This document shows, one piece after another, positions 1 through 64,000 of a DNA stretch of 64,000 nt. The DNA is taken from NCBI RefSeq assembly GCF_010499265.1, contig NZ_JAAGSC010000042.1, forward strand, positions 10,389 to 74,388, written 5' to 3'. This DNA comes from Wenzhouxiangella limi (GTDB lineage Bacteria; Pseudomonadota; Gammaproteobacteria; Xanthomonadales; Wenzhouxiangellaceae). A program made the translations under genes and the position numbers. Every line of letters begins with the position of its first letter. Position 1 is the first letter of the stretch. The notes under the pieces are model-generated. The model did not search any database. It worked only from the letters and a program-made list of their open reading frames with translations, and was not told where the DNA came from.

Positions 1-45
1 AACCAGCCGTTGCCACTGGTTCCGAGTACGGCGCTTCCAGCCCAT
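1..45 (-). CDS. IS66-type accessory protein TnpA, N-terminal 15 residues (runs off window)
   Basis: An ATG at 45 on the minus strand opens a frame reading MGWKRRTRNQWQRLV before the window edge. The basic start followed by a W-x2-LV pattern resembles the beginning of IS66-family TnpA accessory proteins. Fifteen residues cannot prove this. It fits the transposase debris immediately to the right. Confidence 0.3.
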   Translation of the reverse strand, partial: MGWKRRTRNQWQRLV

Positions 46-250
46 GGTGAAACTCCTTGGCAATCCAGGTAGCACTCATCATCGGCCAGAGCGCGAGCCA
101 AGGGAAGGACGTATTTGTCCAGACGCTTACATTTCGTCTGAGACAGGGTGCTCTCGAGCGCCCCGAGTGCTGCTGTAAAGGAGCATCCCGGCTCTGGCTC
201 TGAGAAGATGGAAGTGTCAAGCAACCATCAAGCAGAGCACGGAGGCCGGG

Positions 251-310
251 ATTCAACTGAAGACTATCCTCAATCGAGTCCAGAAGTTCAAGTCGTTTGT
301 GTATACCGAG
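251..310 (+). pseudogene. ISL3-family transposase, N-terminal remnant
   Basis: The plus frame reads TILNRVQKFKSFVYTE, which matches the first residues of ISL3-family transposases of the kind that continue with a Cys-rich zinc-binding segment. The frame is lost at about 310, where an IS3-type transposase sequence takes over. A second piece of the same ISL3 protein resumes near 755, so the IS3 piece appears nested in it. The residues between the two pieces are missing. It is a relic with no function. Confidence 0.6.
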
Positions 311-728
311 GGTGAGCAACGACAATCCATTCAGCGAATCACAGTTCAAGACGGCCAAATACCAGCCAGACTATCCAGGCCGGTTCGATAGCAGCGCCCA
401 TGCCCAACGGTGGTTCGATAGCTACTTCGAGTGGTACAACTTCAAGCACCATCACAGTGCCTTGGCTGGGTTCACGCCTGCGCAGGTGTTCACCGGACAG
501 CATCACCAGGTCGCGGCCACCCGACAAGCCGCACTGGACGAGATGTACCAAAAGCATCCGGAGCGCTTCGTCGCCGGGCCGCCACGAACCTCGATGCCAC
601 CCAGTGTGGTGGCCATCAATCCGGTCACTCAGGGCGACATCGAGCGCGGCATCTCCACCACTGTGAACTTCCCGACCCTGCTGGCGGCGCGTCAGACAGC
701 TCGAGAATCTACGTTAATTTTGAAATGA
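306..728 (+). pseudogene. IS3-family OrfB transposase, C-terminal fragment
   Basis: The frame encodes the end of an IS3-family integrase core. It contains SNDNPFSESQFKTAKYQPDY, then a segment with WFDSYFEWYNFKHHHSALAG and FTPAQVFTG, which are standard OrfB C-terminal motifs (rve domain). Only about 135 residues remain of an expected 280 or so, and the first two catalytic Asp residues are absent, so it is inactive. The sequence following the stop (about 730-752) looks like an IS3 terminal end and abuts the next ISL3 fragment. This suggests insertion into an older ISL3 copy followed by deletion. Confidence 0.75.
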
Positions 729-754
729 GTGTCCGAAACAGCTTGACATGTTCC

Positions 755-985
755 GCAGCCGCCCTCGGCCAGGCTATGATCGGCTGCCGGCACGGCGCTT
801 TGAGTTTGTCCCGCTGTGGGGCATCAAGGTGTTTCTGGTCTATGCGCCACGCCGGGGTGGACTGCCCCGAGTGTGGCGTGCGGGTCGAGCAGATGCCTTG
901 GGCTTCGGGCAAGCATCGCCTGACCCAAGCCTATGCCTGGTTTCTGGCACGCTGGGCGAAGCGACTGATTCCTTTTCGTCTGTGT
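755..985 (+). pseudogene. ISL3-family transposase fragment, frameshifted
   Basis: Two overlapping plus frames together read as one ISL3 transposase stretch: PGYDRLPARRFEFVPLWGI in the first, then VDCPECGVRVEQMPWASGKH and YAWFLARWAKRL in the second. The change of frame falls near 840, so a frameshift separates them. The CPECG pair belongs to the family's N-terminal zinc-binding region. The catalytic DDE region is missing. It pairs with the N-terminal remnant at 251-310. Confidence 0.65.
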
Positions 986-1076
986 CGTCGAAAACTCCGA
1001 CAAAAGGATAAGCCGGTGGCCTACTTCAATCCTCGGCCACCGAAATTACAGAACAGATGATGCACTAACCCGCGAA

Positions 1077-1334
1077 TTGCAAATGACCGTTCGTCAGCCG
1101 ACCCGAAGCAGCAATGAAAAGCGCTCGCCGCTCTGGTCATTCGAGATGTTGGGCACGCTGCGTCGCACCATTATCCAGCGTGCCTGCCGATTGACCCGGC
1201 CCGGTGGCAAGCTCAAGCTGACCATGAGCGCCAATCAGGTGACTCAGGATGAGTTGCTGCACATTCTCCATGCTCTGGAGCGGGCCGCGCAGGGTCAAAT
1301 CGGGCCGGATTTATGCAATAGTTGGGTGTACTAA
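1077..1334 (+). pseudogene. DDE transposase C-terminal remnant (IS1380/IS4-like)
   Basis: A short frame encodes TLRRTIIQRACRLTRPGGKL and KLTMSANQVTQDELLHIL. This resembles the extreme C-terminus of IS1380/IS4-type transposases, where an arginine-rich helix follows the DDE core. No catalytic residue is present and there is no start signal. I assign the family by resemblance only. It is the last of the transposon debris before the polysaccharide genes. Confidence 0.4.
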
Positions 1335-1344
1335 GGCACAGCAA

Positions 1345-2211
1345 TCAGCCTGGACGGTGATAACTAATTGATTGAAAATGCTCTTCAATACAAAAATCTA
1401 CTTCCACGCCAGATTTCATAATCTGACTAAGCTCGCCTACGGAGTCGCGACTACCAAATATTGAATCGTTGTGCTGATGCCACGTGTAGACCCACGCTGG
1501 ATAGGTGGCATCGCACACTGCGGGATAGAGAAGATCAGCTTTCTTGTGCGGTATGTTCTGCTCCGGCAGTATCAACTCTTGACTCTTTTTACTGTAGCAC
1601 CCGATCCTCATCCACCCAATTGCTAACATTCGATTATGAACTTTTCTAAAGTTCTTATACTTCAACGACTCGCCGCACAACTCGCCATAAAGGCCTAAGC
1701 TTGGCGCGTATATCATCCCCCCAAATGAGGCTTTGACAAAAGGCATCGCTCGGGACATCCACAGACTACCAAGAACATCATCATCATCCAACCGAAAAAC
1801 ACCCAGAGGCACCGTTTCTTTCTCAGACGAGGCCTCCAACAGATTCTTTACATCACCATATTGCAACGGATCCAATAAGTCCGGATGGTGTGGCACTGGA
1901 ATAATAAAGCTGTGGCGATTCAAGGCCTCCAATAGCGCAGAAAGATAATTAATTGGCAACTCTTCACTATAACCGACCACATGCCTATAGTTAGGATTAA
2001 GATTCGCAAAACGCTGCAAGATAGGTAACGAATACACCAAAAATATATGCAACCTTGATCTTAAACGCTCTTCGGAAAATAGAGCTTTCTTAAAAGCCGC
2101 TAAATCGTCCCCAGTTTCTCGGCCAATCCGCCAAAATTTACGCTCACGATCAAAGACGCTAAATCGAGTAACACCAACCATGACCGGAGCATCTCTTTCG
2201 TTCATAAACAT
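1345..2211 (-). CDS. Putative rhamnosyltransferase-type glycosyltransferase
   Basis: The 288-residue product starts VGVTRFSVFDRE and has a central RLDDDDVLG acidic cluster. Both are hallmarks of the 'putative rhamnosyltransferase' family (Pfam Rhamno_transf), which is thought to add sugars from nucleotide donors in the cytoplasm. The acidic run is the likely metal/nucleotide-sugar site. The ATG at 2211 has a GAGG Shine-Dalgarno seven bases upstream. It was the last gene of the minus-strand operon descending from 9820, and an IS1595 element now separates it from its upstream neighbour. Its base composition is visibly AT-richer than the flanking IS, which fits horizontal transfer. Sugar and linkage cannot be predicted. 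Confidence 0.7.
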   Translation of the reverse strand: MFMNERDAPVMVGVTRFSVFDRERKFWRIGRETGDDLAAFKKALFSEERLRSRLHIFLVYSLPILQRFANLNPNYRHVVGYSEELPINYLSALLEALNRHSFIIPVPHHPDLLDPLQYGDVKNLLEASSEKETVPLGVFRLDDDDVLGSLWMSRAMPFVKASFGGMIYAPSLGLYGELCGESLKYKNFRKVHNRMLAIGWMRIGCYSKKSQELILPEQNIPHKKADLLYPAVCDATYPAWVYTWHQHNDSIFGSRDSVGELSQIMKSGVEVDFCIEEHFQSISYHRPG

Positions 2212-2260
2212 TAACTTCCCTCAGGAGCGTTTGGCCGAAATAAAAGAATCCACAGCATAT

Positions 2261-2283
2261 CCTGATTACGTATGTACCTCAGC
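2261..2283 (+). repeat. IS1595 terminal inverted repeat, left
   Basis: The outer part reads CCTGATTACGTATGTACC. It matches the reverse complement of 3267-3289 at 19 of 23 positions. Confidence 0.8.
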
Positions 2284-3210
2284 CATCGTAGCGAACCGAT
2301 AAGGCAGCGGCGCCGTGCGGCAGGCCACGTAGGCCAGCCGCTCGATCATGCTGCCGAGCTCGAAGCGACGGTTGAAGCGATAAGCGAAGGCGCCCAGGTA
2401 CCGACCAAGGTGCTTTCCTCTGACCGCATGGTAGGTGCCATGCAGAGCTTTCTTGACGTTCCCCAGCATCGTATTGACCCAGGTGAATTCCGGCGTCTCG
2501 ACGCTGCCGGGTCCACCACCAGTCTTGATGCTCCAGTGCGGGCAGGTTTCCACGATGGCCCGGAAGCACGCCAAGCCATCGGAGGTCACTTCCGCCTCAG
2601 GTGCCAGATGCGTTCTCGCCCAGCGATCAATCGAGTCGCTGGAAAAGGACTTGATCGGCGTCATCCGCATCGCCAGAGGCCGCCCGTCGGTACTGCAGGC
2701 CACGGCAGCCACAAATGGCGTCTTGCCCTCGGCACCTCGGCCACGCTTGCCACCCCGACGTTCTCCGCCCCAGTAGGCGTCGTCAACTTGCACCGGACCG
2801 GTCAGTGGTTGGCTGTCATCGCGCTCGCGCATGGTCTCCATCAGTTTCTGCTTGACCAGCCAGGCAGTGTTGTAGGACACCCCGAGGTGGCGACAGAGCG
2901 CCAGCGCCGACAGGCCGGTCTTGCTCTGGGTCAGCAGAAAGATGGCCAGAAACCAGGTCGTCAGGGGCAGCTTGGTCCGATCGAAGATCGTCCGCGCTGT
3001 CAGCGAGGTCTGATGATGACAGTGGTGGCACTGAAAGACCTGGCGAGACTTGATCTGGCAGTAGGTCGAGTTACCGCACTCTGGGCACTCGAAGCCACCG
3101 GGCCAGCGCAACTGAAAAAGAGCGTCTCGGCAGGCCGCTTCAGAGCCGTACTTTTTCAGAAACTCGGTCATGCTGAGGCCTTTCTGAAACTGGACCATAT
3201 TCCGCGCCAT
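2266..3210 (-). CDS. IS1595-family transposase
   Basis: The 314-residue protein has an N-terminal zinc ribbon (CPECGNSTYCQI then FQCHHCHHQ, about residues 41-65). This is followed by an ISXO2-like DDE/DDN catalytic domain with VDDAYWGGERRGGKRGRG and the downstream TPFVAAV segment. This is the usual layout and length for IS1595 transposases, which cut and paste the element between its inverted repeats. Nothing is truncated, so the element may still be active. It sits alone between the two terminal repeats. Confidence 0.92.
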   Translation of the reverse strand: MARNMVQFQKGLSMTEFLKKYGSEAACRDALFQLRWPGGFECPECGNSTYCQIKSRQVFQCHHCHHQTSLTARTIFDRTKLPLTTWFLAIFLLTQSKTGLSALALCRHLGVSYNTAWLVKQKLMETMRERDDSQPLTGPVQVDDAYWGGERRGGKRGRGAEGKTPFVAAVACSTDGRPLAMRMTPIKSFSSDSIDRWARTHLAPEAEVTSDGLACFRAIVETCPHWSIKTGGGPGSVETPEFTWVNTMLGNVKKALHGTYHAVRGKHLGRYLGAFAYRFNRRFELGSMIERLAYVACRTAPLPYRFATMAEVHT

Positions 3211-3266
3211 CTCGTAACCTCGTGTTTATCAGATGGTTACAAGGCTACCGGGAGCCATTCTCAATA

Positions 3267-3289
3267 GCTGAGAAACCTACATAATCAGG
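3267..3289 (-). repeat. IS1595 terminal inverted repeat, right
   Basis: This is the partner of 2261-2283. Its bases at 3285-3287 provide the TGA stop codon of the adjacent glycosyltransferase gene on the minus strand. Confidence 0.8.
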
Positions 3290-4352
3290 TAGCATAATGA
3301 ACAACCTGTTCATACATCATACCAAGAATCTTCCGCAGGTCGTATCTATTTCTAAAAATCAGACCATTCATTTCAGATATTTCAGAAATATTAACCCCGT
3401 TCAACGAATGGACAATTTCAAAAAGATCTGATGCTGACGGAACAGCCTTTACGATTTTTTTTCCCGCCAAATTCTCTTGCGCAAACTTCTCAACCGGTAC
3501 AACAAAATCAGTTCCACATTCATTCATAGGAGCATGATCGGTCGTTACAACCAAGGCACCAGAACATTGGGCCTCATATAAGCCCAACCCCAAGCCTTCC
3601 CAGTACGAGCAAAAAATAAAAACATCCCCGTCGGCATATACGTCTTTTCTCTCATCAAAATTACCGAGGATTAAATTAGCTGACCGAGGCACATTCTCGG
3701 CTAATCGTTCAGTTTGCTGAGTGTAAACTGTCAGCGGAGGAGCGCCCGGCAAAGAAAACGCATCGAATATCACATCCGACGCCTTCCTCAATTTATAACC
3801 ACCATTGCCATTAATAAAAACGAACCTTTTAGCGAATTTTCGAGGAACAAAGGGAAACTCATCGAGATTGACGCCCCACTGTCCTTGCACCACCTTATTG
3901 CGCCAACAATGATGAAAACCATGTGCAAATAACACATCTGATAACGAAGAAAGATACCGGTAAGTGAAATCGGTAACTGCCCACAACATGTCTGTTGCAA
4001 GTGCCCAATCCTTGCTTTCCGGCCACCATTCCCACATCGGAACACCGATCACAAAGACGCCCCGCTTTTTTGCCTCCAGCACTATGTTATACGAACCTCG
4101 CAAGCATGGATGCTCCACATATAGCAGGACGTCAATTGAATCAAGAAAATATTTGTACTCAGCTTCCGAACCTGCAAGTTCGCATTTTATGACTTCACTA
4201 TCACCGCAAGCCTGAAGGTATGGCTCATGGTTCTCAGAATTTGGGTGCTTCGGCACAAGCCAATGTGTTACCCAAGGCGCTAAGCGAACGATGTCATAGT
4301 TCATACTTCCAACGCCACTAGCTATTCCCCATCCAACAAGCCCGACCCTCAT
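3285..4352 (-). CDS. GT4-like glycosyltransferase, C-terminus altered by IS insertion
   Basis: The 355-residue product has a GT-B look. The N-terminal half starts MRVGLVGWGIASGVGSMNYD. The C-terminal half carries DVFIFCSYWEGLGLGLYEAQ and a GALVVTTDHAPMNECG stretch, the donor-binding motif region of GT4-type retaining glycosyltransferases. The start overlaps the upstream stop by one base (TAATG), so translation is probably coupled. The last residues HYAT and the TGA come from the IS1595 end. Reading across the excised element restores HYAVDSFISAKRS and a stop at 2221-2223, eight bases before the next gene's start. The enzyme has therefore swapped about nine native residues for one and may still work. 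The sugar is unknown. Confidence 0.75.
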   Translation of the reverse strand: MRVGLVGWGIASGVGSMNYDIVRLAPWVTHWLVPKHPNSENHEPYLQACGDSEVIKCELAGSEAEYKYFLDSIDVLLYVEHPCLRGSYNIVLEAKKRGVFVIGVPMWEWWPESKDWALATDMLWAVTDFTYRYLSSLSDVLFAHGFHHCWRNKVVQGQWGVNLDEFPFVPRKFAKRFVFINGNGGYKLRKASDVIFDAFSLPGAPPLTVYTQQTERLAENVPRSANLILGNFDERKDVYADGDVFIFCSYWEGLGLGLYEAQCSGALVVTTDHAPMNECGTDFVVPVEKFAQENLAGKKIVKAVPSASDLFEIVHSLNGVNISEISEMNGLIFRNRYDLRKILGMMYEQVVHYAT

Positions 4353-5902
4353 TACGCAGTCTCCCTATTTCGTAATGTCAGAGCTTTCGGAATTTTCCCA
4401 CCCCACCTTCTAACAGTACAATTCTCCGGCAAATCATTAGAAAACCACGCTTGGCGACATTGTGTCGTCTCGGGCCTTGTACGCTCTTCACCCCGGTTAA
4501 CGTAATATTCAGTCTTATCAAGCATATCATCGGCCGGTTTAGCAAAGCCCATATGGACGCAATATGGTCCTTCAAAAACAAAACTATCACCGTCCGCAAT
4601 TTCGCTAATCAGTCTGTTCAGTTTCTTACGTCGCTCATCAACCAAAAAGAAGCCATTCACTTCAGGCCAATTATGATTCCTAAGATACATCATTCCCGGG
4701 AGGTACCTAAAAAATCGCGTATGCGATACATCATAGTATCCCCCAGTCACAAAGTTATTAAGATCCTTCCAAAAGTGAACTTGGGGAACAGTGACTGAAA
4801 GATATTCCGAACCCGCTAATGCTATTTTTATACTTTCAATGAATTCCGGCTCATAAAATTCATCGGCATCAATAACTAGAAGAAATGAAGCACTGGCGTT
4901 GTCCAAATAGCGATTTCGCAATTCAGACTTTGCGTCCTCCCCATCGGCTTTTGTTCTGCCGTGTGCAACATATCTAATTTTTTCAGCATAATCGGGAAAA
5001 AGACGCACCATCAATGACGTGCGATCCCCTGAAAGGCCATTCAATCTTACCTTTCTTTCCGGATAACCTTTGCAGAGCCCTTCTACAATTGTCCAGCTGT
5101 CAACGTAGTTATAGTGCTGCAATAGATTTAATCCAATGTAGTGCTCCTCGTTTAAAACAATAGTTCCTGCATGAAGACTATTGACACTTGTAACTCGGCG
5201 AGCAGAAGCGTTAGGCAATGCACTCGACCATATGCTCGCCGGCTCTGCAGCAGCACCCAACAACGGCAACATCTGGCCATACTGTTCGTCAGGGATGGGA
5301 CGATGAGAGTAAAGCAAACGCGCCCGAGGGGATGCAACCTCAACTCGATCTAGAAACCTAAGATATTTAGCGCGATTTAGTAGCCAAAAAGAATGCCTTG
5401 AGGCTAGCGCCACCATAAACCCGATTGATGGGATCTCATTTTCGAAGTCTGCGTAAACTTCGGGATTGACGTCGAGTTGCTCTGATATATAATTTGCGTA
5501 AAATAAGAGATCTCTTTGAAATGGTGACGATATCGCACACTGCAGTGCTCGTTGAAGATGCGCAACTGAAGGAGCAAGACTCCCACACTCGTCAAGAAAA
5601 GCGATAATTATATCGTCGCTAACTTTTGGTGAGTTCTGAAACTGCAAATTGACAGGCAATCGAAAAAGGGCGTCTAGTTCGCTAGGAAGCGCCTGTTGGG
5701 GGCATGAATTAGCGTTAGCAATTGATTCAGATCTGGCTATCCGCCTTCGACAGATCTCCGCGTTCACTTCCAGAACCCGTTCTAATCGCGGCCATTTTTT
5801 TGCAAGCTGGTTATACTCGCCAAGAGCTTTACGATAGAGTTTAGCGTTAAAGCTTTCGTTGGCCGCCTTCAGTTGAGCTATAGACTCCATATTTGATTTC
5901 AT
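4352..5902 (-). CDS. GT2-like glycosyltransferase with helical N-terminus
   Basis: About 516 residues. The first 190 or so look helical and repeat-like (NAKLYRKALGEYNQLAKKWP), similar to TPR-type extensions. The middle has a GT2/GT92-like fold: HAGTIVLNEEHYIGLNLLQH, then FLLVIDADEFYEPEFIESI, with DADE as the probable metal-binding acidic motif. I prefer the ATG at 5902 because GGGGGA lies five bases upstream. An in-frame ATG also exists at 5938. It is cotranscribed with the sulfotransferase gene upstream and coupled to the GT4-like gene downstream by TAATG. It probably adds one sugar to the surface glycan; the donor is unknown. Confidence 0.65.
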   Translation of the reverse strand: MKSNMESIAQLKAANESFNAKLYRKALGEYNQLAKKWPRLERVLEVNAEICRRRIARSESIANANSCPQQALPSELDALFRLPVNLQFQNSPKVSDDIIIAFLDECGSLAPSVAHLQRALQCAISSPFQRDLLFYANYISEQLDVNPEVYADFENEIPSIGFMVALASRHSFWLLNRAKYLRFLDRVEVASPRARLLYSHRPIPDEQYGQMLPLLGAAAEPASIWSSALPNASARRVTSVNSLHAGTIVLNEEHYIGLNLLQHYNYVDSWTIVEGLCKGYPERKVRLNGLSGDRTSLMVRLFPDYAEKIRYVAHGRTKADGEDAKSELRNRYLDNASASFLLVIDADEFYEPEFIESIKIALAGSEYLSVTVPQVHFWKDLNNFVTGGYYDVSHTRFFRYLPGMMYLRNHNWPEVNGFFLVDERRKKLNRLISEIADGDSFVFEGPYCVHMGFAKPADDMLDKTEYYVNRGEERTRPETTQCRQAWFSNDLPENCTVRRWGGKIPKALTLRNRETA

Positions 5903-5959
5903 TCTATCCCCCATAGCTGGAACGACACATTCAGGCATACCGCCGAAAATCGAATTGAC

Positions 5960-7186
5960 CTACCTGAAATAACAAAGATCTGGTGCGAGCCGAACTTTTT
6001 GAATCAATGATGCATAAGCGCTCTCAATACGAAATCGGTCTGCACTGCGAACTCGCGTTGTTCGGCTCTTCTTTTCTGGCAGCGGAACCTGGCAACCGAG
6101 TAGTTTCTCTACGATATCTGCAAGTTCATGTATTCGGTCATAGCGCACGCAGACATGCGGAATACCGTTCGGACGCATCCACGCGTCGAACATTTTTTCA
6201 TAATTCAAGTGATCCGCTTCATAAAGATCAGAAGTTTCAGGCGAAAGGTGTTCCGCACCGCAGTTTCGGAAATGGCCTGCATCGAATCGCTTCTCGCGCG
6301 TGGACACCACTGAGTCCACCACGTCACCAAATAGAAATATCGCTACGTCTACTTTGTTAACAAGGGTAGACGGCTCAAAGGTATGAGTTTTGACGTGCGG
6401 TCCCGCGTAGTCCTTCGGTGTTGTACTCCCAGGTGGAAGGCCTGCAATCGCGCGAAAAGTCATCGTCGTACCAGATCTGGGTATACCTGCAACGGCGACT
6501 CTCGGTCTGATAGAAGCGTCTAAAACTGGTGACGAATTAGAAAGAATCTGCCCCATCGCTGCGTACTGGGCCATTTCCCAGATTACTGACGATCCGCTAG
6601 CCTCAGCAAGGGATATCAGTTGACGCGTTGCGGTCGGCTTTAGAACCAGGTCGATATCGGCATCCGGCGCCGCGAGGGCGATGGCTGAACGAAAGTGATT
6701 CATGACCTTCTGGTCGGGGCGGTGAGTAAGTGCTGCGATTCGGCCCAATGTGTTGCTGGCCCCTCCGATCAAGATCCGGGCAACGGATTCACTATCCATA
6801 CCGGCTCCGATAGCTCTGTCGAGCAAGGCGCGGGCGCGCGACCTGGCATGCTCACCGCCTTTTTGCAGATGCCCGGCGGCGGCCAGCAGTTGCAGCTCGG
6901 CCGCGGCCGGGTTGTGTTGGAGTTCGTGATCGTCCAGATCGGCCAGCTTTTCCCAGTCGCCCAGTTGTAGCTGCAGGCGCGAGCGGTTAAGCAGGCGCGG
7001 GTTGTAGGGGACCAGGTTGGATTGCGCTTGGGCGGTTCGTGTCAGGTCTTGTTGGGTGTGATCGGCCGTGTCTTTCGGCTCGTTCGGCTGCCGAGCGACG
7101 TGGGTATCTGGCCGTGGCTTGCGCGCCTTATGAGGACGGCTGCGGATGGCCTGGATACGCTGCTTGCTGGTTCTGCGCGAGGGCAT
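5960..7186 (-). CDS. Sulfotransferase-family protein with basic/helical N-terminal extension
   Basis: In this 408-residue product, residues 231-241 read AVAGIPRSGTT, the 5'-phosphosulfate-binding loop of PAPS-dependent sulfotransferases. Further on, VDVAIFLFGDVVDSVVSTRE occupies the place of the family's second phosphate-binding segment, although the usual R-x2-R/S pattern is weak. The first 60 residues are very basic and low-complexity. Residues 60-130 look like a TPR-type helical repeat. It lies seven bases after the FkbM/coiled-coil gene in the ops-led operon. It may sulfate the glycan or merely share the fold; substrate unknown. Confidence 0.65.
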   Translation of the reverse strand: MPSRRTSKQRIQAIRSRPHKARKPRPDTHVARQPNEPKDTADHTQQDLTRTAQAQSNLVPYNPRLLNRSRLQLQLGDWEKLADLDDHELQHNPAAAELQLLAAAGHLQKGGEHARSRARALLDRAIGAGMDSESVARILIGGASNTLGRIAALTHRPDQKVMNHFRSAIALAAPDADIDLVLKPTATRQLISLAEASGSSVIWEMAQYAAMGQILSNSSPVLDASIRPRVAVAGIPRSGTTMTFRAIAGLPPGSTTPKDYAGPHVKTHTFEPSTLVNKVDVAIFLFGDVVDSVVSTREKRFDAGHFRNCGAEHLSPETSDLYEADHLNYEKMFDAWMRPNGIPHVCVRYDRIHELADIVEKLLGCQVPLPEKKSRTTRVRSADRFRIESAYASLIQKVRLAPDLCYFR

Positions 7187-7193
7187 GGTGCGG

Positions 7194-8531
7194 TCAGACC
7201 GGCTTGTCTCGAAACACCAGCTCCTTGATCAGCTCCAGCTGGGATTCGGCCTTTAGGAATTCCTCGTCGATCAGGGCTTCCTTGCGTTGGTATTCCTGCT
7301 CCAGCTTGCGGTATTTCTGCTGTAGGTCGTCGTTGTGCTGGCGGGTGGATTTGGCATCGTTCTCGGCTGCGCTGAGCTTGGCCTGGAGTTGTTTGAGTTC
7401 TTCTTGCTGTTTTCGGGTAGCTTCGGAGGCTTCTTTTGCCTTGGCTTCTAGCTGAGTGCGCAAGCTGGCGTTTTCTTCTTCCAGGGCCTTGAGGCGCTTT
7501 TCTTGCTCGGTAAGGTTGGCAAGTTTTTGTTCGGCCTCGGTGAGTTTCTGCTGCGCCTCGTCGTGGGCCTGGGTGAGGCGGGCGAGGTCTTTCTTGTGCT
7601 GGTGGAGTTCGGTGCCGAGCTTTTCGCTGGTGGATTTTTGTTCGGTGAGGGCGGATTCGAGTTGCTGGGTTTTGGCCAGCTGGGCCTTTTGCTGTTCTTC
7701 GGCCTGGGTGCGGGCTTGTTCGGATTCGGCCAGTTGGGTCTTGAGGGCGTTGAGTTCGTTCTGATGCTGGCGATCGCTTTCGGCCAGGACTTGCTGGACG
7801 CTGGCCAGTGCCTTTTCGATGGCCTGCAGGTCGGCTTTGTGTTCAGCCTCCAGCGTTTGGTAGCGCGCCAGCTCGGCCTTCAGGCGCTTGCATTCCAGCG
7901 CCATGCGGTCCAGGCGCAGGTGGTGGCGGGGCCAGTCGGCGTCGGTGGTGTCGGGCTGGCTGGCGGGTTCAAAGCCTTGGGCCTGCAGCTGGATTACCAG
8001 GTCGGCTGCGCTTTTGGCGCCTTCATACAGGGGTTCGATGCCGGCGCTTAAGAAAATGCGGGCAAAGTGGTGCAGGCGGTCGCTGCGCTGCAGTTGATCG
8101 ATCACGGCGGCTTCTTCACCGGGGGTGTCAATGACCAGCCAGTTGCCGGTTTGGATGTCGATACCCAGCCGGTCCAGCAGCTGGTCCACGGTTAGTTGCT
8201 CGACCGTCGCCCGGCCGGTTTGCTGCAGCCCGGGCAGGCTGTGGTACAGGCCGGTGGGTTCGCGCAGGCTCGACAACAGGGGGAAGTTGAACAGGGGAAA
8301 GCTACCGCGGCCGGGTTGGTCGGCAATGGCGGCGGCAATAATTTCGACGTTATCATGGTCGGCGGTGCTGCGGCGCAGTTCGGCGAGCAGCTCCGGGTTG
8401 GGTTCGACCAGCACGATGCGCTTGGCACCGGTTTGCTGCCAGGTGGGCAGCTCGCGGCACAAGCCGGCACCTAAGTGAATGATGGCGTCGGGCGGTGGCG
8501 TATTTTGCAGTTGTTGTTGTAGCCAGTCCAT
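7194..8531 (-). CDS. FkbM-like methyltransferase domain fused to long coiled coil (copy 1)
   Basis: Residues 1-215 or so of 445 resemble class I FkbM methyltransferases. IIHLGAGLCRE stands in place of the SAM-binding glycine loop, VEPNPE is the acidic strand end, and VIDTPGEEAAVI corresponds to the family's D-x2-G-x-E element. Residues 215-435 are an almost uninterrupted coiled coil rich in Q, E, K and A. It is clearly paralogous to the protein at 41649-43436, with the same N-terminal motifs and the same order after a coiled-coil partner gene. By analogy with WbdD-type proteins, the coil could position a capping enzyme or measure chain length. That is inference; methyl transfer is not shown. 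Confidence 0.65.
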   Translation of the reverse strand: MDWLQQQLQNTPPPDAIIHLGAGLCRELPTWQQTGAKRIVLVEPNPELLAELRRSTADHDNVEIIAAAIADQPGRGSFPLFNFPLLSSLREPTGLYHSLPGLQQTGRATVEQLTVDQLLDRLGIDIQTGNWLVIDTPGEEAAVIDQLQRSDRLHHFARIFLSAGIEPLYEGAKSAADLVIQLQAQGFEPASQPDTTDADWPRHHLRLDRMALECKRLKAELARYQTLEAEHKADLQAIEKALASVQQVLAESDRQHQNELNALKTQLAESEQARTQAEEQQKAQLAKTQQLESALTEQKSTSEKLGTELHQHKKDLARLTQAHDEAQQKLTEAEQKLANLTEQEKRLKALEEENASLRTQLEAKAKEASEATRKQQEELKQLQAKLSAAENDAKSTRQHNDDLQQKYRKLEQEYQRKEALIDEEFLKAESQLELIKELVFRDKPV

Positions 8532-8554
8532 GTGTCCCCCTGGCGTGGCTTACT

Positions 8555-9820
8555 TTAGGAAAAGATTCTTAAAGGCTTGGTGATTTTCCAGGATTTGCTG
8601 TTTTTCAGGGCCTGGATGGTGTCGTGGGCTGCCTCGACGGTGTCGGGCAGCGGCTGTTTCTCGCTGGCTGCAGGGCCTGCGCCAAAGACCCGCAAGAACC
8701 AGCGCAGCGGCCGGGTCAGGCGCCAGGAATAGCTGTTGTAGATGGCCCGGATGGTGTCATGGGCAGCGTGGAGCTCGGCCGTGTCTTGCCACGGGCTGGC
8801 CTGCTGGGTGCTTTGCAGGTAGTAGTGCTCCAGCTCTTCCTGGACGTGGTGCAGCTGCTGCAACAGCAGCTCGTTTTCTTCCTGCAGGTCCTGGAGGGCC
8901 GGGTCGTTTTTGCCGGATTCCTGGCCGGCCGATTCCAGCTGTTTGCGCAGCTGGTCGTACTGCTTTTGGGCCTGGGCCAGTTTTTCTTCGCTTTGTTTGG
9001 CCTGCAAAAAGTGGCTTTGCAGTTCTTCTTGCACCTGGTGCAGCTGGGTGAGCAACAGCTCGTTTTCTTCTTTGAGCTCTTCGGCTGTCTGAGCTTTGTG
9101 CTGGACTTGCTGGAGTTTTTGGCGGGTTTTTTCCAGCTCGACCCTGGAGGTCGTGTCGACGCTGTGGCGGTATTCGGCAAAAACCTGGTCGATGGCCGGC
9201 AATAAGATGTTTTGGGCAGAGCGCAGCGGTAACGCGGTGGCGGTCAGCTCTGCAGCCAGATTGCGGGCCTCACTTGATTGCCAGATGGCGTTTTCGGCCA
9301 TCATGCGCAGCACGGCGCTGGGCAGGGCCGGCGCGGCGGCTTGAGCGGGAACCTCTTGCAGCTGTAACTGCAAACGCTGGCTGACGGTGTCCAGCAGGGC
9401 TGGCGTATCGGCCAGGGCCGGTTCGGCAAACAGCAAGCTGACCCGCCGCCGATGCCGCCGAATGACCGCCAGCACCGGTTGGGCCGACTCCAGCCATTGC
9501 GCCAGCGCTGTCTTGGGCGCCATGCCCTCGCCCAGCCGGCGCGCCACGGCCACGACCGGCAGGCGCATCAGCAGCAGCAGATGGCCTTGAGGGTGTTCTG
9601 CCATCCAGTCCGAGACCTCGGCCAGGTCGCCGATCTGGTCCTGGCTGATCAGTTGTGGTTGCCCGCATGGGTCGCTTTGGGCAGCCTGGTCGGATAGTCC
9701 GGCGGCCTTTAGCGCATCAAAAAAGGCGGCCTGGTGGGTGGGCAAGGTGGCCGCCACAATCACGCTCTGCGGCGTTTGGATCGCGGCCAGCCTGCGGGTG
9801 CTGGTTTGGTGGTCGCTCAT
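8555..9820 (-). CDS. Coiled-coil polysaccharide-cluster protein with tandem SWxxTxPLR tails
   Basis: About 421 residues. The first 180 or so form a globular domain containing VLAVIRRHRRRVSLL. It is shared with the C-terminal half of the protein at 43433-45400 and has no function known to me. Two near-identical heptad blocks follow (ENELLLTQLHQVQEELQ and ENELLLQQLHHVQEELE). The end has two copies of a tail motif, SWRLTRPLRW and SWKITKPLR, each preceded by AAHDTI. The tails are probably amphipathic and may touch the membrane. I chose the ATG at 9820, downstream of the ops element; an open frame continues upstream to 10003 through the leader. First gene of its operon. Confidence 0.6.
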   Translation of the reverse strand: MSDHQTSTRRLAAIQTPQSVIVAATLPTHQAAFFDALKAAGLSDQAAQSDPCGQPQLISQDQIGDLAEVSDWMAEHPQGHLLLLMRLPVVAVARRLGEGMAPKTALAQWLESAQPVLAVIRRHRRRVSLLFAEPALADTPALLDTVSQRLQLQLQEVPAQAAAPALPSAVLRMMAENAIWQSSEARNLAAELTATALPLRSAQNILLPAIDQVFAEYRHSVDTTSRVELEKTRQKLQQVQHKAQTAEELKEENELLLTQLHQVQEELQSHFLQAKQSEEKLAQAQKQYDQLRKQLESAGQESGKNDPALQDLQEENELLLQQLHHVQEELEHYYLQSTQQASPWQDTAELHAAHDTIRAIYNSYSWRLTRPLRWFLRVFGAGPAASEKQPLPDTVEAAHDTIQALKNSKSWKITKPLRIFS

Positions 9821-9933
9821 GTGGGTCTCGGCAGGCAGGAGATACCTTGGATAATTTACAGTGCTGAACATTTCAGTGTGATGAATTCCCCAAAAAGCAC
9901 CCTTTTTCGGTAATCTGCCTGAGGGGGCTTCAG

Positions 9934-9952
9934 GCACGCTACCGCCCTTGGG
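9934..9952 (-). promoter_or_regulatory. ops/JUMPStart element (RfaH recruitment site), copy 1
   Basis: The minus strand reads CCCAAGGGCGGTAGCGTGC. It contains GGCGGTAGCGTG, the operon polarity suppressor core that recruits the antiterminator RfaH in long LPS and capsule operons. It lies in the leader about 115 bases before the coding start at 9820. An A/T-rich hairpin (CCGAAAAAG pairing with CTTTTTGG) follows at 9890-9909 and could be a pausing or attenuation structure. The same 19 bases recur at 21470-21488. Confidence 0.75.
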
Positions 9953-10026
9953 CGCCCCCACCGTTTTCGCGATTGCCAATAGCTGGCATACCCTCGTCAT
10001 CAAAGGGTCATCGCCAACACGTTTAA

Positions 10027-10032
10027 AGTATA
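10027..10032 (-). promoter_or_regulatory. Candidate -10 box for the 9820 operon
   Basis: TATACT on the minus strand lies about 75 bases upstream of the ops element, the right place for the operon promoter. No good -35 hexamer is visible 16-18 bases upstream, so an activator may be needed or the call may be wrong. Confidence 0.35.
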
Positions 10033-10275
10033 CCGAACTTTAACGCGCCTATAGCACCTGGATTGGCGCGGGTTCGACGGGTTGTCCGGTTTCGGCAACG
10101 GGTGTTTTTGGTCGGCGAGCAGTTGCTGGACGCCGAATGTCATAATATGTCACAGGGCACGGAGTAGCGGCAATCGACCCTAATCGCCCCCTCAACATCC
10201 AAGACATATTGATGGCAGCATTTGTACATATCCGGTGCCACGTTTTTGTCGCCTTACCATCTGAGCACTTCGACG

Positions 10276-10983
10276 ATGATAACCAGGAAGGAAAGACGGA
10301 CTTCAAACTTGGAGTCTCTCGAAGCCATTTTTGTCCACATCCCGAAAACGGCAGGAGTGACCCTGCGGCAAGTATTAACAGATTTGTACGGCCCATCAGC
10401 GGTTTTTTTGTCTTATCATCGAAAAGTCGAAGGCATACGACCGGATATAGCACAATCAGTTCCACCGGGCACACGCGTTCTGGCAGGCCACTTCACCTTC
10501 CGTCAGATAGAACATCTTTACGACCCCCGACGCCATAAAATTTTTACCTTCGTTCGCGAACCGCTAGCACGTTTTGTTTCTTACTACTATCATCTAAAAC
10601 GTCATGCTCACACAACGCAAGCGACCCGAATAGAGAAAGCTCGCAAGCACGAACCTCTTTGGATATATGCCGCAAACCCTTTTTACTTTAATGTCATCCA
10701 TAAATACACAAAAGGTCTAGATTTAGATGACTGGAACTTTATCGGCAGACAAGAAACTTTCGACACTGACCTTCCGAAACTTCTTGATATCTTAGGTCAA
10801 GACCTCCCAAAGAAAAAAAAAGAAAGTCTCTGCAAGCTACACTTTAATGCAAATAGAACATATCCGCCCAAAACAAGACCATTAGCTAAGCCTCTTAATT
10901 CGTGGCTTAAAATTATCAACTCGAAAGACCGTAAAGTACTAGCTCAGATTGATTTAATTAGGTCCAAGAAAGGATGGCTGTAG
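10276..10983 (+). CDS. Sulfotransferase, heparan/chondroitin type (Sulfotransfer_2)
   Basis: The protein (235 residues from the ATG at 10276) has FVHIPKTAGVTLR (about residues 19-31), the 5'-phosphosulfate loop typical of carbohydrate sulfotransferases related to heparan sulfate 2-O-sulfotransferase. FTFVREPLARFVSYYYHL follows as the 3'-phosphate-binding segment with its R and S. Such enzymes move sulfate from PAPS to a sugar hydroxyl. It is divergent from the ops-led operon and begins a run of three sulfotransferase genes. No clear Shine-Dalgarno precedes the ATG, so the start is uncertain. It is short for the family but both nucleotide motifs are intact. Confidence 0.8.
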   Translation: MITRKERRTSNLESLEAIFVHIPKTAGVTLRQVLTDLYGPSAVFLSYHRKVEGIRPDIAQSVPPGTRVLAGHFTFRQIEHLYDPRRHKIFTFVREPLARFVSYYYHLKRHAHTTQATRIEKARKHEPLWIYAANPFYFNVIHKYTKGLDLDDWNFIGRQETFDTDLPKLLDILGQDLPKKKKESLCKLHFNANRTYPPKTRPLAKPLNSWLKIINSKDRKVLAQIDLIRSKKGWL

Positions 10984-11093
10984 TTCGCCGATGGCTGGCA
11001 ACGTTTACGATTGGCAATATGGCAACCGTTACCTATAGCCAGCCAAATTTGGGATTCAACCGAACCTTGCTGCACCTAATAGCAGAGGATGGC

Positions 11094-11936
11094 ATGAAGG
11101 CTTTATTGAAAAATATTCTTCTCTTTAGCAGGTTGTACCGCTCGCCTAGGCCGTTGATAGACGACCACCATCGAACGGTCATTTCATGGTCCGCCAAAGC
11201 AGCCTGCACACGTGTCTTGATCTGGCACTACGAAAGACTTGGACTGATCGACGAGGCGCTTCAATACCATCACTGGCCACACAAATACAGAATGAATGTT
11301 CTATATAAGTCACGTCGCTATGTCGAAGGTCGGAAAAAGCTCATAAGGGAGGGCCCTCCGCTTTGGGACTATGTCAAAGTCGTTCGTGATCCTGTGAAGC
11401 GCTGCGTGTCATCCTACCGGCATGCACTAGCCCATGGATATGCCGACAAGAACATGAGCGCGGTGCTGGGTAAGAAAATAGACCATAAATATGGTTTTTC
11501 CTATGCTACGTTTCTTGAGTATCTGAAGGGCATAAATATTTCACGTTGCGATGTACATCATCAACTTCAGGCCCATCCTTTAGACAAAATCAAGTTTGGA
11601 CGCACCTGGCTTGTACACATCGATGAATATGATTTGGACACGGAGCTGGCCTCGATTGATTCAGCCCAAGGCGTTATGCTAAACAGAAAAGATTCGGTCG
11701 CAGGTGACTTTGTGCGCAAAGATGCGCACCGATATGCCATAGGCAAAAGGAAATCTGACTCATTTGATGTAGATCAGTGGTTGCGTCCCCTGAGAAAATC
11801 CGATACCGCGTCTTGGCCGAAACAAGCACTTGAAAAGGCACCAGAAGCCAGAGAGATCGTTGGTAAACTCTATGGTCATGACTACCGAACCATATCAGAA
11901 TTGAAAAATCGATCAGAAAGATTTGAAGCAGACTAA
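11094..11936 (+). CDS. Sulfotransferase-family protein
   Basis: About 280 residues. VISWSAKAACTRVLIWHYE near the N-terminus takes the place of the phosphosulfate loop, and YVKVVRDPVKRCVSSYRHAL is a good 3'-phosphate segment. The layout resembles Sulfotransfer_2-type carbohydrate sulfotransferases. I prefer the ATG at 11094 because AGAGG lies five bases upstream. An in-frame ATG at 10974 overlaps the end of the previous gene but has a badly spaced ribosome site. It probably acts in the cytoplasm on glycan or a lipid-linked precursor. Its middle differs from the neighbouring sulfotransferase, so another acceptor position is likely. Confidence 0.7.
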   Translation: MKALLKNILLFSRLYRSPRPLIDDHHRTVISWSAKAACTRVLIWHYERLGLIDEALQYHHWPHKYRMNVLYKSRRYVEGRKKLIREGPPLWDYVKVVRDPVKRCVSSYRHALAHGYADKNMSAVLGKKIDHKYGFSYATFLEYLKGINISRCDVHHQLQAHPLDKIKFGRTWLVHIDEYDLDTELASIDSAQGVMLNRKDSVAGDFVRKDAHRYAIGKRKSDSFDVDQWLRPLRKSDTASWPKQALEKAPEAREIVGKLYGHDYRTISELKNRSERFEAD

Positions 11937-12009
11937 GACGTTAGTCTAAACAGCGCGGCCACGCTGAATCTAAATGCTCTAGGGAGCCTCTGGATAGGGC
12001 ACCGGTTTT

Positions 12010-12350
12010 GCGATGCTGGGGTCAGTTGGCTGCAACACGTTGATTTCAGATGAAACATCTGATACTGCGTTAGGGCAGCATTGTGGATGCCAGCATCTTT
12101 ACGGCACCGAGCTCGACAAAGAATGCCGACAAGCAGCGGGATCCGGAGATGCACCAGACCACGAAAGCAAACCAGTGGCACTGCGGCATGAAGGTGTATA
12201 TCGGTGTCGATGATGAACTGACGGTCGCAAACAAGCTTCTGCATGGTCAGGAGAAGCGGGTCTACGGTGATGCCGGCTCGGCTATCGTGGCATCGAGAAA
12301 CGGCAAGCGCATCAGGCGCGCAGAAAATGCCGCTGACGTAGGTTCAGTAC
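12010..12350 (+). pseudogene. IS5-family transposase remnant
   Basis: The frame from 12083 reads [20 protein letters not shown] after [20 protein letters not shown]. These are diagnostic stretches of the IS5-family DDE domain (the usual form is [16 protein letters not shown]). Upstream and downstream parts of the transposase are missing or frameshifted. The region 11937-12560, between two sulfotransferase genes, holds only this relic as far as I can see. Confidence 0.7.
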
Positions 12351-12560
12351 GTTCGGAGTCCGCCCATAAAGCGGCATCCGGCCAAAAATTGATTAGAAAA
12401 CGAGCAAGAAAATCGCGCACAATCTATACCAGCCCTTCCCTTCCGGGAGAGCGAGTTAGGCGAAAATCATCGTTATTCAGAGACTCTTTAGCGCTGTTGG
12501 ATGCATTCAGCCACATCGAAACAGCTCATCATATTTCCATAAATAGTAATGGGGCTTTCC

Positions 12561-13739
12561 ATGGTTGATAAAGTGATTCTTCATATCGGTATGCATAAAA
12601 CCGGCTCGACGTCGATTCAGGAAGCGCTCAAAGACTACGACGATGGCAAGACATTCTATGCACCATTTCAAGAAGCCAACCACTCGGCTGCTATTCGATC
12701 TGCTTTCTCCAAGAGACCAGAAGACTTTCACTCTTGGCGGAAGCTCGGCCTGGATCGATCGGAGGTCCTCAGTCGCCGCAACCAATACAGGAGTCAATTG
12801 GTCAGTGATCTGAAAAGAAAGGATCGGGACCAGCTCATCATCTCTGGTGAAGACATCGGCTTGCTTGAAGAAGCGGGAAAACATGAGCTTGTTGAACTCT
12901 TAAATCGACATGCCAAAATCATTCAGGTGGTGTGTTACATCAGAGCACCGATGGAATTCGCCGCATCGTATTTGCAGCAGCAGATTAAAACTGGGAGGAA
13001 ATCGCTTCCTGAACTAATTAAGACCGATTATAAGAAGCGTCTTACTTTCTTCAAAGAGCATCTACCAACGGACCAAATCATTGTCAAATCCTTTAACCGG
13101 CAAACCTTGCAGCGGGGTTGTGTCGTATCCGATTTCTGCCGTACCTGCGGCATTGACAGCACACAAGTACCAAAATCAAGGTTAAACGAAAGCCTGAGCG
13201 CACCGGCCTTGAAGCTCCTGTATTCATTTAACAGGAGCAACGGCTGTTATCAAGGTGATCTAGTGACTCATCGGGCCCACCACCTGTTGATTCAATGGAT
13301 AGCTCACGATTACCGAACAGGTCCGGGCATTAAACAAAGCCGCTTCCTCCCGATGAGCGATTTTTCCGAGCTGGACTACTTGCGCGACAAGTTCGGGCTC
13401 CATTTTGAACCTCCCAACCCCCAGATCCACTCTGGCGATCAGTCACTTGAGGCCTGGTTGACTGACACCAGCGACATTGACATGGAACCTTTGAATCAAC
13501 GTCTCGCGCAGATCGGAGTCAATAGCCAAAATAAATCTGTTGATTTTCTTCTTAACAGGCTGTATTACCACGCACTTGTGGTTACCGCCTTACGCCATCA
13601 ACAAGTCCGCATCCAACCGAACATGATTAGCCGGGGACTATTGAGGGATGTCATAAAAAGCCTCTTCATTGCGACATTCAACACCATCAGGCGAAGGATT
13701 TTCACACCTGCTCACCGACGCGCAGACCGCAATGGGTAA
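12561..13739 (+). CDS. Sulfotransferase-like P-loop protein
   Basis: The protein (392 residues from 12561) begins [19 protein letters not shown], a textbook phosphosulfate-binding loop. [20 protein letters not shown] then SYLQQQIK occupies the second phosphate-binding position. GGGG six bases before the ATG at 12561 supports this start over the one at 12549. The C-terminal 200 residues are not recognised. The gene converges on the RgpF-like gene, with stop codons overlapping by about 38 bases. Together with the two upstream sulfotransferases it forms a sulfation cassette broken by the IS5 remnant. Acceptor unknown. Confidence 0.7.
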
Positions 13740-14811
13740 CCAGGTAGCCCAGCGCGCGCTCAAAGGCATGGGCGGTGCTGCCGTCGGTGCCGCCTTGCTC
13801 GGGTTCAAAGTCGGCTGCCGTCAGGCCTAGTGCGGCTATGGCCTGAATAATGGGCGCCTTGACCCAGAAGATGGAGCCGGCGGCGAAGTTGAGCGCCTGC
13901 GGGTCCGGCTGCAGGCCGGCGCGAGCGAGCATTTGCATCGCGCGGGGCTGGTTGGCGCCCCACCATTTCGGCCCCTGCAGATGCTGCCCTTGGCAGACCA
14001 GCAGGCCAAGCTTCGGATGCTCCAGAAAGGCTTTGACCCGCGTTGCGCTGGCAGCGCCGGGCAGAACGCCACGCAGCAAGCTGTCTCGCCAGGCCGCACC
14101 GTGTTCGAGGTGGGGGGAGCGCTTGGTGTGGAGTTTGCAGACGGCGCGATAAGGATCAAGCACCCCGGCATTGATCAGATACACCCACGGAAACACGTCG
14201 CGCCCATGGTTGGGCATAAGCAGCACGGTGGCCAGCGGATAACTGCGGCTGATGGCCTCGGCCAGCTCGCGGTGGGTCGGACCGAGATCGGTAATGGTGA
14301 TGTACCAATCCATGGCAAGACCGCTGTCAGCCAGCAGTTGTTCGATTTCCGGCCACAGATCCGGGTAGTAGACGTGGACCACGGCGGCCAGATCACTGCC
14401 CGGCTCTCTTGAGCGAACCGGCGGCAGCGGCGCGGGCTTGTTTTTATCGGTCGGTGAAGGGTCGCGCGTGATCAGTTGCTGATCGCAGCCGGCTTTTAGG
14501 TAATGCAGAAAAGGCGGCAGTTGGCTGGCGGCGGCTTCGGGATTGAGGCGCAGGTAAGCCGTGGGTGAGAAATCCGGGCGCGGGAACAGGCCGGCGGCCT
14601 CGCCGAAGGCAATGTAGTGGCGCTCGGGAAGCCACAGGAATAGCGGCATCAACTGCGGGTTCTGGCGGCGGTAAAAGGCGCGATCGAACAGGCCGCTTTG
14701 CTTGAGTTGGTTTAGATAGGCGCGCTGGGTTGGGGAGAACACCAGCAAGCGCCGCAGCAGGCTGAAGACCCAGGCCTTGTGCCGAACGTAGTTTGCCAGC
14801 CGTGTCTTCAT
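13702..14811 (-). CDS. RgpF-like rhamnan synthesis protein
   Basis: The protein (369 residues from the ATG at 14811) contains AAVVHVYYPDLWPEI, DWYITITDL, NHGRDVFPWVYLIN, VCKLHTKRSPH and GSIFWVKAP in order. This is the signature series of the RgpF family (Pfam RgpF), glycosyltransferase-associated proteins found with rhamnose-rich polysaccharides. The N-terminal 90 residues include SGLFDRAFYRRQNPQL, an extension common in multidomain polysaccharide proteins. The start overlaps the upstream stop as ATGA, so it is coupled to the GT2 gene. It is the last gene of the minus run descending from 21341. The open frame extends upstream to 15330, but that part is a shadow of the GT2 gene. Confidence 0.8.
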   Translation of the reverse strand: MKTRLANYVRHKAWVFSLLRRLLVFSPTQRAYLNQLKQSGLFDRAFYRRQNPQLMPLFLWLPERHYIAFGEAAGLFPRPDFSPTAYLRLNPEAAASQLPPFLHYLKAGCDQQLITRDPSPTDKNKPAPLPPVRSREPGSDLAAVVHVYYPDLWPEIEQLLADSGLAMDWYITITDLGPTHRELAEAISRSYPLATVLLMPNHGRDVFPWVYLINAGVLDPYRAVCKLHTKRSPHLEHGAAWRDSLLRGVLPGAASATRVKAFLEHPKLGLLVCQGQHLQGPKWWGANQPRAMQMLARAGLQPDPQALNFAAGSIFWVKAPIIQAIAALGLTAADFEPEQGGTDGSTAHAFERALGYLVTHCGLRVGEQV

Positions 14812-15923
14812 CGCTCGAAGATGGTCTTTTCGCGTCCCAGCACAAAGCGACGAAAGTAGCGCCAGTAGCGGCCGAGAAAAAACTCTTGCCGGCGCAGGAT
14901 CTCGCGACGGCGGATGCGGATCGGTGCCCGGTTGCTGCGCGCGCGGCGGATTTCCGGCCAGCGCGCAGCGGTGCGCCAAAGTGCCAGCCATTGCACCTTG
15001 AGCAGACGCCAGCGGCCGGTCAGGGCCGGGACAATCAGCATGCCCAGGGTCTTTAGCATGATCCAGGGCATGTTCCAGAAGATCACCGAGGCCGGCATGA
15101 GCTTGAAATAGGCGTAGTGGATATTGACCTGGAGGGTCACGGCGTAGTCCAGATCGCGAATCTTGTCGATGCTGGCACCGACCTTGTGGCGGATTTGCGC
15201 GGCGGGCTGGTAAACCTGGCGGTAGCCGGCCAGCCAGGCGCGCAGGCCAAGCTCGGCATCTTCGTAGCCGGTGGAGTAGAACGCGTCGAACAGGCCGATG
15301 TCCTGGAGCATATCCAGGCGCAGCAGACACGCACCGCCGCAGCTGCCTTCAACGTCGGCGGGCTCGCTGAAAGTTGCAGCCGGTTCAGCCGACCCTCGCG
15401 GCAGCACCTCGCCGGTGTTGAGAAAGACATGGCCGGCATTATCCAGCAACCCGGGATTGTCGTAGCGCAGCATGCGGCTGGCCACAGCCCCCGCCCCGGT
15501 GGATTCTGCCGCCTCGACCAAGGCGGCCAACCAACCGGGTTCAGGAAACGCATCGTTATTGAGCAGAGCGACGTAGCGCGGCCTTTGTTCCGGGCCGGTA
15601 GCCAGCAGCTCGGCCAGAATGCGGTTCATCCCGAGGGCAAAGCCCAGGTTTTCGGGGTTGCGGCGCAGTTCGACCAGCCGATTGTCGCCGTAGCGGGCCT
15701 TCAGTTGGTCGTAGTCGTCGCCGTCCGAGGCGTTGTCGACCAAAATCACGCGCAGTGAAACGTCTTTGGCGGCCAACAAATGGTCGATGCAGTTGATCGT
15801 GTCGTTGAGGCCGTTCCAGTTGAGCACAACCACGGGCACAATCGTGTTGCGGGCAGAAGCAGTCACAGCGCCCTGCCCTAAGCGACTGAGCCGCAGGGCG
15901 TCTGGCGGCTGAACAGCATACAC
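14808..15923 (-). CDS. GT2 family glycosyltransferase (rhamnosyltransferase-like)
   Basis: The 371-residue product has a GT-A core: VPVVVLNWNGLNDTINCI at the start of the nucleotide fold, VILVDNASDG, YVALLNNDAFPEPGWLAAL (donor/metal site), then CGGACLLRLDMLQDIGLFD and GYEDAELGLRAWLAG (acceptor side). This pattern is usual for inverting rhamnosyl- or galactofuranosyl-type enzymes such as WbbL/RfbF. The C-terminal 110 residues are very basic with one hydrophobic stretch (MPWIMLKTLGMLIVPAL) and may bind the membrane. Its stop overlaps the start of the RgpF-like gene, and the pairing suggests rhamnose addition. The start at 15923 is not strongly supported. Confidence 0.8.
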   Translation of the reverse strand: MYAVQPPDALRLSRLGQGAVTASARNTIVPVVVLNWNGLNDTINCIDHLLAAKDVSLRVILVDNASDGDDYDQLKARYGDNRLVELRRNPENLGFALGMNRILAELLATGPEQRPRYVALLNNDAFPEPGWLAALVEAAESTGAGAVASRMLRYDNPGLLDNAGHVFLNTGEVLPRGSAEPAATFSEPADVEGSCGGACLLRLDMLQDIGLFDAFYSTGYEDAELGLRAWLAGYRQVYQPAAQIRHKVGASIDKIRDLDYAVTLQVNIHYAYFKLMPASVIFWNMPWIMLKTLGMLIVPALTGRWRLLKVQWLALWRTAARWPEIRRARSNRAPIRIRRREILRRQEFFLGRYWRYFRRFVLGREKTIFER

Positions 15924-15948
15924 ATGCCTGGAGCCGCGGCCAGGGCCG

Positions 15949-17727
15949 TCATGAGGCCTTTTTCAGATCGGGCAGACCCTGAATACCGGCTTCTTCCAGC
16001 ACAACAAGAATGGGCGGCAGCGCATTCAGGGCGGCGCGGTAAGCTTCGCGGGCAACGATTTTTTCCAGATTACTCAAATGCACCACCAGCTTGAACCCTT
16101 GAGGACTGGCCTGGGCTGCCGGGCAGCCGCATTCGGCCAGTTCGGGTAGCAGGGTGTCGGGATTGTAGGCTTTGTCCAGATCTTGAACGGTCAGGTCGAC
16201 CCCCATGACGTCCCGGGCAATGGCGTCCCAATTGATCAAAACGGGCTGGTCTTGTTCGGTCAGCAGCAAATTGGCCGGTGCAACATTCCTGTTGATCAAG
16301 ACCCGTGGCATGGCATTGACCATGTGGCGCATGTCTGCCAGGCAGTCCAGAAAGGCATCCAGAAGCTTTTCTTCCTCAGGCTCGTTGCAGCCCAGACGGA
16401 TGCGGGCAAAGCGCTCGGCGTCCAGGCGGTCGCCGAGCGAGGCAAAGCTGCGCTTCAGACGTTCAGCCAGGGCCTTGTCCAGATCATGCTGCCACAGTGC
16501 CAGGCGCACCTGGCGCAATTTGGCCGGATAGTCTTTACCGGGACAGGCCTTGAGCACACCAGAGCGCAGCGCCAGAAAGCCGCGGCCGTGCACGGCACCG
16601 GAGCCCACAAACTCAGCTGACAGGCCCAGGGCCTTCGCCGAGCTACTTTGGTAAAACTGGACCTCGCGCGCCAGGCCGGCGTCTTTGGCGTTGCCGATTA
16701 CTTTCAACCGGAGTTCTGCCTGGTCTTCGGCCTGGGGCGAGGACACATACAGCGCCTGCCCGCGCACCGCAAAATCGCACCATTGCCACTGGCGATGAGC
16801 CATCTCGGGATAGCCCATCCGGGCAACTTCTTCAAACAGATCGCGACGACGATCGGGCATCAACAGCGTCTCGAAACTGACCTCGCGCGCTTGCCGCTTC
16901 TCGCGCACGTGCTGCTCGGGATAGACCAGGGCTTCGATACGCTCGCGCTGCTGCAGCATGAAATATCCGTCCTGGGTGCTCTTGACCATGCGCTGCAATA
17001 CCTGCCGGGTCAGGATGAACATGATCAACCCGATGATGAAGTTCATAGTCGGGTCGGTCAAAAAAAGAAACACCAGTACACCGAAAGCCAGGAAAGTGTT
17101 GACGGCCGAGATGTTCTGCAATACATCTACCCGCTTTTGCACGAACCGGTCGCGGGCCTCGGCCTGCTCGGGTGCCTGGTAACGGTTCCAGAAGCGCGCC
17201 AGAAAAATGATTTCGAGGATCACGGCCACCATAAGCACGGCCACCAGGCGCCACTCAAGCAACAGCCCCAGCGCAACGCCGCCGATCACGAGCAGGAGCG
17301 TGCCCCAGGTCTGGGCAACGCGCGAAAACACATCTTTCGCGAAGTCTTCCTCGGCGTCGAACAGGGTCGCTTTGTTGCCCTGAGCGCGAATGCGCGCACC
17401 ACCCCGTGCGCCCAGGCGGCTCAACACAAGATCCGATACCAAGTAGAGGATAAAGAAGCCGACAATGCCCAGGCTCAGATAGATGATCCAGGCCTGGCGG
17501 GTTTCCTGGGTGACAAAAAACTGCATGTACCGGGGAATGCCCTCCGTCCCGAGCATGATGATGATCTTCAGCGGCAGCATGAACATCAAAATGAACGACA
17601 CCTGATTGATCACCACCAGCGGCATGGAAAACAAAAAAGACCACGGCGCGCACCGACCGACCCGCCGAGTGACGTGAACCAGGGTTCGACTGTAATCAGT
17701 GATCAGGCTGGAAAAGCTGTTGGACAT
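15949..17727 (-). CDS. Membrane protein: transporter-like TM domain plus degenerate kinase-like domain
   Basis: Of 592 residues, the first 300 or so have about five hydrophobic spans, arranged somewhat like the membrane domain of an ABC exporter but without any nucleotide-binding domain. The rest resembles an aminoglycoside/choline-kinase-type fold. VLINRNVAPANLLL stands where HGDLHPGNIL is expected, and QPVLINWDAI where the metal-binding DW/DF motif sits. The catalytic HGD is replaced by NRN, so it is probably a pseudokinase or a binding module. GAGGAG lies eight bases before the ATG. Flanked by GT2 genes, it may act in lipid-linked glycan handling or assembly. I know of no characterised protein with this layout. 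Confidence 0.6.
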   Translation of the reverse strand: MSNSFSSLITDYSRTLVHVTRRVGRCAPWSFLFSMPLVVINQVSFILMFMLPLKIIIMLGTEGIPRYMQFFVTQETRQAWIIYLSLGIVGFFILYLVSDLVLSRLGARGGARIRAQGNKATLFDAEEDFAKDVFSRVAQTWGTLLLVIGGVALGLLLEWRLVAVLMVAVILEIIFLARFWNRYQAPEQAEARDRFVQKRVDVLQNISAVNTFLAFGVLVFLFLTDPTMNFIIGLIMFILTRQVLQRMVKSTQDGYFMLQQRERIEALVYPEQHVREKRQAREVSFETLLMPDRRRDLFEEVARMGYPEMAHRQWQWCDFAVRGQALYVSSPQAEDQAELRLKVIGNAKDAGLAREVQFYQSSSAKALGLSAEFVGSGAVHGRGFLALRSGVLKACPGKDYPAKLRQVRLALWQHDLDKALAERLKRSFASLGDRLDAERFARIRLGCNEPEEEKLLDAFLDCLADMRHMVNAMPRVLINRNVAPANLLLTEQDQPVLINWDAIARDVMGVDLTVQDLDKAYNPDTLLPELAECGCPAAQASPQGFKLVVHLSNLEKIVAREAYRAALNALPPILVVLEEAGIQGLPDLKKAS

Positions 17728-17739
17728 TCTGATTACTCC

Positions 17740-19227
17740 TCAATCACTGCCGGAAGCGCCCCGTTTGGGCAGCATGGCGTCGGCCACCGGAAAGGGACGC
17801 TTTTGGGGGGATTGTGGCATGTACAGGTCTGCAATGCCTTTGGCTGATGCATGCCAGTGTGCGTGAGCGCGATGATAGTCATGGCGCAACCCTTTGAGTT
17901 TTGTCATTAAATGGGTTTCGGACACGCGGGTTAGCGAATTCGGCTCGGAACGGGCAAAAGCCAGAGGCACCTCGGGCATGGCGGTACTAAGCGCCCGCAT
18001 TCCCCAGGCTGTGTAAATCCGGGATACATACTCTGCATCACAACTGCAGCGTAATTCGTCCCAATAACCCAGCGTATCGAAAACCGCCCGTCTAATGAGC
18101 AGAGAGGACGTATTGCACCGCACCCAACCAATCCAGGCCGAAGGCGAGCCCCAACCCCCAAACATCAACTCAGGCGTGGTGCGAACCCAGTTTGAGAAGC
18201 AACCCTTCAGTTCAGGCTGCTGCTGCATCAAGGTCATTTGGCGCTCGATTTTCTGGGGGTGTGACCAGTCATCGGCATCGTGCACGGTGATGAACTCGCC
18301 GGTGGCCGCGTTCAGCGCGTGGTTGCGGGCGGCGTATGGCCCACCGGGCTGTTCGGGCTGCAACAGCTTTACCCGCGCATCCTGGGCTGCGACGGCCTCG
18401 ACAGCGGCTGCCGTCTGATCGTCAGAGCCGTCATCGACCACAATGATCTCCAGGTCCTGATAGGTCTGGGACAGCAGGCTTTGAAGCGCTGTGTCAACCG
18501 TCGACTGCGCGTTGTAAGCCGCCATCAGCACGCTGACCAGCGGACCGTGCGCTGGGCGTCCCGCTTCCGTGAGCAAGGCGTCCATCCTCGATGCGCTGCT
18601 GTTCTTCAATTTCAGCGGCAGCAAGCCATGCCGCGCATACCAGTCGTTGAGATGAGCCAGCCAGGCCGCTCGACGCTCATTACGATCGTCGGCCGCCGCT
18701 CGCAGGTAATTAGCCCTCAGAAGGGCCACGTCTGCATGGTCCGGGTATGCAGCTTCCAGCCACTGCAGCCGCTTATTCGCGACTTGTAATTGGTCAGTGT
18801 GCACCAGCGCGTCGGCCTCCAGCAACGCCGGCAAATGGCGAAAAGGTGATTGTTTTTGTAAATCTCGCTCAAAATCCGCATCTTGCAGGGTTGCAATGAC
18901 GTCGGCCCAGCGCTCGTGCAGCGCATACCAGCGCGCGATCAGCCAGCACAGGTAATCGCGATCCAGCGGCTCGAGCTTGGCCCGGTCACGCAAATAGGCC
19001 TGCCTGACTCGATCAAAAACGGACTCATCGAACCAGAGGGCAACATGGTCTTCAGCTGCAAAGCGGCCTTCGTGGCGGCCGTGGGCATGAAAATGAGCCC
19101 ATGCATTCTCACCGGAACGAGCAACATCGGGGTATTGCGACAGGTACCAGCGCGGAGAAAAAAATCCAGGCGGGCGTGGCAGTTTGAGCTGTGCATGCAG
19201 CCAGCTTTTCAGTCGTTTTGACAACAT
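17740..19227 (-). CDS. GT2 family glycosyltransferase with N-terminal YPDVA-type module
   Basis: In this 495-residue product the N-terminus carries FFSPRWYLSQYPDVARSGEN and a later GRHEGRF. This short module precedes many polysaccharide glycosyltransferases. A helical segment follows, then a complete GT2 domain from about residue 225: VSVLMAAYNAQSTVDTALQS, EIIVVDDGSDDQTAA, GPYAARNHALNAATGEFI and HDADDWSHP (metal-binding acidic cluster). It probably transfers a sugar from a UDP donor in the cytoplasm. It is first in the GT part of this operon, separated from the RNase gene upstream by about 600 non-coding bases full of repeats. Confidence 0.8.
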   Translation of the reverse strand: MLSKRLKSWLHAQLKLPRPPGFFSPRWYLSQYPDVARSGENAWAHFHAHGRHEGRFAAEDHVALWFDESVFDRVRQAYLRDRAKLEPLDRDYLCWLIARWYALHERWADVIATLQDADFERDLQKQSPFRHLPALLEADALVHTDQLQVANKRLQWLEAAYPDHADVALLRANYLRAAADDRNERRAAWLAHLNDWYARHGLLPLKLKNSSASRMDALLTEAGRPAHGPLVSVLMAAYNAQSTVDTALQSLLSQTYQDLEIIVVDDGSDDQTAAAVEAVAAQDARVKLLQPEQPGGPYAARNHALNAATGEFITVHDADDWSHPQKIERQMTLMQQQPELKGCFSNWVRTTPELMFGGWGSPSAWIGWVRCNTSSLLIRRAVFDTLGYWDELRCSCDAEYVSRIYTAWGMRALSTAMPEVPLAFARSEPNSLTRVSETHLMTKLKGLRHDYHRAHAHWHASAKGIADLYMPQSPQKRPFPVADAMLPKRGASGSD

Positions 19228-19615
19228 CGTCGTTTAGCTATCCGTGCCCGCTGGCGCGGTCCAGCAAATGAGTCTGCTGAAACCGCGTCATCCGCTCAAT
19301 CAGCGACTTGCTTTCGGTCGCCGAGCGCCGAGACCGCAGCCCGTCAATATCTTCGATGGCGACAGGCTTACCTCGATGAATCGCGCGTCAGCCGGAGAGG
19401 TTCCTAATTGACATGGAGCTTTTCAGTGAGGAGGGTCAATCGACTGGGAGTCCCTGACAACCTCTGTTGCGTTGCCGTATTCGCCTGTTTTCGCAAGGCT
19501 TTTGATGAATCCTTCCATTTCCGGCGGCAGGTTGATATGCATCGTCGTCTCAGAGCTCCGAGCAACCATAGGATGTCCACATTATATCGATGAGTGACGG
19601 GTTACCGGCAAACCA

Positions 19616-19755
19616 GATCCCGGATCAAGTCCGGGATGACGGCTTGCGTTAGCTACAGGTTACGGGTTACGGGAAAATCAGATCCCGGATCAGGTCCGGG
19701 ATGACGGGTTGCGTGTTAAGGAAAATCAGGTCCCGGATCGAGTCCGGGATGATGC
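19616..19755 (+). repeat. Three copies of a REP-like palindrome
   Basis: GATCCCGGAT, about five variable bases, then TCCGGGATGA occurs at 19616-19642, 19681-19707 and 19729-19755, separated by about 20-40 bases of degenerate GGTTACGGGAAAA-type spacer. Each copy can fold into a GC-rich hairpin. The wider intergenic stretch 19228-19823 shows no gene. The same palindrome family occurs inside the adjacent coding sequence at 20726-20819. Confidence 0.75.
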
Positions 19756-19823
19756 TTTGCGTCAGTTACGGGAAACAGGTTTCAGGGTTCAGGTTTCAGG
19801 AAAAACCCAGCCGTTGGTCTGGT

Positions 19824-21341
19824 TCAGGTGGCCAGGGTTACTTCGGTTTTGTGGGCGTTGGCTTGGGCCCAGGTTTCGATTTTGGCGTTCAGTGCTTCCT
19901 GCGCGTCGCGTTCGCCGTGGACAAGGCGAATTTCTCTTGGCGGCTGAGGAATGCCCTGGATGAAGCCCATCAGGTCGTTCTGGTCGGCGTGGGCGGAGTA
20001 GCCGCCGATGGTGTGGATCCTGGCGCGGATGTCGATCCGTTCGCCGTCGAGTTCGACCCAGCCGCCTCTGGGGCCGAAGCGCTGGATGGCGCGGCCGGGG
20101 GTGCCCTGGGCCTGGTAGCCGACAAACAGCACGTCGTGGCGCTCGTCGCCGAGCATGGCTTTCAGGTAGTTGACCACCCGCCCCCCGGCGGCCATCCCGC
20201 TGGCGGCGATCACCACCGCGGGGCGGCCGGTGCGGGCCAGGTAGGCGACGGTTTGCAGGTGTTCTTCGTGGCTGTCGACGGTGTAGAGGTTGTCGAAGGC
20301 CAGCGGGTGGCGGCCGTGATCCAGGCGCTGGTGGGCTTCGGCGTCCCAGTAGGGCTTGAGTTCGCGGTAGGCCTGGGTAAAGCGGGCGGCCATGGGTGAG
20401 TCGACGATGATTTCCAGATCCTGCCAGTGCGGGTCGGTGGCGTGGTGGATGAGGTCTTCGAGCTCGTAGAGCAGTTCCTGGGTGCGGCCGATGCTGAAGG
20501 CCGGGACGATGACGGTGCCGTTGTTTTCCAGGGCGTGGTCGATGGCGGCTTTCAATCGGCTCTGGCGGGTGCTGCGGTCTTCATGCACGCGGTCGCCGTA
20601 GGTGCTTTCCAGGACCAGGATGTCGGCGCGCTCTGGCGGGTTGGGCGCCGGCAGCAGGGCGCTGTTGGGGGCGCCAAGGTCGCCGGAGAAGACGATGCGG
20701 GTGGTAGGGGCGCCTTTGCCGGGTAGATCCCGGATATCCGCCTGCGGCCGATTCCGGGATGACAAGGTGGTTTCGTTGTCCCTGTCATCCCGGCCGGAGC
20801 GCAGCGGAGAGCCGGGATCTCCAGCAGTCTGATCCAGTGCGCAGATGTCGACTTCCACGTAGGCCGAGCCGAGGATGTGGCCGGCGCGTTGCAGGCGGAT
20901 GCGCACGTGGTGGCGGTGGTCTTGGATCACGGTGTGCCAGGTGCGGTAGTCAAGCGCGACGAGGCGGCCTTGCACTTCTTGAAGGAAGCGTGTGATCAGG
21001 GCGCGGTCGCGCGTGAAGCCGATTTTCAGGGCGTCTTCAATCACCAGCGGCAGCACCCGGGCCGAGGGTACGGAGCACAGGATGGGGCCGCGGTAGCCGG
21101 CAGCCAGCAGGTACGGCAGGCGCCCGATGTGGTCGATATGCACATGGGTGACGATCAGCGCCAGCACGTCGTCGACCGGGAAGCTGACACGGTGTTGTTC
21201 GAGTTGGTCTTGCCCGACGGCATCCTCGCCCTGGAACAGCCCGCAGTCCACCAGCAGCGCACGGTCGGGTGCGATTTGCAGGCGGTGGCAGGAGCCGGTG
21301 ACGCCGGTGGCGCCGCCGTGGTGGGATATTGAAGGGGACAT
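19824..21341 (-). CDS. MBL-fold/beta-CASP ribonuclease-like protein with inserted segment
   Basis: A 505-residue metallo-beta-lactamase/beta-CASP protein of the RNA exonuclease (Ysh1/CPSF-like) group. GGATGVTGSCH leads in. The zinc motif THVHIDH is at residues 65-71, FSGDLG at 218-223, a beta-CASP stretch contains DSPMAARFT and ASGMAAGGR, and HTIGGYSAHAD is near the end. Such enzymes cut or trim RNA. Residues of roughly 167-212 are an extra segment encoded by two REP-like palindromes, inserted in frame between two conserved motifs. The gene is the first after the ops element at 21470-21488. A relative with a known role in polysaccharide operons is not known to me. Confidence 0.85.
   Translation of the reverse strand: MSPSISHHGGATGVTGSCHRLQIAPDRALLVDCGLFQGEDAVGQDQLEQHRVSFPVDDVLALIVTHVHIDHIGRLPYLLAAGYRGPILCSVPSARVLPLVIEDALKIGFTRDRALITRFLQEVQGRLVALDYRTWHTVIQDHRHHVRIRLQRAGHILGSAYVEVDICALDQTAGDPGSPLRSGRDDRDNETTLSSRNRPQADIRDLPGKGAPTTRIVFSGDLGAPNSALLPAPNPPERADILVLESTYGDRVHEDRSTRQSRLKAAIDHALENNGTVIVPAFSIGRTQELLYELEDLIHHATDPHWQDLEIIVDSPMAARFTQAYRELKPYWDAEAHQRLDHGRHPLAFDNLYTVDSHEEHLQTVAYLARTGRPAVVIAASGMAAGGRVVNYLKAMLGDERHDVLFVGYQAQGTPGRAIQRFGPRGGWVELDGERIDIRARIHTIGGYSAHADQNDLMGFIQGIPQPPREIRLVHGERDAQEALNAKIETWAQANAHKTEVTLAT
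20726..20819. repeat. REP-like palindromes inside a coding sequence
   Basis: Two palindromes of the GATCCCGG...CCGGGATGAC family lie at 20726-20763 and 20784-20819 in opposite orientation, about 20 bases apart. They are translated in frame as part of the beta-CASP protein. They match the intergenic copies at 19616-19755. Confidence 0.7.
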
Positions 21342-21469
21342 GGGTTACGGGAAATCGGTGGTCGGCGGGCTACTTCGGCCACACTGGCAACGCCACCAGA
21401 GGCTTTGGCGAGCTGAGAGACGCCAAGGCCAAGGCGGGATCCTTCCGTCTTTCATGACACGGTCCGTGA

Positions 21470-21488
21470 GCACGCTACCGCCCTTGGG
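21470..21488 (-). promoter_or_regulatory. ops/JUMPStart element (RfaH recruitment site), copy 2
   Basis: The minus strand reads CCCAAGGGCGGTAGCGTGC, identical over 19 bases to the element at 9934-9952. It lies about 110 bases downstream of the promoter at 21600-21627 and 130 bases before the beta-CASP gene, the position expected for an ops site. It would let RfaH carry RNA polymerase through to 13702. Confidence 0.75.
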
Positions 21489-21599
21489 TGAGCTCCCAAA
21501 GGCTAAGTTTCTTGAACGGATTTAATCAACCCAGGCGCAAGCCAGTGTTTGTTTCTGGAGGGGAATCTGCCGGTACCCCTTCTCCGACGCCAAGCGGTC

Positions 21600-21627
21600 A
21601 GTGTAAGGAAATGGATAGGGGTGTCAA
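21600..21627 (-). promoter_or_regulatory. Sigma-70 promoter for the 21341-13702 operon
   Basis: The minus strand has TTGACA (21627-21622), a 16-base spacer and TACACT (21605-21600). It gives a leader of about 250 bases that contains the ops element. The remainder of 21342-21716 holds no gene. Confidence 0.6.
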
Positions 21628-21657
21628 GGTGGCTTCGAATGCTCCAGAAAAGCTTAA

Positions 21658-21690
21658 CCACCAGCCCCGGAGCGGATCCGGGGCCGGTGG
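21658..21690 (-). terminator. Hairpin terminator after the broken repeat-protein gene
   Basis: CCACCAGCCCCGG pairs with CCGGGGCCGGTGG (12 of 13 bases) around a seven-base loop. On the minus strand it is followed by a weak T-rich stretch (TTAAGCTTTTC). It ends transcription from 21717 just before the next promoter. Confidence 0.5.
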
Positions 21691-21716
21691 CGCTGGTCAA
21701 GCAGTCAAGGCACGTT

Positions 21717-23070
21717 TCAGTCGGCCTGGAAGCGGCTCTGGAAGATCACGTCCTCGCGCGCCAGAATGATGTCGACATCGGAGTCCGGCTCGCCGCCGCT
21801 GATGGTAAACACGGTGTCGACCGACGGATCGCAGTCGCCATCGCAGAAGCCGGCGCCCACGACCACGTCGTCCAGGTTAGAGACCAGGTCGTTACGGACC
21901 ACAACGGTGTAGCCGCCATCCGGCAGACCATCAATCTCCCAGTTGCCATCGGTGCCAAGACTCGTCAGACCAACGAGTCGACCTTGAGCATCAAAGATTT
22001 CAATCTGGGCGCCTACCAGTCCGCGATCGCTGCCGTCCACAGCACGGCCCGATAACGCACCGCCGTCCAACACGCGCAGAACCAGCTGGCTGCTATCGAA
22101 CTGGCCATCCAGGCTCACCGCTGTGCCTCGCGTCACATCGCAGGACAAGGGGCAGGCCAGCGAATCGGGCTCGCGGTAGGCCACGTTGACGAAGCTTCCC
22201 GTTGTCACGCCACGGGCCTCACCATCGGTTGTGGCAACGTAATAATCACCGGCGCTGAAGGCCGCGCCTGAAATAAACTCACCCAGCCCATCGGTTTGGG
22301 TTGAGCCTACCAATTCGCCGTCTGCGTTAAAGAAAGACACGGTGGCGTTGGCCAGCGGGTTTCCGTCCGGGTCGAGCAAGATCCCGGTGATGCGGGAACC
22401 ACGCTCCAGAACAAACGCTAACGGACCGTTACCCGGCTCTCTTGCCGTGCGGTCAGATCCTGCGGGCTCTGCAGACGCTTGCGGGACCGTGATCGGTGTT
22501 CCCTGGGTTACATCACAGCGGCCACCCGGGCACGGCAGGCGCTGGTAAAGCTCATCGATCAACCCAGAGCCATTCAGCACCACCGCGAAATAGGTTCCGT
22601 TTGCAATACCGGTCAAGCGCCACGTGCCATCGGTAATCGGGCCGCGCTTGACTTCGCGACCTTGCTCATCATAGAGAACGACCTCGCCGGTGGGCAACGG
22701 GTTACTGAACTGGTCCGTGACTGTTCCGTTCAGTTCACTACCCGCTTCCAGCGCGAAATTGATGCCTTCGATCAGGCCGCCGCCAACCTGCAGCGGTGTG
22801 CCCAGTCCCGTTGAGCAGGGGAACGGGGTACAGCTGAAGCCATCGAACACCTCATCAACCAGGCCACGGCTATTCCGGGTCCGCGCAAAGTAGCGGCCAC
22901 CGGCCAGTCCACGCACTCCGAACTGTCCGTCAGCATCGGTTATCGGTGCAGCAACCAAGGCGCCCAAGGCGTTGTAAATCTCCACGGCAAGGCCGGCTTC
23001 AGGCTGCTGCTCTGAGGCATCAATGACGCGACCGGCCAGGCCGCCGCCAAAGGTCAACGCGAAATTGATG
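21717..23070 (-). pseudogene. Cna-B/carboxypeptidase-regulatory repeat protein, 3' part of broken gene
   Basis: About 450 residues of tandem beta-sandwich repeats (for example LTGIANGTYFAVVLNGSGL and IDGLPDGGYTVVVRNDLV). Each carries a paired-Cys element such as LPCPGGRCDVTQGTPI or GFCDGDCDPSVDT. It ends DVIFQSRFQAD, like the intact giant at 27225-33374, and is similar along its whole length to that protein's C-terminus. The frame stays open to 23070, where an ISL3 deletion derivative begins, so it has no native start or signal peptide. The probable 5' piece is at 23756-23977. The two no longer join and many repeats appear lost. Confidence 0.7.
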
Positions 23071-23709
23071 GGCTCTTCCCGGTTTTGTGTGGGTTGATCG
23101 GTTCGGATAGCCTAAGGACTGGCCCTGCTGTGAGTCCAGCCCATGCACGACCGCGAGCTTTACCGCCAGATTCTGGGTATCCAGGCGCCCTGGGCGGTTT
23201 CCGAGGTGCAGGTCGAGCTGCCAGCCACCGGTATCACCGTCCATATTCGCCATTCCGGCGCGGATCTGGCTTGTCCGCAGTGCGGGGCGATCTGCTCGGG
23301 CTACGACACCCGCGAGCGCAAGTGGCGGCATCTGGATACTTGCCAGTACAAGACCTGGCTGGTCGCGCAGGTGCCGCGCGTCCAGTGTCCGGAGCACGGG
23401 ATTCATCAGATTCCGGTGCCGTGGGCCGAGAGCAATAGCCGCTTGACGGCGCTGTTTGAGGACTTGGTGATTGACTGGCTCAAGATCGGCACGATTTCGG
23501 AAGTGGCTGAGCAACTGGGTCTGAGCTGGTCGGCGGTCAGCGGTGTTCAGGAGCGCGCAGTGGCGCGTGGCCTCGCGCGTCGCGGACAGGCGTTTCCTGA
23601 CTCGAAAAGAGCGATTCAAGGCTGCGATCTACTTTCATCTGGGCGGGCTCGACCTCTACCCGGAGGCGCTACGGAAATGAGCGCTACCCACACGATTCAG
23701 TGAAGAGCC
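23071..23709 (+). mobile_element. ISL3-family deletion derivative with both terminal repeats
   Basis: About 640 bp bounded by inverted repeats. The left end GGCTCTTCCCGGTTTTGTG (23071 on) matches the reverse complement of the right end (to 23709) at 19 of 24 positions. Inside is only the N-terminal part of an ISL3 transposase. No target duplication is seen: the left flank AATTGATG does not match the right flank AACAAAAC. This suggests the host gene lost DNA on the right side. Confidence 0.75.
23143..23703 (+). pseudogene. ISL3-family transposase, N-terminal part only
   Basis: The frame starts MHDRELYRQILGIQAPWAVS and has the family's zinc-binding Cys set (LACPQCGAICSGYDT, then VQCPEHG). A helix-turn-helix-like LFEDLVIDWLKIGTISEVAE follows. 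Similarity stops near residue 150 and the DDE catalytic core is missing, leaving 186 codons out of more than 400 expected. The residual element could move only if a full-length relative supplied transposase. Confidence 0.75.
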
Positions 23710-23755
23710 AACAAAACTTTACAGGAGGCCCCATGGCCTCTCAAATCAGACCGGA

Positions 23756-23977
23756 TCAGCCCTGAAACCCGTTGCGAGATTCGGATAGACCCACAAAAAC
23801 GACGACACGGACTCCCTCCAGTGGCGCCTGTGTCCCGGCATCGCGGACGACCCCGGAGATCGAGATATCCTGCGCCGAGGCCGGACTGAGCGCCGCGGCA
23901 ATCAAGAGCAAAATATACAGAAAGCTTGCCACGTAGCCCCCAGGCGCGCAGCGAAAGGTCCCAAAAACGCCAAACAT
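23756..23977 (-). pseudogene. Signal peptide and first residues of the broken repeat protein
   Basis: From the ATG at 23977 the frame gives a clear signal peptide (YVASFLYILLLIAAALSPASAQ) and then ISISGVVRDAGTQAPLEGVR, the start of a carboxypeptidase-regulatory-like repeat. It stops after about 73 codons. With the 3' part at 21717-23070 it looks like one secreted repeat-protein gene destroyed by an ISL3 insertion and a deletion. It could still make a short exported peptide. Confidence 0.55.
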
Positions 23978-24137
23978 GTGCTGTATCCTTAACACATTCC
24001 CCTCAGAAATCCTAGCAATGCGCCTAGCCCGAGTCAAACATTATTTCGGATCGGTACTGCCCGGCCCGGGGTTGACCTACAGGGGTGTTGACCTGGAGTT
24101 TGCGTACGACCTCACAACATAGAATCTTAGAGCCGCA

Positions 24138-27100
24138 ATGAACAAAATAATCCACAGCGCGATTTCTTTAGCGATTTTTATCCTGATGGCCCCCATAGAT
24201 CTGGCCCATTCTACGAAGGCTTCAGGCGAGCCAGCCGGTCTTTTAGCGACACAGGCCAGGGCACTTGAGGGTGCTTCATGGACTCGATTCGGCGGCTCAC
24301 TTACCGGTTGTGATGGGCCCGTTGACGCTCTTACAGCTGGAGACGACGGCATGCTCTATTTGAGCGGGACCTTCAGAAATTGTGGGGGTGTGGAAGTCCC
24401 CGGCTTAGCATCTTATGATCCCAAGACAGATCGCTTCCGGACTATCGGTACACCGCAAAGCGTTGTGAATGGAAGGATCAACGCGCTCACTTTCCATCAA
24501 GGCGCGTTGCATGTCGCCGGCATTTTTGACGACGTGGGTGATCTGCCTGCCAGCAATATCGCGCGTTGGACAGGTGACCATTGGGAAGTATTGGGCGACG
24601 GGAACTTGAACGGTGTTAACGGTCCGGTCAACGCTTTAGAGACCGACGGGGACGCTCTTTATGTCGGAGGTCAATTCACAGAGGCAGGTGGACAGCCTGC
24701 AAACGGCATCGCCAAATATTCTGCCTCTGCATGGCGTCCTATCGGTCAAGCGGGAGACAATGGTGTAACGCATCCGATTTCCGCATCCGTAAACGTTATC
24801 AAGGCGACACCGGAGGGCTTGTACGTCGCCGGCCAGTTCGAGAAAGCGGGACAGCTCATCACTAACAATATTGCGCTGTGGGATGGGACGGATTGGCAAA
24901 GTCTGCCTGGACAAGGCGGCGTAGGGGTCGACGGCGTAGTCAATGCCTTGGTCGTTAAAGGCACTTCTATTTACGTCGGTGGCGGATTTTCTGCCGCGGG
25001 TGGCTCACCTGCCAGCAATATTGCTGAATGGACCAGCGCCGGATGGTCCCCTCTTCAAGGGACATCGGCGAATGGCACTTCCAGAAGTGTTTTTTCCCTG
25101 GAGTTTTACAATCAAAAGCTATTCGTTGGGGGCCGTTTTAATACTGTTGGCGACATAACGGCCAACTATGTGGCGTCATGGGATGGAAATGATTGGGCGT
25201 CCGTTGTGGTTGATGGCCAGAACGGGCTCTCTGGTGGCACTGAATCTTTCGCGGAGTCGGGCTCGGTTCGCGCACTGTTCCACACCAACGATCGCCTTTA
25301 CTTAGCTGGTAATTTCACGGTTGCAGGGGAAAAGAGAGCGTTCTTCTTGACCTCATGGGACGACAACGAGTGGCAAGCAATCGCTAGCGAGTCGCAACAA
25401 GGTCTGGGCAGCTTTGGGCTTGTCGATCTTCGATCGATCGAGCGCCAAACGACCGGGATCTTTGCAGGTGGCCTGTTCGCCTACGCTGGCGGCCAAATTA
25501 CCAATGGTATTGGTTTCTGGGATGGAACGTTCTGGCAACCATTGGGTCGAGCCTCTGAAAACGGCATTGATGGAAGCGTTGAAACTATCCTGGCCAATGG
25601 CGACAACATTTATGTTGGTGGCCGTTTCTCCTCAGCGGGGTCCATCCCGGCAAGCAATATAGCGCTTTGGGACGGAGGACGGTGGAACGCTCTTGGCCCA
25701 GTCAGCGCAAACGGCCTTGATGGTGATGTCTTCGCCATGGCAATTTACAATTCAGAGCTCTACGTAGGAGGCCGTTTTTCTCTGGCGGGTGATGTGGACG
25801 CGAGCGGAATCGCTCGATGGGATGGTGCTCGATGGGAACCCGTAGGTCCAACCGGCGAAAACGGCGTGGATGGAGCCGTTTTCGCTCTGGACATCTATCA
25901 AGGTGATTTATATGTTGGAGGCAGCTTCAGCCGCGCCGGAGACATAACTGCAAACAACCTGGCGCGATGGAATGGAACAGATTGGAAATCCGTCGGCGAC
26001 GGTCAAGAAAATGGAGTTTCCGAGCTATCCAGCACTTTTTCGTCACCTGCAGTCACAGCATTCGCCCACTCCCCCGACGGACTGATAGTTGGAGGACGCT
26101 TTGAAAAAGCAGGCTCGGTAGCCGCTCGAAACATCGCAAGCTGGGATGGACAGCAATGGAAGCCGCTCGGAGGCGGGGTCGATGGACCCGATTTTGTTCC
26201 CTTCGGACCACAACAGGGCGTATTGTCGCTCGCGTCCAAAGGGGATTTTATTTTCGCTGGCGGCAACCTTGATCAAGCAGGCGACCAGGCCATAAATAAC
26301 GTCGCGTTATGGAACGGTTTCGAGTGGGTCCCTCTAGCGACCGAGTCCGAGGATGGTGTTCGGATGGCGTCCGGTGCCGCCTCAAATGTATCCGCGCTGA
26401 GTGTGACACCTGATGGGGTTTGGATAGGAGGCTCTTTCGACCTCGCAGGTGGCAAAGCATCGGAAGGCATCGCACACTTTACCCATAACCTTACCCCGGC
26501 TGAACCTCTGACCATTCAGGCATTGCAAACCACGCTGCTTGTTGATCAAGCAACGGAGCTCAAGCTGACAGGCATTTCTGGAGAAAACCCCATCGCCCTC
26601 GAAGTCAGCGAAGGAGAGCAGCACTGCTCATTGCAGAATCTGACCTTGACTGCACAATCAGAAGGCCGATGCATCGTTACCGCCCGGGAAACTGACGCTG
26701 ATGGTAACGTAATTGCCACCGCCAGCGCCGTATTCCGCATCGTTACCGAACCTGGCGTTAATCTTGTTGTTGATATTGATGTGCAGCAAACTGATGCGCG
26801 TGTGTCATGTCAATCCTTGACCGTCGAGGTATTCGTGACGAACCAGGGGCCCGTTGATGCCCCCCAGGTACGTGCCACGACGTCCCTGATACAGGGGCTA
26901 CTGGATGAGACTCAATGGTCTTGTGAGATCAACAATACTCCTTGCCAGCCGCCAACCGGGACCGGGGTAGTCGACACTGTTTTCCCGATTCCGATAGGAA
27001 GTACCGCGCTCATCAAATTAACCGGGTGTGCCCAGCCCGACGCTGCGTTTGCTGAAGTCAGCGCTGCTGCAAGTCCTACCGACGACACACCACTGCTGTT

Positions 27101-27173
27101 CGCCGACGAGGCGCAAGTGGTACGTTATCTGCCGGTCAACAACGACGGGCTGTTCCGGAGTCGATTTCAATAG
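24138..27173 (+). CDS. Exported protein with 14 propeller-like repeats
   Basis: The 1011-residue product has a signal peptide (IIHSAISLAIFILMAPIDL). It then has 14 copies of a repeat of about 50 residues whose core reads LYVGGxFxxAG...NIAxWDGxxWxPLG. Such blades fold as beta-propellers; fourteen would make two seven-bladed ones. After residue 780 or so come an Ig-like segment (LTIQALQTTLLVDQATELKL) and a DUF11-like domain (LTVEVFVTNQGPVDAP). The last residues, DGLFRSRFQ, resemble the ends of both neighbouring repeat proteins. It is probably a surface or secreted adhesin or binding protein. It lies convergent with the giant gene and divergent from the broken one. Confidence 0.7.
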   Translation: MNKIIHSAISLAIFILMAPIDLAHSTKASGEPAGLLATQARALEGASWTRFGGSLTGCDGPVDALTAGDDGMLYLSGTFRNCGGVEVPGLASYDPKTDRFRTIGTPQSVVNGRINALTFHQGALHVAGIFDDVGDLPASNIARWTGDHWEVLGDGNLNGVNGPVNALETDGDALYVGGQFTEAGGQPANGIAKYSASAWRPIGQAGDNGVTHPISASVNVIKATPEGLYVAGQFEKAGQLITNNIALWDGTDWQSLPGQGGVGVDGVVNALVVKGTSIYVGGGFSAAGGSPASNIAEWTSAGWSPLQGTSANGTSRSVFSLEFYNQKLFVGGRFNTVGDITANYVASWDGNDWASVVVDGQNGLSGGTESFAESGSVRALFHTNDRLYLAGNFTVAGEKRAFFLTSWDDNEWQAIASESQQGLGSFGLVDLRSIERQTTGIFAGGLFAYAGGQITNGIGFWDGTFWQPLGRASENGIDGSVETILANGDNIYVGGRFSSAGSIPASNIALWDGGRWNALGPVSANGLDGDVFAMAIYNSELYVGGRFSLAGDVDASGIARWDGARWEPVGPTGENGVDGAVFALDIYQGDLYVGGSFSRAGDITANNLARWNGTDWKSVGDGQENGVSELSSTFSSPAVTAFAHSPDGLIVGGRFEKAGSVAARNIASWDGQQWKPLGGGVDGPDFVPFGPQQGVLSLASKGDFIFAGGNLDQAGDQAINNVALWNGFEWVPLATESEDGVRMASGAASNVSALSVTPDGVWIGGSFDLAGGKASEGIAHFTHNLTPAEPLTIQALQTTLLVDQATELKLTGISGENPIALEVSEGEQHCSLQNLTLTAQSEGRCIVTARETDADGNVIATASAVFRIVTEPGVNLVVDIDVQQTDARVSCQSLTVEVFVTNQGPVDAPQVRATTSLIQGLLDETQWSCEINNTPCQPPTGTGVVDTVFPIPIGSTALIKLTGCAQPDAAFAEVSAAASPTDDTPLLFADEAQVVRYLPVNNDGLFRSRFQ

Positions 27174-27178
27174 CACGA

Positions 27179-27213
27179 TGGGACCGGAGCCGGTGGTGTG
27201 CCGGCCCGGCCAT
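27179..27213. terminator. Hairpin between convergent genes
   Basis: A GC-rich inverted repeat (GCCGG, seven-base loop, CCGGC, with further pairing on both sides) fills the 51-base gap between two convergent stop codons. It lacks a long T run, so it is only a candidate bidirectional terminator. Confidence 0.35.
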
Positions 27214-27224
27214 CAAGACAGGAT

Positions 27225-30200
27225 TTAGTCGGCCTGGAAACGGCTCTGGAAGATCACTTCATCGCGCGCCAGAATGATGTCGACATCGGATTCCGGCTCG
27301 CCGCCGCTGATGGTGAACACGGTGCCGACCGACGGGTCGCAGTCGCCGTCGCAGAACCCGCTCCCCACAACGTAGTCGCCGAAGGCTTCGACCAGGTCAT
27401 TGCGCAATACCACGGTATAGATGCCGTCGGGTAGTCCATCGATGCGCCAGTCGCCACTGGTACCGACTGTCGCCAGACCGGCAAGACGACCCTGTTGGTC
27501 GAAGATCTCGACCTGGGCACCCACCAGACCTGCGTCTTGCCCGTCCACGGCTCGACCTTGGAGGGCGCCACCTTCCAGCACGCGCAGGACTATATCGTCA
27601 CGATCGAACTGGCCGTCCAGCTCAACCGCCACTCCTTCCGTGACGTCACATTCCAGCGGGCATGGCAGGTCCTGGTAGGCGACGTTGACATAGCCGCCGG
27701 TCGTAACCCCACGGGTTTCACCATCGCTGGTGGCGAGGTAGTAGTTTCCTTCGCTGAAGGCCGCCTCAGAGACGAACTCGCCAATGCCATCGGTCTGGGA
27801 AGAGCCAACGACCTCGCCAGTATTGTTGAAGAAGTAGACGGTGGCGTTGACCAGCGGGGTGTTATCCGGCCCCTGGAGGACGCCGCGAATACGTGAGCCG
27901 CGCTGCAGCTCGAAGACCAGCGGACCACTGCCGGCCGTTCTGCCGCTGCTGTCAGTTTCAGCAGCATCCAACTGGGGCACCGGGATTGCAGTGCCTTGAG
28001 TAATATCGCAACGCCCCCCCGGGCAAGGTAACCGATCGTAAAGTTCGTCGATCAGGCCCGAGCCGTTGAGCACCACCGCATAGTAGCTGCCGTCGGCAAT
28101 GCCGGTCAGGCGCCATTCACCGTCGGTGATGATGCCGCGTTTGACCTCGCGACCGGTCTCGTCGTACAGCACGACCTCGCCGGTCGGCAGCGGATTCCCG
28201 AACTGGTCGGTAACCGTACCGGACAGCGAGTTGCCAGCGGCCAGGGTGAAGTCCACGCCCTCGATCAGACCGCCATCAAGCTCCAGCGGCGTGCCGAGTC
28301 CGGTCACGCACGGGAGCGGCGTGCAGCCTAAACCGTCGAAAACCTGATCAATCAGCCCCCGGCTGTTACGGGTACGAGCAAAGTAGCGTCCGCCCGACAG
28401 GCCACGAAGGACGAAGTCACCGTTCTCGTCCGTATCCCGCATGCCGACGATGTGGCCCAGTGCGTTATAGATTTCCACGCTGAGCGAGCTGACCGGCACC
28501 GCATCGGACGTCGTGACGCTGCCGGCCAAACCACCGCCGAAGGTCAGGCTGAAATCGATCCCGTCTATGCGCTGTCCGGCCGAGACCGTAACCGCGTCTG
28601 AGCCGGTCACGTCGCAGACCGGGATGCAGTCACGCCCGTTGTAGGTCTGGTCGGTGTAGTTGCCGTCGGCACGGGTGCGCAGGAATACCTCACCTGGGGC
28701 CAGGCCGCGGATTTCGTAGCTGCCGTCGGCGCGGGTCCTGCCCTGCCGCGCCAGGCGGCCATCGGCCAGGACGGCCTGAACGGCCACGTCGGCGATCGGC
28801 GCGTTGTCGGCATCGAGCACGGTACCGGCGATGCTGGCGGCAGACTCCAGGGCGAAGTTGATGGTTTCGCTTTCGCCAATCGTCAGCGAGACAACGGTGC
28901 CGTCCCCGATGTCACACTCGGCGACGCATTCGACGCCGGCGTGGACCTGGTTGACCAGGCCCAGCGAGTTGCGGGTGGCGATTCGATAGCTGCCTTCGCC
29001 CAGGCCATCGACCTGCCACGTGCCGTTGCTGCCGGTCCTATGCGATTTCAGAAGGTCACCGGCGGCGCTATAGATCTCGACATTGACGCCGGCCACCGGG
29101 GTGGCATCGGCCTGGCGGGTGACGGTACCGGTCAGGGCGGCACCGGTATCCAGGGCCAGATTGATGTCGGCGCGGGCCTCGCCGCGGCTCAGTTCAATGG
29201 CAGTGGTCTGAGTGACGTCGCACCCGGTGCACTCCCGACCGTCCCAGGCCACGTTGACCAGACCCAGATCGTTGTCCGTGCGGACGTAAAACTGCCCGGC
29301 CGGCAGACTGTCCACCCGCCAGGCGCCATCCTGGTCAGACAGTGACGAACCAACCAGGCCACCCAGGGCGTTATAAACCTCGACCATAATTGCACCCAGC
29401 GGGACGGCGTCTCTGCCGGTGGTGGTACCGCTGATGGACCCGGCGCCGGTCAGCACAAAGTCGATGCCCTCAACACTGTCGCCGCTGGTCACCGTGACCG
29501 GAGTGCCGCTCACGGGGCTGCACGACGGCTCGCACAGGATGGGCGTGTCGCCGTTCCAGAGCTGATCTTCAAGACCGGCGGTGTTGCGGGTTCTCAGGTA
29601 GTAATCCCCCGGTAGCAGGCCACCAACGGTGAAACTGCCGTCTTCCTGCGATACAAAGGTGCCCGGTACTGAGCCACCGCTGTCATCAAACACGTCGATT
29701 CGGCCAGATACCGGCGCCCCGCCATCGGCTTGTCTGACCGAGCCGCTGATTGAAAGACCACGGAATAGTTCGATATCAATCGGCGGCGGCAGGGTCTCGG
29801 CCTGCAGGTCGACCTCGATCGGTGTGCCTGTGGTCACATCGCAGTCCGCAACACAGGGAACGTCATCGTAGACAACATCCACGAATTCCGCTGACACCCC
29901 ACTCCCGCCGCCCCCTTCAGGGTCGACCAAGCGGGTGGATACGTAGTAAGTGCCGTTCGGAAGACCATATTGCGTCTGAAAAATCCCATTTTGACTCCCG
30001 AAGGCGAAAACCTGACCTGCCAGCACCCCCTGATCGTTGTAGATGTGCAGGCGGCCGAAATCGACGGGCGCACCACCGTTATCGCCATCAAGAAGTGTGC
30101 CCATCAAAGGCACCCCATCGCTCAAGGTGACGTCTAGCTGCGGCTCATCGGCCGGCGTCAAGACCTCATTTTGAGAAACCTGCACCGAACCCGTCGTCTC

Positions 30201-33200
30201 CATGCCGCAGCTGCCATTGGGGCACGACACATCATCAAGCGCAGTTGCGACCAGTGCCCGATTTGAGCTGCTTGCCTGGAACAGCAAATGCCAAGTACCC
30301 GGCGGCACCTGCACGGCAAAAAAACCTTCCGGGTCTTGCGCATACCATGGCATAACCCTGATCTGCAGGGAGTCGACCGGTTGGCCGTCTTCATCAAAAA
30401 CCCTGCCGGTCACGAATTCGTTGGAGCCGACTGGCGCTCCTTCCGGCAGTGATACGGTTCCGGTCACGAGCGCGCCCGGATCCATCGGCAAATCACCCAG
30501 ATCCACGGGTTCATCGCCGACCGAAACGCGCTGTCCGGGAAAGTCTGGGCAACGCCTGGCCGAACACCAGCCTTCTGCTGATCTGAAGCTACTGAATAAG
30601 CGCGTAATATAGCCGTCTTTCTCAATCACCACGCCCCAGTCGCCGATCGGGAGAACAACGTTGAACCGCCCGTCGGGGTCGGTCTCAATCGTCCTCAGCG
30701 GAACACGCACGTCATTCAAGATCATATCGATCCGAGCACCGGCCAGAGGCTGCCCGGTACTGCGTTCCAACACCCGACCGGTCACGGTCTGGGTCGGCGC
30801 AATGTCCAGAGCAAAATCGATCTGCTTATCATCGCCCGGCGCAAGGGTCAGCACGTCGCCGGCCTGCTGGTAAAAGCAACGTGTTCCCCGCGCCCCAACG
30901 CAGTTGCGATCTTCAAACAGCTGATCAATCAATACTGGGTCAGTTTCTCGAGATTCCGCACCCATTCGGTATTCGCCGGGAGGCAACGCGGCAAATTCAA
31001 ATGATCCTTGTTCAACAACGCGACCCGCGGCACGGTCTGGACTCTCTGCTGGAGTGAGAAGCCATACCCTCGAGTTGATCGGCTCCCGGTCACTTTCACG
31101 CGCGACGCTGCCAGTTACCCGAGCCCCGAGATTAAGCACTGGATTGACTTCAATATCACCATTGGTGATTGAAAAGCTTTGCGCAGCGGATCGGTCGCAA
31201 CCGAATAATGTGCACGGAACATCAGGAAAAAGCGCTGGCAGGTACCGCTTGCTGGATCCTTCCGGCCAAGGTTGGAACTGGAAGTAGAACTCTCCCTGCG
31301 GGACGCGAAACTCATAGTTGCCGTCTTCTTCAGCCGACACCCATCCCAGATAAAGCGATTGGTTGGGATCATCAACAGGTCGCGCGTTCACCCACATTTC
31401 ACGCAGCCCGTCGCCGGCGGCATTGGTTACGCGACCACGCATCAGGTTAACGGACTCGGCCGGTATCGAGAGCTCTCGGTCGGAATCAATCATCTCCACC
31501 ACGGCGCCCTGCTCGCCGATATTGCAAGACGGCAGGCAGGTCGTGCCAGAAGCGCCATCATAAAGTGTGATTGCGTAACGAGACCATTCATTGATTGGAT
31601 TGATCTGAACTTTATATTGACCCGGCAAGACAGCTGGCAAATCGTTACGGGTGGTATTGGCATCGCGACACCGGCTATTCAAGAACTGACCGTCTACCGA
31701 GAATAGATCTATGCACAGAGCGTCAATCGATACAGCAGGATCGTCGCGATCAAAGGCATCTATCGAGATATTGAGACCTCGAGTCAGCTGGAGGCTGATT
31801 TCCTTCGTCTCACCTTGGTCAAGGAAAATTGGATCACCATCTTCTGGCCGACAGCGCTGCACGCAATCTGTTGATTCATATAGCCTTTGCACGTAGTCCG
31901 AATCCGGATCAATCCGCATCCGATATTCGCCCTCAACCATCCCGGCAAAACGATAAAAGCCATTCTCGTCCACCCGGCGGGCCGCGACCCAATTACCCAC
32001 CGGATCGTACAAGCTCACCCATGTTGACTGGACGACACCGCCATCATCCCCGGTCAGAAAACCCTCAATCGTCGAGCCTTGCACCATAGTCACTGGTTCA
32101 AGCTGGGTTGTTTCTCCTGCACTGATTTCGATTGTCTGGCCAAGAGAAGCGCGATCACAGTTAAAGTCAGGGCAGGACACCCCTTCGTACAGCTGATTCA
32201 CAAAACCGTCCGCGCGGAAGCCCAATTTGTAAGTGCCGGGCGGGATTCCATCGATGCTGAATTCGCCACCTTCTATACGGTATCCCCGCGACCCCCACTC
32301 GCCATTGCTGCCTAAAAGCTCCATCGAGCCATCAAGATTGCCGCCCTCGGCATCCTGCAGCAAGCCGGACAGCGTTCCCCCCGGCTCCACGGCGATATCC
32401 AGCTCAAGAGGCTCCCCGTCGGCAATAGCCTGTGCAGTCACTTCAATGGGGGTGCCCTGATCCGATACCGAGCACTGAAAAACGCAGGGAATATCGGGGT
32501 AAAGAACGGGCGGGAAGGAATCAAACGCTCCGACGGGGGTCATGATCAGCTTGTAGTCACCGGGCAAGACCGCAGGCAGTCGAAACGTCCCGTTTTCACT
32601 ATGGCGGCAGCGCCAGTTCACAAACTCGCCCGTGTCGGTGAACAGATCGAAGCAGGCCTCCTGGATGGGCGTAGCCGGCGTACCCTGCTCCGCCACATTG
32701 ACGGTGAAACTGAGGCCTCGGGTCAACGTGATGTCAAGTTGCTTGGTCTCATCCGACTCCAGGTCAATGGGGTCACCGTCTTCGACGCGACAGGAGCCTA
32801 CGCAGTCCAGCCCGCCATAGACCCTTTGGAGGTAGTCGGCATCCGGATCAATCCACATTCGGTATTCCCCGGCAGGCAACCCGGAAAAACTGAAAAAGCC
32901 GTTCTCGTCTACCCGTGTACTGGCGATCCTGGAGGCAGCACTGTCATAGAGGTTGACCCAGGTTGCCTGGACGACCGCCCCGTCGTCTCCTTTCAAGGTA
33001 CCCTCGATGACCCCACCTGAATCCGTGGTCAGCGGGTCACTGCGCGACGTGCTTACATCACCAGCTTGAGGCGAACGATCAAAACGTGCTTCATAGTCAA
33101 CACTTTGGAGATCGTCATCTAACGGCTCGTCATAATATCGAGAAACAAAATCGAGCCTGCGCGGATCTGACTCAAGATCGCTAGACCGCTCCAAACGCGA

Positions 33201-33374
33201 GCCAGCGTCGTCTGGATAATCTGCTTGCACAGGCTCACCCGATCTGTCCCAAACCAATATCGGATTCTCAGCCGATGAGACACCGGACCAACTCAGGCAT
33301 AGCAGCAACGCGCAACCCAGCAAGAAGATTGATTTGACGCGCAAAACCGCGCAATCGTCAGAAAAGCCAACCAT
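27225..33374 (-). CDS. Giant exported Cna-B/carboxypeptidase-regulatory repeat protein
   Basis: About 2049 residues from the ATG at 33374; the frame is open to 33434. A signal peptide (KSIFLLGCALLLCLSWSGVSS) is followed by an acidic linker and about 18 beta-sandwich repeats. Each has a G-x-YRM/YYV-type strand and a paired-Cys loop such as LDCVGSCRVEDGDPI, VPCVADCDVTTGTPI or RECTGCDVTQTTAI. The paired cysteines would form one disulfide per repeat in the periplasm or outside. The C-terminus is EVIFQSRFQAD. There is no LPXTG, beta-barrel or PEP-CTERM signal. The role is probably a surface fibre or adhesin. It is the intact relative of the broken gene at 21717-23977. Confidence 0.8.
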   Translation of the reverse strand: MVGFSDDCAVLRVKSIFLLGCALLLCLSWSGVSSAENPILVWDRSGEPVQADYPDDAGSRLERSSDLESDPRRLDFVSRYYDEPLDDDLQSVDYEARFDRSPQAGDVSTSRSDPLTTDSGGVIEGTLKGDDGAVVQATWVNLYDSAASRIASTRVDENGFFSFSGLPAGEYRMWIDPDADYLQRVYGGLDCVGSCRVEDGDPIDLESDETKQLDITLTRGLSFTVNVAEQGTPATPIQEACFDLFTDTGEFVNWRCRHSENGTFRLPAVLPGDYKLIMTPVGAFDSFPPVLYPDIPCVFQCSVSDQGTPIEVTAQAIADGEPLELDIAVEPGGTLSGLLQDAEGGNLDGSMELLGSNGEWGSRGYRIEGGEFSIDGIPPGTYKLGFRADGFVNQLYEGVSCPDFNCDRASLGQTIEISAGETTQLEPVTMVQGSTIEGFLTGDDGGVVQSTWVSLYDPVGNWVAARRVDENGFYRFAGMVEGEYRMRIDPDSDYVQRLYESTDCVQRCRPEDGDPIFLDQGETKEISLQLTRGLNISIDAFDRDDPAVSIDALCIDLFSVDGQFLNSRCRDANTTRNDLPAVLPGQYKVQINPINEWSRYAITLYDGASGTTCLPSCNIGEQGAVVEMIDSDRELSIPAESVNLMRGRVTNAAGDGLREMWVNARPVDDPNQSLYLGWVSAEEDGNYEFRVPQGEFYFQFQPWPEGSSKRYLPALFPDVPCTLFGCDRSAAQSFSITNGDIEVNPVLNLGARVTGSVARESDREPINSRVWLLTPAESPDRAAGRVVEQGSFEFAALPPGEYRMGAESRETDPVLIDQLFEDRNCVGARGTRCFYQQAGDVLTLAPGDDKQIDFALDIAPTQTVTGRVLERSTGQPLAGARIDMILNDVRVPLRTIETDPDGRFNVVLPIGDWGVVIEKDGYITRLFSSFRSAEGWCSARRCPDFPGQRVSVGDEPVDLGDLPMDPGALVTGTVSLPEGAPVGSNEFVTGRVFDEDGQPVDSLQIRVMPWYAQDPEGFFAVQVPPGTWHLLFQASSSNRALVATALDDVSCPNGSCGMETTGSVQVSQNEVLTPADEPQLDVTLSDGVPLMGTLLDGDNGGAPVDFGRLHIYNDQGVLAGQVFAFGSQNGIFQTQYGLPNGTYYVSTRLVDPEGGGGSGVSAEFVDVVYDDVPCVADCDVTTGTPIEVDLQAETLPPPIDIELFRGLSISGSVRQADGGAPVSGRIDVFDDSGGSVPGTFVSQEDGSFTVGGLLPGDYYLRTRNTAGLEDQLWNGDTPILCEPSCSPVSGTPVTVTSGDSVEGIDFVLTGAGSISGTTTGRDAVPLGAIMVEVYNALGGLVGSSLSDQDGAWRVDSLPAGQFYVRTDNDLGLVNVAWDGRECTGCDVTQTTAIELSRGEARADINLALDTGAALTGTVTRQADATPVAGVNVEIYSAAGDLLKSHRTGSNGTWQVDGLGEGSYRIATRNSLGLVNQVHAGVECVAECDIGDGTVVSLTIGESETINFALESAASIAGTVLDADNAPIADVAVQAVLADGRLARQGRTRADGSYEIRGLAPGEVFLRTRADGNYTDQTYNGRDCIPVCDVTGSDAVTVSAGQRIDGIDFSLTFGGGLAGSVTTSDAVPVSSLSVEIYNALGHIVGMRDTDENGDFVLRGLSGGRYFARTRNSRGLIDQVFDGLGCTPLPCVTGLGTPLELDGGLIEGVDFTLAAGNSLSGTVTDQFGNPLPTGEVVLYDETGREVKRGIITDGEWRLTGIADGSYYAVVLNGSGLIDELYDRLPCPGGRCDITQGTAIPVPQLDAAETDSSGRTAGSGPLVFELQRGSRIRGVLQGPDNTPLVNATVYFFNNTGEVVGSSQTDGIGEFVSEAAFSEGNYYLATSDGETRGVTTGGYVNVAYQDLPCPLECDVTEGVAVELDGQFDRDDIVLRVLEGGALQGRAVDGQDAGLVGAQVEIFDQQGRLAGLATVGTSGDWRIDGLPDGIYTVVLRNDLVEAFGDYVVGSGFCDGDCDPSVGTVFTISGGEPESDVDIILARDEVIFQSRFQAD

Positions 33375-33509
33375 TTGAAACCACCACATGAAGCACCCGG
33401 TCGGCACCGTAACAAACTTTGTCCAGGCAGTCAAAGGGAGCTTCCAATGGGGGCTCTTTGCCCACCGGACGTGCTGCTAGGGCCTTTTGCGGAAGAACTT
33501 CACAGCGTT

Positions 33510-33645
33510 CTCAGTCGATTTTTCACCAGTTTCATGCAGCGCGCTGTGTTTCGGGGATGCGCATATACCGTACTCCGGTTCAGGCCAAGCGCTTGACAGG
33601 CCAGCGCCATTGGCAGACGGCCAGGCCGCTGCTGCAAGACGGCAT
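33510..33645 (-). pseudogene. IS3-family OrfB, N-terminal remnant
   Basis: An ATG overlapping the OrfA stop (TGAATG) opens MNAVLQQRPGRLPMALACQA and then LGLNRSTVYAH, the usual start of IS3 OrfB. The similarity ends after about 35 codons and a stop follows. The integrase core is missing, so the element cannot move. Confidence 0.55.
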
Positions 33646-34059
33646 TCATTCGGCTTTGCCAGTGTGTGGCCGATCCAGCATCGATAAGGCCTTTTTTTGG
33701 AGATCGACGCAGTCCTGGGTGATTTCGAGCCGTTGCTTGAGTCGCGAGATATCCTTTTCGAGCTGCTGAATCCGCCGCTGATCCGGTGTCAATGCAGATC
33801 GCGGGCCGGGCTGGGTCTTCGACAAAGCGGCCTCGCCACCGTCAGCAAGCTCCTTGCGCCATTGCTGGAGTTGGCCGCGGTAAAGCCCCTCCGAACGGAG
33901 TAACTCGCCGAGCTCGCCATACTGACAGGCATCGGCCTTGGCGATGATCCGCAGCTTGAATTCGGTTGAAAACCGGCGGCGACTCCGCTTTTCAAGCTCC
34001 GGCTTCGGGACAACCTGTGTCTCCGGCTGTTGCAGGACTGGCTTAGGCATTGCGCTCAT
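33646..34059 (-). CDS. IS3-family OrfA (transposase DNA-binding subunit)
   Basis: The 137-residue product has a helix-turn-helix with FSTEFKLRIIAKADACQYGE and LLRSEGLYRGQLQQWRKEL. A leucine-zipper-like segment follows (IQQLEKDISRLKQRLEITQ). That is the normal architecture of IS3 OrfA, which binds the inverted repeats. OrfB is only a stub downstream, so this is an orphan piece of a dead element. It separates the giant repeat protein from the second polysaccharide operon. Confidence 0.8.
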   Translation of the reverse strand: MSAMPKPVLQQPETQVVPKPELEKRSRRRFSTEFKLRIIAKADACQYGELGELLRSEGLYRGQLQQWRKELADGGEAALSKTQPGPRSALTPDQRRIQQLEKDISRLKQRLEITQDCVDLQKKALSMLDRPHTGKAE

Positions 34060-34185
34060 TCCTCGCTCCTGAGGCCCTGAGATTTACACTAACTCAGACG
34101 AGCAGTGTATGGGACGAGGTTGACACACAGGGTCTCCAAGTCAGCTAAACATGCGGCTTTACCACGTCGCTTTATGCTAAACGAG

Positions 34186-34974
34186 CTAGCCGACTGAGTA
34201 CTTACTCGCGGAGGGCGAATTTAAGAGAATCTCTGGGTGCGGACCGTATTTGTTAAAATCGAATGGAATCACATCTAACTTAGCTTTAGTAACTGACCGT
34301 AATAATCGATTCTGAATTTCATCTATAGAAAACTCAGACTTAAAAATCGTCCTTCCAACCCAATCAATATATGGTTCTTTTGTACCTGATGCCAAATACC
34401 TTGACATATAAATGCGATAACTCAATTTCTCTGGCTTTTTGAGGTTATTTGCATGCACCCAAAACGCGCCGCCATAATTACGGCAGATTCTATTCTGCTT
34501 TATAACAACCGGATAGTCACCAAAATTATCAGTTCGTCTAAACTCGACAAGACCCCGCCGAAACAGATACAGCTCAGGACCGAACTCTGGCCTTTTCCGA
34601 GGCTGATGATTAATATCTCCAGATAAATTGGGGCCACTTAGAAGATAAGAATCAAATCGGTTGCCAATATCGGAAAACAACCGGCCGATGTGATCATACG
34701 CGATAAAATCCGCATCCCATCTAATGACCCACGGGTTACTCGCTTTCTCCTGTGCGAAATTCTTAAGGTCACCTAAGCTGCTTATCCCGTGCTGTTCATA
34801 GCAGTAGACCCTCACCTTTTCATTCTTTATACTTCTGACTCGATCAAGGGTATCATCGGTAGAGTTATCGTCAACGAAGACCACTTCCGAAACATATGGC
34901 AAGATTGATTGAATAGACTCATAAACCCACTCTTCTTCGTCAAAAGCCACTACCATCGCAGTTACCGGATACAT
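34186..34974 (-). CDS. GT2 family glycosyltransferase
   Basis: The product (262 residues from 34974) is a compact GT-A enzyme: VTAMVVAFDEEEWVYESIQS, VVFVDDNSTDDTLDRV and VIRWDADFIAYD, where DAD is the probable metal/UDP-sugar motif. I prefer the ATG at 34974 because GGAGAG precedes it; a TTG lies 15 bases upstream. This gene and the pyruvyltransferase upstream are distinctly AT-richer than the T2SS and RNase genes, suggesting recent transfer. It is probably the last gene of the minus operon. Donor and acceptor are unknown. Confidence 0.75.
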   Translation of the reverse strand: MYPVTAMVVAFDEEEWVYESIQSILPYVSEVVFVDDNSTDDTLDRVRSIKNEKVRVYCYEQHGISSLGDLKNFAQEKASNPWVIRWDADFIAYDHIGRLFSDIGNRFDSYLLSGPNLSGDINHQPRKRPEFGPELYLFRRGLVEFRRTDNFGDYPVVIKQNRICRNYGGAFWVHANNLKKPEKLSYRIYMSRYLASGTKEPYIDWVGRTIFKSEFSIDEIQNRLLRSVTKAKLDVIPFDFNKYGPHPEILLNSPSASKYSVG

Positions 34975-35073
34975 TGACTCTCTCCCCAAACCAGAAAAGT
35001 CTTCAATCAGCTAATACTTAGATTGTCGATCGCGACATATGCTGGTTGCAGTCGTTTAAATCAGATACATTTT

Positions 35074-35853
35074 TTAACTATTGATCCACGGACATACATC
35101 TAAGAGGTCGTTCGAATTAAAATTCACGGCGGTATATCGGTCCAGTAAGCGGCTTATTTGTGTTTCAATACCGCTATCATCAGATATAAGATAATCCAAA
35201 GAACGACCAACAGACGAGAGATAATCCATAAACTTAAAGCCGTTGCCTTGAACCTTCGTATTAAGATTTATCGCCACATTCGGTATCTGGAAAGAATCAG
35301 CGAAAACAATACCGTGTAATGAACTTGAAACAATCACTTCGCATTCCAGCATAGATGCGAGAAATTCCTCAACATTATCCGTTGAAACATCAAGCACTTT
35401 GCACGACCCCATGTCACGCAAACGCTGCCAAACTGGATTACTATGATCAACTTGGTGCGGAATAAGCCCATATTCGACCCTGGCAGATGGACGAGACCGA
35501 TAAAACTGACTCACCAACAAACCGGGATCGCCATAATTTTCCGGACATGAAGGAAAGCCGCCTTTCAAAAGCTTTTCGCGCGTCAAAGGGCCGCGCACCG
35601 CCAAAACATTCTTTATACTACTTGGAACCCTTGATCTCGCACTAATAAATCCAGCGCCCCAGACTGTAGATTGAGCATTTGCATACTCGAGAATTGAACC
35701 GGTCGCAACAATGTTGTCTAGTTGTTCGTGATGCGTGGACCTTGGAGCCCTCAGATCGTAAAATCTTGGACTGTTACCAGTCATTTTCCTATAGAGGTAA
35801 GGAGTGACATTGTCACCGACGTTCTTCCCCTTCCACCAAAAAAGATTACTCAT
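35074..35853 (-). CDS. Polysaccharide pyruvyl transferase family protein
   Basis: The product (259 residues from 35853) shows the PS_pyruv_trans pattern: LFWWKGKNVGDNVTPYLYRK at the start, VWGAGFIS and VLAVRGPLTREKLL, then NYGDPGLLVSQFY and VIVSSSLHGIVFADSFQIPN near the end. These enzymes (ExoV/CsaB type) put a pyruvate ketal on a sugar from phosphoenolpyruvate, adding negative charge to a glycan. GAGG seven bases before the ATG at 35853 decides the start. The 300 or so bases upstream, to 36165, are AT-rich and hold no gene that I can see. Some family members are glycosyltransferase-like, so the exact reaction is inferred. Confidence 0.8.
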   Translation of the reverse strand: MSNLFWWKGKNVGDNVTPYLYRKMTGNSPRFYDLRAPRSTHHEQLDNIVATGSILEYANAQSTVWGAGFISARSRVPSSIKNVLAVRGPLTREKLLKGGFPSCPENYGDPGLLVSQFYRSRPSARVEYGLIPHQVDHSNPVWQRLRDMGSCKVLDVSTDNVEEFLASMLECEVIVSSSLHGIVFADSFQIPNVAINLNTKVQGNGFKFMDYLSSVGRSLDYLISDDSGIETQISRLLDRYTAVNFNSNDLLDVCPWINS

Positions 35854-36165
35854 AGTAAGCCTCAACAGAAACTAAACTTCAAAATACAAAAACCAAAAAG
35901 ACAATTTAATTCTTTCGCTTAATGACACGACCACAACTGTAAACACCTTTGAAATAGGCACGAACCTTCGCCAAGTCGAAGCGACAGCGCGTCAAAATGC
36001 GTAATTCTTAACAAAATTGACTTTGACCCAAACCGCCTTGGTTCTAACTGACGCTATCGTGACATGACGGGGTAGAAAAATCCCGTTGCATATCTCAAAT
36101 ACGACCGGCATAACGAGCAGCAAGTTCTGGATCCCAATTACCACATAACCTAAGCCCATCCTATG

Positions 36166-37185
36166 TCACAGATCCGAAGCGGGGCCAGACTCTTTGAGAT
36201 CTTCCCACTGGAGAACAGACAAACACATATCGGAAAGCGACCTCCTGGGCCGCCACCGAGTATCCGCTTTGAGTCGCTCACCAGAAGCATAGACTTCCGC
36301 CGGATCACCAATACGCCGCTGTTCAAAGCGCAATGGAACTCTACTCCCCATTGCGGCTTCGAACCTAGTTACGATATCGATCACGCTATAGCCATGCCCC
36401 GTCCCGACATTATAGACGAGGAGTTTCGACGTTTTCTTGGAAGCCTCCAGTGCCTCTACGTGCGCTTCAGCTAGATCCATTATATGGATATAGTCTCGAA
36501 CACCGGTCCCATCGCGCGTCGGAAAGTCCTTCCCGAACACCGATAAAGCTTCTTGCTCTTTCTTGAGCACACGAACAATTTGAGCAACCAAGTTATGACT
36601 CTGTTCTTTAACAACTTCACCAAGAAATCCAGCCGGATGGGCTCCTACCGGGTTAAAATACCTGAGGATAACCCCACGCATATTGCTTCGGGTGGCAATA
36701 AAGGACGCAATGAGCTGCTCGGCCGCTAATTTTGTCTGCCCGTAGGGGTTTATGGGTTTAGTCTCTGTGAGCTCAGTAACTGGAAGTTCCGTTGGAATGC
36801 CATAGACAGCGGCCGTCGAACTGAATACAAATCGAGAAGCATGATACTTATCCATGCATTTGAGTAAACAAAGTGTTCCTTGGACATTGTTCTCCCAGTA
36901 TGCCAAGGGATCCCTGATGCTCTCAGGAACAGATTTATAGGCTGCAAAATGAATGACGCCATCAGGTCTGAAAGCTTCAAATACTCTTTCCAGCCCCTCT
37001 AAATTTAGAATGTCGTGCCTCCAAAATTTCGGCTTGACGCCTGTGGTCCTTCCTATAGCATCCAGAACGTCCTCTGAAGAGTTGGAGAGATCATCAACAA
37101 TCGCAAGCTCGTGGCCCTGGTTTATAAGTACTGTCGCAGTATGCGATCCGATGTAACCCAGCCCACCAGTGACTAAAACTTTCAA
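36166..37185 (-). CDS. galE: UDP-glucose/UDP-GlcNAc 4-epimerase, GalE/KfoA type
   Basis: A full-length 339-residue short-chain epimerase. The NAD-binding TGGLGYIGSH is at residues 7-16, then IHFAAYKSVPESI, FSSTAAVYG and the catalytic YGQTK (Y-x3-K), with ILRYFNPVGAHPAGFLGE later. It interconverts UDP-Glc/UDP-Gal and in some members UDP-GlcNAc/UDP-GalNAc. The start is a TTG overlapping the TGA of the KfoC-like gene (TTGA), so the two are translated together. In E. coli K4 the kfoA epimerase supplies UDP-GalNAc to KfoC, and the same job is likely here. Sugar specificity cannot be read with certainty. Confidence 0.9.
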   Translation of the reverse strand: MKVLVTGGLGYIGSHTATVLINQGHELAIVDDLSNSSEDVLDAIGRTTGVKPKFWRHDILNLEGLERVFEAFRPDGVIHFAAYKSVPESIRDPLAYWENNVQGTLCLLKCMDKYHASRFVFSSTAAVYGIPTELPVTELTETKPINPYGQTKLAAEQLIASFIATRSNMRGVILRYFNPVGAHPAGFLGEVVKEQSHNLVAQIVRVLKKEQEALSVFGKDFPTRDGTGVRDYIHIMDLAEAHVEALEASKKTSKLLVYNVGTGHGYSVIDIVTRFEAAMGSRVPLRFEQRRIGDPAEVYASGERLKADTRWRPRRSLSDMCLSVLQWEDLKESGPASDL

Positions 37186-39254
37186 TTAATTATCCCACCA
37201 GAGCCAACATTCTTGAAGCAATACTTCCGACATCCCGGATTCTCGGTGGATGCCGGCGCCACTTGAATCAGCTCGATTCCCTGACGATTCAGGGCGTTAT
37301 TGGCAGCAATAAAATGGTTCTCCTTCTGCAATTCAACCCGCTTGACCGACGTGTTATGCCCGTGCAAGCGACGGATATACGACCTAGTATTTATATGTTT
37401 AATCGGCGCAACTTCACTGAGTTTAAGATAAATATCGTAATCCACAGCGTTCTCCATTTCTTCAGAAAAGCCTTGCGTCATATGCCACGCTCTTGCGCTA
37501 AACATTCGAAAATGATGAACGATCATAGCAGTTGCCAGCTTTTCTCGGGAGAAAGCGGGCCAGTTATATCCTGGCGTCATCTCTCTAGTTGATGCGTCCT
37601 GATTCCAATTGCTCGTGTAGACCAGCCCCAGATTCGGATCATTTTCGAACTCGTGCAGGCATAATGCCACGGCGTCCGGGAGCAACAAATCATCCGAATC
37701 CAACTGACCGATGTAGTGGCCGCGACAGTTTCGGACGGCGGTATTTGACGCGGAACCAATGCCGCCATTTTTCTGGCTGACTATTCGGACACGTGGATTT
37801 TTTTCATACTGGTTTTGTAGAACCGTCAATGTTTCATCAGTTGAGCCGTCATCGCAGACCACAACTTCCAGATCGGTTACAGTTTGTGCCAGAGCACTGT
37901 TGACGCAGTCAACGATAAAGGCTTGCGCATTGAAGGCGGGGATGTATATGGACACCAACGGCCGACGCCGGATACGAGCATTCTCTATATTTGGGCTCCG
38001 TTTCCGATAGAAAATGGGGACTCTATCTTTCACCATCGGGATTGTGATGACCTTTCCTTGCTTACGGTCGATTTCATTTTCGCCGCCCGGCGGTTCCTGG
38101 TGATACGCAAGGCCCTCGGGCAGAGAGCGGAAAAAGCAGCCCTGCCGAAACAGACGATAGCCATACTCATTATCCTCACCGCCCCAGGCAGAGAAGTCTT
38201 CGTCGAACCCCCCAACCAATTCAACCCATTGACGCGAAAAAGCAACGTTCCCTCCGCTGAAATAACGAAAAGGATGAGTGCACAATCGTAGTTGCTCAGT
38301 GTGCTTGAAAGCTTCTAACCGCCAATCTACCGAAACCTCTCCATCCCGTTTTCCGGAGAGTTCATTTTTACTGAGTACTAACGGAACGGTTTCAAGGTAA
38401 TCGGGATCATTAAGAAAGTCGCTGACGTCCAAATCTCCAGTATCGATGTACTTCCTGGGGCCGATGAGCGCCCAGCGCCAACTCAATGACAATGCCTCGC
38501 AGTAGCTTTGTACCCAGCCTCTCGAAGGCGCCATATCGCAGTCTAGGATTGCAATCCAGTCGTGGCGGGCCGCACGAATGCCCAGGTTACGAGCGGCACA
38601 AAGCCTGTAGCCAGAATCGGGCTGACGCAGATATTTGACATCCAGCTTACTCTCGTAGCCTCTGACAACTCCTTCGATATCCACACTGCTGCCATCATCA
38701 ACCACTAGTACTTCGAAAACAAATTGGGTCTGCTGATGACAAAGACAGGCCAGCGTGATTGCAAGATGATGTGGCCGGTTGAAGGTCGGGATAATGACGC
38801 TCAGCCCTGTATCAGAGCGACGGATCTGTGAGTCCTTAAAGTGCCGTAGCATCCAGCAATAATCATTAGTTGATTCCGGCAGTGCGGGCAGCTCCAGACC
38901 ATCGGGCCAGTCGGAGGGTACTGTCTGGGGGTACTCCGAAACCTCTATGGGCTGGGAGGTGTTTTCCCACTGCTTTCGCAACTCCTGAATAAGCCGTCGT
39001 CGCTCGTCGTCGGAGAGCGCAGCCTTATTTGCATTGGACAAGAGTATTCGGGTAACGGGATCCATGACATCTACCGCAATCCCGGAAGAGTCAATACCCG
39101 ACTCCGATTGACCCAACCGCGCTCGACATTGGGCGATACTGTAATCCACCCATTCCACACCGGTTACAGCTTTGAATTCCTCATAAAGCTTGAGGGCGGC
39201 CCGATATTGGCCGGTTTCGAATAAGCGATGCGCTTCTGTCAGTGAGAGGGTCAT
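37182..39254 (-). CDS. Bifunctional glycosaminoglycan polymerase, KfoC/PmHAS-type
   Basis: 690 residues from the ATG at 39254, close to the length of E. coli K4 KfoC. The order of parts is as follows. There is an N-terminal helical segment (LFETGQYRAALKLYEEF), then LELPALPESTNDY. GT2 domain A1 has SVIIPTFNRPHHLAITLACL, AILDCDMAPS (DCD at 238-240) and WGGED at 357-361. GT2 domain A2 has LVSIYIPAFNAQAFIVDC and GQLDSDDLLL (DSD at 519-521). This is the architecture of class II hyaluronan and chondroitin synthases, which alternately add a HexNAc and GlcA. All key acidic motifs are intact. Coupling to an epimerase favours a chondroitin-like backbone. A UDP-glucose dehydrogenase is not in the window. 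Confidence 0.88.
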   Translation of the reverse strand: MTLSLTEAHRLFETGQYRAALKLYEEFKAVTGVEWVDYSIAQCRARLGQSESGIDSSGIAVDVMDPVTRILLSNANKAALSDDERRRLIQELRKQWENTSQPIEVSEYPQTVPSDWPDGLELPALPESTNDYCWMLRHFKDSQIRRSDTGLSVIIPTFNRPHHLAITLACLCHQQTQFVFEVLVVDDGSSVDIEGVVRGYESKLDVKYLRQPDSGYRLCAARNLGIRAARHDWIAILDCDMAPSRGWVQSYCEALSLSWRWALIGPRKYIDTGDLDVSDFLNDPDYLETVPLVLSKNELSGKRDGEVSVDWRLEAFKHTEQLRLCTHPFRYFSGGNVAFSRQWVELVGGFDEDFSAWGGEDNEYGYRLFRQGCFFRSLPEGLAYHQEPPGGENEIDRKQGKVITIPMVKDRVPIFYRKRSPNIENARIRRRPLVSIYIPAFNAQAFIVDCVNSALAQTVTDLEVVVCDDGSTDETLTVLQNQYEKNPRVRIVSQKNGGIGSASNTAVRNCRGHYIGQLDSDDLLLPDAVALCLHEFENDPNLGLVYTSNWNQDASTREMTPGYNWPAFSREKLATAMIVHHFRMFSARAWHMTQGFSEEMENAVDYDIYLKLSEVAPIKHINTRSYIRRLHGHNTSVKRVELQKENHFIAANNALNRQGIELIQVAPASTENPGCRKYCFKNVGSGGIIN

Positions 39255-39270
39255 AGACTGCCGGAGAGTA

Positions 39271-40167
39271 TTAGAGGGCCGCCTCCAACTCCACAACCCT
39301 GTGTAAGAAACTGTGTTTGGCGCGTACGAAAGCGGCGCTTTGCCGCGCACCAGCCAGCAGGGCCGGGTAGTCCAGCAGCATCTCGATCAAAGCTTGCCCG
39401 AACACGCCATCTTCTGCCTGAATAATACTACAACCTGTATCGATCAGGCCAGAGAGCCCTGGGTGGTGATCGGTCAGAACGGGCAATCCGCAGGCTAATG
39501 CATCAAAAATACGGTTGTTAACATAGCCATATTCACGCATATCAGGCCAATGGTCGTTAAGTGTGATACGGGCACTGCGGTATACATCGCCCAGTTTGGG
39601 ATTGGGTAGAGTTTCCAGCGTCAAGTGACGTTCCAGACCAGACGTATCCCAGCCAAAACCAATCAGTTCCAGACCAGGTAGACGCTCTGCCACTTCCGCA
39701 ACTATCGGCCTTTTCTGGCCACGACTATTGCCGATGAAAATAATGCCGCGTCGAGAGTCCGGCTGATTTTTCGGCGGTGGAAAGAATACTTCGGTATCCG
39801 TGCATTGCCATAGCGTCAAGATTTTACCGGGATGCCGCTCACTCAGTTTCTCGGCATGCAGTGCCGATGCAACGCAGACCAGATCGTAGTCCTCGACTTC
39901 TTCGTCACTGATGTCCTCGGGATGACTGATCACCCACAGGATATGTAGGGCTTGACGGTTGCTACTGGTTTTCTGATAGCGGTAGAGCCCCCGCAAAACG
40001 AGGACAATATCGCTGTAAGCACTGTCTTGCCAGTTAGTGTGGTACTGGACCTGGGCTTCGTGGCCACGGGCATGCAGGGCTTTGCACAGTGAACGACAAA
40101 ACCAGTAGTCACCCCACTTGAAGCGGTAGTCATTGGCCGGTGCAGGATTCTTGATCAACCAGCGCAT
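39271..40167 (-). CDS. GT-B glycosyltransferase (Glyco_trans_1_2 type)
   Basis: In this 298-residue product the N-terminal part reads IKNPAPANDYRFKWGDYWF. The C-terminal half has IIFIGNSRGQKRPIVAEVA, MREYGYVNNRIFDALACGLP and VLTDHHPGLSGLI, the donor-site pattern of CgeB/SpsB-like GT4 enzymes. It is shorter than most two-domain GT-B proteins, but both halves seem present. It lies between the degenerate GT2 gene (five bases) and the KfoC-like gene (the latter's start overlaps its end by 17 codons or less). It probably builds a primer, linker or side chain. Donor unknown. Confidence 0.7.
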   Translation of the reverse strand: MRWLIKNPAPANDYRFKWGDYWFCRSLCKALHARGHEAQVQYHTNWQDSAYSDIVLVLRGLYRYQKTSSNRQALHILWVISHPEDISDEEVEDYDLVCVASALHAEKLSERHPGKILTLWQCTDTEVFFPPPKNQPDSRRGIIFIGNSRGQKRPIVAEVAERLPGLELIGFGWDTSGLERHLTLETLPNPKLGDVYRSARITLNDHWPDMREYGYVNNRIFDALACGLPVLTDHHPGLSGLIDTGCSIIQAEDGVFGQALIEMLLDYPALLAGARQSAAFVRAKHSFLHRVVELEAAL

Positions 40168-40172
40168 TTTAG

Positions 40173-41624
40173 CTATCCGTGTTTGGTGATCATTTGGCGA
40201 TCAAGTGCGGCGAGCTCCATGGTGAAACGCTTAATAATTTCGCAGTGGGCCGGCAAGCACTGGCCCCGCTTCAAAATACGAGCCCTGAGCTGAAGTTGTT
40301 CTTCGAAGCCGTTATGCCGCGCATATGGATGCACGATGAGGGCTGGGCTTGCGCAAGGCGTGGTCGGATGCAATAGGGCCTTCAAAGTGTTTCGCACGAT
40401 CTCCTCTAACCGCCCGAGCCCGGTTGAGGGTGGATTGGCAGCCAACCAATTCGGATCAGGCGCTAACAAGGTCGGGGTCCGGTACCAGTCATAATGCAGC
40501 AAAGCAAGTGCATAGGGCATTGGCGAATCACCCATCACCAGCAGTGTATCCGGCGGATCATTAACCGTTTGTTCAGTTATTTGTTTCCAAGCAGTGCGCA
40601 GAGAGCCGGTCAACGCAATAAATGGCTCACCAGCATCTGGCGGCGAGGACGATTCCTGCAGCTTTGGACTATGCGTCTCGTCCCAGACCCAAGCTTGATA
40701 GATCAAGGCCTTTTTGAGGAGGAATTTCCAAGCGGCCAGATCAAGACCGGCGCCACATGCAAGTAGGGTGACGTCTTCATTGCAAGGCTTGATGTCGGCT
40801 TCTATAGGCGGATCCTGCGTTTCGGAGGCGACTTGCGCCAGCCCTTCAATCGTAATGGCATCGCGCTCGGGACTCTCCGGGCCGCAATTGCCCTCGACCA
40901 GGATTGCAGCATTGGGCCAATCATGTTTCATGTACCACTGTGCCAGCATCCGCGGCTGCGTCCACGGTCGAAACCCACCCAGGCAGGCTGATACCGCTGT
41001 TCTGACGCAGGTCTCCGACAATGAAGGTAGCTGTACCAACGACCATGACTGACTTTGCCCGACGTTGGGATCAGGGCATTCCCGGGTGGTAGTCATCCAG
41101 GCGCTGGGGTGGTGCTGAAATGTCTCCAGTCTTCTGACCAGGGCATCCGGTGCCATCGGGTGGGCCGGATCTATCCAGCAAAGAAACTCTCCGCGGGCAG
41201 ATCGCACACCGGCATTGAGGAAGTCAGCCGGATGCCGGCCCAGACAAGGCACTGATCTCACCCTGTCATCGTCAGTCGGCCAGGCGGTTGAATGTTCATC
41301 ACTGACTGCGGCATTCGTTACAACAAGCAGCTCCCAAAGTGGCCAGATCTGGTTTTGCATCTGGTCGATGGCTTCAGCAAGCTGCTGGCCTTGGGATAGA
41401 TCCGTCAGCACCAGGATGACGGAAAACACGGCGCCCTCTTCCCAGGCCAGTTGATTGTTTTGGTGACCCTGTGCTTGGCCAAGCGCTCGAAGGAGAAAGT
41501 GCCTTTGCTGCTTGTAGTCACGTAACTCGGCCTCGCAGACGTTGAGCTCCCCGAGCAAACGGTTGCGCATGGCGCGCCGGCTTTGCTCAAGCCGTGCTAC
41601 TGCCTTTTCGTCTGCTGAACTCAT
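40173..41624 (-). CDS. Degenerate GT2-like protein of unknown role
   Basis: A 483-residue protein starting with a helical stretch (AVARLEQSRRAMRNRLLGEL). A GT2-like fold follows: FSVILVLTDLSQGQQLAEAI, WELLVVTNAAVSD, FLNAGVRSARGEFLCWIDPA. The usual metal-binding D-x-D is replaced by IDPAH, so ordinary sugar transfer is doubtful. The C-terminal half (including LLVMGDSPMPYALALLHYD) is unrecognised. It sits directly after the FkbM/coiled-coil gene (24 bases), in the position the sulfotransferase gene takes in the other operon. It could be a scaffold or binding protein. Confidence 0.5.
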   Translation of the reverse strand: MSSADEKAVARLEQSRRAMRNRLLGELNVCEAELRDYKQQRHFLLRALGQAQGHQNNQLAWEEGAVFSVILVLTDLSQGQQLAEAIDQMQNQIWPLWELLVVTNAAVSDEHSTAWPTDDDRVRSVPCLGRHPADFLNAGVRSARGEFLCWIDPAHPMAPDALVRRLETFQHHPSAWMTTTRECPDPNVGQSQSWSLVQLPSLSETCVRTAVSACLGGFRPWTQPRMLAQWYMKHDWPNAAILVEGNCGPESPERDAITIEGLAQVASETQDPPIEADIKPCNEDVTLLACGAGLDLAAWKFLLKKALIYQAWVWDETHSPKLQESSSPPDAGEPFIALTGSLRTAWKQITEQTVNDPPDTLLVMGDSPMPYALALLHYDWYRTPTLLAPDPNWLAANPPSTGLGRLEEIVRNTLKALLHPTTPCASPALIVHPYARHNGFEEQLQLRARILKRGQCLPAHCEIIKRFTMELAALDRQMITKHG

Positions 41625-41648
41625 TGCTCTAACCCATAGTGCCCGGAC

Positions 41649-43436
41649 TTAAACGCCCGCATCAAGGGTGAACAGGGATGTGGCCGGGATGCCGGGCAAG
41701 GCACAATAATCCAAGGGCAGATGCCGCTCTTGAGCAGTCGCAGTCCAATGCTGATCCAAGCTCTCATCATCCCCATGAACAACGATCGTCAACGAGCAGC
41801 CGGGGAACGTATTCAGCATCAGCGTCAAAGCGGGTCCGGGCTCAAAGTCACCAGAACTGGCATCAATAAACGCCATAAGCCTTAGGGTTTTACCCTGGGT
41901 AGCTGCAGCAATCGATTCCAGTTTGCGCTGACAGGCGGGAAACAGCGGATGATTTCCCGAGGACGATGCCTGCTCAACCAGCGGTGAGTACTCGACCTCA
42001 ACCAGATGCTGTAGATCAAGTGCTTTGACCTGGCGACTAAGGCGATCACATGAGACCGAAACGTGCTCAAACGCAACTACGGGTGCCGGCAATAGCCTGG
42101 TCTGGTCTGGCTTATCGGGCTGTCTATCCTGACGCAGCGCCATTTCGCGGGCGTCGGAGGACGCGTTTTCTTCAGTCGACTGCTGTGCCTCATTGTGTGG
42201 CGACAGCTCTGAAAAGTCAGACCAGCGTTCCTTGATGGCATCAGCAAACAGCAGTGCGGCAGCCCCGCAGTCGAAGATCAGCACCAGTTCCGGGTCTGAC
42301 TCCTCAAGATGCTCAAGCAAAATGAGAGACAGGTTGGGCGGCAGCTGCGACTGAAAAACCGGCTCCAGCAAAAGGTGCCCGGATCCCAGCCGCGACTGCA
42401 GTGCAGCATAGGCTGTGATATCGCTGACCGAACTTTGGATACCTTGCAGAATGGCCTGGCGCATTTGGCCAAGGCTATCGCGTTGAACATCCAGCAGCCG
42501 CCGCATTTCGGCCAGTTCGTTGCGGTCTTGCAGTTGGGCCTCAAGAGACATAACGCGCGTTCGCTGTTCAGCAATTCTCGCCTGCATGATGTCTTGCTGA
42601 TGAACTGACTCCTGAAGCTCGCTTTCACGCTCCGAAAGCTGGGCTTCCAGCGACTTGATCTGCTCCTGCAAGGACGCCTTCTCGCGCCCAAGCTTCTCCT
42701 CGAGTTCACCTCGAGCCTGCTCAGACCGCTCCAGCTCCGCCGAGCGCTCCGAGAGCTGGCCCTCCAGCGCCTTCAGCTGCTCCTGCAAAGTTTCATTCTT
42801 TACGGCAAGCTGGTTAAGCGCGAGGTGGTAGCGGGGCCAGTCCTGGTCGGCATCATCCGGCACGCCGACGCGGCGATAACCCAAGGCCTCCAGTGACTGG
42901 AGTAACTTCGAGGCCGGCTCGGCGCCCTTATGCAAAGCCTCTAGTCCGGCCGCCAGAAATATGCGGCTAAACAGATGCTTATGGCTGGAGGCAGCAAGTT
43001 GATCGAGCACCTTGGCTTCTTCACCGGGCACATCGATCATTAACCAATTTTCCTGCTGCTCAGAAGGCTGCACGAGTGCAAGCAGGTCGGCCAAGGAGAG
43101 AGTTTCCACAACTTCCTCACCGACCACCTGAGCACCGGGCCAGACCTTTGCCAATTCCGGCGCATCTCTCAAACTGCTGAGCAAGGGATAGCTACAAAGC
43201 CGGAGTTTATCCCGGCCCGAATGATCCGACAACGCTGCCCCAATAACTTCGACACCTTCCATGTTCTCAGACTGTCGGAGGAGCTCTGGCAGAAACTCAG
43301 GATGCGGCTCCAACAGCACGATTCGTAAAGCACCCCGCTGCTGCCAAGTTTCCAGATCTTGACCGATCCCGGCGCCCAAATGGATGATGAGATCGGGCCC
43401 TGCCAGCTCGGCTGTCTCGCCTTCAAGCCAGTTCAT
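41649..43436 (-). CDS. FkbM-like methyltransferase domain plus coiled coil (copy 2)
   Basis: In this 595-residue product, residues 1-215 match copy 1 (7194-8531) motif by motif: LIIHLGAGIGQDLETWQQ, LLEPHPE, SYPLLSSLRD and MIDVPGEEAKVLDQL. A coiled coil (LKALEGQLSERSAELERSEQ and following heptads) then occupies residues 215-360 or so. Unlike copy 1 there is an extra C-terminal domain of about 230 residues (PNLSLILLEHLEESDPELVL through to CALPGIPATSLFTL) that I do not recognise. The ATG overlaps the upstream TGA (ATGA), so it is coupled to the sulfotransferase/coiled-coil fusion. The role may be capping or assembly of the glycan; unproven. Confidence 0.65.
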   Translation of the reverse strand: MNWLEGETAELAGPDLIIHLGAGIGQDLETWQQRGALRIVLLEPHPEFLPELLRQSENMEGVEVIGAALSDHSGRDKLRLCSYPLLSSLRDAPELAKVWPGAQVVGEEVVETLSLADLLALVQPSEQQENWLMIDVPGEEAKVLDQLAASSHKHLFSRIFLAAGLEALHKGAEPASKLLQSLEALGYRRVGVPDDADQDWPRYHLALNQLAVKNETLQEQLKALEGQLSERSAELERSEQARGELEEKLGREKASLQEQIKSLEAQLSERESELQESVHQQDIMQARIAEQRTRVMSLEAQLQDRNELAEMRRLLDVQRDSLGQMRQAILQGIQSSVSDITAYAALQSRLGSGHLLLEPVFQSQLPPNLSLILLEHLEESDPELVLIFDCGAAALLFADAIKERWSDFSELSPHNEAQQSTEENASSDAREMALRQDRQPDKPDQTRLLPAPVVAFEHVSVSCDRLSRQVKALDLQHLVEVEYSPLVEQASSSGNHPLFPACQRKLESIAAATQGKTLRLMAFIDASSGDFEPGPALTLMLNTFPGCSLTIVVHGDDESLDQHWTATAQERHLPLDYCALPGIPATSLFTLDAGV

Positions 43437-45400
43437 GATCTTGACCGTCCATCGGAGCTTGAGTCCGCGGTTTTATTGCCACGAAGCAGCTTCATAACGC
43501 CCCTAAGCGGACGCGTTAGCTTCCAGGATACGGAGCTCTCGACATAGTTCAGTCGACGTTGCTGGAAGCCCAGCTTTCTGTTCAGCCGCTCGACCTCGCG
43601 CTCAGCCGCCGAAAGACGCGCATTTTCCAAATGATAGTGGGCCAGCCGCTCTTCCAGAAAATGCACTTGCTTGATAAGTTTTTGGCTATCCGACCGAGCC
43701 TGTTTTGAACGCGTGAGATCAGCAACTTGAGCTGAAGCTTGCTGGGCCAGTTGTTCAGCCTGCTTTAACTCGTCCTGCAGCTGGTCGTTCTGCGCTGACA
43801 GATGAGCGCGCTCATCGACCGAGGCCAAAAAGTCTTGATGAGCCATCCTGATCAAATCTGACTCGCTCCCGCCGCCGTCGGTATTAAACAGTGTGCTGGC
43901 ATTCAATTCGGCCAGAAGAGTCCGCGAACCCAGGGCGGATTCAATCAAGCGCTGTGCCAATACGCGCAGCATGGCCGGCATGCTTGCAGCTTCAGGTAAG
44001 GAAAGAGACGCTGAAGGTGACTCAAGACCGAAGTGTTTGGTCAGCGAGACTTGCAGCTTTGAGGCGTCCGAACATCCCGATTGAAGCTGGATCAAGACGA
44101 TCCGTTTGCGATGGCGCCTGACTACCGCCAGTACGGTCTTTGTTGACTGCACCCAATCTTCCAAAGCACGATCCAGCGCCTGGCCCGCCTTGAGGGCCGC
44201 AGCCAACTGGACTTTTGGCACATGCACCACCACCAGCGCTTTGCACGCCGCATTTTGGTTCAGCTGAGCCAGTAATGACTCAGGTCCTTCAACCTCTGAG
44301 GTTGGAAGCACTGAGCACCCGGCGGCCGACAACCAGACTGCAAGTGGACTGGCATCCCAGTCTGGCGGCGCCCATAGCGCGATTTTAGATGCATTGCTCA
44401 TTTTCTTGCCCTTATTGCTATGCTGACTCGGCGTTCGCATTTGGCCACTACTGGCTGGCTGGCAATCGTTCGAAAATCCAATCTTTTCAGCTAGTTCATC
44501 TGCCTCAACAAGACACTGATTCAACCGCGCCCTGAGCAAGGCCTGCTTGTACTGATATTCCGTAGCGGGCGGATTGGCAGATGCGCGCAGTTGCTGCTGC
44601 AACTCGGCGTCTTGTTGCTCAAACTCGGCCAGCACCGAATCCAGCGACTTCCGAATCACATGGAAGGTCTCTCCTCTCTGCAGTCCCCGCCAGTATTTAT
44701 GGCATTCAGGCAGCCACCAGGCGTCAGATTCCTGCCCCGACTCGTGCTGCAGGCCCGATTCCACAACCGTCGCCGCCCGCGATGGCGTCAGACCGAGCAC
44801 TCCGACCGCCTTCAAGGACTCTGCCAGCGCGCTGAGCGTTTCCACCGGATGCTGGATCAGGGCTTCGTAATGAATCCTTAACGGTTTTTGCGGCCATGGA
44901 TAATCGTCAACCGCCATATTGTAACGCGCCCAAAGGGCCTGCCCAACGCGCATCGGCAAGCCATTTCGCCGCCGCAAAGATCGAGCAACGGCCAGCGGGT
45001 GCCGAATCACCTGGATGGGCACGACATCGGTCAGCCAGGGCGCAAATAACGGCCACAACAAACACAAACGAGGCTCCTTCAGCGCCCAGACCGGGTGTGC
45101 GCAAAGCCGATCCGCGAGCGCCTGGAACTGCCCTTCCAGCTCGCCGCGCGTGGCATCAGATACTCGAGACACGTCAAAATCAGCGATCTTCCACCAATCG
45201 GCCCCAACTGAATGCAGGAGCTGATCGCACAGCTGACGGGCGTCCCGACGTTCCTCAAATCCGCGCGGGTTCTCAGGATATACCGGGGTCAGCTCCTCCT
45301 GCGTGCCGACATAAGCGCCCATCGCCCTCAGGGCCGCCGTCACCGCCGAGGTTCCTGAGCGGTGCATTCCAAGTACAACCAGGCCGCGAGTACTGGTCAT
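43433..45400 (-). CDS. Sulfotransferase fused to coiled-coil SWKLTRPLR protein
   Basis: About 655 residues from the ATG at 45400; the frame also has an ATG at 45469. The N-terminal 250 residues form a sulfotransferase-like domain: GLVVLGMHRSGTSAVTAAL (phosphosulfate loop), WALKEPRLCLLWP and VIRHPLAVARSLRRRNGLP (3'-phosphate segment). After a helical linker, an in-frame ATG at 44401 with AAGGG eight bases upstream begins the second half. That half is homologous to the stand-alone protein at 8555-9820 (VLAVVRRHRKRIVLI, coiled coil, then VSWKLTRPLRGVMKLL). This looks like a fusion of two genes that are separate in the first operon. It probably modifies or helps assemble the glycan at the inner membrane. 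Confidence 0.65.
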   Translation of the reverse strand: MTSTRGLVVLGMHRSGTSAVTAALRAMGAYVGTQEELTPVYPENPRGFEERRDARQLCDQLLHSVGADWWKIADFDVSRVSDATRGELEGQFQALADRLCAHPVWALKEPRLCLLWPLFAPWLTDVVPIQVIRHPLAVARSLRRRNGLPMRVGQALWARYNMAVDDYPWPQKPLRIHYEALIQHPVETLSALAESLKAVGVLGLTPSRAATVVESGLQHESGQESDAWWLPECHKYWRGLQRGETFHVIRKSLDSVLAEFEQQDAELQQQLRASANPPATEYQYKQALLRARLNQCLVEADELAEKIGFSNDCQPASSGQMRTPSQHSNKGKKMSNASKIALWAPPDWDASPLAVWLSAAGCSVLPTSEVEGPESLLAQLNQNAACKALVVVHVPKVQLAAALKAGQALDRALEDWVQSTKTVLAVVRRHRKRIVLIQLQSGCSDASKLQVSLTKHFGLESPSASLSLPEAASMPAMLRVLAQRLIESALGSRTLLAELNASTLFNTDGGGSESDLIRMAHQDFLASVDERAHLSAQNDQLQDELKQAEQLAQQASAQVADLTRSKQARSDSQKLIKQVHFLEERLAHYHLENARLSAAEREVERLNRKLGFQQRRLNYVESSVSWKLTRPLRGVMKLLRGNKTADSSSDGRSRS

Positions 45401-45604
45401 GCCCTGAGATTTCTCGCAAATCCACGACACATTTGGGCTGTCAGCATGAACAACAACATTGGCCGTCATGATAAATCATCGCGGAACCCGAAAAACGGGA
45501 AGGCACACCCTTTCGGGGGCGTGCTAAGCTACGAATTCATTCGAGAAATCAGGTGCTAGCGGCCGGCATCCAGAGGCATGGCAGTCTATCGAGGGGATGA
45601 CTAA

Positions 45605-46342
45605 TTGCAAGATCATGATTTGGCACAGACGATCTCTACGGGGGTCGCCGTAATCCCGGCCCGCAACGAGGCCGCAGATATTGGCCGAGTGGTGGCCGGG
45701 ACCCGAGAACTCGGCCTAAGCGTGACCGTGGTCGATGATTTTTCGACCGACCGGACCGCCGAAGCTGCTGCCGAGGCCGGGGCGCGCGTGTTGCGCCTGC
45801 CCTTTCATGCCGGCTCGTGGACCGCCATGCAGACCGGGATTCGGGCGGCGGTCGCGGCCGGGTACCAGTGGACCGTGACCCTGGACGGCGACGGGCAGCA
45901 TGATCCGCAAGATATCCCCAAACTGATCGCGTTTGCTCAGGCTCGCGATCTGGCGCCCAACGTGGTGGTGGCCTCATGCGTGGCCCGCGGCAACCGCCGC
46001 CGCAAACTGGCCTGGCGGATTCTCAGACTGCTCAGCGGGCTGAAGGTGGCCGATCTGACCTCGGGCTTCCGTCTCTATGACCGTCAGGCCATGGAGTTGC
46101 TGGCCGATTCGGACTGCACCCTGCTGGAATACCAGGATGTCGGGGTGCTGCTGCACCTGCACTGCCGAGGCCTGGAACTGGTTGAACACGAGGTCGCGAT
46201 GCGGCCCCGCTGTCATGGCCAATCGAGGATCTTCTCCTCCTGGCGAGTGGTGGGTCACTATCTGGTCTACTCGGCCCTGATCAGCCTGACCCGGCGCGCC
46301 TACGGCCGCCCGACCCAGGGTACCGGGGAGTGCACCGATTGA
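45605..46342 (+). CDS. GT2 polyprenyl-phosphate glycosyltransferase (DPM/GtrB-like)
   Basis: The 245-residue product has GVAVIPARNEAADIGRVVAG, VTVVDDFSTDRTAE, VTLDGDGQHDPQDIPKLI (the DGDG-x-HDP motif typical of dolichyl/polyprenyl-phosphate sugar synthases) and LTSGFRLYDRQAMELL. Such enzymes make undecaprenyl-phosphate-linked sugars on the inner face of the membrane. The start is a TTG with GAGGGG nine bases upstream. The stop overlaps the next start (TGATG). With the DUF2304 and GT-C genes downstream it looks like a three-gene periplasmic glycosylation unit. It is divergent from the sulfotransferase-fusion operon. Confidence 0.8.
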   Translation: MQDHDLAQTISTGVAVIPARNEAADIGRVVAGTRELGLSVTVVDDFSTDRTAEAAAEAGARVLRLPFHAGSWTAMQTGIRAAVAAGYQWTVTLDGDGQHDPQDIPKLIAFAQARDLAPNVVVASCVARGNRRRKLAWRILRLLSGLKVADLTSGFRLYDRQAMELLADSDCTLLEYQDVGVLLHLHCRGLELVEHEVAMRPRCHGQSRIFSSWRVVGHYLVYSALISLTRRAYGRPTQGTGECTD

Positions 46343-46722
46343 TGACTTTGCCCATGTTTAGCGCAATACTTGCGGGCGTCGTCGTCCTTTCAATTTTCTG
46401 GCTGCTGCGGCGTGATCGGCTGCCGGTCATGCATTCGCTGTGGTGGCTCAGCGTGGCCGGCCTGATTGGGCTGCTGGGCCTGTTTCCACGCCTCATTGAT
46501 CGAGTCGCTGACTGGGTCGGCGTGGCTTATTCGCCATCGCTGTTGTTCATGGTCGCCATTCTGGTCCTGCTGATCAAGGTCTTGCTCGAAGACGTGGACG
46601 TCTCGCAAGATCGTCGCCGCCTGCTGCGCCTGGCACAGAAAGTGGCGATGCTGGAAGAGCAGATCGAGCAACTGAACCACGAGGATCCCGGCAAGCGCTC
46701 GCGCGACCCGAGAAACTCCTGA
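46342..46722 (+). CDS. DUF2304 membrane protein
   Basis: A small membrane protein (126 residues from the ATG at 46342) with three hydrophobic spans (around FSAILAGVVVLSIFWLL, WLSVAGLIGLLGLFP and LLFMVAILVLLIKVLL). A short coiled coil (LRLAQKVAMLEEQIEQL) follows at the cytoplasmic end. This is the layout of DUF2304 proteins, which often follow polyprenyl-phosphate GT2 genes. The family's function is not established. A role in presenting or flipping the lipid-linked sugar is a reasonable inference, by analogy with GtrA. Confidence 0.75.
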   Translation: MTLPMFSAILAGVVVLSIFWLLRRDRLPVMHSLWWLSVAGLIGLLGLFPRLIDRVADWVGVAYSPSLLFMVAILVLLIKVLLEDVDVSQDRRRLLRLAQKVAMLEEQIEQLNHEDPGKRSRDPRNS

Positions 46723-46792
46723 TGGCCAGCTGGGTTCGGACCCAACAGCGGGGCTGAGGGATCCGGGTGCGTTGTAATCCGGGGCGTTTTAT

Positions 46793-48523
46793 ATGAACGA
46801 CACGACACAACGAAAAATAAGCTGGTTGGCTGCCGTCACTGTGGTCGCAGCGACGATCGTGGCGTACTGGCCATCGTTCGAAGTCCCGTTTTATCTGGAC
46901 GATTACCTACACTTTATTGAAACCCCCGCCCTGCATGATGCCGGTGATGTCGCCGGCATCCAGGCCTACTCGCCTGCGCGCTTTATCGCCAACTGGACGC
47001 TGGCGGCCAACTACAGCGTTCACGGCGAGGACGTGTTCGGCTACCACCTGGTCAATCTGCTCATCCACCTGCTGGCCGGACTGGGCCTTTGGTTGCTGCT
47101 CAGCGCCCTGTTGCGAAGCCGGGCGCTGGATATCAAAACTCGACCCTGGCTGCGCTGGGTGCCGCTGATCGCCACGGCTATCTTTCTGCTCCACCCGCTT
47201 CAGACCCAGGCGGTAACCTACATCATCCAGCGCCACGCCTCGCTAGCGGCGATGTTTTACCTGCTCAGCCTCTCGGCCTTCGCCTGGGGGCGGTTGCGCG
47301 GGGACTGGCGGTTGTTCATCCTAACTTCGCTGGCCGGTGTACTGGCGTTTTTTTCCAAACAGTCGGCAGCGACGCTGCCGCTGGCCTTGCTACTGGTCGA
47401 GCTATTGTTCTTCCGTCGCCTGGGGCCGAAGTCGGTCGTTGTGGTGGCAGCCGCTGCGGCACTGACCGCGGTGCTGGTGGCCTGGGTGCTGCACTGGCCC
47501 CGGTTCGACATTCTGGGCACGACGCGCGAGGTGGGCGGCATGGCCCGGCTGGACTACCTCGTCACCCAGTTCGGCGTGCTGTGGCACTACATTGGCCAGT
47601 TTTTCCTGATCGGCGAACAGCGCCTGGAGTATGACTTCGCGCTGGTGGCCATGGACTGGCGCATGGGGATCGTGCTGCCAGCGCTGGGCCATCTGGCGCT
47701 CCTGATTCTGGGCTTCCTGACCTGGCGACGCGCTCCGCTGGTGGCCTTCGGCATTCTCTTTTACTACCTCGCGCACGCGGTGGAATCCAGCGTGATCCCG
47801 ATTCGCGATCTTGCCTTTGAGCACCGCACTTACCTGCCCAACGCGGGACTGGCCGTGGCCTTGGTGGCCGGCTTGGCGACAATGTTGGCCGGCCAATCCC
47901 GAACCTGGCAGCGCAGTGCTGTAGCCGGCCTCGTGCTGCTGATGGGCTTTACGCTTTACCAGACCTGGGCGCGCAACAGCCTCTGGGTCCAACCGGAGGC
48001 ATTCCTGCAAGCCAATACGCGCCTGGCGCCGGACAGCCCGCGGGCCTGGACTAATCTGGGAAGAGAACTACTACGACAGGAGGGCCGCACCAACGAGGCA
48101 CTGTCTGCAATTGAAAACGCGTTGACGGTTGCTGCCCAATCCACAGTGCCGTTTGATAGCAGCGCGTTAATTATCTTGGCGATGGCAGCGTTGCACGAGC
48201 GTGGCGAGAACTTCCAGCTCTTGAAGTTTGCCCAGCACCTCGACGCAAGTGCCCTATCGGATCAGCGTAGATTCGATTACCATGCCTTGATAGGCGGCGC
48301 ATTTTTGTCTTTTGAAATTGCCGAACAGGCTCAGGCTCACCTGTCAGAGGCAGTTTCAATCAGGCCCGATCCAAACGTCATTGCCGCACTGGCTCATAGC
48401 GAACTGATGCTGGGTCACTACGAACAAGCTTTTCTGTTATCGCAGCAAGTTCTGCAAGTCATTCCTGATCATCCGGTTGCCAATGCTATCGCCAGCCGCT
48501 TTCAGCTAAATCAAGGACAGTAG
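46793..48523 (+). CDS. GT-C-type membrane glycosyltransferase with TPR tail (TMTC-like)
   Basis: In this 576-residue product residues 1-400 hold about ten transmembrane spans. The first periplasmic loop carries FEVPFYLDDYLHF, and the acidic DD pair (36-37) is characteristic of GT-C enzymes using lipid-linked sugars. Later loops include LLHPLQTQAVTYIIQRHAS, known from TMTC/TPR O-mannosyltransferases. The C-terminal 170 residues are TPR-like (PRAWTNLGRELLRQEGRTNE). It would take the sugar made by the GT2 gene at 45605 and add it to a periplasmic acceptor, protein or glycan. Its end overlaps the convergent GT4 gene by 13 bases. Confidence 0.7.
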   Translation: MNDTTQRKISWLAAVTVVAATIVAYWPSFEVPFYLDDYLHFIETPALHDAGDVAGIQAYSPARFIANWTLAANYSVHGEDVFGYHLVNLLIHLLAGLGLWLLLSALLRSRALDIKTRPWLRWVPLIATAIFLLHPLQTQAVTYIIQRHASLAAMFYLLSLSAFAWGRLRGDWRLFILTSLAGVLAFFSKQSAATLPLALLLVELLFFRRLGPKSVVVVAAAAALTAVLVAWVLHWPRFDILGTTREVGGMARLDYLVTQFGVLWHYIGQFFLIGEQRLEYDFALVAMDWRMGIVLPALGHLALLILGFLTWRRAPLVAFGILFYYLAHAVESSVIPIRDLAFEHRTYLPNAGLAVALVAGLATMLAGQSRTWQRSAVAGLVLLMGFTLYQTWARNSLWVQPEAFLQANTRLAPDSPRAWTNLGRELLRQEGRTNEALSAIENALTVAAQSTVPFDSSALIILAMAALHERGENFQLLKFAQHLDASALSDQRRFDYHALIGGAFLSFEIAEQAQAHLSEAVSIRPDPNVIAALAHSELMLGHYEQAFLLSQQVLQVIPDHPVANAIASRFQLNQGQ

Positions 48524-49662
48524 TTCTTCCACACTGCCTGCAACTGGCCAGCAGTCTTGGAAATATGAAAGTGTTCGGAGAACGCAGTTTTAGCGCGCCG
48601 CCCGATTTCTAGCAATTCAACTGAGGATGCCGCGATGTGGCGCAACTTTGCGGCCAGTTCTTCCTGATTAGCCGGTGTGAAAAGCCAGCCGGCAGCAGCC
48701 GTTTGCACCACCCATCCCATGCCGGAACCCTGGACATCTGACACCAAAACCGGTTTACCGGCCGCCATCGCCTCAAGCAGGATCAGTCCAAAAGCTTCGG
48801 CGCGGTTGATTGAGGGAAGGCAGACCAGGTCGCAGTCCGCCAGCAGTCGATTTCGCGCTCCATCATCGACCGCTCCGGTCAACTCGATCTGATCTGGACA
48901 TCCCGCCCGCTCCAAGAGACTACCGAGCGATCGGCGCAACTCTCCTCCGCCGACGATTTTCAGCTCCACTTCCGGCACCGCAAGTGCGGCGCGCACCAGG
49001 GTCTCAAAGCCCTTGTAACGGGTCAGCCGACCCACCCCCAGCACCCTAAGCCGGCCCTGACTGGGCCAAAGTGATGGCTTGGATGAGTCGACCTCCACCC
49101 GAGCAGGATCTAGCCCGAGCGGCACGACCTGGCACTTGTCGCGCCAGGGCGCGAGCGCGACGCTGCTCTCGAGGTAGGGCGGCGAGGTGGCGATAACGCG
49201 TCGGGCCCGCCGCAGCAGAGCCTGCTCGAAGGGCCGGTAGAAGGGGTATAGCAATTTCAGTTTCCTCTCAAGCCCCGGACCTACAACATCGGAATGCCAG
49301 TGGACCAGCCAGGGGACGCTCCTCGCGCGGCGACTGAAAAGGACAGCAAACGCTGAGACGTTAGGCAGGTGCAAGTGAAGCAAATCTGGGCGAAAGTCCT
49401 GCAACATCCGCTCCAAAGCCATTGGATACCCCGGGCTGATGGGCGCGTAGCTTAGGTGCCCGTGGACCTTTACCCGCACCAGCCGCTCCAGAAACGGAAG
49501 ATCAGCCAGATCCTGCTCGCCTGCCAACTGGCCCCGCTCGGCATGCACTAGACAGGCCTCGTCAATCTCAGACCCAACATTGGCGCGTAGCAGATCGTAG
49601 AGGAAGTTTTCCATACCGCCGTGGCTCGGGTAAAAAAACTTGCCGATGTGAAGAATACGCAT
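48511..49662 (-). CDS. GT4 family glycosyltransferase
   Basis: The product (383 residues from 49662) has both GT4 halves: MRILHIGKFFYPSHGGMENF and PDLLHLHLPNVSAFAVLF at the N-terminus, then RLRVLGVGRLTRYKGFETLV, VCLPSINRAEAFGLILLEAM and AAGKPVLVSD at the C-terminus. The E-x7-E donor motif is intact. This is a normal retaining enzyme of the mannosyl/glucosyltransferase type, probably active. An open frame runs upstream to 49719, but the conserved start is at 49662. It is followed upstream on the same strand by the GT61 gene. The sugar cannot be deduced. Confidence 0.85.
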   Translation of the reverse strand: MRILHIGKFFYPSHGGMENFLYDLLRANVGSEIDEACLVHAERGQLAGEQDLADLPFLERLVRVKVHGHLSYAPISPGYPMALERMLQDFRPDLLHLHLPNVSAFAVLFSRRARSVPWLVHWHSDVVGPGLERKLKLLYPFYRPFEQALLRRARRVIATSPPYLESSVALAPWRDKCQVVPLGLDPARVEVDSSKPSLWPSQGRLRVLGVGRLTRYKGFETLVRAALAVPEVELKIVGGGELRRSLGSLLERAGCPDQIELTGAVDDGARNRLLADCDLVCLPSINRAEAFGLILLEAMAAGKPVLVSDVQGSGMGWVVQTAAAGWLFTPANQEELAAKLRHIAASSVELLEIGRRAKTAFSEHFHISKTAGQLQAVWKNYCP

Positions 49663-49742
49663 AAGCCAAAGCTCAAATGATGTCGGTACAGATTGGGTCC
49701 GAAACAGGCCAGGCGGCACGGTGCCGCAGTTGGCAATCTTTG

Positions 49743-50678
49743 CTACAAAAAGGCCTGGAGCATATCGAGGTCAACATTCCACTCCGACCGATGATAGCTT
49801 TTGTCGGAAACATCAATAGTTTCGCAAGGCTGAGCGCTAGTGTTTTGAGCCGGGTTAACCAAGCCTAGATAGTGCGCCCCAACTTCACGACTGATCTTGT
49901 AAAAAGCCGGATTGATAAAGTCCTCCTGAAAAAGCTCGATGACGCGCGTCCCAGATTTACAAAACAAGAGGTTCGTCAAGCCCGCCCCGTGAGGTCCGAC
50001 AATCACCGAGGCGCGATTAAATAGCTTGATTTGCTGTTCTATCGAAAAATTTCCCGGTATGATGCAGGTGAAGCCTGCTTGCTCAAGATAGTGCATCACC
50101 GCGGCTTCATTGAGAACCCTTCGAGCGGTCGCATCCTGTCGGGAGATATATAACTTGTCCGCTGCGGGAACAGCGGCTTGACTTGCAAGCTCGGTCATGC
50201 GTTGATATCGGGCCAAACAGTATGGCAGCAAGATATCTTCAGATTGGGGATCAATTAACAGAATCTGTGGAGCCCTGTAACGAACACGTTCGCGTACCGT
50301 AAGGACGTTCTTCTCAGCTATATTGGCACAATTGCAGGCGAGCTGGAAAACCTCGCCAACACGACGATCAAGCGCTGGATCCGTAGTTAGAAAAAGCGTT
50401 TCAGGAAGGGCGACTCTTGCAAGCAAGAATAGTGAGGAAACTTCTTGAAAAATCAGATGATAATGATTCCTCCCTCTCCATCGATTGGCGCATATTGCCA
50501 ACGGACGATCAGTGCTGAATTCCTCGTCGTAGGGGCGCGCTTGGGGCTCGGATGGATGCCAATCTACACGGCCGTCGATCATGACATCGTCGTAGCAAAC
50601 AACGCGTGGATAGCAGCGATCGGGCATCCAGCGGATCGCCTGTCGAACCCGAACATGGGGTGAATAATGAATCTCCAT
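49743..50678 (-). CDS. GT61 (DUF563) family glycosyltransferase
   Basis: The product (311 residues from 50678) has the GT61 pattern: KLYISRQDATARRVLNEAAV, then VIVGPHGAGLTNLLFCKSGT and RVIELFQEDFINPAFYKISR near the C-terminus. Family members add xylose, GlcNAc and other sugars; bacterial ones occur in LPS and capsule clusters. The ATG at 50678 fits the length; an open frame continues to 50786 across the divergent gene. No strong Shine-Dalgarno is seen. Confidence 0.75.
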   Translation of the reverse strand: MEIHYSPHVRVRQAIRWMPDRCYPRVVCYDDVMIDGRVDWHPSEPQARPYDEEFSTDRPLAICANRWRGRNHYHLIFQEVSSLFLLARVALPETLFLTTDPALDRRVGEVFQLACNCANIAEKNVLTVRERVRYRAPQILLIDPQSEDILLPYCLARYQRMTELASQAAVPAADKLYISRQDATARRVLNEAAVMHYLEQAGFTCIIPGNFSIEQQIKLFNRASVIVGPHGAGLTNLLFCKSGTRVIELFQEDFINPAFYKISREVGAHYLGLVNPAQNTSAQPCETIDVSDKSYHRSEWNVDLDMLQAFL

Positions 50679-50688
50679 CGGGACAATT

Positions 50689-51636
50689 ATGCACCAGATG
50701 AATATAGATCCGAAAACTTTCCCATTAACCAATGATATGACCAAACCATCTTCATCCGAGCATCTGAGCGACTTGTTGGCACGCAACTTCGATCAACTGA
50801 CCTTTGAAGATTACGCGCCGTTGTTCAGGCAAATCGCAGCGATACCCACTCCGCTTGCACCTGCATCCAAGCCATTGTCTGGCGGGGTGATCCAGTTCTG
50901 GGATCGAGACCCGGATCACCAGATTCTGGACTTGCTGGGGGCAACCCGTCGGCGCTGCGAAGCGTTGGGCGTGCCATGGCAAAGCTACGATGACGCTTCA
51001 GCCGAGGCACTGCTGGCGGCAGAACTGGGAAAGACACACGTGGAGGTCTACCGCAAATGTCTGCATCCGGTGCAGCGCAGTGATTTCTTTCGCTACTGTG
51101 CCATTTACCTCAATGGCGGGCTATGGCTTGACGCCGACGTGGTGATGGTCGCTGATCCACGGCCGTTGCTGAGGTCAAAGGTACCGATCTTTTTCCAGCG
51201 TACGGACAGCCACGGAGGGCTGGCCAATGGTTTGCTGTTTGCACCGCCGCGCCACGACATTTTCGGCGAGATCGTCGAGGCTTGCGTGGCCAACATGCTC
51301 GACGAAGCGTTTTTCGAGGAGCACGCAAAGACCCGCAATATCATTGCATTAACCGGCATTCAGGTTGTCAATCGCACGGTTGCACAACGGGTACACCGCT
51401 TTTTGGTAGGGCGCCAGACCGACCAGCTGCCGCCCATTGGCCTGATCGACGATGCAGGCTACCGGGCTTTTGTACAAGGCGGTGCCGCCTATCTGGGCGC
51501 GCCGCTGGCTTACAAGGACGGCCCGTGCAGCTGGCAGGACTGGTGCCGCCAGGCGTCGGGCAACCCTTTGGACCCGGCGGTACAGCAACAGTTACTTCGG
51601 CGCATACCGGCTAAGGCGCCTGACCGACGCCGATAG
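50689..51636 (+). CDS. DXD glycosyltransferase (Gly_transf_sug / GT32-like)
   Basis: The 315-residue product has the hallmark VQRSDFFRYCAIYLNGGLW followed by LDADVVMV. The DAD is the metal/donor motif of GT32-type capsular polysaccharide and alpha-glycosyltransferases. An upstream GGVIQFWDRDPD matches the family's first strand. It starts only about 10 bases from the divergent GT61 gene. The true start may be the in-frame ATG at 50737, which would leave room for promoters. It converges on the acyl-ligase gene with a 28-base gap. Confidence 0.8.
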   Translation: MHQMNIDPKTFPLTNDMTKPSSSEHLSDLLARNFDQLTFEDYAPLFRQIAAIPTPLAPASKPLSGGVIQFWDRDPDHQILDLLGATRRRCEALGVPWQSYDDASAEALLAAELGKTHVEVYRKCLHPVQRSDFFRYCAIYLNGGLWLDADVVMVADPRPLLRSKVPIFFQRTDSHGGLANGLLFAPPRHDIFGEIVEACVANMLDEAFFEEHAKTRNIIALTGIQVVNRTVAQRVHRFLVGRQTDQLPPIGLIDDAGYRAFVQGGAAYLGAPLAYKDGPCSWQDWCRQASGNPLDPAVQQQLLRRIPAKAPDRRR

Positions 51637-51664
51637 CTGCGCCGTTGTCTCGTCCCTAACTTCT

Positions 51665-54600
51665 TCAGATCACCAAAATCGGGTGCCGCAGAGCCCGATA
51701 GCCGTGTTCGGCCAACCAGGCCACGCCCGATTCTGCCAGGTCGATCTCAAGAATCACCGGCCCCGGCACGGCAGGCGCTGTGACCTCCAGCACTAGTCGG
51801 ACGGTTTCGCCGGGCGCCACCTTTTCCGCTACCGGTTGATGGTCATCCAACCATTGCAGGACTGCTTCGTCCTCGCTTAGCCAGTGGTTGGCCACGATCA
51901 AGTCGTCTTCGCCGAACCAGGCCTCGGGGCTCTGGTTTACCAGCTCCAACACCACCTTCAGCTTTCGGCCGGCCGCAATTTCAGCCGGCAGCGGCTGCGC
52001 CAGGCCAAGACCGGCCCGGAAAGCCCCGGCCAGCAAGGGCGGGCGGGCTTCCTTGATCCTTTCGCCCTTCGGCACTGCGGCCAACCGCGTCTGCAGCATG
52101 CGCATGAACGGCACAACACCGGGCGGGCGAAAGTAGCCGCCGTGATCGGCTTCCACCAGATCAATGCTGTAGCCGGCCGGATACAACTTCGCCCAACCCG
52201 GGGACGGGTCCGGGAACAGATGGTACGGGTTGAACTCCTGGCTATGCTGGCCGAAAAACATCGCCACCGGCACCGGCACCGGCTGCGGATCAAGACGAGA
52301 AGTGATGTTTTCGAGCAGAAACAGGCCTGCGACCGTATTGCCTTTTGCCAGTTGTTCCCGGGCCATGGCCAAGGCCACAACCGAACCCTGGCAGTTGCCG
52401 CCTAGATGCACAGGTGCTCCAGCCGGTGCTTGCGAGAGCTCCTCAAGGTAGAGTCGCGCCAGTCCGGTGATGGCTTCACGGTCATCGTGTGCGGCCACGT
52501 AATGAGCCGAGCGCATCCCGTACAAGGGTTGGTCCGGCCCGAGATGCTTTGCCATGGCCTCGAACTCGGCAAAGCCCTGAAAGCACCAGGCCAGCGGCGG
52601 GAGTTGCCCAGCCAGATTGCGTCCAAAGACCAATCGGTTGGCGGAAATCCAGTCGCCGCGCCATCCAACGGTGTAGGACTGCATGCGCCGCAGCCTGCCA
52701 GCATCAAACTCGTCCAGCGGCAAGCGCGCAGGCGTCGCGGATTCAGCCGGATTGGCCTTGCCGTCAATACAGTCCTGGATTGCCTCCACGCTCACGCCGT
52801 ACTCGAAGGCGCCCAGGTCCAGAGATACGCCCCAGTGACCCTCGATGTCCAACGCCAGCTCGGCTGCGCGCAGAGAATCCAACCCGTGGGAGAACAAATC
52901 GTCGTCGACGCCAAGCGTCGGTGCGCGCAGCATGCGCCGGCACAGGGTCAGCAGCGTGGGCGGATGTTGAAGATCGTCGCCCGAAGACGGTTCCGGCATC
53001 GGCCCATCAGTCGCAGTCCATTCGGCCAGGACCTTCAGTCGTTCGGCCTCGCAGTTGGCGCGGCAACGACGGCGGGCCAGCTTGCCCGAGGAGGTGCGCG
53101 GCAAGGCCGCCTCCGGCACAAGGACGATGCGAGCGGCCGCAAGCCCCAACTGCTCGACCAGTGCTCGACGAATACACCGAAACACGTCCCCGGTGTTCAG
53201 ACTACGTCGGGTCGCACGGCGTATCTCACAGGCCAGTGCGACCCCTTCCAGGCCGCGATGGGCGATCGAGAACGCCACCACGCCACCGGTCTGGATGGCC
53301 GGATGACATCCAGCCACGGCCCATTCAATGTCTTGCGGGTAGCGATTTTCGCCGCGGATGATCAGTGTGTCACTGATACGTCCCAGCACAAACAACTCGC
53401 CCCCATCAAAAAACGCCAGATCTCCGGTGCGCAGCCAACGGCCCGACTCACCTGGCAGGCTGTTGTGCATGGTTTCTTTGCTCTGATGGGGTTTGTGCCA
53501 ATAGCCTTCCGAGGCATACGCTGCCCGCACCCAGACCTCGCCGACGGTCCGCTCCGGGCTCGCCTGGCCGCTGTCCGGATCGACAATGCGCACGCTATCT
53601 TCGGTGCAGGGCCGACCCGAGCTGACTACGGCCTCACCCTTTTCATCGGGCCGGACTTTTCCCCGGCGCAGGCTTTCGGAAGCATAACGACGCACCACGG
53701 GGCCGGTCGTCCCTGTGGTGGAAATCAGCAGGGTGGTTTCGGCCATGCCGTAGGATGGTCGCATTGCGGATTGAGAGAATCCGCAGGCGGCAAAACGGCG
53801 AGTGAAATCCCTCACCACCCCATAAGGAATCGGTTCGGCGCCGATCAGCAGCGCGCGCAAGGCAGACAGATCCAGTGCCTTTAGGCGCGCCTGGTCGATC
53901 TTGCGGGTGCAAAGATCCAGCAGAAAAGTGGCTGATGGGGTCAGGGCAGCACGGTATCGGCTAAGCGCATCCAGCCAGGAAAACGGGTCGCGCACGGCGT
54001 ACAAGGCCGGCAGCAGCATCAATCCGGCCCCCTGGTGGAGCGCATTGAGGCTCATCAGCAGTCCGGCATCATGATACAGCGGCATGGGATTGATCACCAA
54101 CTCGCTTTGGTCCAGCGGGACGCGATCGGCCAGCATGGCCAGATGGGCAGACAAGTTGGCCCGACTGATGATGACCCCCTTGGGTGCGCGAGTGGATCCC
54201 GAGGTGTACTGAAGATAGGCCGGGGCATCCGGCGACGGCTCGAAATCAGAACCGATTCTGTCGGAACCCTCGACCGTCAGCGCCTCGAGGGTCTCGACAG
54301 ACCAACCAGCCAGTACGTCGCTGCGCATGCGAAGCTGGAGCTGAGCATCGGTGTCCACTAGCAAGGCCACCGCGCCGGCGTCAGCCGCATAGTGGGCCAG
54401 ACGATGGTTGTTACGTGCCGTACCGGGGGAGACGGCTGGGACCGCCACCACGCCGGATTGCAGACAAGCCAGAAAAGCGCACAAGAAGGCGGTTTCGTCG
54501 GCTGCGGCCACGACTACGCGTTCACCGGCCCAGCCGCGCGCAGCCATCCCGCTTGCCAGGCGCTGGACCTGGCTGGCCAATTCGGTGTTGGAGATCGCAC

Positions 54601-54721
54601 GGGTGACCGACGCGCCTGCATCAAGACGACGCAGGCATGGAACAGCCTGGTCAGTTTCGGCCGTGCCTTTCAGCTGTCGATCGTTTGCGAGGGTCTGAAA
54701 GATATGAGTCGAGGCGTTCAA
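51665..54721 (-). CDS. Fatty acyl-AMP ligase-ACP-thioesterase-beta-sandwich fusion
   Basis: A 1018-residue multidomain protein. Residues 1-560: adenylate-forming ligase of the FAAL type (YTSGSTRAPKG at 172-182, RTGDLAFF at 431-438, RTSSGKL at 542-548). Residues 590-650: carrier protein with HGLDSLRAAEL, phosphopantetheine Ser616. Residues 690-880: alpha/beta-hydrolase thioesterase with GGNCQGS, so the nucleophile would be Cys777 rather than Ser, and His860. Residues 905-1018: a beta-sandwich with PGETVRLVLEVTAP. It would activate a fatty acid, load it on the carrier and release or transfer it. Among glycan genes this suggests acylation of the polysaccharide or a lipid anchor. No partner synthase is nearby. 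Confidence 0.8.
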   Translation of the reverse strand: MNASTHIFQTLANDRQLKGTAETDQAVPCLRRLDAGASVTRAISNTELASQVQRLASGMAARGWAGERVVVAAADETAFLCAFLACLQSGVVAVPAVSPGTARNNHRLAHYAADAGAVALLVDTDAQLQLRMRSDVLAGWSVETLEALTVEGSDRIGSDFEPSPDAPAYLQYTSGSTRAPKGVIISRANLSAHLAMLADRVPLDQSELVINPMPLYHDAGLLMSLNALHQGAGLMLLPALYAVRDPFSWLDALSRYRAALTPSATFLLDLCTRKIDQARLKALDLSALRALLIGAEPIPYGVVRDFTRRFAACGFSQSAMRPSYGMAETTLLISTTGTTGPVVRRYASESLRRGKVRPDEKGEAVVSSGRPCTEDSVRIVDPDSGQASPERTVGEVWVRAAYASEGYWHKPHQSKETMHNSLPGESGRWLRTGDLAFFDGGELFVLGRISDTLIIRGENRYPQDIEWAVAGCHPAIQTGGVVAFSIAHRGLEGVALACEIRRATRRSLNTGDVFRCIRRALVEQLGLAAARIVLVPEAALPRTSSGKLARRRCRANCEAERLKVLAEWTATDGPMPEPSSGDDLQHPPTLLTLCRRMLRAPTLGVDDDLFSHGLDSLRAAELALDIEGHWGVSLDLGAFEYGVSVEAIQDCIDGKANPAESATPARLPLDEFDAGRLRRMQSYTVGWRGDWISANRLVFGRNLAGQLPPLAWCFQGFAEFEAMAKHLGPDQPLYGMRSAHYVAAHDDREAITGLARLYLEELSQAPAGAPVHLGGNCQGSVVALAMAREQLAKGNTVAGLFLLENITSRLDPQPVPVPVAMFFGQHSQEFNPYHLFPDPSPGWAKLYPAGYSIDLVEADHGGYFRPPGVVPFMRMLQTRLAAVPKGERIKEARPPLLAGAFRAGLGLAQPLPAEIAAGRKLKVVLELVNQSPEAWFGEDDLIVANHWLSEDEAVLQWLDDHQPVAEKVAPGETVRLVLEVTAPAVPGPVILEIDLAESGVAWLAEHGYRALRHPILVI

Positions 54722-54855
54722 TGCTGCAGGAACTCAAGTGCAAAGCGCGTAGTATCCCATACCCTGCAGCCCTGCGATCCAAGGAGTCGGCTGCCCCGGT
54801 TCCAACGGCGTTTTGCTCAGGATCGAATCACGGTTCGTGCCATAAACGCGCCATC

Positions 54856-54890
54856 AAAAAAGGGGCGCCTTGTCGGCGCCCCTTTTCTTC
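54856..54890 (-). terminator. Rho-independent terminator after the exported-protein gene
   Basis: An eight-base perfect stem GGGGCGCC/GGCGCCCC with loop TTGTC. On the minus strand it is followed by TTTTTTG, a proper U tract for the gene at 54916-56349. The plus strand has a weaker T-rich run. It also isolates this gene from the acyl-ligase gene. Confidence 0.85.
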
Positions 54891-54915
54891 TGGCTTGAGT
54901 TATGCCTCGATTAAC

Positions 54916-56349
54916 TTACCGATTCGGCACGAAATCAGAGGCGTTGAAGGCATCAATCCGAACACCCGAAAGATCGCCTTCGCCAGTGCCCTGAAGGTTG
55001 CTATTGTTATCACCAAATTCAGCGTCTACAACCACGCGAATCTGACCCGACACGTTGCCACAAGTCGATCCGATTTCTTGGCCGGTAAACAGGTTGGTTG
55101 CTGTATTTTCAACCAAAGACGCAGGCATGGTCGCTCCCGTTGTATCGGTCAGATCACTCAGCGCCAGATCGCACTGATTGCCCGAATCATCATAAACAGT
55201 CAAAAATACCGCGCCTTCCGTACCGGTTGGGTTAGTAATTTTGAAGTACTGGTTCGGCTTCAGGGTCGCAAACGCCACGGTATCAACAGACCCATTCTTC
55301 GTCAACCTGCTGAGCTCACCGAGGTCAATGCCTGAAACCACAGCACTGGTTGCCGGACTAAGATTCAAGGTCCCTGTGATTGTGGAGGTCGGGATTTTCA
55401 AATCCCCGTCCACGGTCATTGTCACTGTTGTGTTCCCTTCAACAGTCGGATCAAGGAAAGGAACAGTGACGTCAGACGTTGTTTGCCCGGTGGCAGCGGG
55501 GGCTGCTTCAAAGGTGGGTCCGTCTACGGTAATTCCCCCAGCAATAAGAGCACTAGTCGCACCAATCGAAGAAAACACTGCATTCGTTCCATTGATGGTC
55601 AGCGTTGAATCCGCTTCATCAATCATGTCCGCCAGCGTGACCTGATCGCCATCGAACCACGCCACACCCTCTACAGCTTCAACGTCAAAGTCAGCGATTG
55701 GTGTCTCCCGAACGTCAGCAGTCACAAACTTCGTGGACCCGATTGGCGTAGAAGCGACGTTAATGACTTTCTCGTCCGCATCATTAACCTTGGTTGAAAG
55801 AGCGTTGACAAATCGAACCATGGCCGCTGACTTGGTCTGAAGGGCGGGAAAGACCGAATTGCTTGGATCCGTCGCCGTAGATTCAAACTCGAACAGTCGG
55901 AATTGCACATCCACCGGCGACTGGTCAAACACTTCAATGCTCTCCAGCGGAAACGTGATGGTGTCTTCCGGTTCCACCGTTTCACCAGTACCGCAGGTAA
56001 TTGAATACACAGCTGCGGAAGTTCCGGCGCCCCCAGAAATAAAGTTGGGTGTGCAATCTGAACCTGTAATTGTAGGGACAGGGTTAGCAACAAATTCAGC
56101 ATCACCCGTCAAATCCAGCCTGACGTAGCGAACCACTTCCTGCGCAATGGCCGCACCGAACTTAGTAACTACGTCGAAGTCTGTAAGCACACCATCGGCC
56201 TCCAGAATTGAACCCGTGGGATCGATGTCAGTCTGGGATGCATAATCCTGCTCTTGGCTAGTTGTTGCGTCCAAGTTTATAGCCGCCTGGGCGCCGGACA
56301 CTCCCAGTCCCGCCGCCACCATTGCTGTTACTAGCAGTTTCCTTTTCAT
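54916..56349 (-). CDS. Abundant-type exported protein, S-layer candidate
   Basis: A 477-residue protein with a classic signal peptide (MKRKLLVTAMVAAGLGVSGA, cleaved after AQA). It continues INLDATTSQEQDYAS and then a low-charge, T/S/V/D-rich beta sequence with few aromatic residues and a pair of cysteines (SDCTPNF, SITCGTG). There is no membrane barrel, lipobox or enzyme motif. The N-terminus and composition are reminiscent of gammaproteobacterial S-layer proteins such as Slr4; I cannot confirm homology. A near-consensus promoter, a long leader with a palindrome and its own terminator mark it as a monocistronic, highly expressed gene. It sits next to the T2SS, a plausible export route. Confidence 0.5.
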   Translation of the reverse strand: MKRKLLVTAMVAAGLGVSGAQAAINLDATTSQEQDYASQTDIDPTGSILEADGVLTDFDVVTKFGAAIAQEVVRYVRLDLTGDAEFVANPVPTITGSDCTPNFISGGAGTSAAVYSITCGTGETVEPEDTITFPLESIEVFDQSPVDVQFRLFEFESTATDPSNSVFPALQTKSAAMVRFVNALSTKVNDADEKVINVASTPIGSTKFVTADVRETPIADFDVEAVEGVAWFDGDQVTLADMIDEADSTLTINGTNAVFSSIGATSALIAGGITVDGPTFEAAPAATGQTTSDVTVPFLDPTVEGNTTVTMTVDGDLKIPTSTITGTLNLSPATSAVVSGIDLGELSRLTKNGSVDTVAFATLKPNQYFKITNPTGTEGAVFLTVYDDSGNQCDLALSDLTDTTGATMPASLVENTATNLFTGQEIGSTCGNVSGQIRVVVDAEFGDNNSNLQGTGEGDLSGVRIDAFNASDFVPNR

Positions 56350-56390
56350 GTGTACACCATTCCTTTGAAATTGTGAGTGAAACTCAAAAA

Positions 56391-56404
56391 CCTTGTCGAC
56401 AAGG
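56391..56404. promoter_or_regulatory. Perfect palindrome in the leader of the exported-protein gene
   Basis: CCTTGTCGACAAGG is a 14-base perfect palindrome about 40-55 bases upstream of the ATG at 56349, inside the transcribed leader. It may be an mRNA-stabilising hairpin or a protein-binding operator. Confidence 0.5.
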
Positions 56405-56473
56405 ATTTTCTTGGTGACTGACCCCTCGCAAGCACGTACCTCGCCTCCTTAAAGCATCAAACCACCGGGGTGA

Positions 56474-56501
56474 AGTATAGCATCGACATAATCACTGTCA
56501 A
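56474..56501 (-). promoter_or_regulatory. Strong sigma-70 promoter for the exported-protein gene
   Basis: TTGACA (56501-56496), 16-base spacer, TATACT (56479-56474) on the minus strand, nearly consensus. It predicts a leader of about 115 bases. The remaining part of the gap, 56502-56811, shows no convincing gene. Confidence 0.75.
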
Positions 56502-56811
56502 GCGTGCGTGACTGCCTGGCCTTGTCCTTTGTAATTCCTCATTTTTTATCGCCCTGCCAGCAACAGGCTATGCCCGAGTTTAATGCCTGTTTTGCTGCCT
56601 AAGATGGTCGAACATCTGCCAGCTGTTGTGCCAATAGGCAACCGCCAACGTAATCAAGCGGGCCCTGCCGCGAGGGCATCCTTATGCAAGCGCCGCCCAA
56701 CAAAATCAATAGGTTAGCGCCAGGCCGATGATGCCACGGCGGAAGCCCCAATCTTCATTCTGGCTATCTCAATGCCTTGCACGAGACAAAGACGCGAGAA
56801 AGGCGGAAACG

Positions 56812-58914
56812 CTATTGATCATCACTACCTGTTTCCGGCGGCAAAAGACCGCGCCCCGGATGTGAAGGGGTGAGCCGTAAGCGAAAGGCCTCGGTAATCT
56901 TCTCAGCCTCATCATGGCCCGGGAGGATGTACGGGATCATCAGAATCACCAGTTCCGTGCGGTTGCTGCTGGCGCCATCCGACCGGAACAGCCGCCCCAG
57001 CAAGGGGATTCGGCTGAAACCCGGCACGCCGCTCGTCCCTTCGCTGCGGTTCTCGCTGATCAAGCCACCCAGCATCAGTGGGCGCCCATCCCGCGCCGTC
57101 AACTCCGTCGAAACTCGCCGGGTGAAAATCGATGGACTGTTAATACTGGAACTTTCGGTTTGCTGAGCTTCACTGACTTCCTGATCAATCGCAAGATCCA
57201 CCACCCCGCGCCCCCGAACGGTGGGGCTGATGCGCAATATGATGCCCGTATTGCGGAATGCGACATCCTGGAGAATACTCGGTCCGCCTGGACTACTGAT
57301 ATCCGCGCTCGACGCCTGACGGGTGATGATGGGCACGTCGGTGCCGACGTCGATGCTGGCCTCGCTGCCTGACTGCACGAGCAAATGAGGCCGAGAAAGA
57401 ATGGACACCCGATCACTGGACTGGAATGCATTGAGAATGACGCGTGCATCGCCGGGATTATCAAATACTGCCGAAAGACCTGACCCACCCAACCCAAGGC
57501 CGTCAACGGTGGACACGGTTCCGCTGAAACCTCCGATCTCCAAACCTTCCAACAGGCCCTCGACTCCTATATCACGTTGGTCTGTCAGCGAGATTTCGGC
57601 GATGGTGACCTCGACCAGCACCATCGGTGTTTCGGTATCCATTTGCTCCATCAGCGGCCGAAGCCGCTGCCACTCGGCGCCCGTACCGCGAAAAAGAATC
57701 GCATTACGAACGTCATCAACCACCAGGCCGCTGGCCGCCCTGCCCTGCTGCCTGGCCTGGGTGCTATCGCGCTGATCTCTGAGGCCTTCCGCCGGCTCAA
57801 GAACCATCCCGCTTCCGAGCAGGTTTCGCAAGACACCTGCAATATTTTCTGCCGAGGTCCGCTGTGCCTGATACCTGAAAAGGCTCTCCTCATCCGGTGG
57901 TGCGACCACGCGATCCAGTTCAACGGCCCAGGCCTGAATCTGGCTCAGGACATCATCGGTAGCTGCAAACGCGAACAGCACATTAACCGCATCGACAGGC
58001 ACCAGCGTGACCGGCCCCAGACCACCGGTCTCTGGCGCGTAGCCTTGCGCCGTCAAGAGCTCCTGAATCTCTGACGCGAGTTCACCCGCGCTGCGGTAGA
58101 TCGGTTCAATACGGAGGATGTTGCGTCCACGCATCAAAGGCTGGTCCAGCACTTCAATCGTCGCCAGCGCCTGACGAATAATCTCGGGCCGTCCCTGCAG
58201 GAGGATAGCGTTCCGACCGGCATCCTCAGAGACTTCCAGCCCTCGACCTCGGAAAATGTCGGCGAGCAGCGATCGGACCTGGGTGTTCCGAACCACCGCC
58301 AGTGGCACGATCTGGAAAACGGGACGATGGGTTTCCGGCACGCTCGGCAAAGTTGCGCCGGTTGCCAAAAGGGGCAGCGGCGACCCGGCTGCGTCATTGT
58401 CAAGGGCAAAGTAAAACAAATCGCCATCGTTGAACGCGCCAACACCATACCGAGCCAAGATTCTGAGTGCGGTCTGATACAACGCGGGTCCGTCCTGTGG
58501 TTCTGCCAAACGCAGGGTCACTAAATCACCCCGCTGCCGCACAGCCTCGTCCATCTGAAAATCAAGCTGCAAAACACGACCGAAAGCCTCATCTATAAAA
58601 ACGGGAAGAGGCATCGCTTCGAAATTAAGCCTGAAAGGCCCTGCGGGCAGATCTTCCGGCACATCTGCCAGCGCCATGGACGCAAGATTCGACCAGTTTC
58701 CTGTCGCTGCGAGGGCTTTAAATCGCTCACGGGACTGCTCAGGTCTGTCCTGGGGGTCCGCGCGGGAGGCATCCGGGTCTGCGTTATCGGCTGAGGCTGC
58801 TGGCGTGTTGCCTGCGGGGCTTCTCAGCGGCCCTTCAGCGGAAAGCGGGGCAGGCGGCGTCGCACAGGCAGCAAGCGCCAGAACCAGAATAGCCGCCAGG
58901 ATAAGCCGTTCCAT
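56812..58914 (-). CDS. gspD: T2SS secretin GspD/XpsD, lipoprotein type
   Basis: The protein (700 residues from the ATG at 58914) begins MERLILAAILVLALAAC, a lipoprotein signal with lipobox LAAC. N-domains follow (IVPLAVVRNTQVRSLLADI and related beta-alpha-beta repeats). The secretin domain has LVEVTIAEISLTD, DVGTDVPIITRQ and the C-terminal LMLGGLISENRSEGTSGVPG then IPLLGRLFRS. It forms the outer-membrane channel of the type II secretion machine. It is the last gene of the G-to-D run. Lipidated secretins (XpsD) are typical when no pilotin gene is present. MshL is a relative, but the neighbours favour T2SS. The open frame continues to 58968 without support. Confidence 0.85.
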   Translation of the reverse strand: MERLILAAILVLALAACATPPAPLSAEGPLRSPAGNTPAASADNADPDASRADPQDRPEQSRERFKALAATGNWSNLASMALADVPEDLPAGPFRLNFEAMPLPVFIDEAFGRVLQLDFQMDEAVRQRGDLVTLRLAEPQDGPALYQTALRILARYGVGAFNDGDLFYFALDNDAAGSPLPLLATGATLPSVPETHRPVFQIVPLAVVRNTQVRSLLADIFRGRGLEVSEDAGRNAILLQGRPEIIRQALATIEVLDQPLMRGRNILRIEPIYRSAGELASEIQELLTAQGYAPETGGLGPVTLVPVDAVNVLFAFAATDDVLSQIQAWAVELDRVVAPPDEESLFRYQAQRTSAENIAGVLRNLLGSGMVLEPAEGLRDQRDSTQARQQGRAASGLVVDDVRNAILFRGTGAEWQRLRPLMEQMDTETPMVLVEVTIAEISLTDQRDIGVEGLLEGLEIGGFSGTVSTVDGLGLGGSGLSAVFDNPGDARVILNAFQSSDRVSILSRPHLLVQSGSEASIDVGTDVPIITRQASSADISSPGGPSILQDVAFRNTGIILRISPTVRGRGVVDLAIDQEVSEAQQTESSSINSPSIFTRRVSTELTARDGRPLMLGGLISENRSEGTSGVPGFSRIPLLGRLFRSDGASSNRTELVILMIPYILPGHDEAEKITEAFRLRLTPSHPGRGLLPPETGSDDQ

Positions 58915-59129
58915 CGACGAGATAAGGACAACTTTCTGGTGGTGATGGCGTGATTGGGCGATTGTCATGCAGTAAGCTTCCCTGTTGGGCTGTACGTTAG
59001 GAATCTAGAGCGTAAATGGGTTCGCTGAGCGCTCCTGTCGGCATGGCTTCCAGTGTGCCCGGTCCGCCATTCCAGCTTTTCTGGGCACTGGACGCCTCCG
59101 CCTGGCGATTGGTCAGGCATAGGACCAAG

Positions 59130-59729
59130 TCAGTTGCTGCGGCCATCCGCCGCAGCAGAATCGGGCAAGTAGAGATCCAGATCCGTATCCCTGAATAGCT
59201 GCAGACGGTGTGGCACCGTTCCTGAAGGCTCCTGTGACGGATTTTGCAGTTGGCCCGGCAGTTCAACCACAACCCGGCCCGGATGCAGCTCAATGACTCG
59301 TGCGCCGTGCTCAATTTCCTCGCCTTGGCTGACATGGCGCAATCTGCCGTCACCGGCCCTGAACACCGATTGCAACTTGCCGTGCTGCTCAGTGCTGCCC
59401 AAAAAGCGCCAACGGTGAGCACGGCGACGCTGACGTTCCGCTTCGGCCAACCGTGCGGCTTCTGCAGCCGCTTCTGCGGCGGCTTGTGCGGCAGCCTCTT
59501 CAGGCTCGTCCACAACTTGCTCGCTGATCCAGCCCAATCTCTCAGCAACGGCCGCTGCGATCACTTCAGCATCGGCCGCCTCGCTGAGTTCGGGCAAAGC
59601 CCACTCCAATGGCTCGTTAAGGTCGGCTCGGTACTGTTGTTTAGGCGCAGTGATCAGGCCAGTTGCAAGCCCGATCAGCAGAGCCGCTGTTATCGACAGC
59701 AGGAGCGGATATCGGGCGAGTCGATTCAT
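59130..59729 (-). CDS. T2SS inner-membrane/periplasmic connector, XpsN (GspC/N-like)
   Basis: The 199-residue product has one N-terminal transmembrane helix (YPLLLSITAALLIGLATGLI), then an alanine/glutamate-rich helix of about 40 residues (EEAAAQAAAEAAAEAARLAE). A small beta domain follows (LQSVFRAGDGRLRHVSQGEE, then GARVIELHPGRVVVELPG) like the HR domain of GspC and PilP. It would link the inner-membrane platform to the secretin. Its ATG overlaps the GspM stop. In xps operons this slot is xpsN, which does the work of the missing GspC. About 215 bases separate it from gspD. Confidence 0.7.
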   Translation of the reverse strand: MNRLARYPLLLSITAALLIGLATGLITAPKQQYRADLNEPLEWALPELSEAADAEVIAAAVAERLGWISEQVVDEPEEAAAQAAAEAAAEAARLAEAERQRRRAHRWRFLGSTEQHGKLQSVFRAGDGRLRHVSQGEEIEHGARVIELHPGRVVVELPGQLQNPSQEPSGTVPHRLQLFRDTDLDLYLPDSAAADGRSN

Positions 59730-60325
59730 GCCTCGTCACCTTCGGATCCAGACACCTGGTAGACCGCGTGCAGCAAAACGCCGTCCGCACGCCCGTGCTC
59801 AACGTCAATGCGCAACTCATCAACGACAATCAAACCGTCTCGGTTTTCAAGTGCCGCGAGGAACCCCAGCAGACGGCGCGGGTCATGCTGCAAGCGCAAC
59901 GTGGCCCCTACCTTGAACAAACCCGGGATATGCCCTATTGCAGCTGGGGCTTGCATTTCCAGCCGGCTGATCTGCAGTCCGGCTGATTGAGCCTCGCGTT
60001 CCAGCATTGACTGAAACTCCGCCCGCGCCAGGCTGGTGGTTTCGGCTCGATATAGCCGATTGTGAATTTGCTGCAGTTGATCGTTGGCTTCAGACAATCG
60101 TGTTTGCCAGTCACTGTCGGCCAGTACAACATCCAGATGGTGGTAGAGCCTTGCTTGGCGCTCAATTTCCGGCACCAGATCGCGACGCGCGTCGGCTAGG
60201 CTTAGCACCAGATTTAGCCCGAGTAGACCGAGTACAAACCACACCCCGATCCGAATACGCGGTTGCTCAACCAGCGCGCGGCGGATGGTTTCGGTTCCGT
60301 GGATCAGGGTCTTGTTCAAGGCCAT
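59726..60325 (-). CDS. T2SS protein GspM/XpsM
   Basis: The 199-residue product has a cytoplasmic start of about 25 residues, one membrane span (IGVWFVLGLLGLNLVLSLA), a helical periplasmic stretch and a ferredoxin-like C-terminal domain (LRLQHDPRRLLGFLAALENR). This is the PilO/GspM layout. It binds GspL to form the inner-membrane assembly platform. The gene overlaps both neighbours by a few bases. Confidence 0.75.
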   Translation of the reverse strand: MALNKTLIHGTETIRRALVEQPRIRIGVWFVLGLLGLNLVLSLADARRDLVPEIERQARLYHHLDVVLADSDWQTRLSEANDQLQQIHNRLYRAETTSLARAEFQSMLEREAQSAGLQISRLEMQAPAAIGHIPGLFKVGATLRLQHDPRRLLGFLAALENRDGLIVVDELRIDVEHGRADGVLLHAVYQVSGSEGDEA

Positions 60326-61353
60326 GGTCGGTCCAGGGCAGCAGAGAGTACCAGCTGACCAGCCTGCCGACTGCGCTCTGCCGTGATTTCACTCAGGCCG
60401 CTAACGTCCTGCAGCGCTCGGACCAGGGTTTCGGGATCCGGCGCCGGGCTGGCGGCCAGCAGGAGACTAAGACTGTCAGCCTGATGCTGCCATTCGCGTA
60501 GTTCTACATTTTCAGGCAGTGTTTCAACCACCTCGCGCAATAATTGCAGCGCGCTGCGTTGTGGTGACAATTGAAGGAGGTCTTCGGTGCGTGCCCGGGC
60601 GCTGAGGGCCTGGTCGCGGGCAGCGAGTTGCTCCGCTGAGGCGGTGCGTTGCTCGGCCAGTTGTTGCTCTACCTGATCAAGCGTCGCATGCGTTTGCCAT
60701 AAAGCGCCCAGTTGCCAACCTGCGGTAAGGGCCAGCAGCGTCGCCGCCGCCCAAACGACCGTGCGCTCGTTGTGTGCCCAGAGGTTGTCATCGTTGGCGA
60801 CGCGGCGCGCCCAGGGCCTGACATCCAATCGAAGTTTCTGCACATCCGGAGTAGGCTCGGGCGCTTGCCCCGCTGCTCGGGTGAAAGCACCCCACTCCGC
60901 TGTGCTGGGGGTGCGCGCCCACCAACGCGAGGCCTGCAGCTGGCCATCTCGCCAGATTTGCCCCTCTACACCCTCCAGACAAGCCACGAGCCGGGCGCCG
61001 TCTTCGTCAGGCGCATACAGCGCGGATTCTGGTACTGCTCGCTCGCCGGGACCTGTACTCAAGGCCAGGTCATTTCCAACCCAGGCCCAAACATGCGCAA
61101 TATTGTCCTGCCAGCCAATCCAGTACCGCGCTTCCGAGAGGGGCCGCCAGGCTTCGATCTTCAGCATCAGCACCGGCATGCGACGTGGGGCTGGCACGGC
61201 ATCCAGTTTGAATCGCCGGTAGAGCAGACGGCTACGGGGGATAATCAACTCGCGGCGGCCCAGTCTTCCGCCCGCTTCATTGTCGCCCAGCAGTGGACTC
61301 CTCCGGCGAGGCGAAAAGAGGATGGTCAATGATCTGGGGATCTGGAGGCGCAC
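60316..61353 (-). CDS. T2SS protein GspL/XpsL (PilN-like C-terminus)
   Basis: In this 345-residue product the N-terminal 220 residues resemble the cytoplasmic actin-like domain of GspL in a shortened form. A single membrane span follows (VVWAAATLLALTAGWQLGAL), then a coiled coil (LDQVEQQLAEQRTASAEQLA) and a PilN-like domain (VELREWQHQADSLSLLLAAS). GspL tethers the secretion ATPase GspE to the membrane. The start is uncertain: the frame opens at 61353, overlapping gspK by 76 bases, and a TTG at 61329 is an alternative. Low similarity is normal for this subunit. Confidence 0.7.
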   Translation of the reverse strand: MRLQIPRSLTILFSPRRRSPLLGDNEAGGRLGRRELIIPRSRLLYRRFKLDAVPAPRRMPVLMLKIEAWRPLSEARYWIGWQDNIAHVWAWVGNDLALSTGPGERAVPESALYAPDEDGARLVACLEGVEGQIWRDGQLQASRWWARTPSTAEWGAFTRAAGQAPEPTPDVQKLRLDVRPWARRVANDDNLWAHNERTVVWAAATLLALTAGWQLGALWQTHATLDQVEQQLAEQRTASAEQLAARDQALSARARTEDLLQLSPQRSALQLLREVVETLPENVELREWQHQADSLSLLLAASPAPDPETLVRALQDVSGLSEITAERSRQAGQLVLSAALDRPWP

Positions 61354-62335
61354 TGCTGGAATGTGATGTCTGCGGTGTAACCGGATAAGTCATTTCGAGC
61401 TGCCAGGGTTGCGCTCGATGAGCTTGCGGCGTCATTCGCAAATGATACCGCAAAGCCCGACGGCTGGACACGGCCGGAAAAGTGATGCGAAAGGAAGTCC
61501 CTGGAACGCCTTGGTAGTGTAGCGGGTCAAGCACCGCATTGTCGAGACCACCGGGCCCGGCCACTGGCCTGGATGCACGCTGCTCGACGATAGTCTGAGC
61601 GGTTGATGCATTCATGAACGGCAACACAGGCAACAGCCACGGCGGGGCTGAATTGAGGTTGAGGCGTCCACGCGCCAGCGGGCTGACGCCGTCATTCCAC
61701 AGCGCAATTTGCGTGGGGCCCAACTGCTCCCAGCCAGGCTGATGAAGAACCTCAAACGGCGACAGAGGATACCGCGCCGACGGAGCCACAACCCCGCCCG
61801 CTCTGAATGCAGCTGCGATTGATCGGCCTGCCAGGCTATCAGGTGGCGCCAAGATAGTAGTCACCAACTGACGCGCGAGACGGTCTCGCTGAGGACCGCG
61901 GACGTCCATCAGTTGCAGAAGACTCGCGAACGATGCCGTATCCAGGTTCTTCAGCTTGATGAGCCCGGCTTCGTCCTGAATCCGGAACACACTTTTGTCG
62001 AAGGCGAGGAGCGGGCGATTGTCGAGTGGAAGGTCGTCCGGCCGCCAGAGTAAACGGGTGTCGTTAGCAGGCGTGGATCGCCAGCTGTTGGCGATAGCCG
62101 GATCGTAAGGACCCATGTAAATCCCGCCGATGCCAATAAGCCGGGTCGCCATGAAGTATTTTAGGGTTTCGAGCGTATCGTGATGGGCGATTTGCTCGGA
62201 AGCCATATCGCTGAAATCGATGGATTGACGCATTGTTGCCGAGACCCAGGCTGCAATAGCCGAAACCAAGAGGCTAAGGGCTACCAGTACGGCCAGAACG
62301 AGTGCGAGAATGAAGCCTTGAGCCTTGCGTTTCAT
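61277..62335 (-). CDS. gspK: T2SS minor pseudopilin GspK
   Basis: The 352-residue product starts MKRKAQGFILALVLAVLVAL, a prepilin leader (cleavage after QG) with the hydrophobic N-terminal helix. It then has the large alpha domain of GspK (LIKLKNLDTASFASLLQLMD, LNLNSAPPWLLPVLPFM). GspK lacks the Glu at +5, as usual, and caps the pseudopilus tip with GspI and GspJ. Its ATG overlaps the gspJ stop (ATGA). Confidence 0.85.
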   Translation of the reverse strand: MKRKAQGFILALVLAVLVALSLLVSAIAAWVSATMRQSIDFSDMASEQIAHHDTLETLKYFMATRLIGIGGIYMGPYDPAIANSWRSTPANDTRLLWRPDDLPLDNRPLLAFDKSVFRIQDEAGLIKLKNLDTASFASLLQLMDVRGPQRDRLARQLVTTILAPPDSLAGRSIAAAFRAGGVVAPSARYPLSPFEVLHQPGWEQLGPTQIALWNDGVSPLARGRLNLNSAPPWLLPVLPFMNASTAQTIVEQRASRPVAGPGGLDNAVLDPLHYQGVPGTSFRITFPAVSSRRALRYHLRMTPQAHRAQPWQLEMTYPVTPQTSHSSSAPPDPQIIDHPLFASPEESTAGRQ

Positions 62336-62961
62336 CGGAATTCTGCCGGCAAGTCCAGATCTGGCCGAGGATTTCGCCTACCACGAACGGAGGCCGCCCA
62401 CGTCACTGGCTGCCCACGCCACTGCGTTGTGAAAGCAATGATGGCCGGAAGCGCCGGAATCATGGCAAGACCGTGGCCGCCTTCGGGCGGCCACTGCGAT
62501 TGCCAGCCGGCTTGCGGGTCGTAGTAAGCAAATTCGGCCGACTGCGCGTACCACGACCAGGCACGCTGCCATTCAGAAGCAATGATCGGCGCACCCTCTT
62601 GATAGTAAAGATGAAATAGGTCGCCCTCAGACTCAAGCTGCCAGTGGACCATGGACGGCTTACCCGGCCAGTCGGTCAGTGGCGCTAATGAAAGACCGCT
62701 GAAGCCGTTTGGGCCACCCGTAAAACGATGCCGCTCCACGCGACCCAGGTCGGCGATCAGGGCACTGACGGTGTCGTCGAACCAGGCATAACGGAGTCTG
62801 GCTTCACGCTGAAACTGGACGTGATCCAGCACGCGGTCTCGCAACAGCAGCGCTTGCGTCAGGCCTTGCATCAGTAAAACCGATACCAAGCTCGCGATGA
62901 TCAAGGCGACCAGGGTTTCGAGTAGCGTAAAGCCCAGCTGAACGCGCGATGACAGGTTCAT
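62332..62961 (-). CDS. gspJ: T2SS minor pseudopilin GspJ
   Basis: The protein (209 residues from the ATG at 62961) has a prepilin motif LGFTLLETLVALIIASLV, then the GspJ beta domain (MVHWQLESEGDLFHLYYQEG). The start at 62961 overlaps the gspI stop as TGATG, which is more convincing than the frame's upstream limit at 62997. It works in the pseudopilus tip complex. Confidence 0.85.
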   Translation of the reverse strand: MNLSSRVQLGFTLLETLVALIIASLVSVLLMQGLTQALLLRDRVLDHVQFQREARLRYAWFDDTVSALIADLGRVERHRFTGGPNGFSGLSLAPLTDWPGKPSMVHWQLESEGDLFHLYYQEGAPIIASEWQRAWSWYAQSAEFAYYDPQAGWQSQWPPEGGHGLAMIPALPAIIAFTTQWRGQPVTWAASVRGRRNPRPDLDLPAEFR

Positions 62962-63383
62962 CAGCGGAAAAAGTCGGGCTGGCGGACTTGCCGCCAACCT
63001 GCTTTACGGGCAGAAAAACTGACCGGTTCGCCACCGCCGGTCACGGTAATCTCCAGCTGCCAAAGACCAACATCATACAGTGAATTGAAGCCACTACTGT
63101 TGATGCCAGGTATCGGCTCAGCCAGCGTCTCTGCGACCCACTCCACGCGGTAATGCCCGGCTTGACGAAAGCCCTGCGGCGTAGCCATGGGATTTACATA
63201 TTCAATCGTGGCGAGGCCCACCAGCACGGCTTCCTGCATCTGACGCTGGGACTCAATGCGCCCAAGCCCGTGCGCGGTTACGCTCAGCCAAGCGTACAAG
63301 GCCGATACAACGCTGGCAAAAATCACCAGTGAAACGATAGCCTCGAGCAATGAGAATCCCGCTTGCAATCGGCTTTTTCGCAT
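62961..63383 (-). CDS. gspI: T2SS minor pseudopilin GspI
   Basis: A 140-residue pseudopilin with leader MRKSRLQAG cleaved before FSLLEAIVSLVIFASVVSAL. A small beta domain follows (YRVEWVAETLAEPIPGI, WQLEITVTG). Length and position between gspH and gspJ are standard. It nucleates the tip complex with J and K. Confidence 0.85.
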   Translation of the reverse strand: MRKSRLQAGFSLLEAIVSLVIFASVVSALYAWLSVTAHGLGRIESQRQMQEAVLVGLATIEYVNPMATPQGFRQAGHYRVEWVAETLAEPIPGINSSGFNSLYDVGLWQLEITVTGGGEPVSFSARKAGWRQVRQPDFFR

Positions 63384-63385
63384 GC

Positions 63386-63778
63386 CTAGTCAACCAGAAT
63401 AGCGCGGCAGCGTGGCGGCTCCAGGCGGTAGGTGAACCTGCGGTCGCGCCCCCGAAGTTGGATCAGACCGCCGTCGCAGGCCCCTGAGGGATGAAAAACG
63501 ATGGCTGGATCCGCCTCTATATGCCAGTGAGGCGGGATTTCGCCCTGCAGCCATTCGTTCTGGCCCGCAAATGTGATGCGCTCACCTTCGGCCCGAGCAT
63601 GCACGCCGAGCGCGGCAATAGCCTCAATGACAGTCTCGCGCTCTGCCGCCGCTCCGTAGCTCGACACCATGGCATCCAGTCTTGGCAATACGATGCCAAC
63701 GGCCAAGGCAATGATGGCCATAACCACCATCATCTCCATCAACGTGAATCCGCGCATTGGCCTGCTGATCATACGCAC
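63386..63778 (-). CDS. gspH: T2SS minor pseudopilin GspH
   Basis: A 130-residue pseudopilin: MRGFTLMEMMVVMAIIALAV gives the cleavage site and Glu+5, followed by a FimT/GspH-like beta domain (ITFAGQNEWLQGEIPPHW). It directly follows gspG, with stop and start touching at 63778/63779. Confidence 0.85.
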   Translation of the reverse strand: MRMISRPMRGFTLMEMMVVMAIIALAVGIVLPRLDAMVSSYGAAAERETVIEAIAALGVHARAEGERITFAGQNEWLQGEIPPHWHIEADPAIVFHPSGACDGGLIQLRGRDRRFTYRLEPPRCRAILVD

Positions 63779-64000
63779 TTAGCTGCGCGGGAGGTAACCG
63801 ACGTCGGCATTCACATCCTCCCCACCCGGCCGGCCATCGGCGCCATAGGAGTAAAGCGCAAACGGCAGGTCCCGTCCTGGCAACGAATAGCGATATGGGT
63901 TGCCCCAGGGGTCTTCCGGCGGCGGCTCGTCGATGTAGGGCCCGCGCCAACGGTTCGCCACGCGCTCATCCGAGGGCCGGGAGAAGAGCGCGTTCAGCCC
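63779..64000 (-). CDS. gspG: T2SS major pseudopilin GspG, C-terminal part (runs off window)
   Basis: The last 73 codons read GLNALFSRPSDERVANRWR then DPWGNPYRYSLPGR and LYSYGADGRPGGEDVNADVG. The DPWG-x-PY and SxGADGxxGGExxxxDi motifs are diagnostic of GspG and include its calcium-binding loop. The N-terminal helix lies beyond the window. GspG builds the pseudopilus shaft. Confidence 0.92.
   Translation of the reverse strand, partial: GLNALFSRPSDERVANRWRGPYIDEPPPEDPWGNPYRYSLPGRDLPFALYSYGADGRPGGEDVNADVGYLPRS

Follow-up and report, generated by a model that had tools for sequence, protein, structure and literature searches.

Two operons on the minus strand of the window, which is the whole stretch of 64,000 nucleotides of Wenzhouxiangella limi DNA that was analysed, carry a pair of genes in the same order (Table 1). 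The first member of each pair (P0002 and P0004) was a coiled-coil protein with a degenerate sulfotransferase-like domain, and the second (P0001 and P0003) joined an FkbM methyltransferase-like head to a coiled coil. The coil of P0002 contained two EENELLL.QLH.VQEEL segments, and its C-terminus ended in two SW[RK][LI]T[RK]PLR tails. The heptad power of P0001 was 2.65, against 0.69 in shuffled sequences, and the periodicity of the P0003 coil was not significant (P 0.15). The coils of the window copies had no long tandem arrays, and P0001 and P0003 lacked the coil tail that is conserved in related FkbM coiled-coil proteins (FkbM-CC). The C-terminal domain of P0003 resembled a second, degraded methyltransferase-like domain according to a low-confidence AF2 model and a comparison by eye with the relative at L053.

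Table 1. Genes and domains of the two operons
Feature	Position	Strand	Length	Content
P0002	8555..9820	-	421 aa	ATG at 9820, within an ORF open to 10003; pseudo-sulfotransferase N-domain and coiled coil
P0002 N-domain	9176..9820	-		Predicted sulfotransferase fold, PAPS-binding loop absent (AF2 and VIA)
P0001	7194..8531	-	445 aa	FkbM methyltransferase-like head (1-207) and coiled coil of about 237 aa
Operon 1, third gene	5960..7186	-		GIPRSGTT motif; weakly sulfotransferase-like (Sulfotransfer_3, E 0.061, below cut-off)
Operon 1, next gene	4352..5938	-		Short TPR-like N-terminus and weak GT2 match
P0004	43433..45469	-	678 aa	Sulfotransferase (1 to about 350) fused to pseudo-sulfotransferase domain (356-528, domain HMM), coiled coil and SWKLTRPLR tail
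P0003	41649..43436	-	595 aa	FkbM head, coiled coil (helix 209-343) and C-terminal domain
Gene after P0003	40173..41624	-		GT2-like domain (PF00535)
Operon 2 glycosyltransferase	39271-40167	-
Operon 2 glycosyltransferase	37182-39350	-		Two GT2 stretches
Operon 2 galE-like epimerase	36166-37185	-

Paralogy and domain composition of the gene pairs

A sequence-only reading had proposed that the two genes are duplicated with order and strand preserved, and this was confirmed by head alignments, BLASTP and the coordinates. P0002 matched residues 354-678 of P0004 (43433-44407, the paralogous part starting near 44407) with an E value of 7e-18, and the N-domains alone were 28% identical. P0001 and P0003 shared 38% identity over 337 aa (E 2e-67, BLASTP), and their FkbM heads without the coil were 48% identical over 207 aa. 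The coils do not extend into the head domains, whose heptad periodicity did not exceed that of shuffled sequences (P 0.78 and 0.98). Hence, the similarity was not due to coiled-coil composition alone, and the pairwise alignment that had been suggested as a check gave significant similarity beyond it. Most of the shared motifs listed in that reading were found, namely VLAVIRRHRRR in one copy and VLAVVRRHRKR in the other, HLGAG, and the tails RLTRPLR and KITKPLR against KLTRPLR; the pattern VID[TV]PGEEA did not hold as written, being VIDTPGEEA in P0001 and MIDVPGEEA in P0003. The identity of P0001 was 69% with a partial head from genome G024 and 51% with G037, in each case higher than with P0003, and the tree did not resolve P0001 and P0003 as sisters. 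Judged from these sequence comparisons, the two copies are not a recent duplication.

Both heads exceeded the curated cut-offs of the FkbM family, with 29.4 and 23.1 bits for P0001 and P0003 against PF05050 (cut-off 22.7) and 46.9 and 44.4 bits against TIGR01444 (cut-off 37.7). P0001 had no sequence match in the PDB. The P0003 head was modelled by AF2 with a pLDDT of about 97; it matched class I methyltransferases with Z scores of 13-15, and the FkbM structure 2PY6 was aligned over 164 residues (Z 13.7, rmsd 2.5). The relatives at L053, L060 and L131 were below the Pfam FkbM cut-off or absent among the matches listed. Among the FkbM-CC heads, G21 was present in 65 of 66, G23 in 56 of 66 and E43 in 66 of 75 (D in 6 more). 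The acidic residue of motif I is Asp in canonical FkbM proteins, whereas His occupied this position in 45 of 66 heads of the module, which also differ from the family by the long added coil. Methyl transfer by FkbM-CC is uncertain because of this substitution.

The AF2 model of the P0002 N-domain had a pLDDT of 88.2, and its predicted structure showed the sulfotransferase fold: the best Z score in the fold search (VIA) was 12.1, and 50 of 50 among the matches listed were sulfotransferases. In sulfotransferases, the 5'-phosphosulfate P-loop is a P.SGT-like motif. This loop was missing in P0002, where ATLPTHQAA stands at that place, and the 3'-phosphate motif was not retained either. A conserved P-loop was likewise absent across 64 aligned partner N-domains, and Chromatiales relatives retained GCPRSGWE-like remnants of the loop, such as the vestige GCPRSGWE in L074. 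Among the Pfam matches listed, there was no sulfotransferase family for P0002 or for the partner proteins of L055, L053, L048, L049, L074, L059 and L061. The N-domain thus resembles PAPS sulfotransferases (PF13469; TPST2 3AP3, curacin ST 4GBM and STF9 2Z6V) in its fold, and intact members adjoin it, but it differs from them in both lost motifs and in the Pfam result. The prediction for this domain, new to Pfam, is a sulfotransferase fold whose PAPS loop was lost, and such a conserved dead sulfotransferase is probably a part of an assembly. The pair itself had been correctly recognised as a coiled-coil/FkbM module, while this degenerate domain and the frequent real sulfotransferase encoded by a third gene had been overlooked.

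A sulfotransferase domain of its own (PF13469, E 3.5e-6), with an intact-looking GMHRSGTS loop, occupied the first 350 or so residues of P0004. The sulfotransferase family typical of the module was absent from both window operons by HMM; the third gene of operon 1 had no match to this HMM at E 0.01 and lies outside that family. A TPR-like N-terminus similar to that in operon 1 was found in genes near other gammaproteobacterial modules. As a general partner of the module it was rejected, for beyond the five source genes only two weak matches, L058 and L091, were obtained.

Distribution of the module and variation of the coil

The gene pair was present in Gamma-, Alpha- and Betaproteobacteria. 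In most cases the next gene encoded a sulfotransferase whose PAPS motifs were intact, with C[TS]GGT and VR.P.DS retained. In 64 of the 66 loci from named genomes with at least 3 kb upstream (60 of 62 when the four source loci are left out), FkbM-CC immediately preceded a sulfotransferase gene, a count to be read with the selection for sulfotransferase neighbours in a sulfotransferase-seeded survey. The pseudo-sulfotransferase gene was directly upstream of FkbM-CC in 44 of those 66 loci, and 55 contained it at some position (E<1e-8). The FkbM and sulfotransferase ORFs overlapped or were at most 50 bp apart in 63 of 64 cases. GDP-fucose or GT10 genes occurred in 28 of 46 full-length loci. According to these counts, the module recurs across genomes and is tied to glycan clusters, in support of the sequence-only reading.

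In the surveys without a sulfotransferase query, the partner was directly upstream in 10 of 12 FkbM-CC copies from 11 genomes of the order. Two genomes of the order survey (G175 and G028) had neither the partner nor the module sulfotransferase. In the class survey, FkbM matches were obtained in 12 genomes besides G000; the partner was upstream in three and was not found in the other nine within loci of about 3.5 kb. The module sulfotransferase was not adjacent to the pair in G583, G660 and G545. Fusions joined the sulfotransferase to the anchor protein in P0004 and FkbM to the sulfotransferase in L103; an apparent scaffold-FkbM fusion in L105 was set aside as a likely frameshift.

No relatives were found in phages, and the PHROGs matches were discarded as weak and partly tape-measure coils. 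Many Pfam and NCBIfam coiled-coil matches were set aside as composition. A peptide-pattern search of genome contigs based on the FkbM pair alignment gave 98 pattern stretches and 0 confirmed relatives, the patterns being unsuited to the purpose. Most matches to 'rfbB' at E<1e-12 came from related dehydrogenases that cross-match, and 2 of 46 were left at E<1e-80.

The FkbM-CC coil varied from 16 to 657 aa (median 155) between the head and a tail that was conserved in 71 of 76 proteins. Tandem arrays were detected in the DNA of 24 of 69 FkbM-CC genes and 10 of 58 partner genes, and in none of 69 neighbouring sulfotransferase genes. The main array period was a multiple of 21 nt, in other words of whole heptads, in 18 of 24 (binomial P 3e-11). 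The FkbM-CC proteins of two Nioella species differed by a single internal gap of 147 aa (3 x 49 aa) and were otherwise 91% identical; in other close pairs, the coil-length differences were not consistently multiples of seven. These patterns indicate that the coil length evolves by heptad repeats between conserved ends in the relatives. The whole-heptad growth, the conserved ends and the lack of arrays in the sulfotransferase suggest a coil that stays in phase and can be tuned in evolution. The coil was nearly absent in L122 and L131 (16 aa) and absent in the L103 fusion, and partner and FkbM coil lengths were weakly correlated (Spearman 0.27, p 0.08, n 44).

Candidate functions of the pair

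Chain-length control of sulfated and capsular polysaccharides is largely unexplained outside the enterobacterial models. Our tentative preference, held at a little less than an even chance, is that the two proteins form the core of a membrane-peripheral complex in the cytoplasm, which would finish growing surface polysaccharides, by capping or sulfation, at a fixed distance from the membrane. P0002 and P0004 would be the anchors, in which a coiled coil carries an inactivated sulfotransferase domain and terminates in the basic SW[RK].T.PLR tail. P0001 and P0003 would contribute the FkbM-like head on a coil whose length varies widely among relatives. The usual third partner would be a sulfotransferase, encoded separately in most genomes found and fused to the anchor in P0004. 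The members may assemble into one complex and bind the membrane, and the coil may act as a spacer or ruler by analogy with WbdD, so that the copy in each operon would tune its own glycan. The conserved gene order, the domain identities, the loss of the PAPS loop and the growth of the coil by heptad repeats in relatives are the established part of this reading. It is weakened by the few nearby exporters, the near-absent coil in some members and the weak correlation between partner coil lengths. Further points against it are the motif-I His of most heads, the lack of a clear transmembrane segment and, in the window copies, the missing module-family sulfotransferase, long arrays and FkbM-CC tail and the non-significant periodicity of the P0003 coil.

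The near-absent coils and the weak length correlation favour a sulfation scaffold without a ruler, a doubtful but serious alternative. Real sulfotransferases would be bound, placed or activated along the glycan by the FkbM-like protein and the pseudo-sulfotransferase, perhaps with methylation as well; coil length would then drift, and tethering alone would matter. A pseudo-enzyme next to its active relative often has an allosteric or structural role, and this general knowledge, the nearness to sulfotransferases and the fusions are in line with a scaffold. However, whole-heptad growth between conserved ends, with arrays lacking in the sulfotransferase, speaks against mere drift, as do the pairs without an adjacent sulfotransferase of the module family against the scaffold in general.

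In its boldest form, which is somewhat less likely still, the preferred complex would represent a widespread and undescribed class of ruler for sulfated glycans. A dead sulfotransferase on a membrane-anchored coil and FkbM on a repeat-expandable coil would hold a live sulfotransferase a defined distance away from the polymerase, and chains would be ended by sulfation or methylation only once long enough. Gain or loss of repeats phased by seven residues would retune capsule length, and where a genome makes two glycans, each operon would keep one divergent copy. If the preferred reading holds, the gene triad of roseobacters, Maricaulales, purple sulfur bacteria and others would mark glycans that a capping machine of coiled coils completes, and the ruler could be tested on natural variants in repeat number, among them those of the two Nioella species.

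It is improbable that the proteins are independent glycan-tailoring enzymes, with FkbM-CC methylating, the sulfotransferase sulfating, the coils only oligomerising and the genes co-inherited in cluster blocks. The retention of G21 and E43 and the abundance of glycan enzymes in the neighbourhood are compatible with such enzymes, but a loop-less pseudo-sulfotransferase kept in the same slot across classes, the tight gene order and the fusions are not expected from them. Long coils in glycan clusters would also fit a Wzz/KpsE-like polysaccharide co-polymerase or a different structural coiled coil of the envelope, but this is very improbable given the enzyme-derived heads, the separate KpsE in the same cluster (L098) and the lack of a transmembrane segment in P0001, P0002 and P0004 by hydropathy (highest 19-residue means 0.62, 1.15 and 1.46; 2.61 for the Wzm control). 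The highest mean of P0003, 1.82, was in its C-terminal domain and may reflect a buried strand.

Comparison with known polysaccharide systems

In known ABC systems, chain length is under the control of coiled-coil terminators, and the WbdD coil is an established length ruler (PMC11231755; PMC3482155). WbdD (E. coli O9a and K. pneumoniae O3), WbbB O12, ORF7 O4 and ORF6 O7 are described there as combining, like the module, a modifying domain and an extended coiled coil in one glycan-cluster protein, the domain being a methyltransferase in WbdD and ORF6 O7. Unlike WbdD, the module has an FkbM-type head and no kinase, the basic tail, which may bind membranes, belongs to a second coiled-coil protein whose sulfotransferase domain is dead, its usual third partner is a live sulfotransferase, and the exporter is mostly not adjacent. 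WbdD was missing from the profile search of PDB sequences (E<=1) and from the P0003-head fold matches listed, which do not exclude it. The comparison with WbdD made from sequence alone is fair as an analogy, and no close sequence relationship was found. The C-terminal region of WbdD-type terminators, a membrane-associated amphipathic helix that recruits the polymerase, may have its counterpart in the conserved tail of most FkbM-CC, absent in P0001 and P0003, or in the basic SWR tails of the partner, whose moments gave P values of 0.05, 0.21 and 0.05.

An exporter gene was within the locus in 6 of 46 full-length loci, and the Wzm/Wzt pair of the window's genome was on another contig; thus, the ABC pathway was unsupported for most loci. 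That genome also had no Polysacc_synt_3 match over the cut-off. In Rubrivivax gelatinosus DSM 1709 (L098), the module was downstream of kpsT- and kpsE-like genes. The psc2 cluster of R. gelatinosus S1 holds kpsMTED and unknown proteins, and a stiK mutant had altered aggregation and stickiness, according to the report (PMC3684757); the kps genes are the likeness. The open-licence literature contained no paper joining FkbM and sulfotransferase with roseobacter biofilm, or with coiled coil and polysaccharide, an absence of little weight. Among the papers listed, those on rhamnose operons and roseobacter plasmids did not include sulfotransferase, those on coiled coils and O-antigen chain length did not include FkbM, and by title none on pseudo-, inactive or -like sulfotransferases dealt with the module, one being on gut bacteria. 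The accessible part of PMC12220298 mentions neither FkbM nor sulfotransferase.

An exporter was present on the plasmids L152 and L154. The three-gene module was on plasmid pPABY6 of Salipiger abyssi, beside rfbABCD, gmd, fucose synthase, GT10 and an ABC exporter. Roseobacter RepA plasmids with a rhamnose operon were reportedly termed 'biofilm plasmids' in the ISME J in 2016. The plasmids that carry the module resemble these. The coiled-coil pair there is annotated as hypothetical with no function assigned, and the preferred reading would give meaning to these marine-plasmid proteins. The module was also found on plasmids of Sulfitobacter and Leisingera.

Paralogy of the two gene pairs

The sequence-only reading had proposed that two neighbouring genes of operon 1 were duplicated in operon 2 with order and strand kept, and this was borne out by pairwise alignment. 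The FkbM coiled-coil proteins (FkbM-CC) P0001 and P0003 were aligned with an E value of 2e-67, and P0002 and the C-terminal half of P0004, the respective partners, with 7e-18. The similarity extended beyond the coiled coil, as the P0001 and P0003 heads without coils were 48% identical over 207 columns. The N-domains of P0002 and of this half of P0004 (putative pseudo-sulfotransferases) shared 28% identity. The motifs named earlier were found, except that P0003 has MIDVPGEEA instead of VID[TV]PGEEA. P0004 carries an extra N-terminal sulfotransferase domain (PF13469, E 3.5e-6), forming a sulfotransferase–partner fusion.

Coordinates of the module genes and of neighbouring features
Feature	Location	Strand	Remark
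P0002, partner, operon 1	window 8555-9820	minus	ATG start; ORF open to 10003
P0001, FkbM-CC, operon 1	window 7194-8531	minus	preceded by P0002
P0004, partner, operon 2	window 43433-45469	minus	ahead of P0003
P0003, FkbM-CC, operon 2	window 41649-43436	minus	preceded by P0004; added C-terminal methyltransferase-like domain
FkbM-CC gene of L053	L053 9785-11533		added C-terminal methyltransferase-like domain
Three more sulfotransferase-like genes, beside operon 1	window 10222-13739	plus	KTAGV, HKTGSTS motifs; by reading
Type II secretion-like genes	window 56812-62997		secretin and pseudopilin/assembly proteins; by reading
Transposase-like genes	window 2266-3210, 33646-34059; L026 15-965, 3074-4024, 7946-9586		in and beside the glycan region
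Genes with TPR-like N-terminus	window 37182-39350, 4352-5938; L025 3-3713; L168 7164-8174; L169 13459-15822
Small coiled-coil gene of L051	L051 6176-6796		stretch like the YL..YPDVA..G..P..HY domain

Domains, coils and tails

No sulfotransferase family was matched by the P0002 N-domain in the Pfam search. Its AF2 model (57 sequences) had a pLDDT of 88.2. The top Foldseek matches of the model were sulfotransferases, none at E<=0.001, and all 50 matches listed by VIA were sulfotransferases, the best at Z 12.1 (rmsd 4.8, 180 residues). The PAPS loop was lost from this domain, and remnants such as GCPRSGWE were kept by Chromatiales and Desulfuromonas relatives. We call the domain a probable pseudo-sulfotransferase. 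In the partners of four relatives (L059, L061, L074, L126), a C-terminal domain with YL..YPDVA..G..P..HY motifs stood in place of the SWR tail.

The FkbM heads of P0001 and P0003 exceeded Pfam and NCBIfam cut-offs. In the P0003 AF2 model (42-sequence alignment), the head (pLDDT about 97) was continuous with a single helix at 209-343, and the model resembled class I methyltransferases, including FkbM 2PY6 (Z 13.7, rmsd 2.5, 164 aligned). The C-terminal part, of low AF2 confidence, paralleled by eye the C-terminal domain of L053, where the methyltransferase-like motif was clearer; the P0003 domain looks degraded.

Heptad periodicity was above that of shuffled sequences in P0001 (P<0.001), P0002 (P<0.001) and P0004 (P 0.02), with no significant excess in P0003 (P 0.15). 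The SW[RK].T.PLR tails were basic, with helical moments against shuffles at P 0.05, 0.21 and 0.05. The conserved FkbM-CC tail was present in 71 of 76 proteins and absent from both window copies, G030, G059 and L103; a strongly basic 30-residue C-terminal tail occurred in 38/76, the window copies being without it. From head to conserved tail, the FkbM-CC coil spanned 16-657 aa (median 155). TRF arrays (score >=80, period >=18) were detected in 24/69 FkbM-CC genes, 10/58 partner genes and 0/69 sulfotransferase genes. All 38 array periods in FkbM-CC genes were divisible by three, and 21 nt went evenly into 18 of the 24 main periods (P 3e-11 in a binomial test against 1/7, with non-independence among related loci). 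The FkbM-CC proteins of a Nioella species pair (91% identity) differed by a single internal 147-aa gap, equal to three copies of a 49-aa unit.

Distribution of the module

Among 43 family genomes, strong FkbM-pair matches were found in the window's genome (two), G037 and G024, with a weaker one in G030; the partner domain matched only in the first three genomes. Among 299 genomes of the order, 13 had the FkbM head at E<=1e-10, and 11 of these carried module-type genes in 12 copies (two in the window's genome), which were absent from G175 and G028. The partner was immediately upstream of FkbM-CC in 10/12 copies (exceptions G277, G138), the G030 contig holding only the partner's C-terminal piece. 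A sulfotransferase of one shared family (A5) followed immediately in 7/12, the G024 contig ending there. Of 369 class genomes, 13 had the head; besides the window's genome, three (G583, G660, G545) had the partner upstream, with A5 adjoining in 0/3.

A named-genome scan with the sulfotransferase alignment, hence biased toward loci with this gene, returned 154 relatives. The best 80 were kept, and their ORFs were searched with our own HMMs; numerous Rhodobacterales and Maricaulales were among them, as well as Chromatiales, Rubrivivax, a Desulfuromonas MAG and others. Counting was limited to the 66 with at least 3 kb upstream, the other 14 having too little upstream DNA. FkbM-CC was immediately upstream of the sulfotransferase in 64/66 and the partner immediately upstream of FkbM-CC in 44/66; the partner occurred anywhere in the locus in 55/66 (E<1e-8). 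After removal of the four model-source loci, the two orders held in 60 and 42 of 62. The FkbM-CC and sulfotransferase ORFs overlapped or lay within 50 bp in 63/64 (starts assigned mechanically), and one locus, L103 (Shimia biformata), had them fused.

Glycan neighbourhood and possible length control

With strict cut-offs, the 46 full-length loci contained gmd (24), fcl (20) and GT10 (14), at least one in 28. Among 72 mechanically picked downstream ORFs, 11 matched GT2 and nine GDP-mannose dehydratase. Plasmids of Salipiger, Sulfitobacter and Leisingera carried the module amid fucose or rhamnose synthesis genes and GT10, with an ABC exporter nearby in the first two. An exporter gene was found in 6/46 full-length loci. 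The window's genome has gmd and a related reductase past insertion sequences after operon 1 and a Wzm/Wzt pair on a different contig (Wzt_C match sub-threshold); no flippase exceeded the cut-off of Polysacc_synt_3, the flippase family searched.

In known coiled-coil terminators, the modifying enzyme sits at the distal end of the coil and the membrane and polymerase at the other, a geometry that caps only long chains (PMC11231755, PMC3482155). Parts suited to such a device are present in the module, spread across two or three proteins. FkbM-CC would supply an enzyme-like head on a coil of variable length, the partner a dead sulfotransferase domain joined to another, basic-tailed coil, and the third protein a live sulfotransferase. 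We infer that these parts may assemble, touch the membrane and control glycan length. The leading alternative is that the module serves as a scaffold for sulfation and has no ruler. Heptad-phased coil expansion between conserved ends speaks for the ruler; against it speak almost coil-less members, the lack of exporters nearby, and the weak correlation of partner and FkbM-CC coil lengths. The combination was not found described in a search of open-licence papers; its components have known folds.

Five genes near gammaproteobacterial modules, mostly glycosyltransferase-like, shared a short TPR-like N-terminus, which had just two weak matches elsewhere (L058, L091). In Rubrivivax gelatinosus DSM 1709 (L098), kpsT- and kpsE-like genes lay upstream of the module. 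In a study on strain S1, the kps-containing cluster psc2 yielded a stickiness mutant in the uncharacterised gene stiK (PMC3684757).

Follow-up and report, generated by a model that had tools for sequence, protein, structure and literature searches.

A class II glycosaminoglycan synthase operon headed by a sulfotransferase fusion in Wenzhouxiangella limi, and its possible sulfated chondroitin-like product

The window analysed here is a 64,000-nt stretch of a Wenzhouxiangella limi contig (NZ_JAAGSC010000042.1), and its features are listed in Table 1. A close-packed run of same-strand genes, treated as an operon, extends from 45469 to 36166 on the (-) strand. It opens with a sulfotransferase fusion and closes with a glycosaminoglycan (GAG) synthase and an epimerase, which share a 4-base TTGA overlap at 37182-37185 (synthase stop TGA, epimerase start TTG). 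The GC content is 0.51 for the synthase and 0.49 for the epimerase, with neighbours up to 0.66. The pyruvyl transferase family gene, 300 bases downstream of the epimerase, is also low in GC (0.439). Scanning for promoters and terminators gave results no better than shuffled sequences.

Table 1. Features of the window, in window positions
Feature	Position	Strand	Basis
N-terminal domain fused to sulfotransferase-like P-loop region (IPRSGTT)	5960..7186	-	Sulfotransfer_3 only E 0.06
FkbM-like methyltransferase + coiled coil, paralogue of 41649-43436	7194..8531	-	PF05050 29.4 bits, TIGR01444 46.9 bits
Second KfoB-like protein with coiled coil (domain ~9233-9613)	8555..10003	-	HMM, model, fold search
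Sulfotransfer_2 protein (HIPKTAGVT, FVREPLARFVSYY)	10222..10983	+	42.2 bits, cut-off 22
Borderline Sulfotransfer_2 protein	10974..11936	+	21.6 bits, cut-off 22; 22.1 in genome search
Sulfotransferase-like by motif (GMHKTGSTS)	12549..13739	+	Sulfotransfer_4 E 0.029, below cut-off
Membrane protein	15949..17727	-	phmmer
KfoG-like GT2 protein	17740..19227	-	HMM from 9 other GAG loci, E 8e-94
GT2	34186..34989	-	phmmer 4.5e-19 and 8.9e-10
Polysaccharide pyruvyl transferase family protein	35074..35865	-	PF04230 60.8 bits
GalE-type UDP-hexose/UDP-HexNAc 4-epimerase (KfoA role)	36166..37185	-	TIGR01179 385 bits; gatekeeper alignment
Class II GAG synthase (KfoC/PmCS/PmHAS type)	37182..39254	-	Homology, AF2 model, clade
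A2 DXD motif (DSD)	37692..37700	-	QLDSDD in 18/19 synthases
A1 WGGED motif	38172..38186	-	Alignment with KfoC; kept in 19/19 synthases
A1 DXD motif (DCD)	38535..38543	-	Alignment with KfoC; ILDCDM in 18/19 aligned synthases
GT with Glyco_trans_1_2 domain	39271..40167	-	Profile search
Coiled coil + weak GT2 domain	40173..41624	-	PF00535 24.0 bits, cut-off 23.3
FkbM-like methyltransferase domain + coiled coil + C-terminal domain	41649..43436	-	PF05050 23.1 bits
Sulfotransferase + KfoB-like domain + coiled coil; first gene of operon	43433..45469	-	Profiles, HMM
KfoB-like domain, sulfotransferase fold, PAPS motifs lost	43892..44254	-	HMM from 12 other GAG loci
Sulfotransfer_3 domain with GMHRSGTS (5'-PSB-like) and RHPLAVARS (3'-PB-like)	44813..45379	-	31.1 bits; motifs

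Judged from its sequence, the protein encoded at 37182-39254 is a genuine class II GAG synthase. An N-terminal helical part is followed by GT2 module A1 and then by GT2 module A2, and two PF00535 stretches were returned by profile search. The open reading frame gives 722 aa if translation begins at GTG 39350, and 690 aa if it begins at ATG 39254. The protein shares 56% identity with KfoC of E. coli K4 (PDB 2z86) and matches 2z86/2z87 at E 6e-237 across 620 residues. Its AlphaFold (AF2) model superposed on 2z86_B with Z 42.8 (rmsd 2.1, 595 residues aligned), and the next best fold behind 2z86 (Z 26.8) covered one module. An earlier sequence-only reading had described a full two-domain KfoC/PmHAS architecture with DCD, WGGED and DSD intact; all of these are present, and the best matches are the KfoC structures rather than unrelated GT2 enzymes. 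The one exception to QLDSDD among the 19 synthases is L032, a split gene. In the tree, the GAG-synthase clade (19 rows, window synthase included) had a support of 100/100 with distant outgroups; the branching inside the clade does not place the window synthase, so that the tree has no bearing on neighbour specificity or on origin. Module A1 is predicted to transfer GalNAc and module A2 GlcA, and by analogy with the family mechanism the enzyme would polymerise HexNAc and GlcA in alternation. A class II GAG-type backbone is very probably made by the system.

Synthase matches were absent from 60 relatives of the source genome, and a 398-genome sample of the phylum gave matches only in the source genome itself; the synthase is therefore not a chance match, and it is unique within the sampled family. 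No synthase match came from viral contigs, phages or plasmids. A contig scan using the single synthase sequence returned 0 relatives, and one using an alignment with KfoC as query returned 17 close ones.

The epimerase scored 385 bits against TIGR01179 galE (cut-off 262) and is 39-41% identical to epimerases of GAG loci. The sequence-only reading had called it GalE/KfoA-type and coupled to the synthase through TTGA. The coupling is real and the GalE family assignment stands, but the gatekeeper residue is Val and not the Ser/Cys of five KfoA-like epimerases; the genome's other GalE has Leu. The GlcA donor, for which a genome search had been proposed, is accounted for by a UDP-glucose dehydrogenase (Ugd) of the K4 type outside the window on contig C31, which shares 65-73% identity with full-length Ugds from 11 GAG loci and 69% with that of the K4-like Escherichia whittamii locus. 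KfoC itself takes UDP-Gal and some UDP-GlcNAc (PMC7764085). Chondroitin is weakly favoured over hyaluronan because of the coupled epimerase and the KfoC-like residues in the A1 region, and the backbone probably contains GalNAc rather than GlcNAc.

The fusion protein at 43433-45469, rightly placed by the earlier reading at the head of the synthase's operon, scored 27.9 bits against Sulfotransfer_3 (PF13469) as a whole and 31.1 bits over its N-terminal 343 aa (cut-off 27), and its GMHRSGTS and RxPxxxAxS motifs are conserved in 19 relatives. Its KfoB-like domain was detected at E 1.8e-9 (best shuffle 0.64). The GAG-locus HMMs were built without window sequences and run with shuffled controls. The C-terminal domain of 41649-43436 adjoins GAG synthases in 8/17 other loci, and the HMM for it had that protein as its sole match (3.8e-22). 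A relative (38%) of the glycosyltransferase at 39271-40167 adjoins a sulfotransferase in the congeneric genome G027.

KfoB is a K4 gene without known function (PMC3673904), and its domain has no Pfam match. A fold search with the KfoB-like domain returned sulfotransferases in all of the best 50 rows (top Z 11.0, rmsd 3.5, 165 aligned). For K4-type KfoB, comparison with sulfotransferase profiles gave Prob 83.5; 60 shuffles reached 1.3 at most, and GalE reached 7.1. The aligned KfoB-like domains conserve neither R-S-G-T nor the 3'-PB Ser, and their PAPS-binding motifs are not intact. Models and profiles thus predict that KfoB folds like a sulfotransferase but has degraded PAPS motifs, which turns a gene of unknown function into a structural hypothesis. 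KfiB of the E. coli K5 heparosan locus has likewise been called a putative sulfotransferase (PMC13171606), a likeness by description; the K5 synthases belong to another class than the window synthase.

Five further window proteins have domains that adjoin class II synthases in 17 other genomes, among them the KfoB-like (13/17) and KfoG-like (15/17, 10 strong) proteins. The second KfoB-like protein, at 8555-10003, matched the KfoB HMM at E 1.1e-10, and the KfoG-like protein is 31-37% identical to glycosyltransferases at the GAG loci. The N-terminal domain at 5960-7186 also occurs in two Pseudomonas, in the gene that lies upstream of their synthase (HMM E 3.9e-29). The membrane protein at 15949-17727 has relatives in both Microbulbifer loci, where the synthase lies a few genes upstream of them, and also on C31 (phmmer 2e-37 for L035_14521, 1e-36 for L034_14504 and 4e-32 for L016_3535), and the GT2 at 34186-34989 is related to the one directly after the synthase in Comamonas and Oceanisphaera. 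The methyltransferase at 7194-8531 is 50% identical to L128_14728 of the congeneric genome G018. The KfoB-like and FkbM domains were considered as GAG-specific markers and dropped, as G018 carries both without a class II synthase. The four more sulfotransferase-like genes that had been claimed at 5960-13739 held up unevenly: 10222-10983 is firm, 10974-11936 is borderline, and 12549-13739 and 5960-7186 are motif-level or sub-threshold. Searching PDB sequences with these sulfotransferase-like proteins returned no significant match. A further Sulfotransfer_2 gene lies just beyond the window (C34:5158-5814).

PAPS synthesis, also proposed for a genome search, is represented by CysD and CysNC on C31, elsewhere in the genome. 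A genome search with PF01507 found only CysD and TilS and no PAPS reductase, so PAPS is not obviously used in sulfate assimilation; the weak second match, considered as a PAPS reductase, is TilS. Given a domain above cut-off, both motifs conserved and a PAPS source, the sequence of 43433-45469 predicts a PAPS-dependent sulfotransferase; in keeping with this, one relative adjoins a fused ATP sulfurylase/APS kinase. Sulfation of the GAG itself is plausible, as the fusion partner of the sulfotransferase is a domain that adjoins GAG synthases elsewhere, and the chance that sulfate sits on the GAG-type backbone is put a little below even. Sulfotransferases are numerous across the genus, and the type found here also occurs in G018 and G027, both without a class II synthase. 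In G018, KfoB-like, FkbM and sulfotransferase genes follow one another, and the G027 sulfotransferase is 49% identical to the window one. In view of these sets, the sulfate may sit on another sugar. In the other 17 class II genomes, genes of PF13469 and PF03567 were located by coordinates, and none of them is close to the synthase.

Genes of the K4 region-2 type (epimerase, KfoB, KfoC, KfoG, Ugd) are present in the source genome, scattered and not contiguous. The capsule postulated by the sequence-only reading found no backing: the KpsC/KpsS (PF05159) and Wza/KpsD (PF02563) families are absent from the genome, which is 99.6% complete, and control genomes were positive for PF02563. PF05159 genes are present in 14/17 other class II genomes; two Pseudomonas and one Microbulbifer also have the synthase without KpsC/S. 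A K4-type capsule was thus rejected, and the product is very probably not a capsule of the KpsC/S type. A Wzm/Wzt-like ABC pair of the O-antigen type on C26 is the likelier exporter.

Under the proposed mechanism, a gene island for sulfated glycans has gained, with this operon, a polymerase of the chondroitin type and its epimerase, and the product is sulfated; as a whole this is held tentatively, at not quite even chances. Ugd would convert UDP-Glc to UDP-GlcA, the epimerase would, from its family, convert UDP-GlcNAc to UDP-GalNAc, and the two GT2 modules would add GalNAc and GlcA in turn at the non-reducing end, as in the family mechanism. CysD/CysNC would supply PAPS. The 43433-45469 sulfotransferase, possibly with the 5960-13739 set, would sulfate the chain in the cytoplasm, guided by the KfoB-like domain. 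With KpsC/S and Wza absent, the chain would not form a group 2 capsule; it more likely leaves through Wzm/Wzt, as a polysaccharide that is either O-antigen-like or released.

The polymer could instead be unsulfated chondroitin, the sulfotransferases serving a separate genus glycan and the island being merely common to both. The K4 and Pasteurella polymers are unsulfated, the genus has many sulfotransferases without the synthase, and G018/G027 carry KfoB/FkbM/sulfotransferase or PAPS/sulfotransferase/GT sets without it; the lower GC of synthase and epimerase also looks like a later insertion. This reading is nevertheless rather unlikely, as the sulfotransferase is first in the synthase's close-packed run and fused to a KfoB-like domain, and at 5960-7186 another GAG-locus domain is linked to a P-loop of sulfotransferase-like type. 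A backbone that is hyaluronan-like (GlcNAc) or contains Gal in place of GalNAc, with GalE acting mainly on UDP-Glc/UDP-Gal, is considered improbable. The closely related PmHAS and PmCS use different donors, which would allow it, as would the Val gatekeeper and the incorporation of Gal and GlcNAc by KfoC in vivo (PMC7764085); however, the A1 stretch RAA..AILDCDMAP...WVQSY...ALIGPRKYIDT matches KfoC, and hyaluronan needs no dedicated overlapping epimerase.

More improbable still is an enzyme that acts once or a few times in an O-antigen or other repeat unit, with no long GAG chain. The missing KpsC/S lipid-primer enzymes and capsule exporter, the many other glycosyltransferases, pyruvyl transferase and RgpF of the island, and the intrinsic non-processivity of class II synthases (PMC10939387) would suit such a role, but the protein retains both modules in full alongside a KfoG-like partner, and the two Pseudomonas and the Microbulbifer also do without KpsC/S. 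That the genes are a silent acquisition, intact and yielding no polymer under ordinary conditions, seems very improbable: the GC-shifted, horizontal insertion among transposases, unique in the sampled family, speaks for it, yet the frames are open, the active-site motifs intact and the operon tightly packed.

Several known systems resemble the proposed sulfated-polymer system. The E. coli K4 locus (kfoA, kfoB, kfoC, kfoF, kfoG) shares the synthase with both motifs, an epimerase, KfoB-like and KfoG-like proteins and Ugd, but here the genes are spread across ~40 kb and two contigs, a sulfotransferase domain is fused to the KfoB-like domain, and several more sulfotransferase-like genes are present. 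PmHAS and PmCS of Pasteurella multocida also have two fused GT2 modules; PmHAS (972 aa) has a long C-terminal part which the window protein lacks, and a HexABCD-type capsule locus was not found in the source genome. Both kinds are peripheral synthases with no channel of their own and need separate export (PMC10939387). The sulfated capsule of the marine gammaproteobacterium Vibrio sp. KMM 8419 is similar in that its polysaccharide cluster combines genes for PAPS, sulfotransferases and an ABC exporter, and differs in its Rha-Glc, non-GAG backbone, with no class II synthase described (PMC11641403). The Pontiella exopolymers are a reported sulfated GAG-like polymer with putative GAG sulfotransferases, from another phylum, of unsolved structure, mostly N-sulfated and with a GT2/GT4 cluster without a KfoC-type synthase (PMC7356697).

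It is possible, if doubtful, that a true sulfated chondroitin-like polymer is made without animal-type enzymes, the sulfotransferase having been recruited by the KfoB-type fusion, and that KfoB is a decayed, chain-binding sulfotransferase in unsulfated bacterial GAG systems. If so, bacterial GAG loci would descend from, or have been assembled beside, sulfating systems. No GAG-active sulfotransferases were known from prokaryotes in 2020 (PMC7356697), and chondroitin sulfate is said to occur exclusively in animals (PMC11641403). That view would be put to a direct test by a native bacterial route, which would also offer an alternative to animal-derived material and enzymes for comparison with the engineered E. 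coli pathway (PMC7925653). This gammaproteobacterium may make such a surface sugar, chondroitin-like and sulfated, which has until now been attributed to animals.

The window spans positions 10389-74388 of contig C34, and the genome carrying it comprises 3.35 Mb on 44 contigs and is 99.6% complete. The class II glycosaminoglycan (GAG) synthase was aligned with the crystal sequence of E. coli K4 KfoC over 620 residues (56% identity), and both DDGS sites and the DCD, WGGED, HQEPPG and DSD motifs were conserved over 15 synthases. An AlphaFold model built with these 15 aligned sequences (pLDDT 80.9) was superposed on 2z86_B of KfoC with Z 42.8 and rmsd 2.1 over 595 residues; the second-ranked fold spans one module only. 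KfoC-like sequence, motifs and two-module fold therefore distinguish the synthase from unrelated GT2 enzymes, and the KfoC-type polymerase of the sequence-only reading is strongly supported.

In a scan of GTDB genomes, identity over the best segment was 49-58% for 17 close relatives and then fell to about 27%; the 17 come from Escherichia, Thalassotalea, Vreelandella, Comamonas, Oceanisphaera, Actinobacillus, Avibacterium, Neisseria, Pseudomonas (2), Psychrobacter, Cupriavidus, Arsukibacterium, Moraxella, Microbulbifer (2) and Leclercia. The synthase was placed inside a 19-row synthase clade with support 100/100; the tree placed it no more closely than that. It is one of the more divergent members, being 50-58% identical to every other synthase, whereas those others are 62-76% identical to KfoC. 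It was absent from 60 of 60 related genomes, and in a phylum sample of 398 genomes no other genome had it. GC content was 0.51 for the synthase and 0.49 for the epimerase, with adjacent genes reaching 0.66, and both were likely acquired horizontally.

Features of the window and of related loci (window positions unless a locus is named)
Position	Strand	Feature
37182-39350	-	Synthase ORF; ATG at 39254, 690 aa
36166-37185	-	GalE-family epimerase, TTGA overlap with synthase
39271-40167		Glycosyltransferase (GT)
43433-45469		N-terminal Sulfotransfer_3 domain (31.1 bits, cut-off 27), then KfoB-like domain 43880-44434 (1.8e-9)
8555-10003		KfoB-like domain 9218-9793 (1.1e-10)
L020:7810-9582		KfoB gene (also at 11 other loci)
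10222-10983		Sulfotransfer_2 protein
10974-11936		Borderline Sulfotransfer_2 protein
12549-13739		P-loop motif, no significant Pfam match
5960-7186		P-loop motif, no significant Pfam match; domain of a Pseudomonas locus (3.9e-29)
41649-43436		C-terminal domain shared with other loci (3.8e-22)
17740-19227		KfoG-like GT (8e-94)
4352-10003		Gene set 8555/7194/5960/4352, related to the next and mirroring it
37182-45469		Gene set 43433/41649/.../37182
4352-5938		Start resembles KfoC N-terminus (by eye)
51665-54721		Fatty-acyl-AMP ligase, carrier-protein domain, thioesterase-like part; within glycan island
27225-33434		2069 aa, CarboxypepD_reg/SdrD_B-type repeats, between both halves of glycan island; likely surface protein
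2266-3210		Transposase flanking low-GC end of island
L018:15-965, 3074-4024, 7946-9586		Transposases flanking low-GC end of island
L035:440-1063		APS kinase, Microbulbifer sp. HZ11, about 9 kb upstream of its synthase
L129:12377-14497		Congeneric G018; 706 aa with two GT2 modules and an N-terminus like that of KfoC, each module nearer synthase module A2 or KfoG than module A1; possibly another kind of two-module polymerase
L130:12578-18302		Congeneric G027; fused ATP sulfurylase/APS kinase, GT2, sulfotransferase, GT in a row; candidate compact sulfated-glycan locus lacking a class II synthase

At the epimerase gatekeeper position, which is Tyr299 in E. coli GalE, the window epimerase has Val. 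The residue is Ser or Cys in five epimerases from other GAG loci and Leu in the second GalE of the genome; Val agrees with the use of UDP-GlcNAc without proving it. The genome search for UDP-glucose dehydrogenase and PAPS synthesis placed both on contig C31, as a dehydrogenase 65-73% identical to the full-length enzymes of 11 GAG loci and as CysD plus a CysN-APS kinase fusion. PF01507 matched only CysD and TilS in the genome, so PAPS is apparently not consumed by a PAPS reductase, the pattern expected if sulfotransferases are its users.

HMMs were built from genes adjoining synthases at other loci, window sequences excluded, and run against the window proteins, each of which was also shuffled 20 times as a control. 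The KfoB-like HMM matched only two window proteins (best shuffle 0.64). Of the 17 loci, 13 carried a KfoB-like domain, 8 the 41649-43436 domain and 15 KfoG-like proteins (10 strong). The window therefore contains a GAG locus in dispersed form, one that reaches beyond the coordinates first given. The system is a variant of the K4 type.

The gene kfoB is listed among the K4 genes of unknown function (PMC3673904). For the modelled KfoB-like domain (pLDDT 80.2, pTM 0.77), the best 50 VIA-align rows were all sulfotransferases (top TPST2, Z 11.0, rmsd 3.5, 165 residues), and the top Foldseek match was heparan sulfate 3-OST-1 (weak, E 4.5e-3). K4/Pasteurella-type KfoB alone matched the sulfotransferase family by profile comparison with probability 83.5 over 181 columns (controls: 60 column shuffles stayed at or below 1.3, and GalE gave 7.1). 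PAPS motifs were not conserved. The prediction for KfoB of K4-type loci is a sulfotransferase fold in which the PAPS motifs have degraded. This idea has a partial precedent, since K5 KfiB was already termed a putative sulfotransferase (PMC13171606).

Class II synthases depend on separate export machinery and on a lipid anchor (PMC10939387). Family searches with positive controls found neither KpsC/KpsS nor Wza/KpsD in the genome, which contradicts the capsule proposed earlier. Synthases without KpsC/KpsS also occur in Pseudomonas capeferrum (L028), P. parafulva (L030) and Microbulbifer halophilus (L034), with KfoB-like, KfoG-like or FkbM-type partners, so a KpsC/KpsS-free class II group exists. 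The likeliest export route is a Wzm/Wzt-like pair on contig C26, adjoined by GTs and a methyltransferase.

In the 43433-45469 sulfotransferase domain, GMHRSGTS and RxPxxxAxS are conserved. By match coordinates, PF13469 or PF03567 genes lay near the synthase in none of the 17 other synthase genomes (nearest placeable one tens of kb off); the pairing sets this genome apart. Two congeneric genomes lack the class II synthase: G018 has KfoB-like, FkbM and sulfotransferase genes in a row, and G027 has a sulfotransferase that shares 49% identity with that of the window and adjoins both a fused ATP sulfurylase/APS kinase and a GT with 38% identity to 39271-40167. These loci confirm that the family consists of sulfotransferases linked to PAPS synthesis and glycan genes, but show it acting in this genus on a target other than a class II GAG. 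The synthase and epimerase look added onto an existing sulfotransferase/glycan gene set. The older sulfotransferase may or may not accept the newly arrived chain, and the chances for and against a sulfated GAG are about equal.
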